Assembly (NCBI GenBank): GCA_947184155.2
Contig: CAMXCT020001088.1
Location: 1 to 64,000, forward strand
Length of the DNA: 64,000 nt
Direction: 5' to 3'
Source: Cladocopium goreaui
Lineage: Eukaryota; Sar; Dinophyceae; Suessiales; Symbiodiniaceae
The notes under the pieces are model-generated. The model worked only from the letters and a program-made list of their open reading frames with translations. It was not told the DNA's origin and ran no database searches. Made by a program: the position numbers and the translations under genes. Positions 1-64,000 of this stretch are shown piece by piece (position 1 is the first letter of the stretch; every line of letters begins with the position of its first letter).

Positions 1-2740
1 TGCGTAACAAGTTACCGACTGTGTCAATGCCAAGCAGGGGAGTCCATGTTCGGAATATGCGTTGGACAACTGCTCCTTGCCTTGTCCCTACATCCGGGTA
101 CCCCGGTGAGAGACAGGCAGTAGAGCCATTCTGCCTAAGCCAATAACCCAAACACGCTGCAGTGAGTGTGACAGCTGGGTCTAATGCAGGAGCAATACCT
201 AACCATCGAAATATATGTGGGAGATACCGTGCAGCCAGCCATGGTCTGCCAAGGATGAGTTTAGCAGAGCGTTGTTGGTATAAATTGATGTCGTCCGGAG
301 TAAAGCCAAAGTATGTACTTTGGTAAATATTAAGGGACAGAATAAAACAGTTATTGGCAAGGCATCTTTGCACTACAGAGTGGGCAGGTGTGGCGAAAAG
401 GGCAAGTCGTTGGTTGGCTTTGGTCATGGCTTTGGGGTTAATGGCTTGTGTGCCTGTAAGTTCCTCTACTGGGGTCCACCCTTGATTACTACGGGTATAT
501 TTACCATATAGGATCAGACCCAGCGCAGTGGTTTTTCCCTCGATGAGGTGGGCTCCCCAGTCGGAGCGTTCTAGCGCATTTAGAGTACTATGGGAGGCAG
601 GGTGATTAACCAGGACACTGCACTTGTTGGAGCAGCTACACTGTACTAGGAGGAGTGGGTCAATTTTGGCAAGATGTTCTCCAGCTAGTATTAAATCCAC
701 CTCTGCTGGGGTGAGGCACACAAACAAATTTGATCGGCACACAATGGTGGTGGTGCTATAACCGGTTCTGTGAACCAAAGCTTGTCGCAATGTAGCATGT
801 CCTACTAACCTTTGTGCCCAGTGCAATGATGGGTATTGGTCAATCTGACCTGAGCAAGCTGCATGCATATTGATCCCGCTGGTTCGCCAGCAGTGGTGTT
901 CATCAATTTGAATGCCAGCGGATTTCAAACGGATGCAAGCTTGCCAGGCATCCGAGAGCCATTGCATGCCAGCTGTGGTGTCCCCCACCATCGTGGTGTC
1001 ATCAACATATCCTTGAACTGTTAGCATTCCGGGGATTCGGTTGAGGTAGGTTAAAACTGGATCCATGGCAACGCAGAAAAGCAGGACTGAGAAAGACCGA
1101 CCCATGTCAACGCCCGTGACAATCATTTTTGAGGGCAGCAGCTTACCTTGGACCTTGTGCCTGCATCTTCGGAAGAGCAGGATGTGCCGGGTATACATGA
1201 TGATCCACCAGGGGGCTTTGCACGCTGATAAAATTTGCAAGATCCAGTGGGGGTTAATCCTCTCGAATGCTTTGGACAGGTCTAAGGACAGGCATGCGCA
1301 GGGTGCATCTTGATCTAAAACCGCTTGGACGGATTGGACAGCACTTTGCGGTTCGCGGAAGACATTTAACACCGTTTGAGAGGGGTGGAGTAGCGGAGCA
1401 ATGGCTTTAGTCATAACTGTTGCGATGCTTCCATCTATGACTCTCTCAAATGTCGATGGCATACCTAGTGGGCGGAAATTATCAGCAGTGGGGCCCATTT
1501 TGGCTTTCGGAATCCATGCTTGGACTGAACAAGGAGGTGGGACTGCAGACCTACAAATGTCATTGAGATGCGTAATCATCGCCTTCGAAGACACTCCAGG
1601 GTGGAGTCGCCATGCTGCATAGGGTATTCCGTCGGGTCCTGGGGAGGAATCATTGGTGGCAAGGACAGTTCTGATTAGGTCTTCCGCACCAGGCGGGGGA
1701 ACATGTGGCCAGGGCTGGGTTTGCACTTTATATTGCTCCAGGTAGTCAGTCCACTCAGGATCATATTTGACAGGCGGTTGGAACCAGAACTTGCGGGTAG
1801 CGAGCATGGCTGCCGACAGGTCCAGATCAGTCCGGCACTGGTTGCCCGCACCGTCCAGAATCGGACCATTATAAAATACAGTTCGTGGGCAGCTAGCCCG
1901 CAATCTCTGCCATAGGGGGGCATTGGTACCAAGGCCACGACTTCGAGTAGTTTCATCTCGATTCCTGGTAATAAGATGCTGTTGTTGTAGCTGTAGATCA
2001 AGGAGCTCGAAACACTTCCAAAGGAAGGTACGAGGCACCGTAATTACCGTGGATGATTGGCAATATTCTTCTAGGGCAGGACGGAAACCTGGAAGGGCCA
2101 CCAGAAGCTCTCGTAGCAACCGTTTAGAAATATTGAGAAGTGGTCGATCAGATTGGAGGTGCTTCCTCAGAGTGTTGAAGTCCCGGGGCCGTTTAGGGAG
2201 TGACATCCACCATTGCCATAATAATGTCTGGAGGGATTCAAAGGTGGGTTGGGAGACTAAGCAAAACCGGCGAACCAGCGATTGGAGTGACGGCCACACT
2301 TGCCGGGTGTCATGTCGGTCCTTACCCGGTTGGAAAACACTCGCCGGTATGGTCATATGCAGAGGTAGGTCTGGGCTACTGGAAACTGGTGGCCTGTGGC
2401 GCAATTGGATGGAGATACATGCATGTCCAGCAAGTTCAAAAAGCCGATCATAGAATACCTGATGTTGGAATAGTCCTCGATTCATGTATTCGGTCGGAAG
2501 AATGACCTTGTCGATTGCTGACGAGCCATTTGGGCCCCAGAAGGTCGGTTCATCTTTAACGATGTCGTCGCCTTGAGCAGTACTTAATATGCGGTGCCAA
2601 GCGTCAGGGGAGAGGTGATGCCCATGATTAAAGTCGCCGACTATGAAGAAAGGGTCAGGATGGTCCTGATGGTCAGATAACCATCTGGCAAGCGTTTCAC
2701 AATCTTCTTTAGCGCTACTGGGATGACAATAGGCCGAAAA
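1..2740 (-). CDS. LINE reverse transcriptase block (end of endonuclease domain plus RT), open to the window edge
   Basis: I translated this minus-strand frame codon by codon from base 2740 to base 2 and met no stop, so the gene simply runs off the window. It begins inside the endonuclease domain: IVGDFNHG at about 2627-2650 is the GDFN motif of the exonuclease-endonuclease-phosphatase fold. RT motifs follow: SSPGPDGIPYAAW near 1610-1660, RPLGMPSTFERVIDG near 1440-1480, LSLDLSKAFERI near 1265-1300 (motif A aspartate), and the catalytic YVDD at 998-1009. This enzyme copies the element RNA at the nick made by the endonuclease. The frame is separated from the upstream endonuclease half by a one-base shift at about 2741. 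Confidence 0.88.
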
Positions 2741-3434
2741 TCACCCAAAAGCAATCGGTTCTGGTCTGGACCTGCGCAGCAAGTAGTTTTCCAGGCGCGA
2801 TAACAATTTCCTGCAGGAGTCTAAAGGAGCATGGAATCAATATGGCTACCCCTCCCGATAAGCTTCCATTTTCTGTGACGATTGATGGGGAGTGCGCAAG
2901 ATTGAAGCCTGGATATGTTTGGAGAAAATTGGTAGCAGTGCTCGCCGTCCATCTAGTTTCTTGTAGGCAGACAATTCCCTGCCTAGCGCGGCGGAGGATG
3001 GCTTGTGTCTTTGGATTAGTCCATTGCAACGTTCTCCACCCTGATACATTCCATGTCGTTAAATGTCCAAGGGCAGTACAGCAATCTTGTTTCTTTTCTG
3101 GACGATATTTAAGGACTTCAGCACAGAGGAAGCTAAACTCAGAAGAGTTGGTCAACGCTTGCGCAAGGAGTTGCCTAGAGTGGGAAAAACATTCACTGTG
3201 GATGCCACACTTGTTAGCCACTGTCTGAATGTCTAATATTGGCCACGGAGCAGGTATCTGGAGCACATGCGGTAGAAAAGAGACTGACTGCAAGCAGTAC
3301 AGGCTTTTTGGACATTTGGTCATAAATTGGAGTGAGACAGTGCTCGGATTTGCCGGGACCACGCGTTGCGAAATTCGAGCAGCAGAGGCTTCGCAACTGT
3401 CTCGAGGCGCGGCATGGTCACTGGTTACACTTAA
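2715..3434 (-). CDS. N-terminal half of LINE APE-type endonuclease
   Basis: The minus frame is open from 3434, just after a stop at 3435-3437, down to 2715. It carries TTWNVSGWRT, IVCLQETRW and GGVAILIP, the first three signatures of the APE-like EEP endonuclease of LINEs; the ETRW glutamate is the usual metal ligand. No convincing ATG was found; a GTG at 3362 is the first alternative start, so the protein may be made by translation from upstream. The frame leaves the domain after CFWVIF at about 2741, where the continuation SAYCHPSS lies in the frame of the RT block. A lost base in a T run would explain the break. Role: first-strand nicking of target DNA for target-primed reverse transcription. 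Confidence 0.8.
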   Translation of the reverse strand, partial: LSVTSDHAAPRDSCEASAARISQRVVPANPSTVSLQFMTKCPKSLYCLQSVSFLPHVLQIPAPWPILDIQTVANKCGIHSECFSHSRQLLAQALTNSSEFSFLCAEVLKYRPEKKQDCCTALGHLTTWNVSGWRTLQWTNPKTQAILRRARQGIVCLQETRWTASTATNFLQTYPGFNLAHSPSIVTENGSLSGGVAILIPCSFRLLQEIVIAPGKLLAAQVQTRTDCFWVIFGLLSSQ

Positions 3435-3586
3435 TTAGAGAGCACACAAAAAAGGCAAAATCAGGGGAGGCATCATCTGTATTCCAGCTACATGCGAGTT
3501 CCTGACTAACTTTCCCAATGGGATTAATGTGTGGAAGAGTGTCACTATGATCTGGGTACTTGAAAACACGGCTGTCAATAGATGCT

Positions 3587-4489
3587 TTAATCGGCATGTT
3601 TGAAATCCTCGGTGTCATCGAGCTTCCAGTCGTGCGCAGCAGCAACAGCGACATCACCTTTGTTGTCAATAAACATGCAACCATGGAAATCAGGACAAGA
3701 ACTGGCTGCCGTGTGTATATTGCAAGAGGATTGTTCGACAAACCGAGACAGAAAGCAAACAATGCACTGGTCACATAGGAATGCACCGATAAAACGATGG
3801 CAAAGTGGATATTGTCCTTTAGGTCCATACGGAACAGCAAACCAGATGCAGTTGGGGTTGGTGCAGTTGAAAGGGATAGGTACAGCCGTAAACACAACAG
3901 GACGAGGCAGTTGCTGCCATGGGATGTCAACCCGGGTATGACAATTCCACGCGGCAGTGTCAAGGTGAAAAGCGTTCGAGCGTGGAAATTGAACACAATA
4001 GACAGTCCATTTGGCAGGGACGTCCCCAAAAGTGGTAATATGTGCTTGATCCTCCCAATCAGCAATATGAACAAAATGGACAGAAACTTGCTCACGATGT
4101 AATATGGAGTGCAGCCAGAGCAAAATTTGCGTCATGGTGGCGGCGCACTGTCCAACAGATTTAAGCATGTGGGAGATCCATTCCTTGGCCTGAGGACAAT
4201 GGCGCTCGATGGTAGCATCATAATTGTGCCCAAGGAAGAATTGAAGTAAATCTTCCGCTCTGCCAATTCCTGCTCCGAAAAACTTCATTCCTATAAGGAT
4301 GCTTTGCATGTGTTTTTCCTGAAGGAGTTGAACTGCAGTTGGTGATAACTGCGATGGCGGTCTGTCGTCCATAACACCTAGGTCGGCGGGGTGAATCTCA
4401 CGGGCAGTAGGCAGCAGTTGCTTAGGAAGTACATTTGGCATGATTGGGGTTAAGGGTCCTTCGATTGCATGAATTGGGAATTCTGGCAT
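3587..4489 (-). CDS. LINE ORF3, Cys/His-rich protein of unknown function
   Basis: 300 residues from the ATG at 4489. The frame is open further upstream to 4630, so it overlaps the last codons of ORF2 (stop 4612-4614) and adds a Gln/Arg/Glu-rich, coiled-coil-like stretch (QYQALREQVQTLAREQRIRD). That overlap fits reinitiation or a ribosomal frameshift joining it to ORF2. The C-terminal third has several Cys and His residues (CTNPNC, CHRF, CDQCIVC) that could bind zinc, a common trait of LINE nucleic-acid chaperone regions. I do not recognise a named domain. It sits directly before the endonuclease block, so a role in binding element RNA is an inference from position only. Confidence 0.6.
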   Translation of the reverse strand: MPEFPIHAIEGPLTPIMPNVLPKQLLPTAREIHPADLGVMDDRPPSQLSPTAVQLLQEKHMQSILIGMKFFGAGIGRAEDLLQFFLGHNYDATIERHCPQAKEWISHMLKSVGQCAATMTQILLWLHSILHREQVSVHFVHIADWEDQAHITTFGDVPAKWTVYCVQFPRSNAFHLDTAAWNCHTRVDIPWQQLPRPVVFTAVPIPFNCTNPNCIWFAVPYGPKGQYPLCHRFIGAFLCDQCIVCFLSRFVEQSSCNIHTAASSCPDFHGCMFIDNKGDVAVAAAHDWKLDDTEDFKHAD

Positions 4490-4611
4490 TGGGTCAAGAC
4501 CAATTTGCTTGGAAGAGAAATCACGAATACGTTGTTCTCGTGCCAGGGTTTGTACTTGTTCGCGCAGGGCTTGATATTGAGCTCGAGCCTGTTTTGGTGA
4601 GCGACTCCGGA

Positions 4612-7600
4612 CTATGCATGTTTGGTTGCTGTGTCAGCAGGTTCGGTCAGCCAGTCGCGTAGCCGCTCAGGGTGTCCTACGGCTGCCTGAATATATTCAG
4701 GATGGATGCTATTACCACAATAGTTTCTAATTGTAAATTCAGTGAGCAGCGAACGATGTGCCTGTACTCTGTCAAAATGGTTGTGTAATCCAGCTAGTTT
4801 TTCGACCTCCTCACAGAGCAAGATTCTCATGGGTGCTTTGATGTGGGGATGATGGAATATTGGCAGGATAGCACGGACAAGCCGGTCTCTATCAATGGTG
4901 TTCACATTTTTTGGTCGGAGAGACTGCAGGAAACGATTCCATGCGCGCAGATAGTGTGGCGGTAGGGATTTCTCGAAGTCAAGGGCAGGGATTATATCAC
5001 TGGAATGCATTTTGGCTTGGAGTTGAAATTGAGCTTTATCTCCCCAGAAGAGGTAGTCCCATATAAGAGAAATTGGCTGGTATGCCGTCCAAGATAGCTG
5101 ATACACATTGTGTCCTAGGACAGATCTGACTCGTAGGAGTGGTCCAAAAGGAATCGGATGACCATCAAAGTCTAATAAGGGCCCTTCTATGTCACTTGGT
5201 TCAAGGACGACCGCCTTAGAGACTTTGACACAGTCTTGGTAGTTGCGAAAGTAAAATCTGTTACGTCGTATGCCATGTGTATTCTTGGGGTCAACTCGGA
5301 AGCTGTCAGGAGTGGAATCAGGGTTAAGCCCAAGGGCACGAAGCATTGCTTTGCGATGAATGTCAAGCATGGCACCTGCATTTTCAAGCAGAAAACGGAT
5401 GTATTCAAGAAGATAGTTCATTTGCACAAGCCACAGGATTACGTGGACATAGTAAAAAAGGGAGCTACAGTGGCCAGTGAGTCCCAGGAGTCCCTTAAGA
5501 GGACCGGCTGGGGTGAGGTCCTGACAGGGTGAACCCGCAATTACAAACCAGCGGCACTGTGGTCCAGCTAATGCAAATGCTTCCTTAAGTATTTGGCATT
5601 GATTGCGAATAAGCTGCCGTACATCGTTTGCATAGAGCGTGTAAGTGTCTTTGCTGGCTTGGGTCCATTCACCATCCGTGCGAAGACGAAATTGTTCTCC
5701 AACGAGTTGTCTAAGGATTGGATCACATTCTGCAACAATGATGATACGCGGGGCACATCCTATAGCTTTAGTGATGGCCGGAATAGCTGAGCCTACACCA
5801 TCAAAAAGGCTAATGATGGCATATGGGTGAACTTTGGAATGCTTAGCCCTTTTGGGAGGGGATGCATCTTTCTCCTTCACGAAGGAACTATGGGAAGCAC
5901 CATTCTCACCACTGACTGGAGGGCGAAGGCTATCAGCATGTCCACAGGATGGACTGACTTTGTTGCAGCTATCATCAGGGCGTGACCGGACAGCCTCTGC
6001 TGGTGGATGCTCATGCGTTGAACACTGGGCACCCGCATTGACACTGACTGGTGTCAAAGCCTCAGTTTCACGAGGGTCAGGGGCAGCAACCAGCTCTTTA
6101 CTACTAAGGTCTGCATGGGGTAGTGTGACATTATCGTTTGGAGGAATGTCTGTGCGGCCAACTGTGAGTGCCCCACAGTGGCTTTCAGACGTATCACGCG
6201 TTATGTCATCGTTGTGGCCAGCATGTGGAATGGGTGTACTACCATGAGGAAACGGCGGACCAAGGCCAACCATGTGTACCCCATGGTGGCAGCTATGATC
6301 ATTGCCGGCCGGCTCATTTGGCAGGGGGAGAGACGTGTGTTCAGTTGGGGGTGGGTAACCAACCACGGGTACCCCGTGTTGATCACCCGCCCCACTGTGT
6401 TCAGGGTGAGTGTGTTTCGGGGTATTGGCAGGAGGGAGGTTCTCACTTGGTGGTGAGGGGTCGATTGTCTTGTCATCCGATGCTTCAGTTAACTTATCTG
6501 AAGTACTGTTATTTCCCAACTTCTTTCTTGAAAGGCTGGGGGCCTGATATCGTTTGGCACTGATGCCAAGAGTATTTTTGGGTTTTAACTTTGTTTTTTT
6601 GGGACGATGAGACTGCTTGGCACTCTGAAGTGTGGCAGGTGCAATGGCTTTGTACTGTGGAGGTTGGAAGGAGTAAGGCTGATGTTCATGCCGACGGAAA
6701 ACAAAACCCCATACAGCGGAGGTTGCTTTCAGTTGTTCGACCGGGATCCAAGCATGGCCTCGTAGGTTATCATAAACGAGAACCTGTCCTTCATTGCACC
6801 GTTCAATGATGAGAAAATGGTGTGACGACTTTCCTTGAACAATGATAATACCAGTGATAATGAAAGATTGAGAAATGGGATTGACACTCAGGGTGGGAAC
6901 ATCGAAGAGCTGTCCAAGGAGGTTTAATGCCTTGGTGGCAATTGGCAGTTGCTCAATGGGGCTTGTAATCTTCAGGGTGAAAGTCAAACAACCTTCAATT
7001 TCTTCGTTGCTTTGTTGGTCCTGATTGTAACAGTCACTGGCATGCGAAAAACCAACATCCTCCCTGTCAAGCGCGAGGCGCGGAGCCCGATCTGCAATCA
7101 TTTGTGGAAGATCAATGGTATCATTCTCAAGGTTAATACTCAACATTGTATCAAACAGAGCAGCAGAAACTTTGCCTGATGCATTACATGAAAGGCAGTT
7201 CACCTGAAAATGCGCAAAGAAGAATTCGCTATGGTCTGGAAATAAGTCATCACAGGCTGCAATAATCGCGGTGTCAAGGTCAGAGACTTGCCCGGGCGGA
7301 AAGGCATTCACGTTCAGGTAGCTGGCGAAAGCAGCACAGACCTCTCCAACGCTCACTCGTCTTCCTTGCACAGTAGCGGTCTGGTCAGCCCATGTCCATC
7401 CATTGCCAATAGCACATAGGACTAATTCTCTAATGTGGCCATGAAACATGTTATCATTCCAAGGTGCATGGGTGAGGACTCGAAGTGCAGTAACCGCATA
7501 ACACATGTAGCTTGGGAAATTAATAAGATAACACGTTGCAAGCTTGGCAAAGTAATCACAGTCAGCATGGGAAAATGAGCTGGGCCATCCAGTGATGATT

Positions 7601-9357
7601 TCTCTATTGGAAATAAGGAGATTGCTGCTTTGTTCGCTGCCACAGAGAATATTGTCAATAGGGCTATGTGAGGCTTTGACAAAGATTACATCATCGCTAG
7701 GAGCATGCGTTTTCGCATTATCATCCAGTGGTTGATAGGCGGCATTTTGTGCTAAGAAGTCAAGGATAGTTTCGGGTGGTTGATTAGGTATACCCCTGTG
7801 TTCATCTTTGCTGCGGCTCGTCTGTTTGCTGAACTGCTGGCTCTTGTGTGCTGGTAAACCAACTTGTAAGGTAAGATGATCAGAATGATCTTGCTGTTTC
7901 AGCGTTGGGTCATTGGCAATATACGCTGGAGGTTTAAGTGATTTTGCGGCCTGAGGCATAGAGTGGGTATGAGTGGGTTTGTGGGTAGCATCCTTTCCCT
8001 GAGTGGGGCAGTCCAATAGCGAGGGTTGAACAGTGGCGTTGGGGACAAAGTGGGCCTGGGCAGTAGGTTGGGCAGTGTCACACAACCGTGAGTACCCCAC
8101 GTTGGCGACATCTTTGTGATCAGTGGGCATACCTGCGTTCTGGTGCAAGTGTTTCATTTTGGGGGAAGTGGGGCTGCTCGTAATGCCATCTTGGGTATTT
8201 TGTCCTGGTTCGCGATGGTGATTCTGATCGAGGTTGGCCTTGGCAGGGTTGCTGTTAGAGGCGACAGGGGAATGACCATGGAGAGTATTTACAAGTTGGC
8301 GCGATTCTTTATCAGAACTATGAGCGTCGTCGTCAACCGGATCAAGCGCTGTTGCAATACATTCCATGGGCACATCATCACAGTGTTCGCCGGCAGATGC
8401 CTGATGGTGCGTTTCCGGGGGTTCTGGGAGTTTGTTGCTATTGGTTGGGGCAGGCTGCATCTCAATATCGCCCTCAGGGGGTATGTTGGGAGATCCTCTG
8501 CACTGCCTGGGTTTGTAAGGTGGACGGTACGCCGGTCTATTCCCTGTTGGTGTTGGACTCGACTGTCCATGAGAAGGCACACTCTTAGTGCTTTTCATTC
8601 CATGGCCGTTTGGAAAATGAGCAGTCGGCGTGGCATTAGTGTACTGCTCTTTCAATCCAGCATGGGTAGTGCCAGCATCAGGGGTTCTTTGTGATGATAC
8701 GATACAAGCATATGCTTCTCGGAGGTAACAACACTGCGTTTTATCGACGACCTGCGATATTGAAATTCCAGGTGGGAGTGTGACAAAAATTGAGGATGGT
8801 TCAAAAGTACGTATGATTAATTCATCATAATATCGTACCTTCCATTCATCACGCTCGAAGTGGATGGATTTCAAATGAAAACACTGCTCGGGACCAAGGA
8901 CGATATGATAAAAAAGCCATTTCAAATGGTCCCTATGCTTGATAAATTCATGATGAAGTAAATCAAGCTTGACAGTGTCAGGATTCACCACAAAGGATTC
9001 CTGGATGAAAGAGTTGTCACAGAAATTAACTTTTTGTAAGCATTCCATCAAGGGCATATGCAACTCTTTAGGCGAGAAAAACCAGGCCGGCGGTTGAGAC
9101 GCAATGGCAATGATATTGGTGAAGTCCTGCATAGAGTCAATGACAGTGGTGCGCAAATCATAATATCTTTTGGCTGACTGTTTCTTATTTGGTTCGAAAG
9201 AAAGATGACTGATTCTACCTTCTTTAGGGATCATTTGTTGAGCAATGACTTTATTCCAGTGATCCCGCCTGGTTTCGACTTCAGTAAGGGGAGACATCAG
9301 CACGAAAGTCTTCTGCAGAGGGGCACTGGTGTTGAATAACCACTTGGCCAGGGTCAC
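4612..9357 (-). CDS. LINE ORF2: USP-like cysteine peptidase fused to DNMT3-like cytosine-5 DNA methyltransferase
   Basis: 1581 codons, opening just after a stop at 9361-9363; the first codon is GTG at 9357 and the first ATG is at 9297. Order: an N-terminal part of unknown fold (to about residue 230), a Pro/His/Thr-rich linker, a USP-like peptidase region (about 600-890), a second low-complexity linker, and a methyltransferase (about 1175-1380) with a C-terminal extension. Peptidase evidence: Cys619 in SYMCYAVTALRVL, a CLSCNASG zinc-ribbon-like pair, His846/847 in SSHHFLIIE and Asp863 in VYDNLRG, 17 residues after His, as in C19 ubiquitin proteases. Methyltransferase evidence: SLFDGVGSA (1184-), AGSPCQDL with catalytic Cys1278, LLENAGAM with Glu1325, and RRNRFYF (1364-). 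GSPCxDL followed by KGLLGLTG resembles DNMT3. It should methylate cytosine in DNA; the peptidase may remove ubiquitin or process the polyprotein. Confidence 0.88.
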   Translation of the reverse strand: MTLAKWLFNTSAPLQKTFVLMSPLTEVETRRDHWNKVIAQQMIPKEGRISHLSFEPNKKQSAKRYYDLRTTVIDSMQDFTNIIAIASQPPAWFFSPKELHMPLMECLQKVNFCDNSFIQESFVVNPDTVKLDLLHHEFIKHRDHLKWLFYHIVLGPEQCFHLKSIHFERDEWKVRYYDELIIRTFEPSSIFVTLPPGISISQVVDKTQCCYLREAYACIVSSQRTPDAGTTHAGLKEQYTNATPTAHFPNGHGMKSTKSVPSHGQSSPTPTGNRPAYRPPYKPRQCRGSPNIPPEGDIEMQPAPTNSNKLPEPPETHHQASAGEHCDDVPMECIATALDPVDDDAHSSDKESRQLVNTLHGHSPVASNSNPAKANLDQNHHREPGQNTQDGITSSPTSPKMKHLHQNAGMPTDHKDVANVGYSRLCDTAQPTAQAHFVPNATVQPSLLDCPTQGKDATHKPTHTHSMPQAAKSLKPPAYIANDPTLKQQDHSDHLTLQVGLPAHKSQQFSKQTSRSKDEHRGIPNQPPETILDFLAQNAAYQPLDDNAKTHAPSDDVIFVKASHSPIDNILCGSEQSSNLLISNREIITGWPSSFSHADCDYFAKLATCYLINFPSYMCYAVTALRVLTHAPWNDNMFHGHIRELVLCAIGNGWTWADQTATVQGRRVSVGEVCAAFASYLNVNAFPPGQVSDLDTAIIAACDDLFPDHSEFFFAHFQVNCLSCNASGKVSAALFDTMLSINLENDTIDLPQMIADRAPRLALDREDVGFSHASDCYNQDQQSNEEIEGCLTFTLKITSPIEQLPIATKALNLLGQLFDVPTLSVNPISQSFIITGIIIVQGKSSHHFLIIERCNEGQVLVYDNLRGHAWIPVEQLKATSAVWGFVFRRHEHQPYSFQPPQYKAIAPATLQSAKQSHRPKKTKLKPKNTLGISAKRYQAPSLSRKKLGNNSTSDKLTEASDDKTIDPSPPSENLPPANTPKHTHPEHSGAGDQHGVPVVGYPPPTEHTSLPLPNEPAGNDHSCHHGVHMVGLGPPFPHGSTPIPHAGHNDDITRDTSESHCGALTVGRTDIPPNDNVTLPHADLSSKELVAAPDPRETEALTPVSVNAGAQCSTHEHPPAEAVRSRPDDSCNKVSPSCGHADSLRPPVSGENGASHSSFVKEKDASPPKRAKHSKVHPYAIISLFDGVGSAIPAITKAIGCAPRIIIVAECDPILRQLVGEQFRLRTDGEWTQASKDTYTLYANDVRQLIRNQCQILKEAFALAGPQCRWFVIAGSPCQDLTPAGPLKGLLGLTGHCSSLFYYVHVILWLVQMNYLLEYIRFLLENAGAMLDIHRKAMLRALGLNPDSTPDSFRVDPKNTHGIRRNRFYFRNYQDCVKVSKAVVLEPSDIEGPLLDFDGHPIPFGPLLRVRSVLGHNVYQLSWTAYQPISLIWDYLFWGDKAQFQLQAKMHSSDIIPALDFEKSLPPHYLRAWNRFLQSLRPKNVNTIDRDRLVRAILPIFHHPHIKAPMRILLCEEVEKLAGLHNHFDRVQAHRSLLTEFTIRNYCGNSIHPEYIQAAVGHPERLRDWLTEPADTATKHA

Positions 9358-10657
9358 AATTCAGCGAAAGAGGAAGAGAGTCTTCATGTTTAATCTCGAT
9401 ATCAAAACAGAGACACTTTTGCTGTGACCTGTCGACCTGGCACCAGCGAATGGAGAAATTAACAGCCCCCACTTTTTGTTTGAGCAATCGCATTAAAGAT
9501 GATTGATTTGATTGATCAAGTTGATCCTCCTTACACAATGATGAGGGAATTTCAGCCCATAAAATCTGTGCAGGTGCGTACTGAAAGGAGCCAATCTTGC
9601 CAAATTTGACTTGGAAGTGATTAGAATCATGGGCAGTCTGTGTGCAATGTGGTTCTGATCGCAGCATGTGGACAGTGAAAGCACCCTGTTTAGGCCCAAT
9701 CGGCAGATGTACATCAAATGGAAGAAGAGCTAAGTGAAGGTTAATGACAAGTGACGGCGATCCAAAGATGGCAAGTCTTCTGTAATTCATGAAGTGGTAC
9801 CTCACTTTAAGGTTGGCTAGTTGGACAAGAATCTCATTAAGTACGGTGTTCGGAAAGGCCTTCAAATCCAATACTGACATAGTAATTCCATGTGGAAAAT
9901 GCTTTTGGAATTCTGAATCATCCCATGGAAAGAAATGCTTAACCTGACATTCTGCAAGTCCATGCAACCAAGCGGCATCAACAGTTGGCTGTAAGATCTT
10001 CTCTACAAGTTCGATGTCTGCCAAGCAATCATTGGCAATTTGGACAGTGAGTGAGGTAACATCGATCTTATCTGATATACGATGGCATCCATTGGGTCTT
10101 CTGGAATCAATATAGTTAACTACAGAAAGGCCCTGAAGTTCACTGATTGTCTGGTGTCGTTCAACAACAGTTCTGGGAAAGACATACTCCAGCGTTCTGC
10201 AGGGTCGAGGCCAAGAAACATGGCAGTGTTCGGCATACGGTTCAACCTGGCATGCAATGAGATATTTCTCTTGGTTATTTGCAGAGCAAAAGGTAACCCC
10301 AAGATTTTGCATGAATCCGACATGTTGAACTTTATCGTTGAGGAGATTGTATAGCCATGCAGAAGCTTCAAATTCACTGGTACTACTTGAACAAGTGAAG
10401 ACAAAATGAACAGAAATATCTTTGTTAAGGCATATGTCTATGAATTTCTGAAGGACATAAGCTTTGGAGAGCAATAAGCAGAGGCCTACTCCTGTATCAC
10501 TGTGATCAAAAGCTTCTTCATAAGTGATCACTGTACCTGAATATCTGTTCGAGTCAATATCACTTGGACAGTTCGCCACAAAAAGATGTTCTTTCCCAAG
10601 ACTGGACACCAACTCAATGGCATGTTGTTCAACAGTGTCATGAGGGTTGCAGTTCAT
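9281..10657 (-). CDS. LINE ORF1, 458-residue protein of unknown function
   Basis: Starts at an ATG at 10657 and ends at 9281, overlapping the open frame of ORF2 (17 bases past ORF2's first ATG). No CCHC knuckle, RRM signature or signal peptide is visible. It is moderately acidic, has scattered Cys and His, and reads like a globular protein with alternating hydrophobic segments. In LINEs the first ORF normally encodes an RNA-binding chaperone, so that is the default guess from position; nothing in the sequence proves it. The overlap with ORF2 suggests translational coupling. Confidence 0.65.
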   Translation of the reverse strand: MNCNPHDTVEQHAIELVSSLGKEHLFVANCPSDIDSNRYSGTVITYEEAFDHSDTGVGLCLLLSKAYVLQKFIDICLNKDISVHFVFTCSSSTSEFEASAWLYNLLNDKVQHVGFMQNLGVTFCSANNQEKYLIACQVEPYAEHCHVSWPRPCRTLEYVFPRTVVERHQTISELQGLSVVNYIDSRRPNGCHRISDKIDVTSLTVQIANDCLADIELVEKILQPTVDAAWLHGLAECQVKHFFPWDDSEFQKHFPHGITMSVLDLKAFPNTVLNEILVQLANLKVRYHFMNYRRLAIFGSPSLVINLHLALLPFDVHLPIGPKQGAFTVHMLRSEPHCTQTAHDSNHFQVKFGKIGSFQYAPAQILWAEIPSSLCKEDQLDQSNQSSLMRLLKQKVGAVNFSIRWCQVDRSQQKCLCFDIEIKHEDSLPLSLNCDPGQVVIQHQCPSAEDFRADVSPY

Positions 10658-10659
10658 GT

Positions 10660-10840
10660 GGTCGACTATAACCCAGAGTACCCCTGGGTACAGTGACTAC
10701 ACAAAGGCAGGCAAGAGGGGCAACCTGGGCGGAAAAGACGATAACAAGAACAACAAAGACTACACTGAGTACCCCAGTGAGCCTTATGAATAAATCCAAC
10801 AAGATCACCAGTAAAAGAACTACACTGGGTACCCCAGGAG
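10660..10840 (-). promoter_or_regulatory. LINE leader with repeated TACACTGRGTACCCCAG motif
   Basis: Upstream of ORF1 the plus strand carries ACTACACTGAGTACCCCAG (near 10765) and ACTACACTGGGTACCCCAG (near 10817), nearly identical, and a looser copy GAGTACCCCTGGGTAC near 10674. Repeats in the 5' leader of a LINE often belong to its internal promoter. Function here is inferred only from position. Confidence 0.3.
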
Positions 10841-11020
10841 TCCTTAAACAAGTGGGGTTCAAAACAAGTGTGTTCAACGGTCACAATGCAAGTGGGCAAA
10901 ATAGAGAAGGTAGATCTTAAACAAACAAAACTAAGATAACCCCACCCTCCCAAATTATCCTCACAACAAAAACAGGTTGACGGGCACGTTTGTGCTCTTC
11001 CTACGGCAGTACTACCCTAG

Positions 11021-11257
11021 TTGGGCCTTGCCCCGTTTCGGTGTTGTTTCGCTGTGTCGATTTGTGGCGAAACGCAAATCTGGCTGGGGGATTTGCGGGT
11101 CCCTTTGGTTTTTGGTGTGTCTTGTTCTTGGTTTGAACTGATTTGCCATTCTTACGGCCATACGTGTCCATTTTTGTGTTGTTCTCAGATTTTCACTGCT
11201 TACGCAATTGTAAGGACCGAGCCTAGTGCAATATCGGCCACGCTAGAGAAAAAAAAA
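11021..11257 (+). mobile_element. SINE-like retroposon with 9-A tail
   Basis: About 240 bases beginning near GTTGGGCCTTGCCCCG and ending in a run of nine A at 11249-11257 after GAATATCGGCC-like sequence (ATATCGGCCACGCTAGAG). It shares a perfect 36-base block (11066-11101) with the minus strand at 37273-37308, and its tail GGACCGAGCC...TCGGCCAC with the element ending at 39406. No protein is encoded and no clear tRNA-type promoter boxes were found. A weak CCCTAG/CCCTCAG pair flanks it, not enough to call a target duplication. Confidence 0.5.
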
Positions 11258-11616
11258 CCCTCAGTTTTTGCCGATCGACCCTCATTTCGTGCGAAAGGGT
11301 TGCTCCGGCACAAGTAAAATCGCAGTTTTACCTCAGTTTTTTCCGATCGACCCTCATTTCGTGCGAAAGGGTTGCTCCAGGACAAGTAAAATCGCACTTT
11401 TACCTCAGTTTTTGCCCATCGACCCTCATTTCGTGCGAAAGGGTTGCTCCAGGACAAGTCAAATCGCAGTTTTACCTCAGTTTTTGCCGATCGACCCACC
11501 ATTTCGTGCGAAAGGGTTGCTCCGGGACAAGTCAAATCGCAATTTTACCTCAATTTTTGCCGATCGACCTTCATTTCGTGCGAAAGGGTTGCTCCGGGGC
11601 AAGTCAAATCGCAATT
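11258..11616 (+). repeat. 72-bp tandem repeat, about five copies, running into an assembly gap
   Basis: The unit contains TCAGTTTTTGCCGATCGACC, CATTTCGTGCGAAAGGG and TTGCTCCGGGACAAGT. TCAGTTTTT starts at 11261, 11333, 11405 and 11477 (exactly 72 apart), then at 11550 after a one-base insertion. Copies differ at a few bases. Open frames across it merely echo the period. The array stops only because the sequence becomes N, so its true length is unknown. Confidence 0.9.
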
Positions 11617-11716
11617 NNNNNNNNNNNNNNNNNNNNNNNNNNNNNNNNNNNNNNNNNNNNNNNNNNNNNNNNNNNNNNNNNNNNNNNNNNNNNNNNNNNN
11701 NNNNNNNNNNNNNNNN
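11617..11716. other. Assembly gap of 100 N
   Basis: Exactly 100 N, the conventional size for a gap of unknown length, placed at the edge of a tandem repeat and inside the interrupted minus-strand gene. Confidence 0.99.
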
Positions 11717-11920
11717 CGTGTGTCACCAAGGAATGCCATTTCTTCCATCAACAGAGAGAAGCTCGCATGGAAAACAATAGGTTGCGGCCAGTCTCGCGCT
11801 GGGTCAAAATATTCCACCTCCGCTGGCTGTTGCACTAGGCGGCCACAAAAGGCAAATGCGACAGGCCTGGAGACCAGGACTAGCTCAAGTGACTTTGGGG
11901 CAATTCGACGGTATGCACGG
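11717..11920 (-). pseudogene. Minus-strand helicase-linked family gene, third visible segment
   Basis: The minus strand reads SRAYRR-like NRAYRRIAPKSLELVLV and continues openly to the gap. Removing the insertion 11921-20607 joins it in frame to the segment ending at 20608, giving DSRAYRR followed by IAPKSLELVLV. The joined stretch resembles the plus-strand helicase copy around SRIHRQCNPRFIEVAFSQG (about 12820-12870), so this is a paralogue of that gene in opposite orientation. The rest, including any helicase domain, is beyond the gap or lost. Confidence 0.65.
11905..11920. repeat. Left target-site duplication of the helicase retrocopy
   Basis: TCGACGGTATGCACGG, 16 bases, identical to 20608-20623, flanking the 8.7-kb insertion immediately before its 5' end and directly after its A-rich 3' end. 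Confidence 0.85.
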
Positions 11921-11938
11921 TTCACAACTCAGAGGTAA

Positions 11939-12268
11939 TTTTTTTCCGTCCAACGCCGTATGGCTTCCGCCAGGTCGTTCAATATGTTTCCAAGCATGTT
12001 GCATATGGGATTAATTAATTAATTCACGCGGGGGCCGAAGCTGTAGTGGCCGCAAAAGTAAACTGGTAGAGGACCGAGCCATAGTCCTATTCCCCTGTCA
12101 CGTTCATCAGAGAACAAGAAACGAAGCACAAAGAACCAAAAGCAACAACAACACCAAAAACAAAAACAAAAAACAACACACACACAAAAAGCAAACAACC
12201 ACACAACCAAAAAGCAGTGACGTGACAGTTACCAGTTTATGGGTGAACAAGATCTATTGAGGCAAGAG
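11939..12268 (-). mobile_element. 330-bp truncated copy of the helicase-element 3' end, inserted in reverse
   Basis: On the minus strand it reads from CTCTTGCCTCAATAGATC to GGACGGAAAAAA, matching 20283-20607 over its whole length with scattered changes. It is flanked by a perfect 20-base duplication, 11919-11938 and 12269-12288 (starts GGTTCACAAC, ends AGAGGTAA). So it is an independent insertion, not a terminal inverted repeat of the larger element. It is either a SINE that shares the 3' end of the family or a severely 5'-truncated copy of it. Confidence 0.8.
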
Positions 12269-12907
12269 GGTTCACAACTCAGAGGTAAAAACGGAGCAAG
12301 AGGCAACCCAATACTTAGCCTCGTTGGCAACTGTTACCATCTCGTCAAGGACCAAATTGCTCAACTATCCACCATGGTTCAACATTTCCTTGGCACCTTG
12401 CAATTGCCCATGGCTGTCTACATGTTGGACTACTATTTGCCCATGCTCAGCCCCAACGAAGGCTATAATGAAACAGGGTTAACAATGCAAAGTGCAGGAC
12501 CTATCCGTCAACCATGGCAACCCATTACTTTCGAATTCCTCTTCAAAGGCAGCGAATTTGGACACTGGAAAGTCAAAGGCGGACAAGATGCATTTGCGTT
12601 CCGACATCCCAGCCTTGGCAAAACTGAAGTCTTCAGCCTCCTAGCCAGTGATGCGCACCATCACAAAGTTAGCCCCATCGGCACGGGTGGGCTTGTCGCA
12701 ATGGTAGGCACCGCAGACGCTCCAGCCGATGACGGAGGAGACCTTCAAATCCTTTTTGGGTTGGTCCTAGCCATCACGCCACGCACATCCAAAAGCAAGG
12801 ATGAGCTGCCTGCCTCCCGCATACACAGACAGTGCAACCCCAGATTCATCGAAGTAGCTTTCTCTCAGGGCCAGCCATTGATTTTTTTGCGAAAGAACAG
12901 CTTGTAG
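12269..12907 (+). pseudogene. Helicase-family gene, N-terminal segment (before helicase motif I)
   Basis: Open frame entering from the retrocopy's 5' end (GSQLRGKNGARGN) through SRIHRQCNPRFIEVAFSQG. It resembles the minus-strand paralogue segment at 20608-21104 in the order of hydrophobic and polar blocks (for example MAVYMLDYYLPML against LRILIFLLDMVLPQL). An ATG at 12239 lies in the inserted short element, so it is not the native start; the true N-terminus was lost by 5' truncation. Near 12885, in a seven-T run, the frame shifts by one base: RKNSL then stop here, AKEQLVALQDW in the next frame. Confidence 0.6.
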
Positions 12908-13515
12908 CCCTTCAAGACTGGTATGTTGCCTCCGGCCAGCGCTTGGACCCCATTGACGCGACCGTTCAGGGGCAGAAAGGCCCGGTCCCAGGGACCTTCT
13001 TCCTACACACAATGTGGATGTTCGGATGTACCAAGCCTACCAGAGAGGTTACCGCTGTCGCGCAAACCCCCCCGTGCAGATACCACCTGGGATTAGGCAT
13101 CTATAATGTCCAAACGGCAGTTGAAGGAATGGATGGCAACAAAAGATCACATTTCTTGCATTTGTGCGGCCAGTTGCTACGCCTAGTGCTAATTCCATGT
13201 CACGTAGAGGGTGAGCTTCACCCCTGGACCCGCTCCACTGCACTATCCTTTGCCGCTGAGCTCGACGGACATGTCTTGGGCACACTCTGCGCAGTGACAA
13301 TGGCGTTGCTCACCAATCGGTTAGACCTGTGTATCCAAGGGCTTTTCGGAGCAGGCAAGTCGAAATCGATGGCAATCCTCATCCTGGCCTTGATTGAAAT
13401 CGATGCTACTGACAGCCTCAAAATGTTATTCATCTGTAAAGAGAACTCCGGTACCAGATCCTTTGCTGACCTCCTCCTATGGCTCGACCCCCCGTCGGGG
13501 GTGTTTGGGCGCATA
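12832..13515 (+). pseudogene. SF1 helicase segment with Walker A (motif I)
   Basis: This frame carries QGLFGAGKSKSMAILI at 13339-13386, a P-loop (GxGKS) of the UPF1-like superfamily 1 helicases, followed by FICKENSGTRSFADLLLWL, which corresponds to the motif Ia region. The P-loop binds ATP phosphate. Coding sense stops at FGRI, where the introner-like repeat begins at 13516; the next family-like codons, GRLVGDQERN, begin at 15077-15080 beyond the insertions. The first part overlaps the previous segment because of the one-base shift at about 12885. Confidence 0.72.
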
Positions 13516-14115
13516 CAAGGGAGGCCCCCACCGTGTCTCCAAAAAGTCTGCTGATTTCAGGTGCTAAAAACGAACCCTCTGGACATGGCGAGGTGCTGCT
13601 CCTAAAGTGACAGAAAGATCAGCAAATGTGGAAACACTTTCCCTGTACATTGCCAAATTTTGAAGGGTGCAAGGGTGCAAAGGTGCAACTTTTTCAGTGT
13701 AGGAAACAGAACCTGTATAGTTTCTTATTCACACTTCCGAAAGTTGCACCTTTGCACCCTGGTTTTTCTCTATCTATTTTTTAGACGCAAAATAACAGAA
13801 AAGTTATTCCATCCGAAGTGGTTAGACTGGAACCTTATCCGCCACAATTTCTCAAATTTGGGCACGTTCCCCCGCACCCCCTCCAAACAATGATTGAGAA
13901 AAATCAGATAATGATTCTTTGCAGCATCTGCACTTTGATCTTTGTTTCGGGGGGGAAGGGGGGATGCCGGGCCTGTCACATGCACTTGTGCCAGCTCAGG
14001 AGTCCAAGAGGTGGTCGTTTGGACGGCTTTTACTTCTGCCTGTCATTCAGAAGGGTCTATTTTTGGGCCCGAAAAAGTCAAGAAAAATTAGACACGCAAA
14101 TACGGGCCTCCCCAG
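13516..14115 (+). mobile_element. Introner-like repeat, copy 1 (600 bp)
   Basis: Begins CAAGGGAGGCCC and ends GGGCCTCCCCAG, inverted ends of 12 bases with two mismatches. About 97 per cent identical by eye to 14473-15074; it has an extra GGGTGCAA and lacks a 10-base stretch. Inside is a perfect 19-bp inverted repeat (13672-13690 and 13742-13760, AGGGTGCAAAGGTGCAACT). TA lies immediately left of copy 1 and right of copy 2. The 3' end CCTCCCCAG is a good acceptor-like sequence; the 5' end is not a GT donor. Confidence 0.75.
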
Positions 14116-14472
14116 TTCAAGATTCCTGCCACGGATGCTGTTTCTGTTAAAGTAGCTTCAAGCTTGACATTTTGCGCACATAGCAGCTTGCAAAGCTTCA
14201 GCACATCTGACAAAATGAAGGGACCAAAAACAGGCCTGCCAGGAGGGACCACTTTCGATCCTAAGAGGGTCCACTTTTGGGTCCCTTCTGAAATATATTT
14301 GCTTTGCGCAAGGGTCCAAAACTGGGCCCTCAGCATTCTGAATCTGGTGCCTCCCTGGGGGCTTGTTTGACGCCCCATTCAAATGCTTTCTTGAGGCGCG
14401 TTGTTGGAATCAGGCCACAAACATCAGCGTCACACATCATAGCAACTACGAGTTGGCAACCAGGGCCTCGAA
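14116..14472 (+). other. Spacer between introner-like copies, with a 145-bp inverted-repeat element
   Basis: 357 bases with no match to the flanking copies. It contains imperfect inverted repeats at 14226-14251 and 14345-14370 (AACAGGCCTGCCAGGAGGGA against its complement) enclosing about 95 bases, again GC-rich ends like the larger repeat. Short frames such as FKIPATDAVSVK and FKCFLEARCWNQ are open but I cannot tell whether any is exon. Confidence 0.4.
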
Positions 14473-15074
14473 CAAGGGAGGCCCCCACCGTGTCTCCAAA
14501 AAGTCTGCTGATTTCAGGTGCTAAAAACGAACCCTCTGGACATGGCGAGGGGCTGCTCCTAAAGTGACAGAAAGATCAGCAAATGTGGAAACACTTTCCC
14601 TGTACATTGCCAAATTTTGAAGGGTGCAAAGGTGCAACTTTTTCAGTGTAGGAAACAGAACCTGTATAGTTTCTCATTCACACTTCCGAAAGTTGCACCT
14701 TTGCACCCTTGTTTTTCTCTATCTATTTTTTAGACGCAAAATAACAGAAATTGACCGCGCTGTTATTCCATCCGAAGTGGTTAGACTGGAACCTTATCCG
14801 CCACAATTTCTCAAATTTGGGCACGTTCCCCCGCACCCCCTCCAAACAATGATTGAGAAAAATAAGATAATGATTCTTTGCAGCATCTGCACTTTGATCT
14901 TTGTTTCGGGGGGGAAGGGGGGATGCCGGGCCTGTCACATGCACTTGTGCCAGCTCAGGAGTCCAAGAGGTGGTCGTTTGGACGGCTTTTACTTCTGCCT
15001 GTCATTCAGAAGGGTCTATTTTTGGGCCCGAAAAAGTCAAGAAAAATTAGACACGCAAATACGGGCCTCCCCAG
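14473..15074 (+). mobile_element. Introner-like repeat, copy 2 (602 bp)
   Basis: Same orientation and ends as copy 1. The stem-loop recurs at 14621-14639 and 14691-14709. The open frame that runs through its second half into the helicase (from 14624) is fortuitous at its N-terminal end; family-like helicase sequence resumes only after the repeat. Confidence 0.75.
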
Positions 15075-17974
15075 TAGGTAGGTTAGTGGGAGACCAAGAA
15101 CGTAACAAAAGTAGTTACTCCCACACGAAATTCGACATACACCCGAGAGAAAGAAGGCAAATGCTGAATAAGTGTCAGTTAATTTTAGCCACCGGAGGGA
15201 CGGTAGCCCAGGATCTTACCATGCAATGGTCCACAATGGGTGGCTTTATGCAAGAGCTCTCCCTCCTGGTCATTGATGAAGGCCAGCAATATGGTACTGA
15301 CCGAGAAATTGCAGTCATCAGCCTGCTGCGACAGCAACCCCTGGTCTTGTGGACAGGAGACTCTGAGCAGACACCCGGCGGCATTGATCGTGCAGCCCGT
15401 AACGCGAAACGATCACGACAGCTCCTGTTGGCCAAGAAGCATGGGCTGCGAAGCGACCGCAATTATTATATGCCAGCTAACCTTGCAGATGCAATGATCC
15501 GACTGCTGGACGGTTCGGCCAATGAAGGTTTAGCGGCTCTTAGTCAAATCCTCAAACGAGGCCAGCCCACTTTAGGTCAGCTATGGACAAGCCATCTCTC
15601 GCCGCAAGATGCGGAAGACCTCAGGGCAGCCAGCACTGTTCTTCCAGGCCTGAGAGCCCAATTTGAAGCCGCCCAGCCGAATATGCAACGGCACTCCCGA
15701 TTTGTGGACGCAGAACTGCTGGCAGGTACAACTATTAACTTTCCACGGTCCCTTGTGCGCCTCGCCTGGATCCTGCAGCATGCCGCTACCCTCCTACCCA
15801 TGGCTGGAGACATACAAGCAGTTTTAAATTCCCAGACCGCCGGAGTTAGTGACATCCATGCTTGGGGGTTAATGCTTCCCTCCAGCTCTAGGGTTAGTCC
15901 TGTGACATACCATGCCGTGGTTGCAGTTAGATACCCTGATCTCTGCAGGCAGATCAATGGCCTATGGGAACTGGGAAGTTTTGCCTCGGGAGGACTCCCC
16001 GACAAGCCACCAGGGTTCCAATTAGTGCTCTGGGATACTAATGCTAGGATTAACGGGCTGGTAGCGACAGACCTGGAGACTCTTGTGTCAGAGGTACTCA
16101 CCCCTTTCCCCCACAATGCCGGGTTTGCCGATGGGCTTTTCGTAATGACCACTGCAACCGACCACAAGAACAATTTGAACCGTTCGGTGCTGAAGAAAGA
16201 TTACACCCGCACCCTACGCGTAGAAACAATAGCCAATTCGGCAGGAGGAACAGCACAGGTATCAATCGTAGCTCAGCCGAGTATTGGATTTTTAAACACC
16301 AAATACTACTCCAATGGCTCCCCTACCGAAGATACCGAAGACTGCCTTGGCAGAATCACTGTCGGACTCACCCGGTCCAAATCGTTAACGCTGCTTGTCT
16401 CCCCGCTAGACATGATGGGGCTCATGGGCATGGCGCAGGTGATTGCGACAATTGCATATGGCATCCGGGGCCTCCGGAGAGGAGAAACGACATGGGGGTG
16501 GCCTGACTTTGATCCTGACCCAGCTCAAGAGAATCTTGCACAGTTAAGCCGGTGGTCACTGAATTCAGCACCAACTTGGGAGTTCCCTCCCCTTGCAATC
16601 GCCAACCAATACCACGATCAGCAAGCCGACGAAGTGAAGCGGGCGAGATACCATCTAATATTGGTGCGCGGGTCAGACCTTCGCTGGCTAAACAGGGAGC
16701 GCCTCCAAGAAGTCAAAACAGGCTTAGCAACTCAACATAAGTGGCTCCCCGAGCAGACTCTCCCTTTCTCTGAAGTCGTCCTATATGCCTACGCGGCTGA
16801 TCGCACACCCTTTCCCACCTACGTGTGCCTGCTCTCAGGACTGTACAAAGCCCGCACCGGGCAAGTAGTAGCGCAGACTGGCCCAGAACAGGAGATCCTG
16901 TCCCTGCCTGGTATATACTTCTTTGATGGATGGCGATTACACCCTACGTTGCCGATCCCAGACCACTTGCCACGCGCGAAAGAGGCGCCAGTCCAAGGTA
17001 CCGCTCTAACTGCACCTGCACCTGGTACGGAACCGAAACGGTCGCCTGAAGAAGAAGCGAGAGACATCCTGGCAACAGCTGCCAAGAATCAGCCCGAAGA
17101 TGGGCCAAACACAAGAAGAGCAGCTGTCCGCGCATGCAAGTACTTAAGAGCTATGGTCAACCAATATGAGACCACCATCCAAGCCGTGCATATAGCCGCC
17201 CGCACCCATACGCAAAAAAGCAAGGGCACGGTAGGGCCAGCAGTTGACTATCGCTCGCAAGGAGAAGCCCTCCCAGTCATCTCCGCAGACCTGACCTCTG
17301 AATTACTGCATTGCTTGTCCACGCTCCCAGACCCATGGCCCCTGGCCAAGATCACCATAGACATGGAGAAGCCGAGCCAGTGGGTCTCAAAGTTGTGCAG
17401 ACTCTACTTCGCTGATGAGTATGCCAAGCGAACGGTTGGACTGCCCTCACGTAGGCATGTCCCGGACATTGCGGGTGCACTTCGAACAGTCCAGACCATC
17501 CTCCCCAAACTCGAAGTCAAAATGATTGAATTTTTAGCTGAATGGATGGTCACTCTTTTAATGCCAGCATCGCACGTATTGGAAGTGAGGGCACCTCACC
17601 TTTCCTTTATGATGCTCAAGGAATACTGGTTTAGAGAGCTGTACCTAGGCCTGAAAGTCACAGCATCCTTCGACCGCTCCGAATCATACACCAGAGTGAT
17701 CGATGGTCAGGTAAGATGCATCACGCCTGAAGTTAAGCCGCAGAATTTGCAGGTCATTTGGAATGTGCAGTTTATCACAGTTTTCGTGCCGGCATGGATG
17801 ATCCCACCCGTATACCATAGCCTGCGCAGAGAAAGCATCAAAACCGCCAGCTCTGCAAGTCCCATAGGTGTCCAGTCGGTCCGCCCCACTTGGTTTGAAG
17901 ACACAACACCCAAGGATAACGCATCTCTAATCAAGACCCTCAAAAAGAACAGCTCCAGCCACTACACGGGCTAA
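15075..17974 (+). pseudogene. SF1 (UPF1-like) helicase core, motifs II to VI
   Basis: Open to 17974. After GRLVGDQERNKSS come LILATGGTVAQDL, LLVIDEGQQYG (Walker B, DEGQ at 15275-15286), LVLWTGDSEQTPGG (motif III, 15341-15382) and GRITVGLTRSKSLTLLVS (motif VI arginine region, near 16349-16402). These belong to UPF1/SMUBP2-like superfamily 1B helicases, which unwind RNA or DNA 5' to 3' using ATP. The 600 residues that follow are not recognised. At about 17940 (AAAAA in CTCAAAAAGAAC) the frame shifts: stop at 17972 here, while QLQPLHGLKLVIKEEVLP continues in the next frame. With the introner-like block and two shifts, this copy is either a pseudogene or needs splicing and sequence correction. 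Confidence 0.75.
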
Positions 17975-18930
17975 AGTTAGTTATCAAAGAAGAGGTGCTG
18001 CCGACGAATGACCAACCAGAATTCCCATCGCTCGAACTGTTGGCTGCCAGAGGCCTTTTAGCACCTGACACGTGGAAGTGCAAACGTGCGCAAGTTAGCC
18101 TCAAAGCAACCATTGATGTCCCTATGTTGGGCACAATCATAGAGCAAAATGGTGATGGACTCCTGGAAGACTCCCACATGCCCGTGGGATGGCCACTCCA
18201 CATTGATGGTGCCGTCAGACAATGTTGTATTCACCGAGCTGCTAGCCTGCAAGAATTAGACGATATGCTCAAAGAATATGACATGAAAACGGATTCAGTT
18301 GAAATCAACCATGACGCGTCTCAATGGTCCCATCATGCAGTGTGGAACCGACGGTATATGGAACCGAAACCAGGATATACACTGGAACAGCTATGGGCTG
18401 ACTCCGAGCCTGCCATAAGCAAAAAAACGACCACGTCATATGAAGTCCAAATAAATGACGTCTTGCGTGCAGTAGCGACCATTCAGCATCTCTCATCCCC
18501 CATGCCACCCGATAGCCCCTTCCTAAGAGCGTCAGGGACAACAGCTGCTCTCAAAGCCCCACCACAAACTGACACCCCAGCGCAAAGAGCCCTGGAGGAA
18601 TGGGAACGCACTTTGCGTGAAAACAAGGCAGTGGCAATCCTCGCAGAGGTACAAGCCGGCCGACCAACTATAATCCACAAAGATGGTGGCGAAATGCTCA
18701 TTGCCATTGTCCTTGACAGGCCACTAGCGGAAGCGAAAGAACTAGTTGACGACCCTGCAGCATTCACTCGCGAAATGACGCGGATCCTGCGCGAAAAACA
18801 AACCCACCCACTCATCGCCCAAATGATGAAACCAGCGGAGAGCAGTGATCCACCCCCCGCCAATACCGCAGCCAGTAGCGCCAGTAGCAGTGGAGAACCT
18901 CGCACCACCTCACACGTGCAGTTCCAGTAA
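17941..18930 (+). pseudogene. C-terminal segment of the helicase-family gene
   Basis: Frame +1 relative to the core, open from before 17941 to a TAA at 18928-18930. No true start is needed: a GTG at 17995 is simply the first start-like codon, and coding sense (QKEQLQPLHGLKLVIKEEV) is continuous from upstream. It contains a mixed alpha-helical region and a Ser/Ala/Thr-rich tail. No known domain recognised. It is the natural C-terminus of the preceding helicase. Confidence 0.55.
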
Positions 18931-20282
18931 GCCACTCGACGTAAGGTAGAGTACCCAAGTTTCCCATACATGCATTCAGCCTGTAACTTGACCTAGGTTG
19001 AGCGGCGTTGTCGCCATGGGGTACTCATGGTTGACTACTGCCCGCTGCGACTACCTTTGCTGTCAGCATGCCGGAGCCAGTATGGGACGGGAGGCGGTGG
19101 GGGGCGGTTATAATAATCCTTTTCAGGGTTTTTAATTCGTTTTGTTCGTGTTGTTCTACCTTAATTGTTGCATGGTAGTGTAGTGCGATGTCAAAGTACA
19201 TCTAGCCATGGTGCCCGTCGCCGTTTGACCTTCGCTCAACCAATCTTTCGACCGGCCAAATGACTTTCACCACACCTCCCCATGCCCTTTCTCGACCAAG
19301 GTTGCAACACGGTGAGTGTTAACTGAATGCCCAGAGGCTTTACGTCTGCCGAAAAACCTGTAGACAGCTTAGCCCTTTGGGATGGAACGACCGACTCCTA
19401 TCAAAGACGCCGCTGTCCATCGTCTTGCAAAGTCCATTACTCAACTGACCCTCTGCCAGGTCACTACCAGCGAAGTCGATGATGCCACCAAACTTCCAGA
19501 GAAGGCCCGACAGAAGCTTCAAGGCATCCAAAACATCCCATCCCAGAGGGTCATTGACCTTGATGCGGCTATACGCCAACTCCGCCAGATTGGCTGTATC
19601 TTGGATAGTTGTACAATATCTGCCAGTTACGAAGTAACCCAGGCGCAGAAAGCCATACTGCAGCTTCACCATACAGCCAGGGGAGCCAGCACATCATCAG
19701 AAGAACTCAATGCACAGATATTACCACGCACTGATGACGAGTACAATCTCCCATACCATGAAGACGAATTGCAAGAGCACTAGCACAGTGGTGCCTACCG
19801 CAACCACAATTTTGATGCAGGCGGGAAAAAGTCAACTGAGCACAGAGCCTTTCTGCACTCGTGGCAATGCACATGTCCAACTCTTGCGAGTATGATGATT
19901 GGAAAAGCAGTTCTGAGCGGACTCTGAGTGTGCCATGAGTGCCGTAGCCTCGTTGTCATTTTCACCTTAGATCATGTTTCACTTTCCTGTTTCACTGCGG
20001 TAGTTTTTCTCACCACTTTCGTTGCGACCCGGCTTTGTCGGTGTTTGCTTGAAAGTGTCAGGGTGAATGTCATGCCGTGAAGGCTGCTCTTTGTGATCTC
20101 GGGGATCCTGGCTGGGGGGATCCCTGGTTTCCGCATTGAGCTTTGTTGCTTCCTGCACCCTCCCAAGTGGCCCATTGTGATTTTGTGGTTGGTCCTGTTG
20201 TTGTTTTGGTTTATGGGCCTGCGTCTACATGGCACACAAGTTGTCATTTGCATGCGCCGAGATGATACTTAGCTATCACCTC
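18931..20282 (+). other. 3' region of the helicase retrocopy; one small ORF of uncertain status
   Basis: No recognised gene. A 133-codon frame at 19382-19783 (starts MERPTPIKDAAVHRL, acidic C-terminus) is open but has no recognisable domain and may be chance. The rest is GT-rich, untranslated-looking sequence leading to the shared 3' tail. Confidence 0.45.
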
Positions 20283-20607
20283 TTGCTCAATAGATCTTTT
20301 TCACCCATAAACTGGTAACTGTCACGTCACTGCTTGGTGGTTTGGGTTTGTTTGCTTTTTGTGTGTGTTGGTTTTTGTTTTTGTTTTTGGTGTTGTTGTT
20401 GCTTTTGTTTCTTTGTGCTTCGTTTCTTGTTTTCTGATGAACGTGACAGTACATAGGACTATGTATCGGTCCTCTACCAGTTTAATTTTGCGGCCACTAC
20501 AGCTTCGGCCTTGCGTGACTTAATTAATCAATTAATCCCATATGCAACATGCTTTGAAACATGTTGAACGACCTGGCGGAAGGCATACGGCGTTGGACGG
20601 AAAAAAA
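20283..20607 (+). repeat. Conserved 3' tail of the helicase element
   Basis: Matches the inverted 330-bp copy at 11939-12268. It includes a long GT-rich tract, then ATCAGAAAACAAG-type sequence on the reverse strand, TTAATTAATCAATTAAT, CGGCGTTGGACGG and seven A. Followed directly by the second 16-bp duplication (20608-20623). Confidence 0.75.
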
Positions 20608-21104
20608 TCGACGGTATGCACGGGAATCCGCGGATCGACTAGTACCTTGCATTACTTTTTCTTGAGCCAAGAAAATGGCACAGCGACGCAGGCCATCAGG
20701 GAGCTGGAAACGCCCAAACAGTGCCCTCCCTGCCATCACATTGGCTTCCATGCTCCCTAAGTTGCCATTTACACATAGACTCCATGGCGACACGGAAGGA
20801 ACCGCCTTCGGGTCGCTGAAGAGCAAGAGAGGAATACCATCTGTGAGCAGCTGCACAACATGAAAACCAGCAAAGGCCTCATATCCATATCGGACAACCA
20901 GCTCGAGTCCCGGTTGTCCTCGCTCTTGTCGTTGCGCCAACACAACGCTGGTCCAGGGTTGTGGGTGCTGTAGCTGACGACCAGCATGGTAAGCGTCCAA
21001 TTGAGGCAACACCATATCCAGCAGGAAAATCAATATGCGCAGAGAGAAGCCACGGAGGAATTCAGCTAGCAGGCTCCGCATGAGTTCTCCCCCTTCCGCG
21101 TTCG
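20608..21104 (-). pseudogene. Minus-strand helicase-linked family gene, middle segment
   Basis: Reads NAEGGELMRSLLAEFLRG through DSRAYRR. Its upstream continuation is at 30189: removing the copia element joins PIPGQA to NAEGGEL in frame, with the five-base duplication GTTCG counted once. The segment aligns by eye with the N-terminal segment of the plus-strand copy at 12290-12870. No catalytic motif is visible in this part. Apparent frames running past 21104 into the LTR are artefacts of the insertion. Confidence 0.7.
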
Positions 21105-21940
21105 TGTGAAAATTTGACATCTGTGGTGAGATGAATCCATTGGTCTTTTCTGCATTGGAAGAAGTGAATTTGGTTTTCATCTTGATGATGAGCTCAACCG
21201 TGATGGTTGACATCGTATTTGCACGTTTCATGTTTTGCACGTTTTATTGGAGATGACGAAACCCAACAACGATATACTTTTCGTCCTCTTTGAGTACTTT
21301 GATTGCACGGAGAACATCGTGAGGATTTGAATTTGTATAGTGACATGGAAAATCAAACCATTTTCCATACCTTTTGCTTTAGTTTTCGTCGACGAAGACC
21401 ACGAAGTACACGAAGGAATCGTGAGAAGATCGTGGGATTTTTGTGACTTCGGAAGAAGGAACTTTGTTTGACATTGATCGGAGAAGTTTAGGTTGTTTTG
21501 TCTCTCAATGATGATAGCGAGAGCAACGTTCTGAAAGGCATTCAGAACTGGAGTTGCTAACAGATCTGAGGGAGACAACATGAATCATGTTTTGGTGCTT
21601 GAAATGTTTCAACAGTTTTCAAACACTCAAACTTATTTAAACAAACAAACCATGTCTTGATGTAAAGACTTTTTGTGAGGACATGTGTTTTTGATCGCTT
21701 TTGTGAAAGTTAGCAGAAGGATGCTGACTGGCGACTCCGCATCATTTTGTGTCAAGGCGTGACACACCAACAAGAACCATAGCGACATGAGCAAGATATG
21801 TTTCTGTTGCTTGTGTGTGTGTGTAAAAGTGGCTGAGCTCTGGGAGCGGTTGACTTGGTTGCGTGGACGGTCTTAGTGAGTTAAGGACGACGTCCTGGAC
21901 GCTGACCCAAGTAGGTTTCGAAGGCTGTCGGCCTTCCGCA
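21105..21940 (+). repeat. 5' LTR of copia 1
   Basis: Starts TGTGAAAATTTGACATC and ends GGCCTTCCGCA. Differs from the 3' LTR at a few sites, for example GGTTTTCATC against GGTTCTCATC, and a shorter TG run in the other copy. Confidence 0.95.
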
Positions 21941-21952
21941 TGGTAGCGGAGC
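21941..21952 (+). promoter_or_regulatory. Primer binding site of copia 1
   Basis: TGGTAGCGGAGC directly follows the LTR. It begins with TGG and resembles the initiator-methionine tRNA primer site usual in copia (TGGTATCAGAGC). The same 12 bases follow the LTR of the other intact copia element at 40157. Confidence 0.75.
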
Positions 21953-21978
21953 TGCCTGCTTGCTGTGCGTAAGTAGGA

Positions 21979-24900
21979 ATGGATTCAGGTAGTGTGAGCC
22001 AAGGTGTGCAAGGTTGTCCTAGTCCTGGTATGGCTGAAAGAGGTGAAGGAAGTGGTACCGGAAATGGTGGTTGTAGCCGTGGTGACGGATTGCCGCCAGT
22101 GCCAAGAACGCCTAGTCAGCAAGGTAGTGGATCTGGGATGGATGGACAAACACCTGAAGTAAGTAACATGCCCCAGCAGCAGCCACACAGCAACAACAAG
22201 CAAATGTGTCACAGAACGTACAGGGATTTGCGAGCACGACAAACCTGGATGCAGGTGGTCAGGTAGGTCCGGTGCAGGGATGTCAGCAAGGAAATGTCCC
22301 CGGAATGCAAGGACTGGGACCAGCATGGTTTGGTGCGCAATGGATTCCCCAACAACAAACGTTTATGCAACAGAATTCGCAAGCGCGTGTGCCAAGTTAT
22401 GGTTGTGCGAGTATGCCTGGTGGACCAAGGTCTGGAGATTTTCCAAACTTAGGAGTGAACCCAATGAGTTGCCAAGGAAACATGCCGAGTGGCCCGGTTG
22501 GAGCGAGCTTGGGAGGTTTGACGCCTCAGGCGGCGCAGATCCAAGAGGTCATGGCCATGTTAGGTAGCATGAGTGAGGGACAGCTACAGACAGTGCAGCA
22601 GCATATGCAAGATCGTTTTGTAACTATGCAACAGAGAAGAGGGGTTCCAGAAGTGTTTGGTGATGGTCTTGGTAGGGCAGCTGATTCGTCGTTTGTGACT
22701 CCGCAGCCATTTGATGTTTTGCCTGGTTTTGGTGTTCAACAATCAAATCATGGAAATTCACAGCAATTGGATGTCTTCGCCAAAAGCGAAAAATGGTTGA
22801 CACCGGCACCAACACCAGTAGGAACTTGGAAGACAAGAGAAGAAGAGGTGTTAGGTTGGGCTGGCTATTTGGATGAGTTGTCATCCTGGGCAGCTGGTGG
22901 AAGTTTAGAGTTTTCTGTAGAAATCCAGCATAGTAGCCGTTGGCCCGGTCCCATCAGATGGAGTGCTCTCAGTGGAGCACAACAGGCAAGGTCTCGAAGG
23001 CTTATGTCCATCTTAAAAGCTGCGTTTCACGACAACCCCAGGTGTGTGGCGTTGGTGAACGCCTTCAGTGAGGGTGTGGCATTACATGGAGTAGGATCTA
23101 GTGACAGAGTGGCAGTAGCAGTAAATCAACAAGCAAACGGGTTTGAACTGCTTAGGCAACTTACTCTTGAATTTTCTCTGAGGTCAAGATCCGAAGCGCT
23201 CTCACTAAGGACGCAGATTGCAGGGAAGTCCTTTGTCCTGGCGGCGACACAGACATCGCCGAGTTCCTTGGTTAGTGATACTATCAGAAGAATTGACTAT
23301 GAAGCTGCAAGGTTCTTAAGGTTGTTAGGAACTCTCCCTATGCAGGTGGACACCACAGGACTGAAGCTGGCAGATTCTGACATGCTAGTTGTTCTGTTGA
23401 AAAGCTTGCCTGAGACAGTGAAGAACTACGTTCTCCACCACAGCGGCGCAGACAATTACGAGTCCTACAGGAACGCTGCGATGCGGTGGGAAGAGCAACA
23501 GCGCCTGTTTAGCGATTTTGAGACAACAGGCCATAGCAAGAGATTGAGTTCCCTGGAGGGGAATGTAGAACATCATTCTCTTGATGCCAATCTTGTAGAT
23601 GTAGTGGAAGGCAGGTGCGGGAAGTGTGGCAGTCGGAAACACACTGCCCCAGGTTGTACCGCAGACATGAGCAAGATTCGGTGTTTTAGATGTGGTAAGA
23701 ATGGACACATCAGCTTCAACTGCCCTGAGAGCAGAGAAGGCAAGGGTAGTGTAAGGACTGACGCTTGGGACAAGAAAGGTTCCAAAGGAAAAGGCTCTAA
23801 AGGTAGCAAAGGAAAGGGAAAGAAAGGTAAGTTGAATGAAGTTTCAGAGGATTGGACCGACTGGACTGCAGAGAGTTGGGACGATGATGACTATTGGTGG
23901 CATGACCAATGGCCGGAGAGCTGTGATGGTCAATGGGGAGTTTCGCAGACATGGTGGGACGATGGTTCTGGATGGTATTGCGACGGGTATGGGTATACCT
24001 GGCAACAGGGACCAGTCCAAAGTGCGGAACCGAGTGCAAGTCACGACAATAGGTCTGATGTCCAAAAGACTGGCAGTGTCGGCAGCATGATCATAAATCC
24101 TTTGTTGTTTGACATGACATGTGAAACCACTGGAGGTCTTAGGTTTGTGCATGAGCATGAGGTTGCTGACATGGAAACCGAGAATAGGCTTGTGGTTGAT
24201 TGTAAAGACTTTGAAAGTGAGTTGGCTGACACGGGTTGTGTGCTGGCAGGGAGCTGCGACAGCTGTACTCGTGAGTCAAAAGAAGATGAACTGGCTGACA
24301 TGGGTTGTGTGCTGGCAGAGAGCTGCGACAGCTGTACTCATGAGTCAGAAGAGAAAGATGAGCTGACTGACATGGGTTGTGTTCTGGCAGAGAGCTGCGA
24401 CAGCTGTACTCATGAGTCAGAAGAGAAAAATGAGCTGACTGACACAGGTTGTGTGCTGGCAGAGAGCTGCGACAGCTGTACTTGTGAGTCAGAAGTAGTC
24501 AAAAGTGAACTGACTGACACAGGTTGTGTGCTGGCAAGAGGTTGCGACAGCTGTACTTGTGAGTCAGAAGTAGTGAGAAGTGAACTGGCTGACATGGGTT
24601 GTGTGCTGGCAAAAGGTTGCGACAGCTGTACTCATGAGTCAGAGGAAGTTGAAGCGGCTGACATGGGTTGTGTGCTGGCAAGAGGTTGCGACAGCTGTAC
24701 TCATGAGCCATGGTTTTGTGGTTTGAAGTGTGGAGATGAGGTTGGACTTGGTGACAGTTCCAACTTAGAAACATGTTTTGTTAATGACCCCAGCCGAGAC
24801 TTGTGTGCCACTGTACCGATGAAAGTCGTTTTGGTGCGTGCACATGATTGGTTTGACGACCACAGTGAGGTTTCGGTTGAACAGCAGATTGAACCTTATT

Positions 24901-27900
24901 TTAAGTTTTTACGACCTTTGCTTTCACAGGTCGCTGACAACACCGATGCTTCTTGGTGGCTTCTTGACTCTGGTGCATCCACAAGTGTTTTGGCTGAGTC
25001 GAACTTGTCAGCCTTCAGGTCAGTGCTGCAGGACAGTGAGGGGTTAGGTGGCTACAAAGCTGCCAATGGATCCTCAGTCAACATGTCAGGCACTGCTGAG
25101 ATTGGAGTACAGATGCACATGTCAGGCACATCAGGTGATGATTGGTGTTGGAAGAAAGCACGTTTGAATGTTTTGGTGGGTTCCATCCGGCACAACATTT
25201 TGTCAATCACTTCATTGGCAGATTCGGGATGGAGATTCACACAAGGTCCAAAAGGTTTTGATTTGTTTCATGAGAAGCTTGGAATGCATTGTCTTGATGT
25301 TGCTTATTTTGCCAATTGTCCTTGGGTTCGTTTGTATCCCGATGTTGGTAGTAGTAGTGCATACAGGTCTGACTTGACTGTGAGTAACACTCATGACTTT
25401 TCTGTCGCAGCTGTGTCTGGAGGAGACGACAGTGAACTGGCACGTCACCGGAGACAGGGACATATTCCATTCAATCCGAATTGCTTGGAGTGTGCCAAAG
25501 GTCGTTCCGTCTTTCAGCACAGAAGAGACAAAGGTGACAGGAAGGAGGTTTCTATTCAGGCCGATTTTGCATTTCTCAAGACATCAGGCGAGATCGCCGC
25601 AGACGAACTCCCAGGTTCGGTGAAGATCCTTGTGTTAACCGAGATGATGTCGAGGTGCATTGGCTATGTGGTGGTTGGAGAAGATGTCGAAGCAGCCAGG
25701 AGACAGATTGTTGTATGGCTTCAACATTTTGGGTTGACTTCGAAGGCAGTCTCCATTGACGTCCACACCGATAGCGAGAGGGCCGTGGGAGAGATCATTG
25801 GATCCTCCACTGGCCGATACACGTTCGCTATTCGGAGAGCCTCGCCACAACAACATCGATCAATTGGGTCGGCTAAGCGAGCAGTTAGGGAATTAAAGGA
25901 ATCCTTTTCTGTACTAAGGGCTGATCTGAATGCACAAGGGTTGGATGTCACGTTTTCACATGAGAATTTGGTTGACGTTTTGACGTATTTGGCTTTGTGC
26001 AACAACCATTTTTCAACATCACGAGGTTCAGACAGAAGTCCATTGGAAATGGTTTCAGGAAGGAAGTTATCCAAACCAGTTTCGACTTTGTTTGGTGCTC
26101 AGGTTTTGGCAGAAATTCCTGATTCAATTCGGCAGCATTCACCACTTTCAACAAGGAATGTTGAGTGTACTTTCATTCACATGGGATTGGAACGAGGTCC
26201 AGTTGTGCAAGGTCTCATTCGTGTGGATGGCAAAGCTGAGTTGATGCGTTTTGTAGCTAGGAACATCAGGGCTATTTCACCTTTGAGATGGGATTTGAAT
26301 TCGGGACAGGGTGTTTTGACTCAATTTGACACTGGGACTGTAGGTAGTAGACCCCAAATTGTGAATGACAGTGGGACTGCACCAGCTGATATGAGTCAGC
26401 TACCTCCTGAAGAGTTGCGAAAGTTGAAAGGCCAGAGTTTGCCGGCACCTTCACAGCCCAAACTTGTCTTGCCAGAGTCCAGCAGTGTGAAGAAGAAATC
26501 TGGTGAGTTGCGTTTGGCGCCAGCAGTGCCATTGGCAAGATCGAACGTTGTCGTGACTCCACAGGAAGTTCCAGCAGAGCCGTCTCGAGTTTCTGTCACT
26601 CCATCTCCTACGTCACCAGCAGATACTGCAGATGTAGCTATTGGTAGTCCTGAGAGTTCTGAAAGAACTTCACCTGACGTATCACGTTTTGAACCGACTC
26701 GTCGATGTCCAGCATGTGAGAGTGGCATGGAAGCACCTGGTATTAGGCACAACAAGGAATGTAGAAAGCGTTTTGCTGAGTTTGAGGAACAACGGAGAAA
26801 GGAAAGACGTGTTGAACCTGCACTCTCTCAGGAGAGCCCTGTAGTTGTACCCCAGGTTCAGGTGCCAGTAGAAGAGGTCGATGATGAAGAAGTGGTACCA
26901 ACACCTGAGTCCGCTCGGCGACAGCCGGAAACACAGGTTGAGTACACTAGAAGGTTTAAAAGGAAAGCTGAGACCGACCGAGAACAGTTGGAAAGAGAGA
27001 TCCGTGAAGATTCTGAGGAATTGCTTCAAACAAACATGGATTTTGATTGGTTTTGGGTTGGTAGTGGTGAGCCTGTGTTGGTTGCGAGTTTAGGTACACT
27101 TGAAGGTCCAGCGTCTTTTGCTCCGGCAACATCTCCTGAAATGTTTTCTGGTTCTCTTGATTCTGTTTGTTTCAATCGAGGCAATGAACATGATTTTGTG
27201 AAGATGCGTCTTGGAGGTCAGGATGTCTTGGTTTGGAAACCGGACAGTATCATAGATGACCAGAGTTTGCAAGAGCTTGATTTGGAACAAGGTTTCAAAG
27301 GTATGCAAGAGGAGGTTAGGAACTTGGAACACTGCAAGACTGGCCGCATCATCACCCAGTCAGAACTGGACGACATGAAGAAGGCTGTTCCGAACCTTCG
27401 TTTGATCCAGTCAAGGTGGGTTGCAGCTTACAAAAGCAGTGAGAGGGTTCGAACCAGGATTGTTGCGAAGGACTTCAATCGTGGCTCCTCAGCTAGATCT
27501 TTGGGATTTAGTAGTCCTACCCCTTCGATTGAAAGTGTTCATTTGGTGCTTGCAATGGCAGCGACACGGAAGATGCTTTTGCGTGCATTGGACGTGAGTC
27601 ATGCCTTCATGCATAGCCCATTGGGAACTGGCGTACATGTTGTCTTGAAAATGCCGTTGTCGATTAGCTTTCCATCAGGTGAAGCGACCTACTATTTGCT
27701 TGAAAAGGCATTGAACGGGTTACGTGATGCTTCACTGGCATGGTTGCAGCTTTTGACATTTACGGTTGAACATGTAGGTCTTTGGTCTGATTCGTTGGAA
27801 CCATGTGTGTATGGTGGACAGATTGTGAAAGATGGTCATGAAATTGGGTTTTGTTTGTGTGTGGTGTATGTTGATGACATCTTGTTGTTGTCGACCACTA

Positions 27901-28220
27901 AAGAAGCCGAGGAACATGTGGTTGCAACTTTGTCGTCTGTAGTGCCTGTGAAGACAACTGGAGAGATCGGAGAAGAGGGAGGATCCCTGACCTTTATTGG
28001 TCGTGTCATCAAAAGAGAAAGAGATTCCTCTGAGATCACTCTGGGTGTCGATCCACATTATCTTGACTCTACGTTTCTGGATTATGGTGTTACTCGTGGG
28101 TCTGAGAATGTTCCTGACATTTCGGGACATCTGGAGAAAACACTCACGGATAGGTCCCGACCTGAGACAGTGAATCTTTTGCAGAGTTTTACAACCGAAA
28201 GTTGGCAAGATACATTTTGA
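21979..28220 (+). CDS. Copia 1 gag-pol polyprotein (gag, CCHC, Cys-rich repeats, protease, integrase, RT)
   Basis: The ATG at 21979 fits gag start; a one-base shift near 22200 moves coding into the frame open from 22206 to 28220 (2004 codons). In order: Gln/Gly-rich gag; a Cys-His pair and CCHC knuckle CFRCGKNGHISFNC (23680-23722); a Lys/Gly/Ser-rich stretch; seven tandem units of about 23-26 residues containing GCVLAESCDSC (24210-24710); protease LLDSGAST (near 24960); integrase HRRQGH...CLEC finger (25440-25500), Asp in QADFAFL, Asp in VHTDSERA and Glu in KRAVRELKES; RT with RWVAAYK, ALDVSHAFMHSP, ALNGLRDA and YVDDILLL (27867-27890). It ends 340 bases after YVDD, before any RNase H motif. 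Confidence 0.92.
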
Positions 28221-28593
28221 TTGCGGTCAAACATGCTTCGAAGAAGAAGAGTTGAATTTTCGTTTAAAAAGGGGACCCTGTGATTGTGAGAGAGAGACAG
28301 AAGTTGACGTCACGTTTCATTTCGTTTCATTTCTGTTTGCACGTTGTTTTAAACAAACGTTGCCAAAGACAAACAGGAGTTTTCACCATGTTCCATTTTG
28401 TGCAGAGTTTTGTTGCGCGATGCTGTAAGATGCAGTGTGTGTGCGCAGTGCAGAACAATCTGAAAGGCCACTGATCCTATCACGACTGTGATGGCGGTTC
28501 GACACTTCGTTTCACGTTCTAGGTTGATTGCTCCTAAGAGTTTAGCCACGGTCTAATACTTTTTCACTACCGGACGCGGTTTGGTTTGCAGCC

Positions 28594-29175
28594 ATGGCCA
28601 AGTCTGGATGGACAGATGCAGATGAGAAGGCTTTGCTTGGTCTTCTTCAGAAGAAGTGGCACAGTGAGAATTCAGGGTCAGGCTATGCAGTCGGATCCAG
28701 TATTTTGACTCCTTTGGAGAGTCAAGGAGCAATGACAGATGGAAGCAAGCGACTTCGTGAGGCTCTGGATGATGATGAATTCGATTTGATTTCTTCGGCA
28801 GCTGAACCTTTGAGTGCGCAGTTGCCTGTCATGCCTATCCCAATCTTTCCTGGGATCGCCGACAAGGTCCTTGATCAGCTTACTGCTGATTTGGTGCCTG
28901 AAGGTATGAGTTTTCGAGATTGGAGCAGAACGAAGTTTGCGTTTGGAAAGTTTGCCAATGAAGGCAAAACATACCGTGAGGTATATGTCGATGATGAGAT
29001 GGCAGGATATTGCAAATGGAGTATGTGTCACCTGGGAAACAAGAGTACAAGTCCAATTGCAAAGGATTGGTATTCTTTTCTCTGCGCATGCAAGGTTGCG
29101 GAGGACTCTGGAAAGGTTGGAAAGCCAAAGGGTTGCTTCACTGGAACTTCAGTGCAGAGGCAGCTGGGTGATTGA
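28594..29175 (+). CDS. Copia 1 accessory ORF, 193 residues
   Basis: Lies between the RT and the 3' LTR, starting at an ATG (MAKSGWTDADEKALLG) and ending at a TGA at 29173-29175. The N-terminus is helical and could be a small DNA-binding helix bundle. The C-terminal part FAFGKFANEGKTYREVYVDD...YCKW resembles the short GK-x-GKTY-x-EV...D-x-YC-x-W motif found at the C-terminus of ExoX-like proteins and in many small nucleic-acid-associated proteins; that match is from memory and modest. It occupies the place of RNase H and may be an acquired gene. Confidence 0.6.
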   Translation: MAKSGWTDADEKALLGLLQKKWHSENSGSGYAVGSSILTPLESQGAMTDGSKRLREALDDDEFDLISSAAEPLSAQLPVMPIPIFPGIADKVLDQLTADLVPEGMSFRDWSRTKFAFGKFANEGKTYREVYVDDEMAGYCKWSMCHLGNKSTSPIAKDWYSFLCACKVAEDSGKVGKPKGCFTGTSVQRQLGD

Positions 29176-29342
29176 GAGTATCTTCATTGGTGCAAAGGCG
29201 AGAAAAGACTATGAGCTGGTTGTTCATTGGATGGTGGACAACGGGACAACTCGTACTATATGTATTGACCTGTCGAGTTTGAGCGATATGTGCTGAATTC
29301 TGGATGGGTTACAGCGTATACCTATGGAATGGAGTTCATCTC

Positions 29343-29351
29343 AAAAAGGGG
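29343..29351 (+). promoter_or_regulatory. Polypurine tract of copia 1
   Basis: AAAAAGGGG directly precedes the 3' LTR; it primes plus-strand DNA synthesis. Confidence 0.85.
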
Positions 29352-30188
29352 TGTGAAAATTTGACATCTGTGGTGAGATGAATCCATTGGTCTTTTCTGC
29401 ATTGGAAGAAGTGAATTTGGTTCTCATCTTGATGATGAGCTCAACCGTGATGGTTGACATCGTATTTGCACGTTTCATGTTTTGCACGTTTTATTGGAGA
29501 TGACGAAACCCAACAACGATATACTTTTCGTCCTCTTTGAGTACTTTGATTGCACGGAGAACATCGTGAGGATTTGAATTTGTATAGTGACATGGAAAAT
29601 CAAACCATTTTCCATACCTTTTGCTTTAGTTTTCGTCGACGAAGACCACGAAGTACACGAAGGAATCGTGAGAAGATCGTAGAATTCATTTTGTGACTTC
29701 GGAAGAAGGAACTTTGTTTGACATTGATCGGAGAAGTTTAGGTTGTTTTGTCTCTCAATGATGATAGCGAGAGCAACGTTCTGAAAGGCATTCAGAACTG
29801 GAGTTGCTAACAGATCTGAGGGAGACATCATGAATCATGTTTTGGTGCTTGAAATGTTTCAACGTTTTTCAAACACTCAAACTTATTTAAACAAACAAAC
29901 CATGTCTTGATGTAAAGACTTTTTGTGAGGACATGTGTTTTTGATCGCTTTTGTGAAAGTTAGCAGAAGGATGCTGACTGGCGACTCCGCATCATTTTGT
30001 GTCAAGGCGTGACACACCAACAAGAACCATAGCGACATGAGCAAGATATGTTTCTGTTGCTTGTGTGTGTGTAAAAGTGGCTGAGCTCTGGGAGCGGTTG
30101 ACTTGGTTGCGTGGACGGTCTTAGTGAGTTAAGGACGACGTCCTGGACACTGACCCAAGTAGGTTTCGAAGGCTGTCGGCCTTCCGCA
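29352..30188 (+). repeat. 3' LTR of copia 1
   Basis: 837 bases, TGTGAAAAT to GGCCTTCCGCA, nearly identical to 21105-21940. Followed by the duplicated GTTCG. Confidence 0.95.
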
Positions 30189-31649
30189 GTTCGCCTGCCC
30201 TGGGATTGGGATCATGTCAATCAAGACCTGTCGCAAATCCTGTTCCGTAGCAAGGGGGTCGTCTCTTACATCTCTGCCATTACATGGCACCATATGTAGA
30301 TCAGAGCATCCCTTGCCAGCAGCCTGGAGAAGCGAACTTAGGGTGCGTTTGCAATGATCAGGGAGATCAAAGCTAACCCATGAGAGCACTCGTAAGAGCC
30401 CCTCACATCGTATCCCATGCGGTATGACCTCCGGGGTCGTAATCTGGAGATAATCAATATGATGGGTGCCTTCTTCAATTGGTGTAAACAATAGGTGGCC
30501 ATATGCATGTCGTGCTCGGCCACTCCAGGATGGCTGCCCGTCGATGAGGACGACATTATAGCTAAAGTCTGTGAGGGTGTCAGGGTGCCACACGCAGAGT
30601 CGGTCCTCAAGACAATGCAGAAGCATCACTCTTCGTTCTCCAGTTGTCAGCCTCAGCATTTCGGGCGGAGATGCAATTGCTGCTACCTTAGTGGTACCTG
30701 GGAAGCAATCGAATTCATTGAGCACTTTATGGATTGCCAATCCAGTGTACGATCCCGCCGAGAAGCCAAGTACATCGATGTCCCTTATTCCGTCTGGGAT
30801 GGATGCTGTCACATAGCGAGGAAAACAGGCTCGCAAAAACAGCAACTTGCCCTGTGGATGATAACACCTGAAGATTTGACGAACTGCAGTGACCCATGTG
30901 GGATGGGGAGGCCTTGCATGCGCTGGCCGGATGGTCGCCGCAGTCAGTAGCCGTATAGCACGGGTGATCAAAAGCTTTAGATTGGCAAATCTATCCGGCA
31001 AAAAGCCCATCAATGCACTCCATCCCAGGGCAGTGGAGAAAAGCTGGTAGATTGCGTACTCATGCGTAGTTTTAGTCAGCCCGAGTTGAGTGATGCGCTG
31101 CTCCCAATCATCTGTCATCGCCAGCGAGGGGCCATACACTTTCATTTGCGCATGATTCTGAAAGAAAATGTCGTACTCATGGTCAGGGCTTAACAAACCG
31201 CCACCCAATCCACTGCAGTGCACTGTGAGGGGTCGATCCGGCATGGGAGAGTCCTCTTGCCACAGACTATTCATCGAGAGAACCCATTGTGCCCATTTCT
31301 TCGGTCGATCAACCAGGGCTTGCGGAGCTTGCGAAACGTTGGCTGCATCCCCCGTATAGATCCGCTGGGAACACTGCACGAGATCGAATACTTCTCCTTT
31401 CACTTCTGTTGTCCACTCCTCTGGTGCGCGAAAGACAGTTGCGAGGCCAAATGTGAGTTCAGCGGCCTGTGCAAGAGCCCGGCACTGAGTTCCAATTGCA
31501 GGTCTTCGTTCCCACAAGCCAAGCAGCGCCACTTGTTGCTGATACGAGAGCGGGGACGGTGGGATCTTTGCATGGACACGCAGGCTTCTCAAAGCCACGG
31601 CGTCCACCCGACCTGTCGCCCAGAGGCGAGGGCTGCAGCTGTTGACCAC
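30189..31649 (-). pseudogene. Minus-strand helicase-linked family gene, first segment, with a GxSxG serine-hydrolase-like motif
   Basis: About 487 codons from a GTG at 31649 (no ATG found; the true start may be upstream or destroyed by the neighbouring LINE fragment) to the copia insertion point at 30189. The apparent stop at 30129 lies in the LTR. Around residue 297 it has VLGFSAGSYTG, a GxSxG nucleophile elbow after a hydrophobic strand, then TKVAAIASPP, LLHCLEDRLCVWHPD and RHAYGHLLF, which could supply the acid and histidine of an alpha/beta hydrolase. The catalytic role is a guess. It continues in frame at 21104. In the plus-strand copy this part is missing through 5' truncation. Confidence 0.65.
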
Positions 31650-31658
31650 GCTGCGCCC

Positions 31659-32553
31659 ATGAACACTGACAGCTTACAGCTCCCTGACTTGACTGCTATC
31701 CAGGCGGCCAGCGTTGCAACTTTGCGACATATTCCCAGCGCTGCCACCTTGGACACCGCGGTTGCCAGCACGCCCAGAAGTTAGACCAGCCAGGATGGAA
31801 TGAGCAGCTGGGCGCACGCCACAGTGACTGGCCGAGCCACTCTTCTCTCGGAAGCATCTATCGGCGGGCGCGCATTCTTGAATGTCGTGCCTGCTGGCCG
31901 CACGCGTATGGAACCGGCTGTCTTCATTTGTGAACTTCGAGTGCGCCTTCGCATACCCGACGCTTGGTGCCCCTTGTGCAATGCAGTACTCCATCACCAT
32001 ACCCACCACGCTGGAATGTGTGTGGCTGGAGGCGAACACATTCAGCGACACCATGCGGTGCGGGAGTTGGTTCACAGCTGGGCGCACCGGGCCGGGCTTC
32101 GCTCTGAACGCGAGAAGGCTGGCTTGCTCCTGCCCAGCAACCCGGAAGAAACCGGACAAGCCAATCGAAGGCCAGCCGATCTGTACCTGCCCGCCTCTGC
32201 CGGGTCTCCTGTTGCCTTAGATTTCGCCATCGCCACTGCGACAGGAGACCTTGGCTCAGGCGAGTCGGCACACTGGGGCTGCAGCCGCTGCTTATGCTCA
32301 GCACAAAGAACTCCACTCGGACACCGCTCAAGCGTGCGCGGCAGGGGTCAAGTTCATGCCCATGGTGGCTGAATGCACTGGCGCATGGGCGCCAGAGGCC
32401 CTGAAGGTGCTGAAGCATGTTGCCCATGCGGCGGCTCTGCAATCGGGTGAGGAGCCCGCAGTCTGCTATGATCTCCTCCTGCAGGAGCTGGCTGTTGCGA
32501 TCCGCACTTTCCGGGCGCGGGCCTCTCTTCGCCGTCGGTTCCAAGCTCTGTGA
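31659..32553 (+). pseudogene. 3' fragment of a LINE reverse-transcriptase ORF
   Basis: No RT core remains. The reading WCPLCNAVLHHHTHHAGMC is a C-x2-C...H...H/C finger, followed by RRHHAVRELVHSWAHRAGL, EKAGLLLP, RRPADLYLPA and ALDFAIATA, then in another frame YAQHKELHSDTAQACA, KFMPMVAECTGAW and LLQELAVAIRTF. I recognise this order as the conserved C-terminus downstream of RT in many LINEs of algae and dinoflagellates. A one-base shift lies near 32245, and stop codons break the frame near 31782. The 5' part is truncated, as usual for LINE insertions. Confidence 0.7.
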
Positions 32554-33006
32554 CCGACTCGGCCGTGTCCTGCACCGAGCGGTACCTTCGTGACATTCTT
32601 TGAGCCAGTGCGCTGCGGGGGCCAGTTAGGTTTTCTGTTTTCTGCTGAGCGTATAGCAGGACGACGCTACCATGGCGCTCGTTTCTTCTTCTTTATTTGT
32701 TTGGTGGTACTGATTCATGCAGCTCCCCTTTAGACACCTTTTGCTGCCATGTGCTCCCCTCCTTTTCCTTTGGGGTCACTGCACAGGCTTATGTAGAGTA
32801 GCATCGGTGAACGATGCTTTCATTGTTGTGTTGATAGATGATAGATGTTTCCTGACATTGTTGGGGGGTGGTTTGTGAAGAGTCCTGGAGAATGCAGTTC
32901 CAGAGTGGTCTCGACCTGAATCATTTTGGCTGCGCAGGGGCCGTTGGCCCTATGACAGGGGATGTGAAGACCCCAGGCAAAAGGCATAGAGAGAGCCGTT
33001 TGCATC
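32554..33006 (+). other. No gene recognised
   Basis: Presumed 3' untranslated end of the LINE fragment and the left junction of the decayed copia element. No LTR, PBS or poly(A) was found. Confidence 0.5.
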
Positions 33007-34378
33007 ATGAAAGAAGGGATCTATGCCAACTGGTTGGCACTTGAACGCCATTGGAATGCCAGGATTGCGTTGGAATCCCCCCTTTTGGGATATCTGGTGG
33101 GACATGTCTATAGGACGTACAACGCATACTGTGAGGGAAAGGCTGGGAGCACCCCCTTAGAACGTTTGAGAGAGAAACGGGGAGGTCAAGCACCTAGGTC
33201 TTATCCTTTTGGGGCAGTTGGAGTTTTGAAACCAATTCATCCTTCAAAATGGCCTGGTCAGCGTTTGGTGTTGTGCCATTTCCTCGGCATGAGGTATGTG
33301 ACTGGTGGAGGTTGTTTGGGATACCCGTTTTCTGTTGATGCTGAAGGGTATCGTGAGGTGATCAAGGGTCACTCTTTCAAACTGAAGGAGCCTCTCCAGT
33401 ATGATGTTGAATCTCTTTTTCCTCTTTTGGCAAGCGTCAGGCCACAGGACTTCCCAGAACTACGTCTTGAGGCACCACAGGCAGAACAGGCCTTACCACC
33501 ACCTGAGTTTTCACCAGAGTTGGTGGACCCACCGGTTTTTCCAAAGGAAAAGGTTTCACCACCGCCCATTGCAGATGGAGCTGATGGCATGGATGTAGAT
33601 GCAGGTGAGGTAGGTGAAGGTCCTGAGCCCATGACGATCGACAGGGTCGATGAGGGTTCAGAAGGGGAAGAATCTGAAGAGGAAGAAGGGGATCAGTGGT
33701 TGAACAACCTTATTCTTCAAACACAGGCCGATGTGCGGAACACTTTTTGTTTGAAAGAGTCTGGTTGTGTTTTGCCCTGCTGGTGAGGGAAATGGTGATT
33801 TCGTTGTGGAGGATTTTGGAGGTCAAAAGGTTCGAGTCGACATCCCTGAGAGTTCTTTTGACGAGCTCACTGGAGCTGCATTGGACTTTGAACAGGTGAA
33901 GCAGGGAATGAAGACTGAGGTACAGCAGCTTGAGAGACTGAAAGTCGGGCGCTGCCTTGTCGAACGTGAAGGCCGACAACTTGCTAAGGAGAAGCAGGTT
34001 ATGGTCTTGACCTCACGTTGGGTACTCACCCAAAAGACCTCAGAAATCGCTTGGTGTCGCATTGTAGTGCGAGACTTCGCCACGGGAGGGGCCTCAGCCC
34101 TTAACTCGGGGATCTACGCGCCAACGTCGTCTTTGGACGACTTCGGTGTGACTTGCAGTTTCTGAAGGACCTTAGTTTGCTGACTGCTGATGTCTCTGTG
34201 GCGTTCATGAATGCGCCAGTGGAGCCTGACGCTTGTGACTTAGTGTTACTTCCAGCGAACATTACTATCAATGGATGCAGAGTGATTGCTTGGCTCGGGA
34301 AAGCCATGACTGGGCTCAGACGAGCGCCATTGTTATGGTTTCTCGAATTGCAGCGAGTGGTGTACACCATGGGAGGTA
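33007..34378 (+). pseudogene. Decayed copia element: integrase C-terminus and partial RT
   Basis: Three frames with shifts near 33770 and 34155. First: LVGHVYRTYNAYCEG...TPLERLREKR, the integrase tail, and an acidic linker. Second: LERLKVGRCLVE, LTSRWVLTQKTSEIAWCRIVVRDFA, IYAPTSSLDDF, the start of RT. Third: LLTADVSVAFMNAPVE (RT motif A), IAWLGKAMTGLRRAPLLWFLEL. The RT breaks off at about 34378, before the YVDD motif, in an 18-base repeat (ATGCCGGCTGCACC). Gag, protease and the integrase core are absent. Confidence 0.82.
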
Positions 34379-35548
34379 TCAGCGATGCCGGCTGCACCAC
34401 CAATGCCGGCTGCACCAGCAATGCCAGCGACAGCGCGTTCTGTGCCAACAATGGGCACGTCAGCAAGTCAGGCTGCACTCAAAGTTCTAATCAAGGATGA
34501 GCAGGTAGGCCTTCGACTGTTCCAGCTTCTCCTACTGCTCACCACCCAACTGCACGGCCGGACTCAGCCTACGTCCAGGAATGGGGGCTGGGTATGATTA
34601 CCCTTGGACAGTACTTGCATCGCAGGTTGCCAATGCAGTTCCTTCCCGAGTGAGATAGATCCTGCAGTATGAGAGCCAGCTGCTACTCTTTTGTGATGAT
34701 CAGCAGTGGGGGTTGGATGAGCTTTGACTTTGAGCATGAGCCGGTGACTGTGGCTTCTTTTGGATGATGCTCTGAGAGGGCTCGATTAGGAGAATAGGAC
34801 GTTTCACAAGCGGCCTCGAGGTTCACCTAGTTTGGTCTTTTCCAGGGCCACTCCAATAGCCGTGAGTTCAGAGACTTGCAGAAGAGATCCAAAATGGGAT
34901 TGCTGTTGTCTTGTTGTATTTTGTTTTGCAGTGCAAGGGTTTGCACAAGCTGTCCAAGAAACAACAGAAGCTGTCTGTACAGAGCTGCATACAAAAGCCG
35001 TTTTAGTGAAACAATGTCAGGGTTATCCAGTTTGTTTCCAGAAGCTGTTCAACTGTCTTGCAGAAGCCGTTCAATCATACTGCATAAGCTGTTTTTATGT
35101 TTGTAGGTTTATGCCAGTTGAAACAGTTTTGGAATTTCCACTTCTTTTGATGTCAGTTCATGTGATGTTCATTTCACTGTTTTGGGATTGGATGTCAACA
35201 GTTTCCCTTGTAACTAGTTTGATGTCACTTGCATGCAGTTGGACACATGTGGACTCATTGGACTCTTGTTGCAACAGTTTTTACAGTTGTCATGGTTTTG
35301 CAGTTCAACTTGTCGACAGTTTCACTGCTCTGATTTTGGGATGGTCTTGCAATGTTTTGTGCTTGTCCTGAACGCTCTTGTAAGTAACCTGAACTAAGGT
35401 ACAACGATGATCCAATGATGTAGCTGCCAAAAGGGTCTGAGAGATGGCATTGCCATATGAGACACCCTGCAGCTGAGGATCATAACATGTTTGTTTGTTG
35501 CATGTTCTTGGAACTTGGTTTTGAAGTTGTCTTGAACTTGAACTTTAC
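34379..35548 (+). other. Non-coding remains of the decayed copia element
   Basis: Begins with two copies of an 18-base ATGCCGGCTGCACC-type repeat. The longest frame (34832-35371) is Cys/Phe/Val-rich with no recognisable motif and biased composition; I do not support it as a gene. Confidence 0.4.
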
Positions 35549-35950
35549 TTGAACTCTTATGCACTGTTTCTCTTGGGGTTCTGGTTCAAGTGTTGTTGGC
35601 AGTCTATGTGCCTCTCTGTCTTTGTGCGTGCCATGTGGTTGTTCGATGTGCTCGTCCTACTGCTTCTGGTACTGCTTTGTGGTCTTCTCTGGATGGGCTG
35701 GCAGTTCAAGATCTATATAGGGAAGCTCAAAGCTCAGGAAGCCGAATTTGCAGAACTGGAGGGCCGTATCCAGGCCGTGCAATCTGATGCAACTACGTTG
35801 TCAACAAAGAGGAGTTCAAACAGAGTGGAACCAGATGTGCTTTTTGTATGCGGCCTCAAAAGCCGTGTCTTGCACAAGGAAGATTGTCAATACCTTCAAG
35901 GACCTGGAGTTAAAGAACTCCATCTATGCCAGATCTGCTTTCAGCGTTGA
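35549..35950 (+). CDS. C-terminal membrane and Cys-His tail of the decayed copia element
   Basis: 133 residues. Residues about 29-52 (MWLFDVLVLLLLVLLCGLLW) form a strong transmembrane segment, followed by a heptad-like stretch (LKAQEAEFAELEGRIQAVQSD) and a tail HKEDCQYL...LHLCQICF that looks like a small zinc-binding C-terminus. The start is uncertain; it may have been the 3' end of a longer polyprotein. The intact element at 39980 also has a transmembrane segment and coiled coil after RNase H, which supports a shared design. Confidence 0.5.
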   Translation: MNSYALFLLGFWFKCCWQSMCLSVFVRAMWLFDVLVLLLLVLLCGLLWMGWQFKIYIGKLKAQEAEFAELEGRIQAVQSDATTLSTKRSSNRVEPDVLFVCGLKSRVLHKEDCQYLQGPGVKELHLCQICFQR

Positions 35951-36718
35951 TGGCTGTACCTTGGGTGTCTTTTTGGAAAAAGGCTTGCCCAGCGCTCAGC
36001 TACCACTTGCTTTGGGCTGATCACCAAGGGTTCAGAAGACAACACCTCCAAGAAACTTCTTGAGCCTGAAGTTTAGAAGCCAAGGTTTCCAGTTGAAAAA
36101 AAAACGTTTGAGAAGCAGATTTGAAACGCAGTTTCAGTTTGTTTTGGATTGTGTTTGAATGATCCTAGTTTGAGGGGTTTAGGGTTCCCAAGATCACAGG
36201 CCAGAGGCGTGGATACTTGGTACCCTTTTGGGGGTCTATCCCAATACCCGAAAGTCTGGCAGCCAAGATCGTGACCAGAGGAAAGGTCATTGGCACCAGT
36301 TCCCCTTACTTAGATGAGATGAAGATGACAAACGTGAGACAGTTTCAAATACAAAGGTTTCCAAACGACAAACGTTTTCAAACAAAAATTGTGCAGAAGT
36401 TGTGAACTCAGTTTCAAACTTGTGTTACTCAGAAAGATGGGGTATGGTTTGTTGGGTGCTTTTGCTCCGTTGCCACTGCCCTATGATGACTACAAGATGG
36501 AGCCAAAGAGACTCGTTCCTCATAAAACATCCATCTACCTGAGGGCACCTTTAAAACCCAGGACGTTTCGAGTTTTCAGTGCGCTAGTTCCTAGCTTAGT
36601 TGTTGAGCATGGATCTTAGTTGGTGATGTCTGGAACTTAGTTGTGTGGGTTCAGAACTTAGTTGCCTTACAAACGGTATGGTAGTCTATAGGTACTTCGG
36701 TGTACAGCACTACTGTCC
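35951..36718 (+). other. No gene recognised
   Basis: AT- and GT-rich 3' part of the decayed copia element leading to its polypurine tract. Confidence 0.5.
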
Positions 36719-36727
36719 AAAAAGGGG
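36719..36727 (+). promoter_or_regulatory. Polypurine tract and 3' LTR start of the decayed copia element
   Basis: AAAAAGGGG followed by TGTGAAAGTTTGG, the same junction as copia 1 (AAAAAGGGG then TGTGAAAATTTG). The LTR would start at 36728; its far end and the 5' LTR were not found. Confidence 0.6.
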
Positions 36728-37189
36728 TGTGAAAGTTTGGTGAGAGGATGTACAGTGTACTGAACCACCTTGAACCTACTTGAACATCTTTAAACCTATC
36801 TTCGAACAATGCATGTGCATGTGAACAGTTAGGTAACCATTTTAAGTTTGTAGGAACCGATCTGTGAACTATAGAACCAATTTGGAACCAAATGGAACCA
36901 GTTTGTGCATGGAAGAGCTTGGAGATGAATTTTCGTTTGTTTTTGTGGTTTTTGTGTTTTTGGATGTTGTTTGACCCATGTCTTAGGAACTTGATGTTGT
37001 GAACTTATTTGGTAGGAGTTTTGTAGGTTATTTGTGAGCTTGAGCTGAAGACGTTTTATTTGGAGAAGCTGGAAGAACGTTTTTGAAGCTTGAGAACTCT
37101 TTTGAAGTAGTTTGAGAAGTTTGAGAACGTTTGAGTGTCACTGCGTTTTACTCTGCACGACTCTTCTAAGAAGAAGAGTGACTGAGCTG
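36728..37189 (+). other. Probable 3' LTR remnant, no gene
   Basis: Rich in GAAC and TTTGAG repeats. No second copy in the window, so the LTR end cannot be placed. Confidence 0.35.
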
Positions 37190-37199
37190 TCAAACCTGT

Positions 37200-37390
37200 G
37201 TGGTTTGGCTCAAGTCCGAGCTGTGAAAAAGAGCTGCCACGCCGCTCTCGTGTTTTCACACACAACCAGGACGACCCGCAAATCCCCCAGCCAGATTTGC
37301 GTTTCGCCGCGCAAGAAACAGCACAGCAACAGCAAACCGGGGCCAGAGCCCAACCAAACAACCACACAAAAGCCACCTAGGCGAAGAGGG
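37200..37390 (-). mobile_element. SINE-like retroposon fragment
   Basis: The minus strand has GTTGGGCTCTGGCCCCGG followed by GGCGAAACGCAAATCTGG...GATTTGCGGGTC. The second block (37273-37308) is identical over 36 bases to 11066-11101; the first matches GTTGGGCTCCGGCCCCG at 39136. No poly(A) tail visible. Confidence 0.45.
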
Positions 37391-38055
37391 AAACAATTCC
37401 CTCTATACCTTGAAAGAAATGCATAAACGAATTGGTACACCTTCCACTAAAAATAAAAACGAATTCCGGACTGCGAGATGAGGCAGCACCTTTGAAGTAA
37501 ATGAAAGGTGAAAAGGTCTGTACACGGCCAATATACTCTCTCAGAGTCCACTCAGATGTGCTTCTTCAAGTCTTCAACCCTCATGTTTCGTAGCAATCCA
37601 AGAAGACGAAAGCTCGTAAACAAGCGGCTCAGTGCATAACGCCACATCATCCATTCCGAATGCCAAATGGCTCGTAGGCATAAGGGTCAGTGCATAGCGC
37701 TACATGCAACTTCTAGGAATCTAGAGGTGACTCCCCTCCCACCAGCGAGGGGGGCAAGACCAAATACAGGCCGTACAAAATGGTGGAAGTCCAAATAAAG
37801 GAGCCGAGGCATTGACGAGATGCCAAGGCCGTACAAGACGGTACATCGCACAGCAGTGAGTATGTACATCGCAACTGGTCACGATGGCTGCCAGGTAGTG
37901 TCCAAACTTGTGTTCATAAGTGGGCTGTAGACGCCATGGGCTCACGCAGATGACAAATCGTCCATGAACGAAGCGGCAGGCTTCTCCCATTGACAGATTT
38001 CAGGCAAGTGCTCTTTGATTCGCCCCTCTTAGTTTCTCTTGTTGCTTGGTCTGCC
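37391..38055. other. No gene recognised
   Basis: Contains an imperfect direct repeat (GGCTCAGTGCATAACGCCACAT near 37630 and GGTCAGTGCATAGCGCTACAT near 37687). No sustained coding sense. Confidence 0.4.
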
Positions 38056-38423
38056 ATGGGTAAGTCTTCCTGCTAATTAGTTTATGTTACCAAGGTCCCT
38101 CTTTTTCAGATTACCGCTGCTGCCTGGGGACGGGTGCAACTGGTTGGGCGTGCTGTAGTAGCCGGTGCGTGCTATGGCCCGACAGGGAACTTGCAGTGCT
38201 CGGCCCTGTGGTGCCTTGGACTGTCGGAGCCCCTCGGTGCGACCGTGGAGCAGCAAAGTCTGCGAACATGGCGTCCGTGTGTCTTTGCTGTGACCAGTGT
38301 TCAATCAGCCAGCCGCACTACCTCACCGATGCCTGCCCTCTCGAATGGTATGAATTCATTTCTTCTCTGTGCCAACCGGTCCAAGGTGCTTACATTTTCT
38401 TGACGCGAAGATCGTCAGGATGA
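38056..38423 (+). CDS. Possible small spliced gene, 105 residues, unknown function
   Basis: A textbook 50-base intron is visible: GTAAGT at 38060, CTAAT branch-like sequence, TCTTTTTCAG ending at 38109. Joining ATGG to ATTACC opens MDYRCCLGTG... for 105 residues to a TGA at 38421. It is Cys-rich (CLCCDQC). In the same frame beyond the TGA another 90 codons are open to 38696, so the stop may be a mutation or the frame chance. No domain recognised. Confidence 0.35.
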
Positions 38424-38696
38424 TTGGACCCAGCGATCCTTTTCAGCGATTTCAGCTTTTCATGGACAAACAGTGACCATGCTGGCGCTTGTGGTAGCTT
38501 CGATCAGCCTGGTACTCCTTGTGACAGCGCCTACGATGAATGCGTACTGCAATTACCTCGTCTTTGTCGTCAACAACACGTGCAGTATGCTCTGGAGCAT
38601 ACGGATACGAAGATGTCCGTATTCTTTGACAGCCGGTGCCATTTTCAGTGGTCCCAGGACAGGGAATTATCCCTTTGCCGAACGCAACTGGCATAG

Positions 38697-39127
38697 TGGC
38701 CTCTTTGTGACCATCTGGAACTGGGCTCCGCCCTTTCAAGTAAGACCTCTACAGCAATGCAATGGGCGCCTCTATCGCCCTGTGACTGCACCCATTGCCA
38801 ATCCTTGCATCTCGGTGGCTTTTGACTGCCTCCCCCTGGGAGGCCTGCTGCCCTTGATATTATCCTGATGATCCCAACTTCCAGCCCTGACGGATACCGC
38901 CTATGGCTTTCCCTTGCCATTTGATGCTGACGACTTGCCAAAGAACACCTGAGAGAGGCTGCTGAGAGTGCGAAGATTTTCATTCCCAACATCTTTTGAT
39001 AGCTGTCTGCTAATTCAGTTTTCCGTGCACTTGTTTCACCTAATTATTTGCACCTTTTTGCTGAGAGGAGTATTGTCAGTGATGGGCCCTCGTCGCCCCC
39101 ATCACTGCGAATGGTGGCTGTGATGTT
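38697..39127. other. No gene recognised
   Basis: Short conflicting frames only; ends at the SINE-like element. Confidence 0.4.
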
Positions 39128-39406
39128 TTTGTTGTGTTGGGCTCCGGCCCCGTTTTTTGTGTCTTTTGTGTGGGTTTTTCTGTTTGTTGCTTTGTGCTTT
39201 TGGGTCTGCGTGGGTCGATACGCATTTCTGACCGGGGGAAATGCATTTCTACCCAACGCTTGGATCTGTGTTTGGTTTGTCTTGTTTTGCCACCACCCCG
39301 TGTACAGGCTTTTTGTGAGTTCTTATGATCTCGTTACTACCACGTTTATTTCTCACACAAAGGACCGAGCCTTTGAGCTGAATCGGCCACACTCGAGGAA
39401 AAAAAA
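39128..39406 (+). mobile_element. SINE-like retroposon with 8-A tail
   Basis: Starts near GTTGTGTTGGGCTCCGGCCCCG, has a T/G-rich middle and ends GGACCGAGCC...AATCGGCCACACTCGAGG plus eight A (39399-39406). The tail matches the element ending at 11257 and the head matches the one at 37.3 kb, making a small family. Confidence 0.5.
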
Positions 39407-39979
39407 GGCAACGTGTCAAAGTTGGATTGAACATGTGGAAAATGCATCCATAGCCAGGGTTTCTGGCAGGTTACACCCACTGGATTCTACTGGAAATCAA
39501 CGTGAAATATTTTGCGCCTTTAAGTGCCTCTTACCAGCAGCTATAATTAGGAGTTCTTTCGATGGCGAACCATGAAGTCGTGGCAGGGCAACCGGCTGGA
39601 CTGATCTCCAGGTTCTATTTCAGTTTCAGACGGGTTTTATTTACATGCGCAAAGTTTATTTGTTGCTACAGAATCATTTAGATATTCAGAAATATTACAA
39701 CATGTTGCTGGATATGCATACACAGGTTTCACAGGTTTGCATATGTGCATTGTTGACCCATTACATAATTTTCATTCAATTTCCTTCATTTTCAACTGCT
39801 GGGGGGGCCATCGATGTGGGTAGCGGCAGAATTCGGGGCCGTCTGCGCCCTACTGTGGATGGAATTGTTGACACAGAGGTGTCACATGATGCAAGATGGT
39901 CATGCGCCATGGTGCGCAATGGATGACTCACCTGGTTGAAAGGAAAAATTCCGGGAAGCTCTGGCTTTTGTTTCCAAAT
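39407..39979. other. No gene recognised
   Basis: Flank of copia 2; short frames only. Confidence 0.5.
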
Positions 39980-40156
39980 TGAATGGAATTTCACTCCAGG
40001 ACATATCCATTTGTTTGCAGTACATGTGCAGTTCAATTTGGATTTAGTTGCAGACATGTCGAACCTTACATGTCAGTTTAGCTACAGTTGCATGTGCAAT
40101 ACATGGATGTTGCCGTAGGCGTTTTTGTGCGAGGATCAAAAGGGCGCTGCCAATCA
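39980..40156 (+). repeat. 5' LTR of copia 2
   Basis: 177 bases, unusually short for copia, TG...CA ends; matches 46858-47034 except about two substitutions. Confidence 0.93.
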
Positions 40157-40168
40157 TGGTAGCGGAGC
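40157..40168 (+). promoter_or_regulatory. Primer binding site of copia 2
   Basis: TGGTAGCGGAGC, identical to the site of copia 1, directly after the LTR. Confidence 0.78.
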
Positions 40169-40260
40169 CCTAAAGGTCAAAAGGACCTAGGGCATCCACG
40201 GGACCGTTCAGACTTGGCTCGTTAGCCAGTCTTTGCTTGGCTCTTTAGCCACCTGTTGCC

Positions 40261-43200
40261 ATGGCTGGCACTACGGTTTCTGCAGATGATTTGGGAGCTT
40301 TGATTCAGGCAGCCACTGAAGCTGCAAATGCTGCAGCTGAAGCCACAAAGGCCTTGAAGGCCCAGCAATCTTCGAGATCAAGCTTCCAGGAGGCATCAAA
40401 AGTTGTTCGTCTTCCTGAACCTTTTGGCAGTGAAAACCATGAGGACGACTTGGCACGATGGCAGGACTTTCAAGTGAATTTTCGAGCTTGGTTGTACTAT
40501 GGGAACCCTTTGTTTGAACAAGATCTTCATAGAACTGAGCTGCATGGTGCAAATCCCATTCCTGCTGTTTCTGGTGAACCTGATGAGGTGCAACAGCGAT
40601 GCAAACAACTGTACAGTATCTTGACAGGTCTTCTTCGAGGAAAACCTCTTCGACTGCTTCGACAGGTGACAGAGCGAAACGGCTTTGAAGTTTGGAGACA
40701 GTTGATTCAGTTGTACCTGCCCAAGACGAAATCTAGGTCCATATCGCTGTTGTCAGCCCTCATGAACATCCCCAACTTCACCACCAAGGACAGGACACTT
40801 TTGGATCAGATTCTTGGTCTTGAGCGTTTACGCTCTGAGTACGTGCGTGCCTCTGGAACTGACTTGGATGATAACATAATGTTGAGTGTGCTGGTTCGAG
40901 CTCTTCCCAAAGGGATACAACAGCACATCCAGCTGCAGATGAGTGAGAATTCAACTTACAGCCAAATCAGAGACCTGGTGCTTAGCTATGAGACCGTTAC
41001 AACAACATGGAGCCCTGGAAAGATCCACAATGAGCTTGGCATTTTGCCACAACAACATCCTGTTCAGCCTTCCTACACTGGCGTTGCTCCAATGGAGATA
41101 GATCGCTTTGAGAAAGGAGGCAATAAGGGAAAGTCGAAAGGTAAGTCCAAAGGAAAAGATACCTCCAAAGGGAAGTCCAAAGGTAAGAACGATAAGGGTA
41201 AAGGAAAAGGTGTTGGCAAAGATACCTCAAAACGTGTTGCAACCCAGAATGATCAATGTTTGCATTGCGGCAAGTATGGTCACTTTAAAAGGGACTGTTG
41301 GAAGTTGAATGGAAAACCTGGTGCTTCTAGAGTGAACCAAGTCTCAGATGAGACCCAGAGCGTTGCTGGCAGTGCTGCGCCTTCGACAGCTTCGACTTCT
41401 TTGCCTTCAAGTGCTAGTGCTGTGCGTCTCTTTAGCGCTATGGCCTCACCTGTGATTGAAGAGCTTTGCAGTGAAGATTCTGACTTTGAATTGCGCGACC
41501 TCACTGCTTATGACACTGGTGGCAACATCAACATGGTTTCACATGCTGAAGTTTCATTTGATGACAACCTTTGCATGGCCGACACAGCATACATGGAGCG
41601 TTTTGTGCACTTTGATATTTCATATAGTGATGATGACAATTCATGGACTGTTTGCAATTCACCCAGCTTTGACTTGCTTTCCAGTGATGTTTGCATTTCT
41701 GACGAAGTGGACTGTATTCGAGCAATTGGGTCTACCAGCCCTACGCCTGTGGAGGTGGTGCTGGACTCTGGTGCTGATGGCTCGGTTTTACCACTTGAAT
41801 ATGCCCACATTGGTTTGCACGATGAAAGTTTTCACAAGGACTCTGCATATGTTGATGCCCAAGGTAAGCCAATAAATGTGCGGGGAGCTAGGATTGCTGA
41901 AGTCCAACTAGGATCAGTGCGTTTCAAAGAACGTTTCATCATTGCTGCTGTCACTTCACCACTTATTTCAATGGGTAGACTGTTGAAGGATGGTTGGTGT
42001 TTGGAAAACAATGGTGGTACTATGACACTTGTGAGAGCTGGCAGGAGTATACCAGTTCATTTCAAACGAAACTCACTTTGTGCACACGGTAGCATTAGGA
42101 TGCTGAATGTTGTGGACGATTCTTCAACGCCCACTGCCCAAGAGCGCAAGGAACACGTCAGAGCCCTTGCGGTGAGTGAACCACTTTCAAGTCTTGGTCG
42201 AGGTTGGATTCAACTTTCTGAAAATGTTTATGCACTGCGTAGTATCTCACCTCAACATGTTGATACAACTTTTTGCGTGAGTGATGCACTATTATGGTTG
42301 CGTACAACATTGGTCAAGCATGATGATGATACATGGCACTTGGATGAGTTTTGTGAAAATATTTCAGAAATGGACTCAAGAGTTAGTCCAATTGAGTCTG
42401 CAAAGAAAGTTGTGGAGGTGATCACGATTGCCCACACGGAGTTTGTTCCACCTGAGGCCCTTGGTTTTTCAGTTTATGATGATGCGGTTGTACCTGCACT
42501 CTCAAGTTCTTTTCGTGCTTCAGCTTCATCCAGTTCAGCTCCATCTTCATCTGCACCCAGGCCTGCAGCTGATGCCAGTGCAGCGCCTGACCCTGTTCCT
42601 GCTGCCGCTGATGAACAAGAACTGCCAGTGGCTGATAGAGAAGTTGGTGTAGAAGTTAGAGAAGTTTTGATAGATGGAGTGAAGCTGGACAGCAACTCAT
42701 CGTTGAACACTTTGAGAGGTGCATGCGACGCCCTTGGACTTTCGAAGGGAGGAGGCAAGGTCAAACTATTGCAAAGACTTTGGGAACACTTGCAAGCTCA
42801 AGAACTTATTGCAGCCCACTCTGCAGAACGCAACTTGCAAGGTGAACAGATGAGACCAGCTATAGGCCAACCAGTTCCTGCTGAACCAACGGAAGCGCAA
42901 CGTGCCCAGCACAATTTGGTGCACTACCCATATGCTGCATGGTGTGAACTCTGTGTTGCAAATCATGCCAGGCAAGATGGACATGAACCTCAACCACATG
43001 TCGACTCAGGCCACAGTTGCATTTCTTTCGACTTTGGCTATGCTGCACGAAACGATGATGATGACAAAATCTGTGCACTTTTCTTGCATGACAGGCACAC
43101 TGGTGCCATGCATACGGTGCCTACACCCCAGAAAGGTGGACGTTGGCTCAACCACTTATGCACGGAGTTTTGCAGATTCGTGCTTTGGCTTGGTCATGAA

Positions 43201-43494
43201 ACAATTTCATTGAAATGCGATCAGGAACCTTCGACGTTGTCTTTGCTGGAGGCCGTGAGGAAAACATGTAGGTGCTTGGGAGTCAAAACAATTGTTGAGA
43301 CTGTTGCCCCTGGCAGCCATGCTTCAAACGGAGCGGCCGAAGTCACAGTCAAGCTGCTTCGACGTCAGGCCAATCTGCTGATACAGCAACTGGAACGTGG
43401 CTGTGGAATCCCAGAAGGTACAATTAGATGTCAACACCCTTTGTATTCATGGTCACTTCTTCATGCGGCATGGTTGCATACAGGTACGTTGTGA
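40261..43494 (+). CDS. Copia 2 polyprotein part 1: gag, CCHC, protease, SAP-like motif, integrase
   Basis: From an ATG 105 bases after the LTR (MAGTTVSADDLG). Gag of the UBN2 type (WRQLIQLYLPKTKSRSISLL, LERLRSEYV), a Lys/Gly/Ser-rich stretch, the CCHC knuckle CLHCGKYGHFKRDCW (41257-41301), protease VVLDSGADGSV (near 41757-41790), a Ser/Pro-rich linker, and LNTLRGACDALGLSKGGGKVKLLQRL (pieces near 42703-42785), which looks like a SAP DNA-binding motif. Integrase: HNLVHYPYAAWCELC finger, SFDFGYA (first Asp), LKCDQEPST (second Asp) and SNGAAEVTVK (Glu). It ends at 43494 by a one-base shift; coding continues in the next segment. Confidence 0.9.
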   Translation: MAGTTVSADDLGALIQAATEAANAAAEATKALKAQQSSRSSFQEASKVVRLPEPFGSENHEDDLARWQDFQVNFRAWLYYGNPLFEQDLHRTELHGANPIPAVSGEPDEVQQRCKQLYSILTGLLRGKPLRLLRQVTERNGFEVWRQLIQLYLPKTKSRSISLLSALMNIPNFTTKDRTLLDQILGLERLRSEYVRASGTDLDDNIMLSVLVRALPKGIQQHIQLQMSENSTYSQIRDLVLSYETVTTTWSPGKIHNELGILPQQHPVQPSYTGVAPMEIDRFEKGGNKGKSKGKSKGKDTSKGKSKGKNDKGKGKGVGKDTSKRVATQNDQCLHCGKYGHFKRDCWKLNGKPGASRVNQVSDETQSVAGSAAPSTASTSLPSSASAVRLFSAMASPVIEELCSEDSDFELRDLTAYDTGGNINMVSHAEVSFDDNLCMADTAYMERFVHFDISYSDDDNSWTVCNSPSFDLLSSDVCISDEVDCIRAIGSTSPTPVEVVLDSGADGSVLPLEYAHIGLHDESFHKDSAYVDAQGKPINVRGARIAEVQLGSVRFKERFIIAAVTSPLISMGRLLKDGWCLENNGGTMTLVRAGRSIPVHFKRNSLCAHGSIRMLNVVDDSSTPTAQERKEHVRALAVSEPLSSLGRGWIQLSENVYALRSISPQHVDTTFCVSDALLWLRTTLVKHDDDTWHLDEFCENISEMDSRVSPIESAKKVVEVITIAHTEFVPPEALGFSVYDDAVVPALSSSFRASASSSSAPSSSAPRPAADASAAPDPVPAAADEQELPVADREVGVEVREVLIDGVKLDSNSSLNTLRGACDALGLSKGGGKVKLLQRLWEHLQAQELIAAHSAERNLQGEQMRPAIGQPVPAEPTEAQRAQHNLVHYPYAAWCELCVANHARQDGHEPQPHVDSGHSCISFDFGYAARNDDDDKICALFLHDRHTGAMHTVPTPQKGGRWLNHLCTEFCRFVLWLGHETISLKCDQEPSTLSLLEAVRKTCRCLGVKTIVETVAPGSHASNGAAEVTVKLLRRQANLLIQQLERGCGIPEGTIRCQHPLYSWSLLHAAWLHTGTL

Positions 43495-44984
43495 AACAGG
43501 GACATACTGCTTATGAACTTTGTGCAGACAGAACCTACAGTGGTCGAGTAGCCATGTTTGGTGAATGTGTCTTAGGATACCTACGACAGTCAGCCAAAGG
43601 AGCCCCACAGTGGACGAAAGGCATTTGGCTTGGGAAAACAATCAACAATGATGTCAACATCGTTGCAGTTCCTGGCAACAACCAACTGTTTGTGACACGT
43701 AGTATCAGAAGGTTTCCAAATGCGTGGAATGGTGAGATGATGAGTCAGGTGGAGACCTGCCCGTGGCAATTTTCATATGCCTCTTTAGGTTCTCAGTTGA
43801 TTTGGGCCAAAAGGATTGCTCCACCAACACCAGCCCCTTTTGTTTCAGCTCCTCTCAGGGATGAAGATGCAGAAGCAGTTCGAAATGTGCCGCCCACTCC
43901 AGTTGAGGCGCCACACAAACCTGTTGTTTTGCCTGCTCCAGTTTCTGGCGTACCAGCTTTGGAAGGTGATGCGTTGGATGAAACTATGGGACAAGCTGCT
44001 GAGGCGGGGTCCCTTCCAAGTGCAGTTGGACTGCAAGTTCCTTCGACTCCATTGGATGGAGCAACACATGCTGCAGGCAGTGCTTTGGAAGCACCTTCGA
44101 GAGGCATGGACACTTCTTCAGGTGTCGTGCACCCACTTGAGACTGCATCGGAAGAGTCTGAGAGACCTTCGAAACAAGCTAGAATACTAGCCATCTTTGA
44201 GCATGAGGATGCTGAGCACCCCACAACATTTGATGATTGTGAGGTTGATGAGTTGGAAGCCTATGACTTTTCGTTGGACGAAGAGCTGAACAACAAGAGT
44301 GATGATGTCAGTGATGCTGCTTTGTTGAAACAACTTTGTTTTCCTTACTCCACTGCTGAACCTCAGCTTAGTGAAAGTGAACTACTTCGAATTGACACCA
44401 TGGCCGATCACCTTGAAATCTCCAGGTTGAAATCAATGGGAGTCTTACTTCCTGCCGACGGCTATGACTACAAAGGTCAAGCGCCCAAAAGACTGACAAC
44501 AAGGATGGTGAGAGCTTGGAGAGATAAGCATATAGATGGACAAAGAGTTTGGCTACGTCGATCGAGATACGTAGCACGTGAGTTTGCTTGGTTGAGTCCA
44601 GATAGACAAGATCTGTTTTCACCAGCATCTTCAGTGATCACAACAAGGTTACTGCCCACGCTCTTCATGAAGTGGAAGACTGATGGCTATGTGCTATGCT
44701 CAATAGATGTTGGTGATGCTTTTCTAATGGTTCCCCAAGAGGAACTCACACAGGTTACATGCGTTGATGCTTCAGGTGCCACCATGGAGTTTGTCCTCGG
44801 CCGTGTGCTTCCAGGCCAGAGGAACGGGTCACAGATGTGGCACGATGCTTTTAGCAGTTTCTTGCGTGACGAGCTGAAGATCACCCCTTGTGATGCATAC
44901 CCCTGTCTACTTCGAGCTGAAAACTCAGAATGCGTCTTGCCGCTGCATGTCGATGATGTTCTTTGCTTGGTGAAAGAGAACTGA
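43428..44984 (+). CDS. Copia 2 polyprotein part 2: integrase tail and RT
   Basis: Continues after the shift near 43480 with YVVKQGHTAYELCADRTYSG, the integrase C-terminal GKF-like region, a long acidic/Pro-rich linker, then RT: RYVAREFAWL, CSIDVGDAFLMVP (motif A), VLPGQRNGSQMWHDAF, and LHVDDVLCL (catalytic VDD near 44949). The frame stops at 44984; the next segment picks up at LGEREL with one base difference. Copies DNA from the element RNA in virus-like particles. Confidence 0.88.
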   Translation: MSTPFVFMVTSSCGMVAYRYVVKQGHTAYELCADRTYSGRVAMFGECVLGYLRQSAKGAPQWTKGIWLGKTINNDVNIVAVPGNNQLFVTRSIRRFPNAWNGEMMSQVETCPWQFSYASLGSQLIWAKRIAPPTPAPFVSAPLRDEDAEAVRNVPPTPVEAPHKPVVLPAPVSGVPALEGDALDETMGQAAEAGSLPSAVGLQVPSTPLDGATHAAGSALEAPSRGMDTSSGVVHPLETASEESERPSKQARILAIFEHEDAEHPTTFDDCEVDELEAYDFSLDEELNNKSDDVSDAALLKQLCFPYSTAEPQLSESELLRIDTMADHLEISRLKSMGVLLPADGYDYKGQAPKRLTTRMVRAWRDKHIDGQRVWLRRSRYVAREFAWLSPDRQDLFSPASSVITTRLLPTLFMKWKTDGYVLCSIDVGDAFLMVPQEELTQVTCVDASGATMEFVLGRVLPGQRNGSQMWHDAFSSFLRDELKITPCDAYPCLLRAENSECVLPLHVDDVLCLVKEN

Positions 44985-46702
44985 ACAACACGTTGGTACC
45001 AGCCTTGCGTGCCAAGTACAAGATATCGTTGGATGTAGTTTGCAACGAGGGTGATGAACTTACGTTCTTGAAGAGGAAACATGTGATGGTCAGCCCAAAC
45101 CAGCTAGCCATACAAAGCCACCCGAAACACCTTGAAAAACTGTTTGAGCTTTTGAAGATCAAACGCAGCCTGATGCCAAAGAAGACACCTGGCCACCCAC
45201 TGTTGGATGAACCCGACAACTCCAAAGAGTTGGATGCCCAATATGCAAAGATATATAGATCATGTATTGGTATTCTTTTGTATATCTCCAGTGACTACAT
45301 CGAATGTCAATACAGCATACGTGCGTTGTCGCAGTCGATGTCAAAGCCCACAGTGAACGCGTTTGCATGCTTGCGACACTTGTGTATGTACTTGTTGGGA
45401 TGCATGGAAAACGGTCTTATTTTGACTTACAAAGGTCACCATGGACTTTTGCACTACACCCCTGAGGACTACACGTTGGAAGTCTTTTCAGACAGTGACT
45501 GGGCGAAACACCGCTCAACCAGGAAATCAGTTTCTTCTGGATTCATATTCCTATTTGGGAACTTACTGTATTCAAGTTCACGATCACAGAAAGCGATAGC
45601 ACTCTCTTCAGCAGAAGCTGAAATTTATGCAGCAACTAGCGCATGCTGCGATGGTGTACTGTTGGAATACTGCCTGTGTTTCATTGTTGGAGGAGAGAAC
45701 AAAGTGGTCACCTTCATCAAGATGGACAACTCAGCAGGCAGATCCTTCTTTTTACGTTCTGGAGTGGGACGTATTCGTCATATTAGTGTTCGTGTTTTGT
45801 GGATGCAGCAAAGAGTGAAAGAAAAAGGTTTAGTTCCTTCAAAAGTTCCCAGCCGTGAGAACCCTGCAGACTTGGGGACCAAACGGTTAGCAAAGGATAG
45901 GATGGAATACCTCATGTGTTTATGCAAAGTATACAACATGGACACCTCTGAGTTTGTTGGCATGAATGCCTATGACAAGATACAAGAACAGGACAACATG
46001 AAGGCCAGTATTCGACTTCTTAAAGAACAAGGATATAGCGCCCCCAAACAATTTCTGAGAATCCTCCTGCTCGCCTTGAGTCCTTCGGAAATGGCTATGG
46101 CAATCTCTACTGATGCAATTTCAGCTGACCTCAGCCCGAGCTCAAGCTTCATGGACTACAAGAATGTGATGATTGCAGCCCTGCTTACGCTGCTCTGTGG
46201 TGCATTGGCTGTTTGCTTCTACTTGCGCTTTGCACTGGGAGTTGCAAGAGGCGAGACCTTCGCCAAAGGCATGGACCAAAAGTTACATGAAGTTTTGGAC
46301 ATACTTGAGTCTAAAATGGGTTGGGGAATATATGAAGGAAAAGCTGAAACCCTGCAAGAGAAACGTCGCCGTTACCTGAATAGTGAGATGTGTGAAGTTT
46401 CAGACGACGAATATTGGCGCCACATGCACTATGGACCACCATGGACTGATGAGCACGACGAAGCAGAAGAAGGATCCGAGTCTTCTCTGACTGCTGACCC
46501 TGAGGTATCTACCTCACATCTGTCGCCTGAGCTTAGGCAATCAATGCTGGAGACCAATGCTGTGCTTCGATCCCGAGTGGAACGCTTGGAAGCTGACTGG
46601 GAACGTGCACAGTGGCACAATGACTCTTTAGCAATGGCACAGATCGAAGGTCAAATCAGAGAAGCCCATGGAATGATGTACACCGACGTAGGTGAGACTT
46701 GA
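44963..46702 (+). CDS. Copia 2 polyprotein part 3: RT thumb, RNase H, transmembrane and coiled-coil tail
   Basis: The frame begins where part 2 breaks (no native start; TTG is just first in frame). RNase H motifs are complete: FSDSDWAKH, ALSSAEAEIYAA and MDNSAGRSFF, then SRENPADLGTKRL. About 220 further residues follow that a minimal copia lacks: a hydrophobic segment (VMIAALLTLLCGALAVCFYL, about 46163-46225), a helical stretch, an acidic region and a predicted coiled coil (LETNAVLRSRVERLEADW). The tail could anchor the polyprotein in a membrane; env function is not implied by sequence. Confidence 0.85.
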   Translation: MLGERELNNTLVPALRAKYKISLDVVCNEGDELTFLKRKHVMVSPNQLAIQSHPKHLEKLFELLKIKRSLMPKKTPGHPLLDEPDNSKELDAQYAKIYRSCIGILLYISSDYIECQYSIRALSQSMSKPTVNAFACLRHLCMYLLGCMENGLILTYKGHHGLLHYTPEDYTLEVFSDSDWAKHRSTRKSVSSGFIFLFGNLLYSSSRSQKAIALSSAEAEIYAATSACCDGVLLEYCLCFIVGGENKVVTFIKMDNSAGRSFFLRSGVGRIRHISVRVLWMQQRVKEKGLVPSKVPSRENPADLGTKRLAKDRMEYLMCLCKVYNMDTSEFVGMNAYDKIQEQDNMKASIRLLKEQGYSAPKQFLRILLLALSPSEMAMAISTDAISADLSPSSSFMDYKNVMIAALLTLLCGALAVCFYLRFALGVARGETFAKGMDQKLHEVLDILESKMGWGIYEGKAETLQEKRRRYLNSEMCEVSDDEYWRHMHYGPPWTDEHDEAEEGSESSLTADPEVSTSHLSPELRQSMLETNAVLRSRVERLEADWERAQWHNDSLAMAQIEGQIREAHGMMYTDVGET

Positions 46703-46848
46703 AAGAAGTCTTGAAAGATGTACAGAGTTTTTAACATGCAACGGTGAAATAAGAATCTACTGCCCTTTGCCGTGAAGGCTTTGAAGACAGCCTTGGTAGA
46801 TTTTTTTTTGCAAAGACTTCAGCTGCTGACTTAAAAGAAGTCGCATCT

Positions 46849-46857
46849 GAGGCGGGG
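46849..46857 (+). promoter_or_regulatory. Polypurine tract of copia 2
   Basis: GAGGCGGGG directly before the 3' LTR. Confidence 0.7.
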
Positions 46858-47034
46858 TGAATGGAATTTCACTCCAGGACATATCCATTTGTTTGCAGTA
46901 CACGTGCAGTTCAATTTGGATTTAGTTGCAGACATGTCGAACCTTACATGTCAGTTTAGCTACAGTTGCATGTGCAATACATGGATGTTACCGTAGGCGT
47001 TTTTGTGCGAGGATCAAAAGGGCGCTGCCAATCA
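46858..47034 (+). repeat. 3' LTR of copia 2
   Basis: 177 bases; differs from 39980-40156 at ACACGTGCAG against ACATGTGCAG and GATGTTACCG against GATGTTGCCG. Confidence 0.93.
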
Positions 47035-47039
47035 CAAAT

Positions 47040-48533
47040 AGATCCGCAATTTTCAATTGATATCCTAAAGATCTTGGTTTGAAGGCCAATTCATATTCAC
47101 CATATCCTTTGAGCCTGTGCTTCGAGTTAAGTTCACATATCAAAGATTTCTGCATTCAATCACTGGATTACCCGTCCCACATTGAATTCACAATTTGGCT
47201 GCCAGTTAAATAAACACATAAATATATATATATATTTTTTTTTATGCGAGCATTTTGCTGTGGAGACCCCACACTTAGAACATCCCATTTTGAACCGCGT
47301 TTGAATATTGATTCAACTACGCTTTAGTGTTGATGTACATGGGGGTTCCAAAACTGCTTCGAGCGAAGTTCACATCCCAAAGATTTCTGAATCAAATTCG
47401 GCTGACAGTTAAATAAAGCTGTGGAGACCCTACACTTAGAACATCCCATGCTGGATTTCGCTTGAATATTGATTCAACTACGCTTTAGTGTCGATGTACA
47501 TGGTGATTCCAAATGTGCTTCGGGTTAAGCTCACATCTCAAAGATTTCTGAATCAAATCAGCAGATTACGCGTTCCACATTGGATTCATAATTCGGCTGA
47601 CAGAAGGTACATATATACATATATATATATATGTATATATATATATATGCTAGCATTTTGCTGTGGAGACCCTACACTTAGAACATCCCATGCTGGATTT
47701 TGCTTGAATATTGATTCAATTACGCTTTAGTGCTGATGTACATGGTGATTCCAAATGTGCTTCGAGTCTCGAGTTAAGTTCACATCTCAAAGATTTCTAA
47801 ATCAAATCAGTAGATTACGCGTTCCACATTGGATTCAAAATTCGGTTGACAGTTATACATAAATATACATAAATATATATGCTAGCATTTTGCCGTGGAG
47901 ACCCCACACTCAGAACATCCCATATTGAACTGCGCTTGAATATTGATTCACCTACGCTTTTGTGTTGATGTACATGGTGATTCCACATGTGCTTCGAGTT
48001 AAGTTCACATCCCAAAGATTTCTGACTCAAATCAGTGGATTACCCGTTCCACATTGGACTCCAAATTCGGCTGACAGCTATATATATATATATGTACTGT
48101 AAATATATGCTAGCACTCTGCTGTGGAGACCCCACACTTAGAACATCCCATGTTGAACCGCGCTTGAATATTGATTCAACTACGCTTTTGTGTTGATGTG
48201 CATGGGAATTCCAAATGTGCTTCCAGTTAAGTTCACATCTCAAAGATCTCTGAGTCAAATCAGTAGATTACCCTTTCCACATTGAATTCAAAATTCGGCT
48301 GACAGTTATATATATATATATGCTGGCATTCTGCTGTGGAGACCCCACACTTAGAACATCCCATATTGAACTGCGCTTGAATATTGATTCAACTACGCTT
48401 TAGTGTTGATGTACATGGTGATTCCAAATGTGCTTCGAGTTAAGTTCACATCTCAAAGATTTCTGATTCGAATCAGAAGATTACGCGTTCCACATTGGAT
48501 TCATAATTCGGCTGACAGAAGGTACATATATAC

Positions 48534-48565
<32 letters not shown>

Positions 48566-48610
48566 GCTAGCATTTTGCTGTGGAGATCCCACACTTAGAA
48601 CATCCCAAAT
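47040..48610 (+). repeat. Satellite of about seven 155-250-bp units with embedded TA microsatellites
   Basis: Each unit has TGCTGTGGAGACCCCACAC, TTAGAACATCCCAT, TTGAATATTGATTCAACTAC, GTTGATGTACATGG and CACATCTCAAAGATTTCTGA, then ATTCGGCTGACAG and an (AT)n tract. GCTGTGGAGA starts near 47257, 47418, 47659, 47891, 48120, 48332 and 48577. Length differences come mostly from the TA tracts. ORFs across it are spurious. Confidence 0.92.
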
Positions 48611-49377
48611 GCTTACCTACACCATCCCAGCATTTGACGGTATCTACTTCGTTGCCATTGCCGACAGATCTGCAGGAAGTGCACTTTATCCCAAGGCCCC
48701 GAAACAAGGCTTTGGCTGCAGTCAAAAAATATTATATATATATGTATTTTTAATTCGTATATATATATATATATTTCATGCAAATTATTGAACTATACAA
48801 ATGTACATATGAAAACGATTATAGTGACGGACAATCACCTAGAACATCAATGTTTCCAAATTGTCCAATCTCTCATTTTAGAACCGCCGTCTGGTGAGAT
48901 TCCCTCCACACATAGACCAATCTCTGTCAGGTACATCTGAAGCGGAACTGTTTGGGAAAATCAACAGAGATGTGTATATATGAGGTGTGCAAGAATTGCC
49001 AAACAAAGGCATTGACATCAGCTTGAAATGATCGCTATGCAACCGGCACTTGGGAAAATCTGCTGAGATGTGTACATATCAAGCTTGCAAGCATTGCCAA
49101 ACAAAGCACCCAAAGTAGCTTGAAATGCCAGCGATGCGACCAAAAACAGGGAAATGTGCGCAGAGTTGATGATGGGATAATGCATGATAATGTTCAAAAC
49201 CTATCAGTAGCTTGCAAAAACCCCCACACTTAGAACATCAGGGGCAATGTTGCTCAGATGTTCTAAGTGGGATGTTCTAGCTATGGTGCAAAATCATTAA
49301 GCAAGCGGTTCTAAGTGTGAGATCTGAAAATTTGGAAAAAATATGTATAAAGTGTATGTCCGGCACTATACATATAT
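48611..49377. other. AT-rich spacer, no gene
   Basis: Contains related TTAGAACATC words and an inverted repeat at 49227-49269, listed separately. Confidence 0.5.
49227..49269. repeat. 13-bp perfect inverted repeat built from the satellite word CACTTAGAACATC
   Basis: CACTTAGAACATC at 49227-49239 and its exact complement GATGTTCTAAGTG at 49257-49269, with a 17-base loop. The same word occurs in every unit of the 47-48.6 kb satellite. A further half GATGTTCTAG follows at 49271. Confidence 0.8.
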
Positions 49378-51342
49378 GTGTATATAAATAACATTAATTC
49401 ACTCCGTTGTTCTCCTTTGTTCACAGCCTTTGATTGCAACTTGCACCAAACAAAGCTTTCTTTATTTCCGAAGATCATCCGAAACCATGCCAGGTTGCCT
49501 AGACCTGCATGTCAATTAGTTTTAGTGACTCATGCAACGCACAGCCAGTGGCAAGAAATAAACTAAACTACTGAGTCACTAATGCGTGGATGTACCAGCA
49601 AGAAAATCAGTGTATTGAAGCGCTTTGTCTGCATGGTTTTTGTCCAAAAACTGGGGATTCATTCAACTCCATTTAATGGGGAACACGACTATTGGATTCC
49701 CGGGTTTTCCGACGTTTCTATGTGCAACGATAAATATCGCCGACCCATTCGCATGCATTTGCTTTGGATTGCACTCTTTGGTGCGTTGATCGCAACCGCT
49801 GCAGTTTGTTGTTTATGGATGTTTATGGGTTGGTCACCCTTGAGATGACTTGCCACTTCAACAATTGGTTTCTGAACATGTGGGTGGACGGAATGCCGAT
49901 CACACGTTTCTACGTCGATTCATTGATTTAATGTGTTTGACAAGAGTTGCCAGCGACCAATGTTGCCATGCCCCCATGGCGTGTATCGATAGACCGATGT
50001 TTCGGCCCGGAAGAGTATGAAACTCAGAACCTATGAGCCGTTGCATTGTGCTAAGGATCAGGGGCAGTTGATTTTTCACCTTGGCGTGTTTGTTTCCGTC
50101 ATCGCCTGTCATCGCACATCAGCACCTGCATGTACATTGTGTGCCAAAACAGGTTAGGACCGTTTTTCCAAAGATATTAGGTAAAAATTGTTCGACAAAC
50201 TGTACATTCAAAAAAAAACATCAGGTAAATCGGTAAAATTTTCTCCTGCATGTTGACCTGTCCTAATTCAACGTATCGATGATAATGTCTCCAGATGTTG
50301 GATGAAACATTCTGACACTCTGGCTGGATTGATCCCGAGTGGAACCTCATACGGCTGAAAAAAAATTAAATTAGTTGTTCCATGTCGCACACATGCCATT
50401 GAAACAATGAAAAATGCAACGATTTCTGCATCTTTTGGAGTTGGCTAAGGCACTTGCTGTCGCCACCGCTCCGCTGCCCTGTCCATGACAATTCCCCGCT
50501 CTCGCCACCTTCGGAAGCATCCGTGGCTTTGTGCGCGGAACATGTCTTGCTGGGGAAAATGGGGGATTTATCATCCCCAGGAAGAGATCTTGCCTTGAAA
50601 AATTGGGACATTTATCACTGTTATCAACTGAAATGGGGGATTTACCCTGCAATTCGTGGAGATACTGATCATTTTTTTTTGTATTTGATGGTGAAGATGC
50701 ATTAGCCAACAACATGATGATACAACATGGGGTTTTGCGGCGCTGTACCCAACCACGACCAGAACAATGCCGAAATTGAGCGGCTGAAAAGTAAACCTTT
50801 TGATGCCAAATCTGGATCTGATTTGTTGGTGTTGTTCAATAGGAAGGGAAAATGGTCGGGCATGCACAGTTCCAAGCAGGACGTCATTGGAGTTGGCTTG
50901 AACTCTGGCCTGTGCTAAAGGGGTTGGTGGATAACATACTAAACCATTTTGAGATGAATAGCCATTTAGTGATCATTTATTATATAATCCTTTTGATATA
51001 ATCAACTTTTTTCATGATAACCTTTGATCTCCAGTTTGGTGATTCAGTCAGCTACCTTCAAATATAGACACAATGGCCATTTCAGGCACGCCCATGTAAT
51101 TTTAAGGGGAGATACGCCCCAAATATGGCATTTATTTGGTAGGGTACCTCTATTTTATGGTCCTGAAATTTCCATTGATATCTCCACATCTCTTCTATAT
51201 TCCTCCCGAATGGGACGTCGAGACTCGCCTAATGAACCGTCCTGAGGATGAAATATGTGACGAACGCCAACAGCTGCAGAGAGCAGTGGAGCAGTGAACT
51301 GGTCCAAGGTGTCAAAAATTGGGACCAGTTGGTCAAATCATG
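49378..51342. other. Intergenic or intronic DNA, no confident gene
   Basis: The best frame (49582-49848, 88 codons) ends in a transmembrane-like LLWIALFGALIATAAVCCLW but has no further support. Other frames are short and conflicting on both strands. Confidence 0.35.
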
Positions 51343-51382
51343 AGGGATATACTGGGAATATACTGGGAATATACTGGGAATA
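51342..51382 (+). repeat. 11-base tandem repeat ATACTGGGAAT x3
   Basis: ATACTGGGAAT repeats three times head to tail immediately upstream of the hairpin element. Confidence 0.85.
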
Positions 51383-51397
51383 TAGTAGGGGATTTAG

Positions 51398-51501
51398 TAC
51401 CCTCTGGTAAACTAACATAGCTATTGAAAATGGCCATCTATAGTGGATTTACCCATTAAAAATAGTGATTTTCCATAGCTATGTTAGTTTACCAGAGGGT
51501 A
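51398..51501. mobile_element. 104-bp palindromic MITE-like element
   Basis: Perfect 27-base inverted ends, TACCCTCTGGTAAACTAACA... at 51398-51424 and its complement at 51475-51501, with about 50 bases between. No coding. Could be a foldback MITE or a transcribed hairpin. Confidence 0.7.
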
Positions 51502-51839
51502 TCAATATCACCAAGAATGCGAACGCAAGATGAAGGAGGCGTGGATTTCCGATTGGTGCGATCGTTTTTGATCAGGTACCGAACCAACCAAAATGGGGAT
51601 TTGACCAACAACAACTGGGTACCTCTCAAGCAGGGATAGCTCAAACATCAAAGCCAGGATGGCTTCCCTGAAAATAGGAGGATTTTGGTTGTCACAAATT
51701 TTGGACATCCTGAATTTGGATCCGACCAACATGATCAACCACAGTGCAATGGTTGGGGTATCCAAATTGCCACGTTTGGTCACCTTTCCCAGCAGATTTT
51801 GCCAATTTTCGACCCAGGGTCTTCCCCCCGGCATCCGAC

Positions 51840-51942
51840 GCTAAGGCCTGAACTGCACGCAGCAGTCTGGCTGGGAGACGTCGAAACCGTTCAGGCCATA
51901 TTGGAGCGTCGCGCTGAAGCTTGGAGAGACGGAGCGGATTGA
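51840..51942 (+). CDS. Candidate exon with ankyrin-like repeat
   Basis: LHAAVWLGDVETVQAILERRA has the ankyrin pattern (hydrophobic-H-x-A, GD-x-E-x-V-x-x-L). Preceded by possible AG acceptors; no clear GT donor before the TGA at 51940, and dinoflagellates also use GC and GA donors. Part of a likely multi-exon plus-strand gene between 51.8 and 63.3 kb. Confidence 0.42.
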
Positions 51943-52541
51943 CACCTCCGAAATGGCAATTTGAACTGGGAAAATGATGACAAACACATGAGGGACATTG
52001 TGGACGGGTTAAGCATTCCACCATATTCCACCATTTTGTCTGACAGGAACTGTGAAAACGGAACATGGGACGAATCGGATCATGTGTGGACGATTGTCTA
52101 GATTGTTGAAGGAAGCGTTCTTTGCTTGAGTGCTTCTCCGCACTTGTTTCGCAATATCTTCAAGATGAAAGTGAGTCAAAGTTGTGATCCACCAGGTGTA
52201 ACAGAGAGAACCACACACCAATCGTTCCTGCGGTATGGTTGAGAATAGTCTGGAAATAGGTCACCTATTTTTGGGCGTGAGATTCACATTTCAAAAGTCA
52301 GCTTAGGATGTGAATGCTGAAGATGTCCACGGCGTTCCTGCGCAGCATTCCTTACTTTTCATCATGTTCATCCCTTTTTGTTGGTTGTTCTCTGTATGTA
52401 AACTTGATGATATAGTTGGACGCTGTTGTACTTATGTGAACTGATATATGAAATACTTCATTTTCTTTGTTCTGCATCCCTCATTTTTCTGGTTTGCCAA
52501 CACAATCTTCGGTGCCGGTGCGATTCGGACTGGGCCTTCAG

Positions 52542-52649
52542 GTCAGTCCGCTGATGCTGGCAGTTGAGCTGATGCCGCGTTCACAGGAGTATTCCCAAAT
52601 GGTGAGCTGCTTGCTGAGCCAAGGTGGCTCTTGCGTCCTCGCGAGATGA
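52542..52649 (+). CDS. Candidate exon with ankyrin-like repeat
   Basis: After a pyrimidine-rich TGGGCCTTCAG acceptor, VSPLMLAVELMPRSQEYSQM then VSCLLSQGGS reads as an ankyrin helix pair. About 600 bases after the previous candidate exon. Frame open to a TGA at 52647. Confidence 0.42.
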   Translation, partial: VSPLMLAVELMPRSQEYSQMVSCLLSQGGSCVLAR

Positions 52650-53200
52650 GCCAAGATTTTGAACATGGTAATTTTGGAGGATTTGAACCGCCCGTTTTGG
52701 AGGTAAAATGGGGGGGATCTTATTTTGATACGTAGCCATGTCTTTGAGACCCTCAACCCAGCCATGCACTCCACAGCTTAGATCTGGGTAATTCCGGCGC
52801 AGGTGCACAGCCACGGCGGCGCTCGAGTGCTGGTTGGTCACCTTTAGATGAGGCCTGACTGGTCAGTCTCGAATGCTGTCCAGATGAAAGGGCCAGGTCA
52901 GTCTGGCCCAAAAAATAAGACACAGTGACCAGGTTTTTCGGCTGGTTGAATCATGTTGAATCCGTTGAAAGTCGATATATCTGCGTATATCCCAGATGAG
53001 CTGAGTTTGTTTCAGACATTGGCCCAACATCCCAAATCGATTTGGATGATTTGGGGATGGGTCAAAACCCTGGTACCTAGTGAATCCCAAAATAGCTGGT
53101 AAATGGATGTTCATCCCACTAAAAATGTATCTATAGGTATTGATCTATAGCCATTTGGCTAGCGGTTTTTCCAAGTTTTTCCAAGTTTTCCCCCAAAAAA

Positions 53201-53297
53201 ATGGCCATCAACTGCTCAACTGCCCAACTGGGTGAGGCCGTAAGTCGAAGGGACGTTCAGCTGGTGCGGACCTTGTTTGATGCGGCTCAGAAGGCAG
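53201..53297 (+). CDS. Candidate exon with ankyrin-like repeat, donor GTGG
   Basis: ATG at 53201 or splice entry just upstream; STAQLGEAVSRRDVQLVRTL then FDAAQKAG fits the ankyrin pattern. AAGGCAG|GTGG at 53297/53298 is a plausible donor. Confidence 0.42.
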
Positions 53298-53609
53298 GTG
53301 GTTTTTAGGATCACCCTCCCATCCATACTTTGTTTGTGAACTCCATATAATATCATATATTTGATTGGTATCCCGTTTCTGGATTCGTCAAATGGCTTGC
53401 GTTTGAAAAACCAGAAAGATTCTACCGTCAAGATGAATTTTATTGAATCAATCCCAGTGAAGAGCCTCATTGTTTAGATATTTTTTTCGGTCAAATTTCG
53501 AAGTCTTGGCATTTTCATTTTTTCCATCACATTTTCTGTCATCAAAAGCATAGATTTTCCAAGTCATCGGCATTTCTGTTGGCGAAACAACATCCGAAAA
53601 CTGCCGCAG

Positions 53610-53708
53610 GACCTTCGAAAGAGATGGGATGTGCGCTTGTCCTCGATCGCCAAGTCTTTGCAGTTGCTTCCGGACTTTGAGTACCTTGGACAAGTTACGG
53701 ACGCGCAA
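53610..53708 (+). CDS. Candidate exon, unknown domain
   Basis: After CTGCCGCAG, the frame DLRKRWDVRLSSIAKSLQLL then PDFEYLGQVTDAQ is open and protein-like, with GT at 53709. No domain recognised. Weak support from position in the series. Confidence 0.3.
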
Positions 53709-54001
53709 GTCATCATCATGTGGGGGAAAAAAAAACAATCCCCCAGAAAAATCACCATTACCATTCCCAGTCATGGGTGGTAAAAACGGCATTGTTTCTT
53801 TTGGTTCACAACAAGGTGGGTCGGCCTGAAAGCGAGGTCAGGGAATGGCAAAGTGGGATCCGCCATTGCTTGATATGACAGAAGTTGCTCTGTAGATCTA
53901 TACATTACAATACAACACATACACATATACATACATGTATATACATACCTACATAAACACAAAGCACGAATACTGAATATCTATAAAGGATATAAAATAA
54001 A

Positions 54002-54855
54002 GATGGATGGATGGATGGATGGATCCATAGATAGATAGATAGATTAGATTGGATTAGATTAGATTAGATTAGGTTAGGTTAGGTTAGATTGGATTAGATT
54101 AGATAAGATAAGATAGATATATAGATTAGATTAGATTAGATTAGATTGGATAGATAAATGGATGGATGGATGGATGGATCGATGGATAGATCGATATTAG
54201 ACCGATAGATCTGTGATCGATAGATCGATCGATCCATCGATAGATAGATAGATAGATTAGCTAGATAAAATAGATTAGATAGATTAGACAGATTAGATAG
54301 ATTGGATAGATTGGATAGATTGGATAGATTGGATAGATTAGATAGATTAGATAGATTAGATAGATTAGATAGAATAGATGGATTAGATAGATTAGATAGA
54401 TTAGATAGATTAGATAGATTAGATAGATTAGATAGATTAGATAGATTAGATAGAATAGATGGATTAGATAGATTAGATAGATTAGATAGATTAGATAGAT
54501 TGGATAGATTAGATAAATTAGATAGATTAAATATAATAGATAGATTAGATAGATTAGATAGATTAGATAGGTTGGAAAGGTTAGATAGGTTAGATAGGTT
54601 AGATAGGTTAGATAGATTGGATAGATTGGATGGATTGGATAGATTGGATAGATTGGATAGATTTGATAGATTAGATGGATTAGATAGATTAGATAGATTA
54701 GATAGATTAGAGAGATTTAAATGGATTAGATCGATTAGATAGACTAGATAGATTTGATTGATTAGATTGATTTGATATATGAGATAGATGAGATTGATGA
54801 GATAGATAAGATAGATGAGATAGATGAGATAGATTAGATAGATTAGATAGATTCA
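54002..54855 (+). repeat. Microsatellite: GATG, TAGATAGAT and (attagatag)n
   Basis: Starts with (GGAT)n and passes into a nine-base ATTAGATAG array with point changes. The nine-base period gives a long false frame reading Asp-Arg-Leu repeats. The YR retroelement is inserted at its right end and the array resumes at 61126. Confidence 0.95.
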
Positions 54856-54859
54856 TGGA

Positions 54860-54903
54860 TTGTCTACAAGCAAACGAAGTGCATGTCTGCATACTCAAGA
54901 CTC
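54860..54903 (+). repeat. Split direct repeat A1
   Basis: 44 bases sharing AGTGCATGTCTGCATACTCA with A2 at 60965-61007, plus TTGTCTACA at the start. Confidence 0.85.
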
Positions 54904-56330
54904 TATGGACCAAGTTGTCAGGTTTGTTGGCTTCGCTGCTCAGGGCCTTAAAACTAAGTTTTGGGGTCTGGGGTGCCCATATTACTTTGGCAGCTTCCCT
55001 GCATCATCATTTGCATTGGCATTCATCCTTGGCTGGGTTCTTGGTATTGTCACTTGCCTTTGGATTTCTCAGACCGTGCCCTGGTCTTCTCCTCCCAGCA
55101 ACTAGTCTTGGATTTGTCGATAGCCAGCCAACATTTGGCTGGTTATCTTCATGAGCGACAGCTTCGCCAGCGACGACGTGGTTGACATCATGGCGGCCTT
55201 TCTATCAGTGTTTCAGGGCCCTCATCTCAGGCAACTCAATTGGTGTCTGAGATCACCACAGCTGCTCGGTCCACTTTGGGATCCTCTCGGTTACCTTCAG
55301 AGAGGCGCTTTCCAACTCCTTCAGTGGCTCCTTTTGAATTCTCTGCTGTGGGTGAGTTGCGAGGCCGGGTGGTGCCTAGGGCCAAGGGCATCCCTGAGCC
55401 TTGCTGCTTCCGAAGCAGCAGATCCTATTGGTCCGCTTTGGGTGGCTCCCACGGATCTTCGGTGTCGCATTCATTCCCTTCCGAGACGGAAGCCAGGATC
55501 TACCGGTTTCGAGTTGCTCACTATTCACCCATGAGTGTGGACATGGGAGAGCTAGAAATGCTAGAGTTGGTGCCTTTAACAGAGGAGAGAAGAGGTTTTT
55601 GTTTTCGAGTGGAGATCTGCAGACGAGGAGGATGGGCACGTCGAAGCACGTGCTTTGGTTGTTATGAAGAGGCCAGGTGGATTTTTGCTTGCAATCCCAG
55701 ACGGGGTTATTCCAGCCGAAGATGTGGATGGTTCAAGTCAGGGACAAGTAGGACCTTCCACAGTTCTCTCAGTTCCAGGTGTTTTATTAGAGGACCGGCG
55801 GGAGAGTCCGATCGGTGCAGACCTTCCAGTTTTGCTTGTGGACATCGATGCTTCAGTCAGTGCGAATTTGAGAGTGATGGAGGAGAATGAAGATTCCCTT
55901 GTCAGTTTCTCAGAGGACGATCCTTTTGCTTTGCCAGAAATTCAATCGCTGATTGCTTTGGCGTTCTCCTGGATTTAACAGCAGCATGTCCCTGCAGCCC
56001 AGGAGAACCCTTGGTACACACCAGGGGTCACCATGGCAGAGGCGGACCCGGATTCTCCGAGGGCAAGAAGGACCAGAAGAAATGTTGGTTGCGGAAAGGT
56101 TATTCCTTCAGGAGATGGGCCAGTGCCCAAGCCAAAGAAGCCAACTACGGCCACTCTTCATGCTTCGCTGCAGCAGGTTCTTCAGACCTTGCCAGGGCTT
56201 CCAGCCAGATGCATCACTTGATGGAGCATCAGTGGTTCTAGAGCTGGCTCAGGGTCACGGCATGCGCAAAAGCCAAGGCAAAAGGGTCTCCGAAGAAGAA
56301 GGTTCGAGGAAAAGAACATTTTAGGAGGAG
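54904..56330 (+). pseudogene. Gag-like region of the YR retroelement
   Basis: Several overlapping frames. Recognisable family blocks: PYYFGSFPASSFALAFILGW (hydrophobic), RRFPTPSVAPFEFSAVGELR, MKRPGGFLLAIPDGVIPAED, LPVLLVDIDASVSANLR, and KKPTTATLHASLQQVLQTLP. These recur in order in dinoflagellate YR-element proteins I remember. No zinc knuckle seen. Frameshifts make it non-functional as assembled. Confidence 0.5.
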
Positions 56331-57116
56331 GATCAAGCTTGAATTGTCTTTCTGGTGGCAGAGCCGTTGATCTTCTTTCTGGAACTATGACCTTCCAACA
56401 ATGGGCCATGAGTTTGCCGCGATGGGTGCTTGCTTCACGAACAGATTTGCCAGGCATCTGGCGGCTTCTTTTTCGTTCTACAAGCACCGCCGCTTTTCCG
56501 CTGCCTGCCCCCTTTCCAGGGTGTTTTGCGGCTAGCGGCCCCGGGCTCAGTCTGCAGAAGTTCTGCTGGCGCAAAGAAGGGTTGTACACACCTTGGTTGT
56601 CGTCATGAATTCCTTTACCTTGGACACCCAGCTGATTTGCAGGTTGGTTGTTTGCGAAGGCTTTGTGCTTTCGTTGCGGCGTGTGGAAGCCGACCAGACA
56701 GCTTTCCAGTCCCGCCTGGTCGTTCCGGCCCTGAATTAGTTGCTTGCATTGATTCTTTAAGGTTTCTTGAGTAGACAAATCTTGCAGGTGCTGGCTATGA
56801 TTTTGCTTTGAAGCCGTCCGATAGCTCAAGAGGTTTGAGGATGAGACTCCACAGGCTTAATGAGAGCTGCAGCCCTTTCGATCTCTTGATGCGGGCAGAT
56901 TCAAGATTTCAGGTACGGGGTCTTGGCCTCTTGTGCAGTACCTGAGTGGACCTCTTTGGCTGCCTTTTGTGGAACCTGCCGTTCTACGTCATGGTGTCCA
57001 TGTCTCCCATTTTCCCTCTCCTTCTTTCAAGTTCGAAGTGCGTTGTGAGTACCTGAAGTTGGCAAAGATTTGGGACACATTGGGCTTGCTTCATCTCGAG
57101 AGGAGGCCCGTCGAAG
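56331..57116 (+). other. Internal YR element region, frames broken
   Basis: Fragmentary coding between gag-like and RT parts; no frame sustained and no domain recognised. Confidence 0.35.
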
Positions 57117-58318
57117 ATGGTCATTTTTTGTCGGGTATTCAATGTTTTCAAGTCTGTTGACAGGGACCGGCAGATTGGGGACAGGAGGATTCCGAACGCA
57201 AAGGAGTTCCATTTGTCCGGTCCATCGAAACATTTGCCGCCCGGCCCCCTTTTGCTTGGCCTTTCGGCGAAGAGGGGAGTTGAGAAGATCCTTGGCAGCT
57301 TGACCGACAGACAGACATGATTTTTACCATCAGATTGAGATCGTCCTTTCAGGCAGAGGAGCTATCAGGTCTTTCTGCCCTTGATGCCTTGCGTGAAGCT
57401 GAGCAGTGTAAAGTGAAGGTTTCTTTGCGGCAGGATATTGGTGATCGTCTTGGAGGTGTTTGGCATCGGCCTTCCGTTTTGTGTGGAGAAGCCCCTGAGG
57501 CCTACCCTTGCTTCAAGGCCTTATTTCGGGGTGATCATCTTGGAGTTGAATTTTCCGGGCTGGGCCATCAGAATTTGCTGCAGCAAGAAGGACTCCAGAA
57601 GGCCTCCCAGAGGTTGCAGGGGCACTTTCCACTACCTCTTTCAAGAACCTGGGAGGCGCTGATAAGCGATGATTCTTTTGTCATTGCTCCTCATGATCGT
57701 TTTCAGCCAAAGGAGAGCTCAGAGGTCTTTAGCCATCTAGTCCAAGCTCGCCGTGCATATGAGAAACATAGCTTCCCTGGCGCCATTGACAAGGACGTCG
57801 TTGCGGAGGATTTGTTCAAGGCTGCGGGGGCAGAGGTTGATTCTCATGATGAAGTTGTCTCTTTGGGCATGATCCTTGTCCGGGCTCCTTTGGTGAAGAG
57901 ATTCGGTTTGTCGATGCTCTCACTTCGGGTTGCGGCTCTGGATGGAATCTCTACAAATTTGGCCCATCGCCTTGCAGGTAGTTGGATTTCTGTGCTGCTT
58001 TTCCGTAAGGGCTTTTCCTCTATTGTCAAAGAGTTCTTTGCTGTTGGATCTTTTGGGGCGAAGGAGGAGAAAAGCGTTATAGTTCCTCTTCGAAGACCGG
58101 TTGCATCAGAGTTGGCGATGTTGGCTTCTGTTGTGCCCTTGATCTGCACCGACGTGAGTGCTCCCTTCTCTCAGGAGGTTTTTGCTCAGACTCTTCGAGC
58201 AGAAAAGGAGCCATTGTCAGCAGGAAGGTCAGTGGTTTGCTTGCAAAAGTGCTCTGGTTGGATGGGGATCGTAAAGGTCACTATACAAGACTTGAAAATG
58301 GCTTCAGAGCAATTCTGA
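57117..58318 (+). pseudogene. Reverse transcriptase of the YR retroelement
   Basis: First frame: VFNVFKSVDRDRQIGDRRIP (57140-57200). After a shift near 57315 the frame 57317-58318 carries FRGDHLGVEF (57526-57556), WEALISDDSFVIAP with the SDD catalytic motif (about 57652-57693), and RLAGSWISVLLFRKGF, PLRRPVASELAMLASVVPLI of the RNase H/connection part. RT copies element RNA into a circular DNA intermediate in this class. Confidence 0.7.
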
Positions 58319-58404
58319 CCGAGATCGGCGAGGAGAATGAGCTTCTAGCCGCAGAACCACCAACAACCTCCCGCTGCTTTCCTTTTTCCCCTGAGCGATC
58401 ACCG

Positions 58405-59105
58405 TTGTTTGATTTTGACTTTGTTGAGGTTTGTGGAGGAGTTGGAAAGGTTTCTGATAGCATGCGAAGCCTTGGCCATACTGTTTGCTCCAAACCTCGA
58501 CTTTTCACACTCTGAAAAGTACGATTTACGAGATCTGCGGCTGGGTCAAGTGGGTTGTGCATATGATCCAGCAGAAGCTCTTCAAGTCAGTTCTCTTCGA
58601 ACCAACTTGCACCACATTTTCACCTGCTGCTCACTCTGCGTGCAGAAGTTACTCAGTTCCCGAAGGTTGGGACAGGCTACTGCCAAAGGTTTTTCATGGA
58701 ACCATGTTGGCATTTCGCTGTCTCTTTTTGGTCTATGTCTGTGTGCTGAATGAGACTCCGGCTGGTGTAGAGCAGTCCCGGCTTTCAAAGGTGGCTTGGT
58801 TGAAGGCGTGGAAGTGGCTTTTGACCGTTGGGTGCTCTGAAGCGGTTGTTGCTAGCTGCCAGTTTGGTTCAGTGCACAGAAAAGAGTTTCGGCTTTTGGT
58901 CTATTTGCTGGACACTGTTGGCATGACGGTGAAATGTGGAGGAGGTCACAAGCACATTAGAATCCAGGGCTCTTACACAAAGGCATCAGCTATCTACGCA
59001 GGTGGTGTAACTATGCATTTAGCTAGGGCATTTTCTTCAGCCTTGCGGGCTGCGGAGAGAAGTGCGGAGGCGGTTTTGAGTCGGTGCTTTCAAATGATGT
59101 TTTGA
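58405..59105 (+). pseudogene. Methyltransferase-like domain of the YR retroelement
   Basis: FDFDFVEVCGGVGKVSDSM (58408-58465) is a glycine-rich AdoMet-binding motif; after a one-base shift, EPTCTTFSPAA (about 58597-58630) looks like a motif IV catalytic loop with Pro-Cys-type spacing, followed by VEQSRLSKVAWL and KHIRIQGSYTKASAIY. DIRS-type elements are known to carry methyltransferase domains; whether this targets adenine or cytosine cannot be decided by eye. The EPTC in place of EPPC weakens activity. Confidence 0.6.
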
Positions 59106-59834
59106 GGACAGGCGCTTGGCGTTGGTTAGAGATTGGCATTGGAAGAAGAAGTCCCACATCAACATTCTTGAGTCCTCAGCCTATGCATCCCTTTGAAGCA
59201 GTCACTTGAAGAACGGCCAGGAAAGAGGTTTTGAGTTTTTCTGGATTCATCAGTCACAAAGGGTGCTTTTGCGAAGGGGAGGAGCAGCAGTTTGGGGCTT
59301 CAGCCCATTCTCCAACGAGGTCGTGCTTGACAGATAGTTGGTACTACCTATCCTTCCTCGTCCTTCGCTCCCACAAAGTTGAATGTTTCTGATGACCTTG
59401 CTCAAGATGTTGAGATTAGAAGGCCTTGCAAATTTTCTCTTTGGGATTCAGTGCCGCTCGAAGTCCTCAGAAAGCTCCACTCTTCTGGGCTCTCGCACCC
59501 TCTCGCAAACTATATCAGGTTGTCCCTTCTGATCACCTTCCTTCGAGAAGATTCTGCCACCTCCTTCAAAATAAGCTTGCTTCCTCATCCCACCCAGCTG
59601 ATGATGTCTCGGCCTATGGATTTGTATTTGGGGTCATTTCTTCGACGGTTGGATTTGGAATTTTTGCCGTTGTTTTGTTTGGGGCCTGGATTTGGATTTA
59701 CGCTTCAAACGTGCCAAAGCTTCTTCCTTTTTGATTTTCTTTTCCTCAGGGATTGCATAAGCCACCTAGACCCCCATTTAAGCAGGTCCTGCCAGGGCCA
59801 TTTTTCTTTCGCTGTTTTCTGGAGTCCGAGCCCC
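59106..59834 (+). other. YR element linker, frames broken
   Basis: Partial frames such as SSHPADDVSAYGF; probable N-terminal part of the recombinase ORF, decayed. Confidence 0.35.
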
Positions 59835-60872
59835 TTTGGCCCCTGAATCTGCGGCTGAAGACGCTCGTGCGAGGCAGCGCTCTAGTATTCATTTGGCTAC
59901 AGGCCGAGTTCTCCGAGCTCAAACGATGCAAAATCGTGGGTGGCTGATTGAGCAGTTCCAGACTTGGCTCTTTTCTGAACATGGCATCAGCTGGAATGAT
60001 ATCTTTGGGAAGAAACCTTTGGATCCTGAGGAATATTTTTTGGGCTGGTAGCTTTTGGCAGAGACCTTCACAGCTCTCGAAAGTCGTATGTGAGGTATTC
60101 TGAGACCATCAATGCGGTCGTTGGGTTACGTCCAATTCTGAAGCGGCAGCTTACAGGCGCTTGGGATCTGGCTTTTGCATGGCTGATTGACGAACATCAT
60201 CAGCATCACCCGGCGTTGCCGGTTAGCATCATGCTGTCTTTGGTTGGACTTGCCCTCATGTGGAGCTGCCATCATTGCCTTAACATGGACGGGCATCTTG
60301 AGGATTGGAGAGGTCTTAGGAGCTGTTCGAAAAGATTTGATTCTGCCTTCCGATTCAGCTCCTGGAATTGGCTACATCCTGCTTCAGGTTCCTGAGCCAA
60401 AGACAAGGGGTCGGGGAGCTCGTCATCAATCAGCTCGTATTGATCCAATTGACATCGTTTTGCTGATCTCGACGGTGTTTGCTGGCAATTCAGCAGATCA
60501 AAAGCTGTGGCCACACTCAGCGGCGACATTGCGTCGTAGATTTGGCCAGCTTCTTTCTGCTCTTGGTCTTCAATCGAAAGTTGTCAATGGAATCAGACCC
60601 TGGAGGAGCCACATACCTTTTGAATAGGACAGAAGATGCCGCGCTTGTTCTGAGGAGGGGCAGGTGGAAGCGTGTCATGACAATATACCTCCAAGAGATT
60701 GCAGTTGCCACAGCATTTCCAAAACTCTCAGAAAGCACCCGAACGAAGATCCAGCGCTTTAATTCGTTTTTTCCTCTCTTGCTATCCACAGCGCTGAGGT
60801 ACCTTGATTTTAAAATACTGTGCAGTATTTGGTATAGACTTCTCACAGCAGCCAGCACAGTCGAAGCCAGTT
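59835..60872 (+). pseudogene. Tyrosine recombinase of the YR retroelement
   Basis: Spread over three frames. LTWTGILRIGEVLGAVRKDL (60275-60335) carries the box I arginine; GGATYLLNRTEDAALVLRRG then RWKRVMTIYLQE (60605-60695) covers box II with the nucleophile tyrosine in YLQE (codon near 60684). Such integrases insert circular DNA without target duplication, consistent with the absence of one here. Stops and shifts near 60050 and 60600. Confidence 0.7.
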
Positions 60873-60888
60873 AAGGATGAAGGCAGAT

Positions 60889-61125
60889 GGTACAGACGGT
60901 GCTTCAACAATAGCACCTAAACTAAACTCCTTGTGGCCGCTTGCAAAAAAGAAGCGACAGTTGCTTGTCTACAGGTAACGGAGTGCATGTCTGCATACTC
61001 AAGACTCCCGGCCCATTTTCTTTAACCCCCCTGCTCCTGTGCTGGCTGGTACAGACGGTGCTTCAACAACAGCACCTAAACTATACTCCTTGTGGCTGCT
61101 TGCAGACAAGAAACGACAGTTGCTT
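60889..61125 (+). repeat. Split direct repeats B1-A2-B2
   Basis: B1 60889-60966, A2 60965-61007, short spacer, B2 61048-61125. B1 and B2 are both 78 bases and differ at about eight positions. Confidence 0.85.
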
Positions 61126-61285
61126 AGATAGATTAAACAGATTAGATAGGTTAGATAGGTTAGATAGATTAGATAGAAACAGATTAGAATAGAAGCGAAT
61201 AGAATCGAATAGAACAGGATAGAGTAGACTAGATAGACAGATAATTAGATTAGATTAGATTTGATTTGATAGATAGACAGACAGA
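61126..61285 (+). repeat. Microsatellite, continuation of the (attagatag)n array
   Basis: TTAGATAGATTAAACAG then ATTAGATAGG repeats, degrading into GAATAGAAT and GATAGACAG. Confidence 0.9.
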
Positions 61286-61457
61286 CACCATGTTCCCTTT
61301 ACCAAAGGCAATTTTTCCTTTTGTGAGAGTAGCCACAATTCAAGATCGTAAAAACCATTTCAGCTTGTACATGTGAACTAAGTTTGGAGGTAGAAATCTG
61401 ATGAGTTTTTGAGGTCTGAACATTTTTGGGAACACCAGTGGGAGTCGCCTGCTGAAG

Positions 61458-61551
61458 GTGTCGCATTCGCTGGGAATTTGAGTCGCCTGTGATTCCGTGG
61501 CTGAGCAAAATCGCTCCTTCAGATGTGATCCTTGTGCGTCCCTGGGCATTG
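61458..61551 (+). CDS. Candidate exon
   Basis: After GCTGAAG, frame CRIRWEFESPVIPWLSKIAP then SDVILVRPWAL, with CATTG|GTGAAT donor at 61551/61552. Protein-like but no domain recognised. Confidence 0.38.
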
Positions 61552-61663
61552 GTGAATTTTCTTTTGCACTTTCAAAAGCACCTGAGTCTACCAAAAACCA
61601 AGCCAAATCTATCAAAATCAACCAGATGAGACTGAATTTAATCAAAATTGACCTGGTATGACT

Positions 61664-62012
61664 TGGGTTTGTCTGAAAATGGGGTATACCCCCAATTATA
61701 GCCATTTAGTAGGGATAATGATCATTAACCATTGGGTGTAGGGGTACACTATTTTCAGACAAAGCCACTTGGGGCACTTTTTTGATTTCGGTTCCAAATC
61801 ATCCCATTTGATCCTGGGAAACACTTGGCATCTTGATTTTCGTCCAAGGCAAGCGGGGCAGTTGCCTCCGTTTGGATTCGACGTTGGCTTCATGGAAGAG
61901 AAACTTAAGCAGAGCATGGCAGGGTTGCTCCACATCTGCCCATATGGTTAATGATCATTATCCTTATTAAATGGCTATAATTGGGAATATACCCTATTTT
62001 CAGACAAACCCA
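61664..62012. mobile_element. 349-bp MITE-like element with 69-bp inverted ends
   Basis: Left end 61664-61732 (TGGGTTTGTCTGAAAATGGG) and right end 61944-62012 are inverted copies with about five mismatches, including TTAATGATCATTATCC and AAATGGCTATAATT. The middle (61733-61943) has an open frame GQLPPFGFDVGFMEEKLKQS that might be captured exon or chance. Confidence 0.65.
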
Positions 62013-62281
62013 TAATTTTATTCCATATTTTTTTTCCATAAACATCATCTGAGGGTTTGGTTTTAACCACTATGGAGTATTGTTTAAGTTCCCAATAGCG
62101 TGCGGAGAAGACTCTGAACAGAAAAAACACCTTAGCATTTTCAATCAACCTGTCTTTTCTAGGAGGTCAAATCCTACCCTTGATATCTTGGGGATTTTCA
62201 TGAGTATTCCCATATTCCATGAACTGGGAATACCCATTCATCAAGTATCACTTGGCAATTTTTTCAATAGGTTTATGACAG

Positions 62282-62378
62282 AGCGCGTGTTTGGTCGCTT
62301 ATGATGGGCCACTCCGTGCGCAACGAAGTTGCGCAAAAATGGTCCCACTGGGCTTTCAATGCCGCTCCAAGGATTCAG
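62282..62378 (+). CDS. Candidate exon
   Basis: After TTTATGACAG, frame RVWSLMMGHSVRNEVAQKWS then HWAFNAAPRIQ, ending GATTCAG|GTTTAG, a good donor. No domain recognised. Confidence 0.4.
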
Positions 62379-62689
62379 GTTTAGCAAAAGGCGGAACCTG
62401 ACCACTTTGTTTCTGGGAGAGATGCTTGGATAGCATTTGTTGCTGAGAACACGTGACAAAATTAAAGCACGCATCACCTGGACACAGTACAGGCCCATGA
62501 TAGTTGCACACTAGAAAGTGGTGGGATTTCTGGATTTCTCGTCATTTCTAGGATTTTGGCCCAAAATCCACTATTCATCATTTCCCTCGCAAACTAGCCA
62601 TTTTGGAGGTATAGCTTATCTTCAGACCCACCACCTGGGATGGGTTGATTGACATGACTGGAGGGTCCCCTTCCGGACCTGGGTCACCT

Positions 62690-62880
62690 TCCGTTCAGGA
62701 GATTTCGTGAGGATGGACCTGGTGCACCTGGTGGACCTGGTGGAGGTGATCAGATGTCCCGGGGGCTCTTCATGGTGAATCACGATCCTTTGCAGCAGAT
62801 TGGTCGAGCCTCACGTGATTTTTCGGTGGCTGAGAGGAGGCAGATAGAGGTGGCAGCTGATTTTTGGGGATCACAACTTT
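62690..62880 (+). CDS. Candidate exon with Gly/Pro-rich run
   Basis: Frame FREDGPGAPGGPGGGDQ then VNHDPLQQIGRASRDFSVAE and RRQIEVAADFWGSQLW. The Gly-Pro part comes from a GGACCTGGT repeat. Boundaries not determined. Confidence 0.33.
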
Positions 62881-63135
62881 GGATTTTAGATGATAACGTG
62901 CTAAGCAAAGTAATACACCACTCCCAAAATCAAAAAAATAAATGGCTTGTATAAACCATGCCCAAAAGGTAGGTTGATTGTTGGGTTTACCACATTACTG
63001 TGGATCTGAACTTGAAACTTAGAAGTGGGATAAGACTTCCAAGTGGATGGCAACAATCTTTGTGCGATCCCCGGCTGAGCCTTAAAATACTTTTTCCACT
63101 TGACAAGTGCGGGCGCTGACTTTGCCTCATGTCAG

Positions 63136-63249
63136 GACAAAGAAGTCATTGTGGACATGACGCAAAGCTTAGATGGTGAAGAAGCAGCCGCAGTGGTCGA
63201 AGATTTGGTGAAGGCTGATGCCATGCAGTGGGACATGAAACTGGTCTGA
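63136..63249 (+). CDS. Candidate terminal exon
   Basis: TTTGCCTCATGTCAG|GAC is a good acceptor; the frame DKEVIVDMTQSLDGEEAAAV then VEDLVKADAMQWDMKLV ends at TGA 63247-63249, 38 codons exactly. It could close the ankyrin-like gene. No domain recognised. Confidence 0.42.
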   Translation, partial: DKEVIVDMTQSLDGEEAAAVVEDLVKADAMQWDMKLV

Positions 63250-63339
63250 AGTATGGTGGCGGTGATACGGCTCCACGCTCGTTTGGGCAGGCATGAAATG
63301 GCGGTTTTGAAAGGAAAGACAGTGTGCAATCATGTATAT

Positions 63340-63455
63340 AAAATATCTATATCATATTCTATATCTACGTTTACATGTACATGTAGATGTATATGCATAT
63401 GTATATGTACATGTATATGTACATGGATATGTATATGTATACATACACTAATACA
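63340..63455 (+). repeat. Microsatellite (ATATGTACATGT)-type
   Basis: Alternating ATGTACATG/ATATGTAT words; gives false Met-Tyr-rich frames on both strands. Confidence 0.85.
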
Positions 63456-64000
63456 CACATATGCACATTTGGATGCTTTTCCATCACTATCCAGTGCGAT
63501 TGCACCCTCCAAACCCTGGTTTTTTTTCCATACCGAGGAACATTTGCAGTCTGGAAGTCTCAGAGTCCACAAGTTGGTTGGGATCTGTTCTGGGCCCATG
63601 CGATGTGAATGGCCGGGCACTGAGGGTCCAGGAAACTTGGGAACCAGATTGCCAAAGCAAAACTGGCCGCAGGAAGTTTCCCATCAACTTGGAGAGGGGA
63701 AGTGGTCATGCCACGAACAAATGGGTTTGTTCGAAAAATAGCATACCCCGATACCCCCAATTTCCAGGTTTCTCATCATCTCGTCCATCAATATGGATAC
63801 CCGAAAGCTATCATGGTCTATCGTTGATCATCATTTTGTCCATTTATTCCATTTTCAACTTGCTACATGGATCAATCATCACGTTGTCGAAAAAAAAACA
63901 GCCAAATTTTCAGAGAATGTCCATCCAATGGTGCAACATTTCCAGCTTTTTTGATCGTTAAACTTACCCCACTGCCATGAAAACGTGCCAAAGGTTGGAC
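63456..64000. other. No gene recognised
   Basis: Intergenic or intronic sequence to the window end; conflicting short frames only. Confidence 0.5.

Follow-up and report, generated by a model that had tools for sequence, protein, structure and literature searches.

SymbioLINE-Dnmt, described by de Mendoza et al. (2018, PMC5890265), is a dinoflagellate LINE with a C5 DNA methyltransferase (DNMT) ORF upstream of the reverse transcriptase (RT) ORF. According to that description, the element is intronless and present in many copies. The preliminary description of the DNA studied here had cited LINE-borne DNMTs in Symbiodinium as already described, and this paper bears that out. Its abstract suggested that retrotransposon DNMTs methylate new copies. 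The SymbioLINE DNMT gave no methylation in yeast, a result that the authors called inconclusive (PMC5890265). In the published trees, the SymbioLINE DNMTs form an orphan lineage and are not Dnmt3 (PMC5890265, PMC12344493). Dinoflagellate LINEs are known mobile elements with a DNMT, and its benefit to the element is unexplained.

Dualen elements carry an OTU domain. An Ulp1-like protease is described in the NeSL/Utopia non-LTR retrotransposons (PMC4640811), and OTU and Ulp1 domains are described in Ginger1 DNA transposons (PMC2836005). A protist protein with a Peptidase C19 domain and a transposase_11 domain is also mentioned in the account of Ginger1 (PMC2836005).

The window analysed in this study is a stretch of 64,000 nucleotides from Cladocopium goreaui. 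A frame of 1581 codons had been reported at 4612-9357. The frame is real and lies on the minus strand, which had not been stated. It is the middle part of a larger LINE ORF1 that is interrupted in the window copy. ORF1 relatives of about 2400 aa (P0011, P0017, P0018, P0019) extend past the frame in both directions. The ORF at 9281-10657 (-) corresponds to their first ~450 residues, and 3587-4489 (-) to their C-terminal part. The last residues of ORF1 match 3418-3591 (-) in other relatives, such as P0003 and P0004. The interruption reflects either frame breaks or assembly errors resembling them. The features of the element are the following.

2..2485, minus strand: piece of ORF2 with reverse transcriptase (RVT_1, 3.4e-15), running off the contig start
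2715..3362, minus strand: piece of ORF2 with an AP-endonuclease match (Exo_endo_phos, 5.6e-4, below the curated cut-off)
3418..3591, minus strand: final portion of ORF1, again in a different frame, as residues 169-225 of the ORF at 3418-4095
3587..4489, minus strand: C-terminal part of ORF1, an ORF of 300 aa whose residues 1-297 match intact relatives
4612..9357, minus strand: middle part of ORF1 (P0001), 1581 codons, with relatives continuing on both sides
4648..5823, minus strand: predicted C5 cytosine DNA methyltransferase domain, residues 1179-1570, with the Cys1278 codon at 5524-5526
6673..7605, minus strand: probable USP-like cysteine peptidase domain, residues 585-895, assigned from conservation, spacing and dN/dS
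6769..6771, minus strand: Asp863, presumed catalytic (45/45 aligned residues, 48/48 own-genome copies)
6817..6819, minus strand: His847, presumed catalytic (45/45 aligned residues, 48/48 own-genome copies)
7030..7197, minus strand: zinc-finger-like stretch with putative ligands C721, C724, H772 and C776 (each 45/45), whose finger matches USP15 and USP2-type proteins
7501..7503, minus strand: Cys619, presumed nucleophile (44/44 aligned residues, 48/48 own-genome copies)
9281..10657, minus strand: N-terminal portion of ORF1, lying in a different frame (P0002, 458 aa), assigned by its match to relatives, with no Pfam match at E<=5
10658..11020, minus strand: 5' untranslated region, up to the end of the match to the C512 copy (alignment to C512)

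A conserved basic stretch of the SPPKR type is found at 5864-5905 (-), residues ~1152-1165, directly before the DNMT domain. Judged by eye in the alignment consensus, it looks like a nuclear localisation signal. The reading of the 1581-codon frame as a chance ORF was rejected on the basis of its homologues and of dN/dS.

The claim that the frame encodes a LINE protein was supported by a second copy, on contig C512 of the same genome, which pairs ORF1 with an endonuclease-RT ORF2. ORF1 of this copy is open over 2413 aa. ORF2 starts 2 bases past the ORF1 stop and measures 2061 aa by coordinates. It matched AP endonuclease (2.2e-10) and RT (9.9e-15) in Pfam, together with a weak RNase H-like match (RVT_3, 0.012) below its cut-off. 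Over 1412-11020 the window and C512 copies were 98.4% identical (9613 columns, 8 of them gap positions), and over 1-2412 they were 99.1% identical; the window copy is therefore young. The start of the contig at base 1 cuts off the 3' part of the window copy. The genome held 438 candidate copies. All 127 that were scored had >=92% identity in the peptidase, and 125 of the 127 had no stop. We interpret the window element as a disrupted copy, and a young one, of a dinoflagellate LINE that is abundant and has two ORFs.

One copy (L004, G000:C2086:102778-103710, plus strand) had 2 differences from the window copy in 3933 positions and shared its 1582-codon open stretch. It either arose very recently or represents one locus that was assembled two times. 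Just past the end of the C512 match at 11020, a tandem array occupies 11259-11613 (72-base unit, 4.9 copies, 93% matches). The observed/expected CpG ratio was 0.598 in the ORF1 region, 0.578 in a copia-type element of the window and 0.624 in the window from 12501 on. No sign of self-methylation was seen in the CpG content of the ORF1 region.

Other mobile elements were observed in the window. A 2004-aa open frame at 22206-28220 (+) matched RVT_2 (2.1e-18) and a zinc knuckle and belongs to a Ty1/copia-type element. Three consecutive ORFs at 40261-46702 (+) resemble, by eye, a second copia-type element. The first and third of them were scanned against Pfam; the first gave an aspartyl-protease match (0.0062) below cut-off and the third gave none. 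Two neighbouring long ORFs, at 14624-17974 (+) and 17995-18930 (+), had no Pfam match at E<=0.01, and the first appeared helicase-like by eye. In the 1.17-Gb assembly, the DVNP family, which we take as a dinoflagellate marker, gave 34 matches, with 0 in 14 control genomes, which identifies the host as a dinoflagellate. Eleven DVNP gene copies stand at steps of about 1 kb, with one wider gap, at G000:C1225:598030-617938.

A total of 61 homologues were collected, 51 in one search and 11 in another, with 1 overlapping. Both domains were present in 32 of the 61 (>200 bits each), and the peptidase always preceded the DNMT. Fourteen homologues had the DNMT alone; 12 of these are cut proteins, since they start <=361 residues before the DNMT. 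In P0052 and P0053, distant relatives of the DNMT, a peptidase would fit, but none was detected. Residues 669-702 and ~880-920 of P0052 looked, by eye, like a peptidase remnant without the catalytic Cys (profile score -0.3 bits). The peptidase alone was found in 15 homologues, all ending before a full DNMT. Trees of the two domains were compared for the 33 proteins with both, including P0001. They had 22 of 30 splits in common, and at most 3 splits were common in 500 label permutations. Splits supported at >=95 numbered 20 and 16 in the two domain trees, with 13 in common and 0 in conflict. This agreement indicated that the pairing is old and was inherited as a unit within the homologue set.

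The peptidase region was aligned for 45 sequences, including the window (residues 585-895, down to ~20% identity to the window). Cys619 was invariant in all 44 sequences with a residue there, and His847 and Asp863 were invariant in 45/45. The Cys-His-Asp set that had been proposed is thus present, with Cys619 and Asp863 correctly placed; the invariant His is residue 847, whereas position 846, named at first, is H in 30/45. Four putative zinc ligands, C721, C724, H772 and C776, were each conserved in 45/45; this site was missing from the preliminary description. The triad and the four ligands make up 7 of the 17 invariant columns among 311, the triad having been named beforehand with its His off by one and the ligands picked after conservation was seen. 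No homologue with an alignable peptidase region lacked the triad residues, and P0052 and P0053 had no detectable peptidase. In the own-genome copies (n=48), the triad was kept in 48/48 and C776 in 47/48. The youth of the copies as the sole explanation of residue conservation was rejected, as the residues are invariant down to ~20% identity.

Selection was estimated by the Nei-Gojobori method as the ratio of mean dN to mean dS. Copies not aligned across a region and pairs with dS <=0.02 were excluded, as were copies with a stop (2 in the first linker, 2 in the peptidase and 1 in the DNMT). The C512 copy is counted twice in the set (L005, L033). The dN/dS of the peptidase was 0.093 (47 copies, 1053 pairs), a value that can be lowered by the choice of copies by peptidase similarity. 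It was 0.055 for DNMT residues 1179-1395 (42 copies, 826 pairs) and 0.079 for N-terminal residues 13-239 (9 copies, 34 pairs). The two linkers had values of 0.410 (37 copies, 653 pairs) and 0.447 (46 copies, 993 pairs). Purifying selection acts on both the peptidase and the DNMT domains.

The positions given earlier for the DNMT motifs were right: FDG from F1185, GSPCQ with Cys1278, ENA at 1325-1327 and RRNR from 1364. The motifs SLFDG, GSPCQD, ENA, RxR and GN..xP were invariant among 8 diverse DNMT sequences; we take them to be the FDG, PC (with the catalytic Cys), ENx, RxR and GN motifs of DNMTs. Cys1278 was kept in 48/48 own-genome copies, in which the other DNMT motifs were nearly invariant. 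A profile of the DNMT region of the 8 diverse sequences (A5) gave 43 matches against PDB at E<=1, and 38 of these were C5 methyltransferases. The best were DRM2 (2.9e-7), then DNMT3A (1e-6; DNMT3A/DNMT3B group). Long unclipped alignment profiles against PDB gave DRM2 (A1 also DNMT3) and noise, a stricter rerun with A2 gave no PDB match at E<=0.001, and a phmmer search of PDB with the single 1581-aa sequence gave a low-complexity B-raf match alone. The DNA_methylase HMM (PF00145), proposed earlier as a check, did match the window domain at 15.9 bits (E 0.0092), but its cut-off is 22 bits. Scans of the 8 single DNMT sequences with PF00145 gave a match at E<=10 for 7/8, with a best value of 7.1e-5 and single sequences below the Pfam cut-off; full-length P0007, P0019, P0052 and C512 ORF1 were not matched at E<=1. 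Together, motifs and profile matches support the prediction that this ORF1 domain is a C5 cytosine DNA methyltransferase. The label "DNMT3-like" holds in that the nearest solved structures are DRM2 and DNMT3, but it is weakened as a phylogenetic placement, the SymbioLINE DNMTs being an orphan lineage in the trees cited above.

The identity of the peptidase was investigated by comparison with USPs (118 of 120 proteins fetched, nearly all USP2-type). The order of sites in the LINE domain (Cys, zinc pair, zinc pair, His, Asp) is the USP order. The gap between the zinc pairs is 48 residues, equal to the USP median of 48 (n=118; range 46-181), and the long gaps among USPs are probably mis-assigned pairs. 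The His-Asp distance is 16, compared with 15-17 in USPs, and the distance from the last zinc ligand to His is 71, compared with 76-82. The Cys-to-zinc distance is 102, compared with a USP median of 149. The second zinc pair is HxxxC instead of the USP CxxC. The GNTC[YF] box was not found in the peptidase alignment: the peptidase reads SYMCY and variants, and the next aromatic residue (Y/F) is shared in 44/44.

Profile searches bore on the same question. The peptidase-only profile A3 gave 6 PDB matches at E<=10. Five were USP15, the best at 0.031 and in the finger region. The more diverse peptidase-only profile A4 gave 0 PDB matches. The finger stretch aligned to USP2-type proteins (best E 0.0022, set of 120), and the second and third best matches were gapless. 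Twenty peptidase-only scans, which covered 14 distinct sequences, gave no UCH/UCH_1 match at E<=10. Comparison with a USP profile by hhalign gave a program probability of 1.5-2.2% and a score of 24.7-25.4, against 18.0 for the reversed control; 3 of 300 column shuffles reached a score of 24.66. In the low-threshold hhalign alignment, the peptidase Cys, His and Asp coincided with the catalytic residues of USPs. Two loci came from a scan for USPs of greater diversity, and a search for peptidase relatives in viral contigs gave 35 pattern matches, 0 of them confirmed. The earlier USP assignment stands on the order and the mostly USP-like spacing of the catalytic and zinc sites, and is weakened by the missing UCH match, the weak profile-profile score and the empty PDB search with A4. 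The conserved domain is very likely a cysteine peptidase and likely USP-like, and the evidence is suggestive of membership in the USP family (C19).

Alternatively, the domain could belong to a different family of papain-like cysteine peptidases, either C39-like or new, and contain a zinc insertion without any relation to ubiquitin. C39 was the Pfam peptidase family matched, in 5/10 members of A3 and 1/10 of A4 (best 0.0056, window domain), as well as in the full-length window frame (0.042), P0007, P0019 and C512 ORF1. A C39-type transporter peptidase was the sole NCBIfam match of the peptidase members (3/10), and UCH was unmatched. However, the C39 match spans 42 residues (253-294 of 311), the His-Asp segment alone, at 17 bits against a 22-bit cut-off, and the finger stretch matches USPs. 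To our knowledge, C39 peptidases lack a zinc finger in the stretch from Cys to His. We consider a family other than the USPs unlikely. That the region is a non-catalytic zinc-binding domain for RNA or protein binding would agree with its 4 invariant metal ligands. Against it, 3 more residues are invariant and follow the order seen in peptidases, their His and Asp as far apart as in USPs, and the low-threshold alignment sets this triad on USP catalytic residues; such a role is very improbable.

A further explanation accepts a peptidase and changes its target. As a maturation protease, the domain would cleave the ORF1 polyprotein (~2400 aa) within the linkers and free the DNMT and other parts, without ubiquitin. 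The very long multi-domain protein, in which fast linkers (dN/dS 0.41-0.45) surround conserved domains, is consistent with such processing, and a viral OTU-like domain is described as likely cutting a terminal protein off the viral polymerase (PMC12721341). No conserved cleavage-like motif was seen in the peptidase-DNMT linker, however; a GVxxVG-type motif was present in 6/9 proteins and absent from the 3 most distant. We regard self-processing as rather improbable.

The reading to which we lean, by a small measure, is a two-ORF LINE whose ~2400-aa ORF1 carries a USP-type peptidase and a DNMT, with deubiquitinating and DNA-marking roles as proposed here. The ORF1 protein would consist, in order, of an N-terminal region, a linker, a papain-like cysteine peptidase of the USP (deubiquitinase) type with its zinc finger, a second linker, the DNMT and a C-terminal region, and ORF2 would supply the endonuclease and reverse transcriptase. 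As in LINEs generally, the ORF1 protein may enter the nucleus with the element RNA and the ORF2 protein. The peptidase is presumed active. It might act on the element ribonucleoprotein, or on host proteins where insertion takes place, by taking off ubiquitin or some ubiquitin-like tag, which would stabilise the complex. The methyltransferase, for its part, would mark the new DNA copy. The preliminary description had likewise suggested that the element might edit ubiquitin on host factors and so serve self-regulation or evasion, which is a hypothesis.

A broader reading is plausible but held tentatively, with somewhat more doubt than belief. It describes a long-lived dinoflagellate LINE family with an active deubiquitinase and a DNMT in one ORF1 protein, which selection has kept together from a time earlier than the deepest splits seen among the two-domain proteins. 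The element would control the stability of its integration complex (or chromatin ubiquitination) and the methylation of new copies, and the deubiquitinase, marked by its HxxxC finger, would form a new subclass of USPs. If a conserved ubiquitin-type peptidase does share the protein, the LINE DNMT has so far been considered without its constant partner, both domains are predicted to act on the same complex, and a peptidase subclass missed by present family models would be added.

The preliminary description knew of no report of a peptidase in a LINE DNMT protein, and none was found in the literature searched, most subscription journals and all bioRxiv preprints lying outside it. The DNMT half is already published, and the conserved peptidase in the same protein is apparently undescribed in that literature. 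By its description, SymbioLINE-Dnmt shares with the window element a dinoflagellate host, many copies without introns and a DNMT in ORF1, upstream of an endonuclease-RT ORF2. The peptidase domain seen here is no part of that description: the words peptidase, protease and ubiquitin do not occur in its main text (PMC5890265). NeSL/Utopia and Ginger1 are, like the window element, mobile elements with ubiquitin/SUMO-type peptidases. They are other elements with other peptidase families (apart from the C19 mention), and no DNA methyltransferase is mentioned in the parts of those papers that describe the peptidases. With USPs (peptidase C19; USP15, USP2), the LINE peptidase has in common the site order, the zinc-pair gap, the His-Asp distance and the finger stretch. 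It differs from them in having no UCH match and no GNTC box, HxxxC for CxxC and a shorter Cys-to-zinc distance. DRM2, DNMT3A and DNMT3B are the best solved-structure matches of the LINE DNMT profile. The LINE DNMT has SPCQ, whereas DRM2 has SPCN, and DNMT3 enzymes likewise have SPCN in place of SPCQ.
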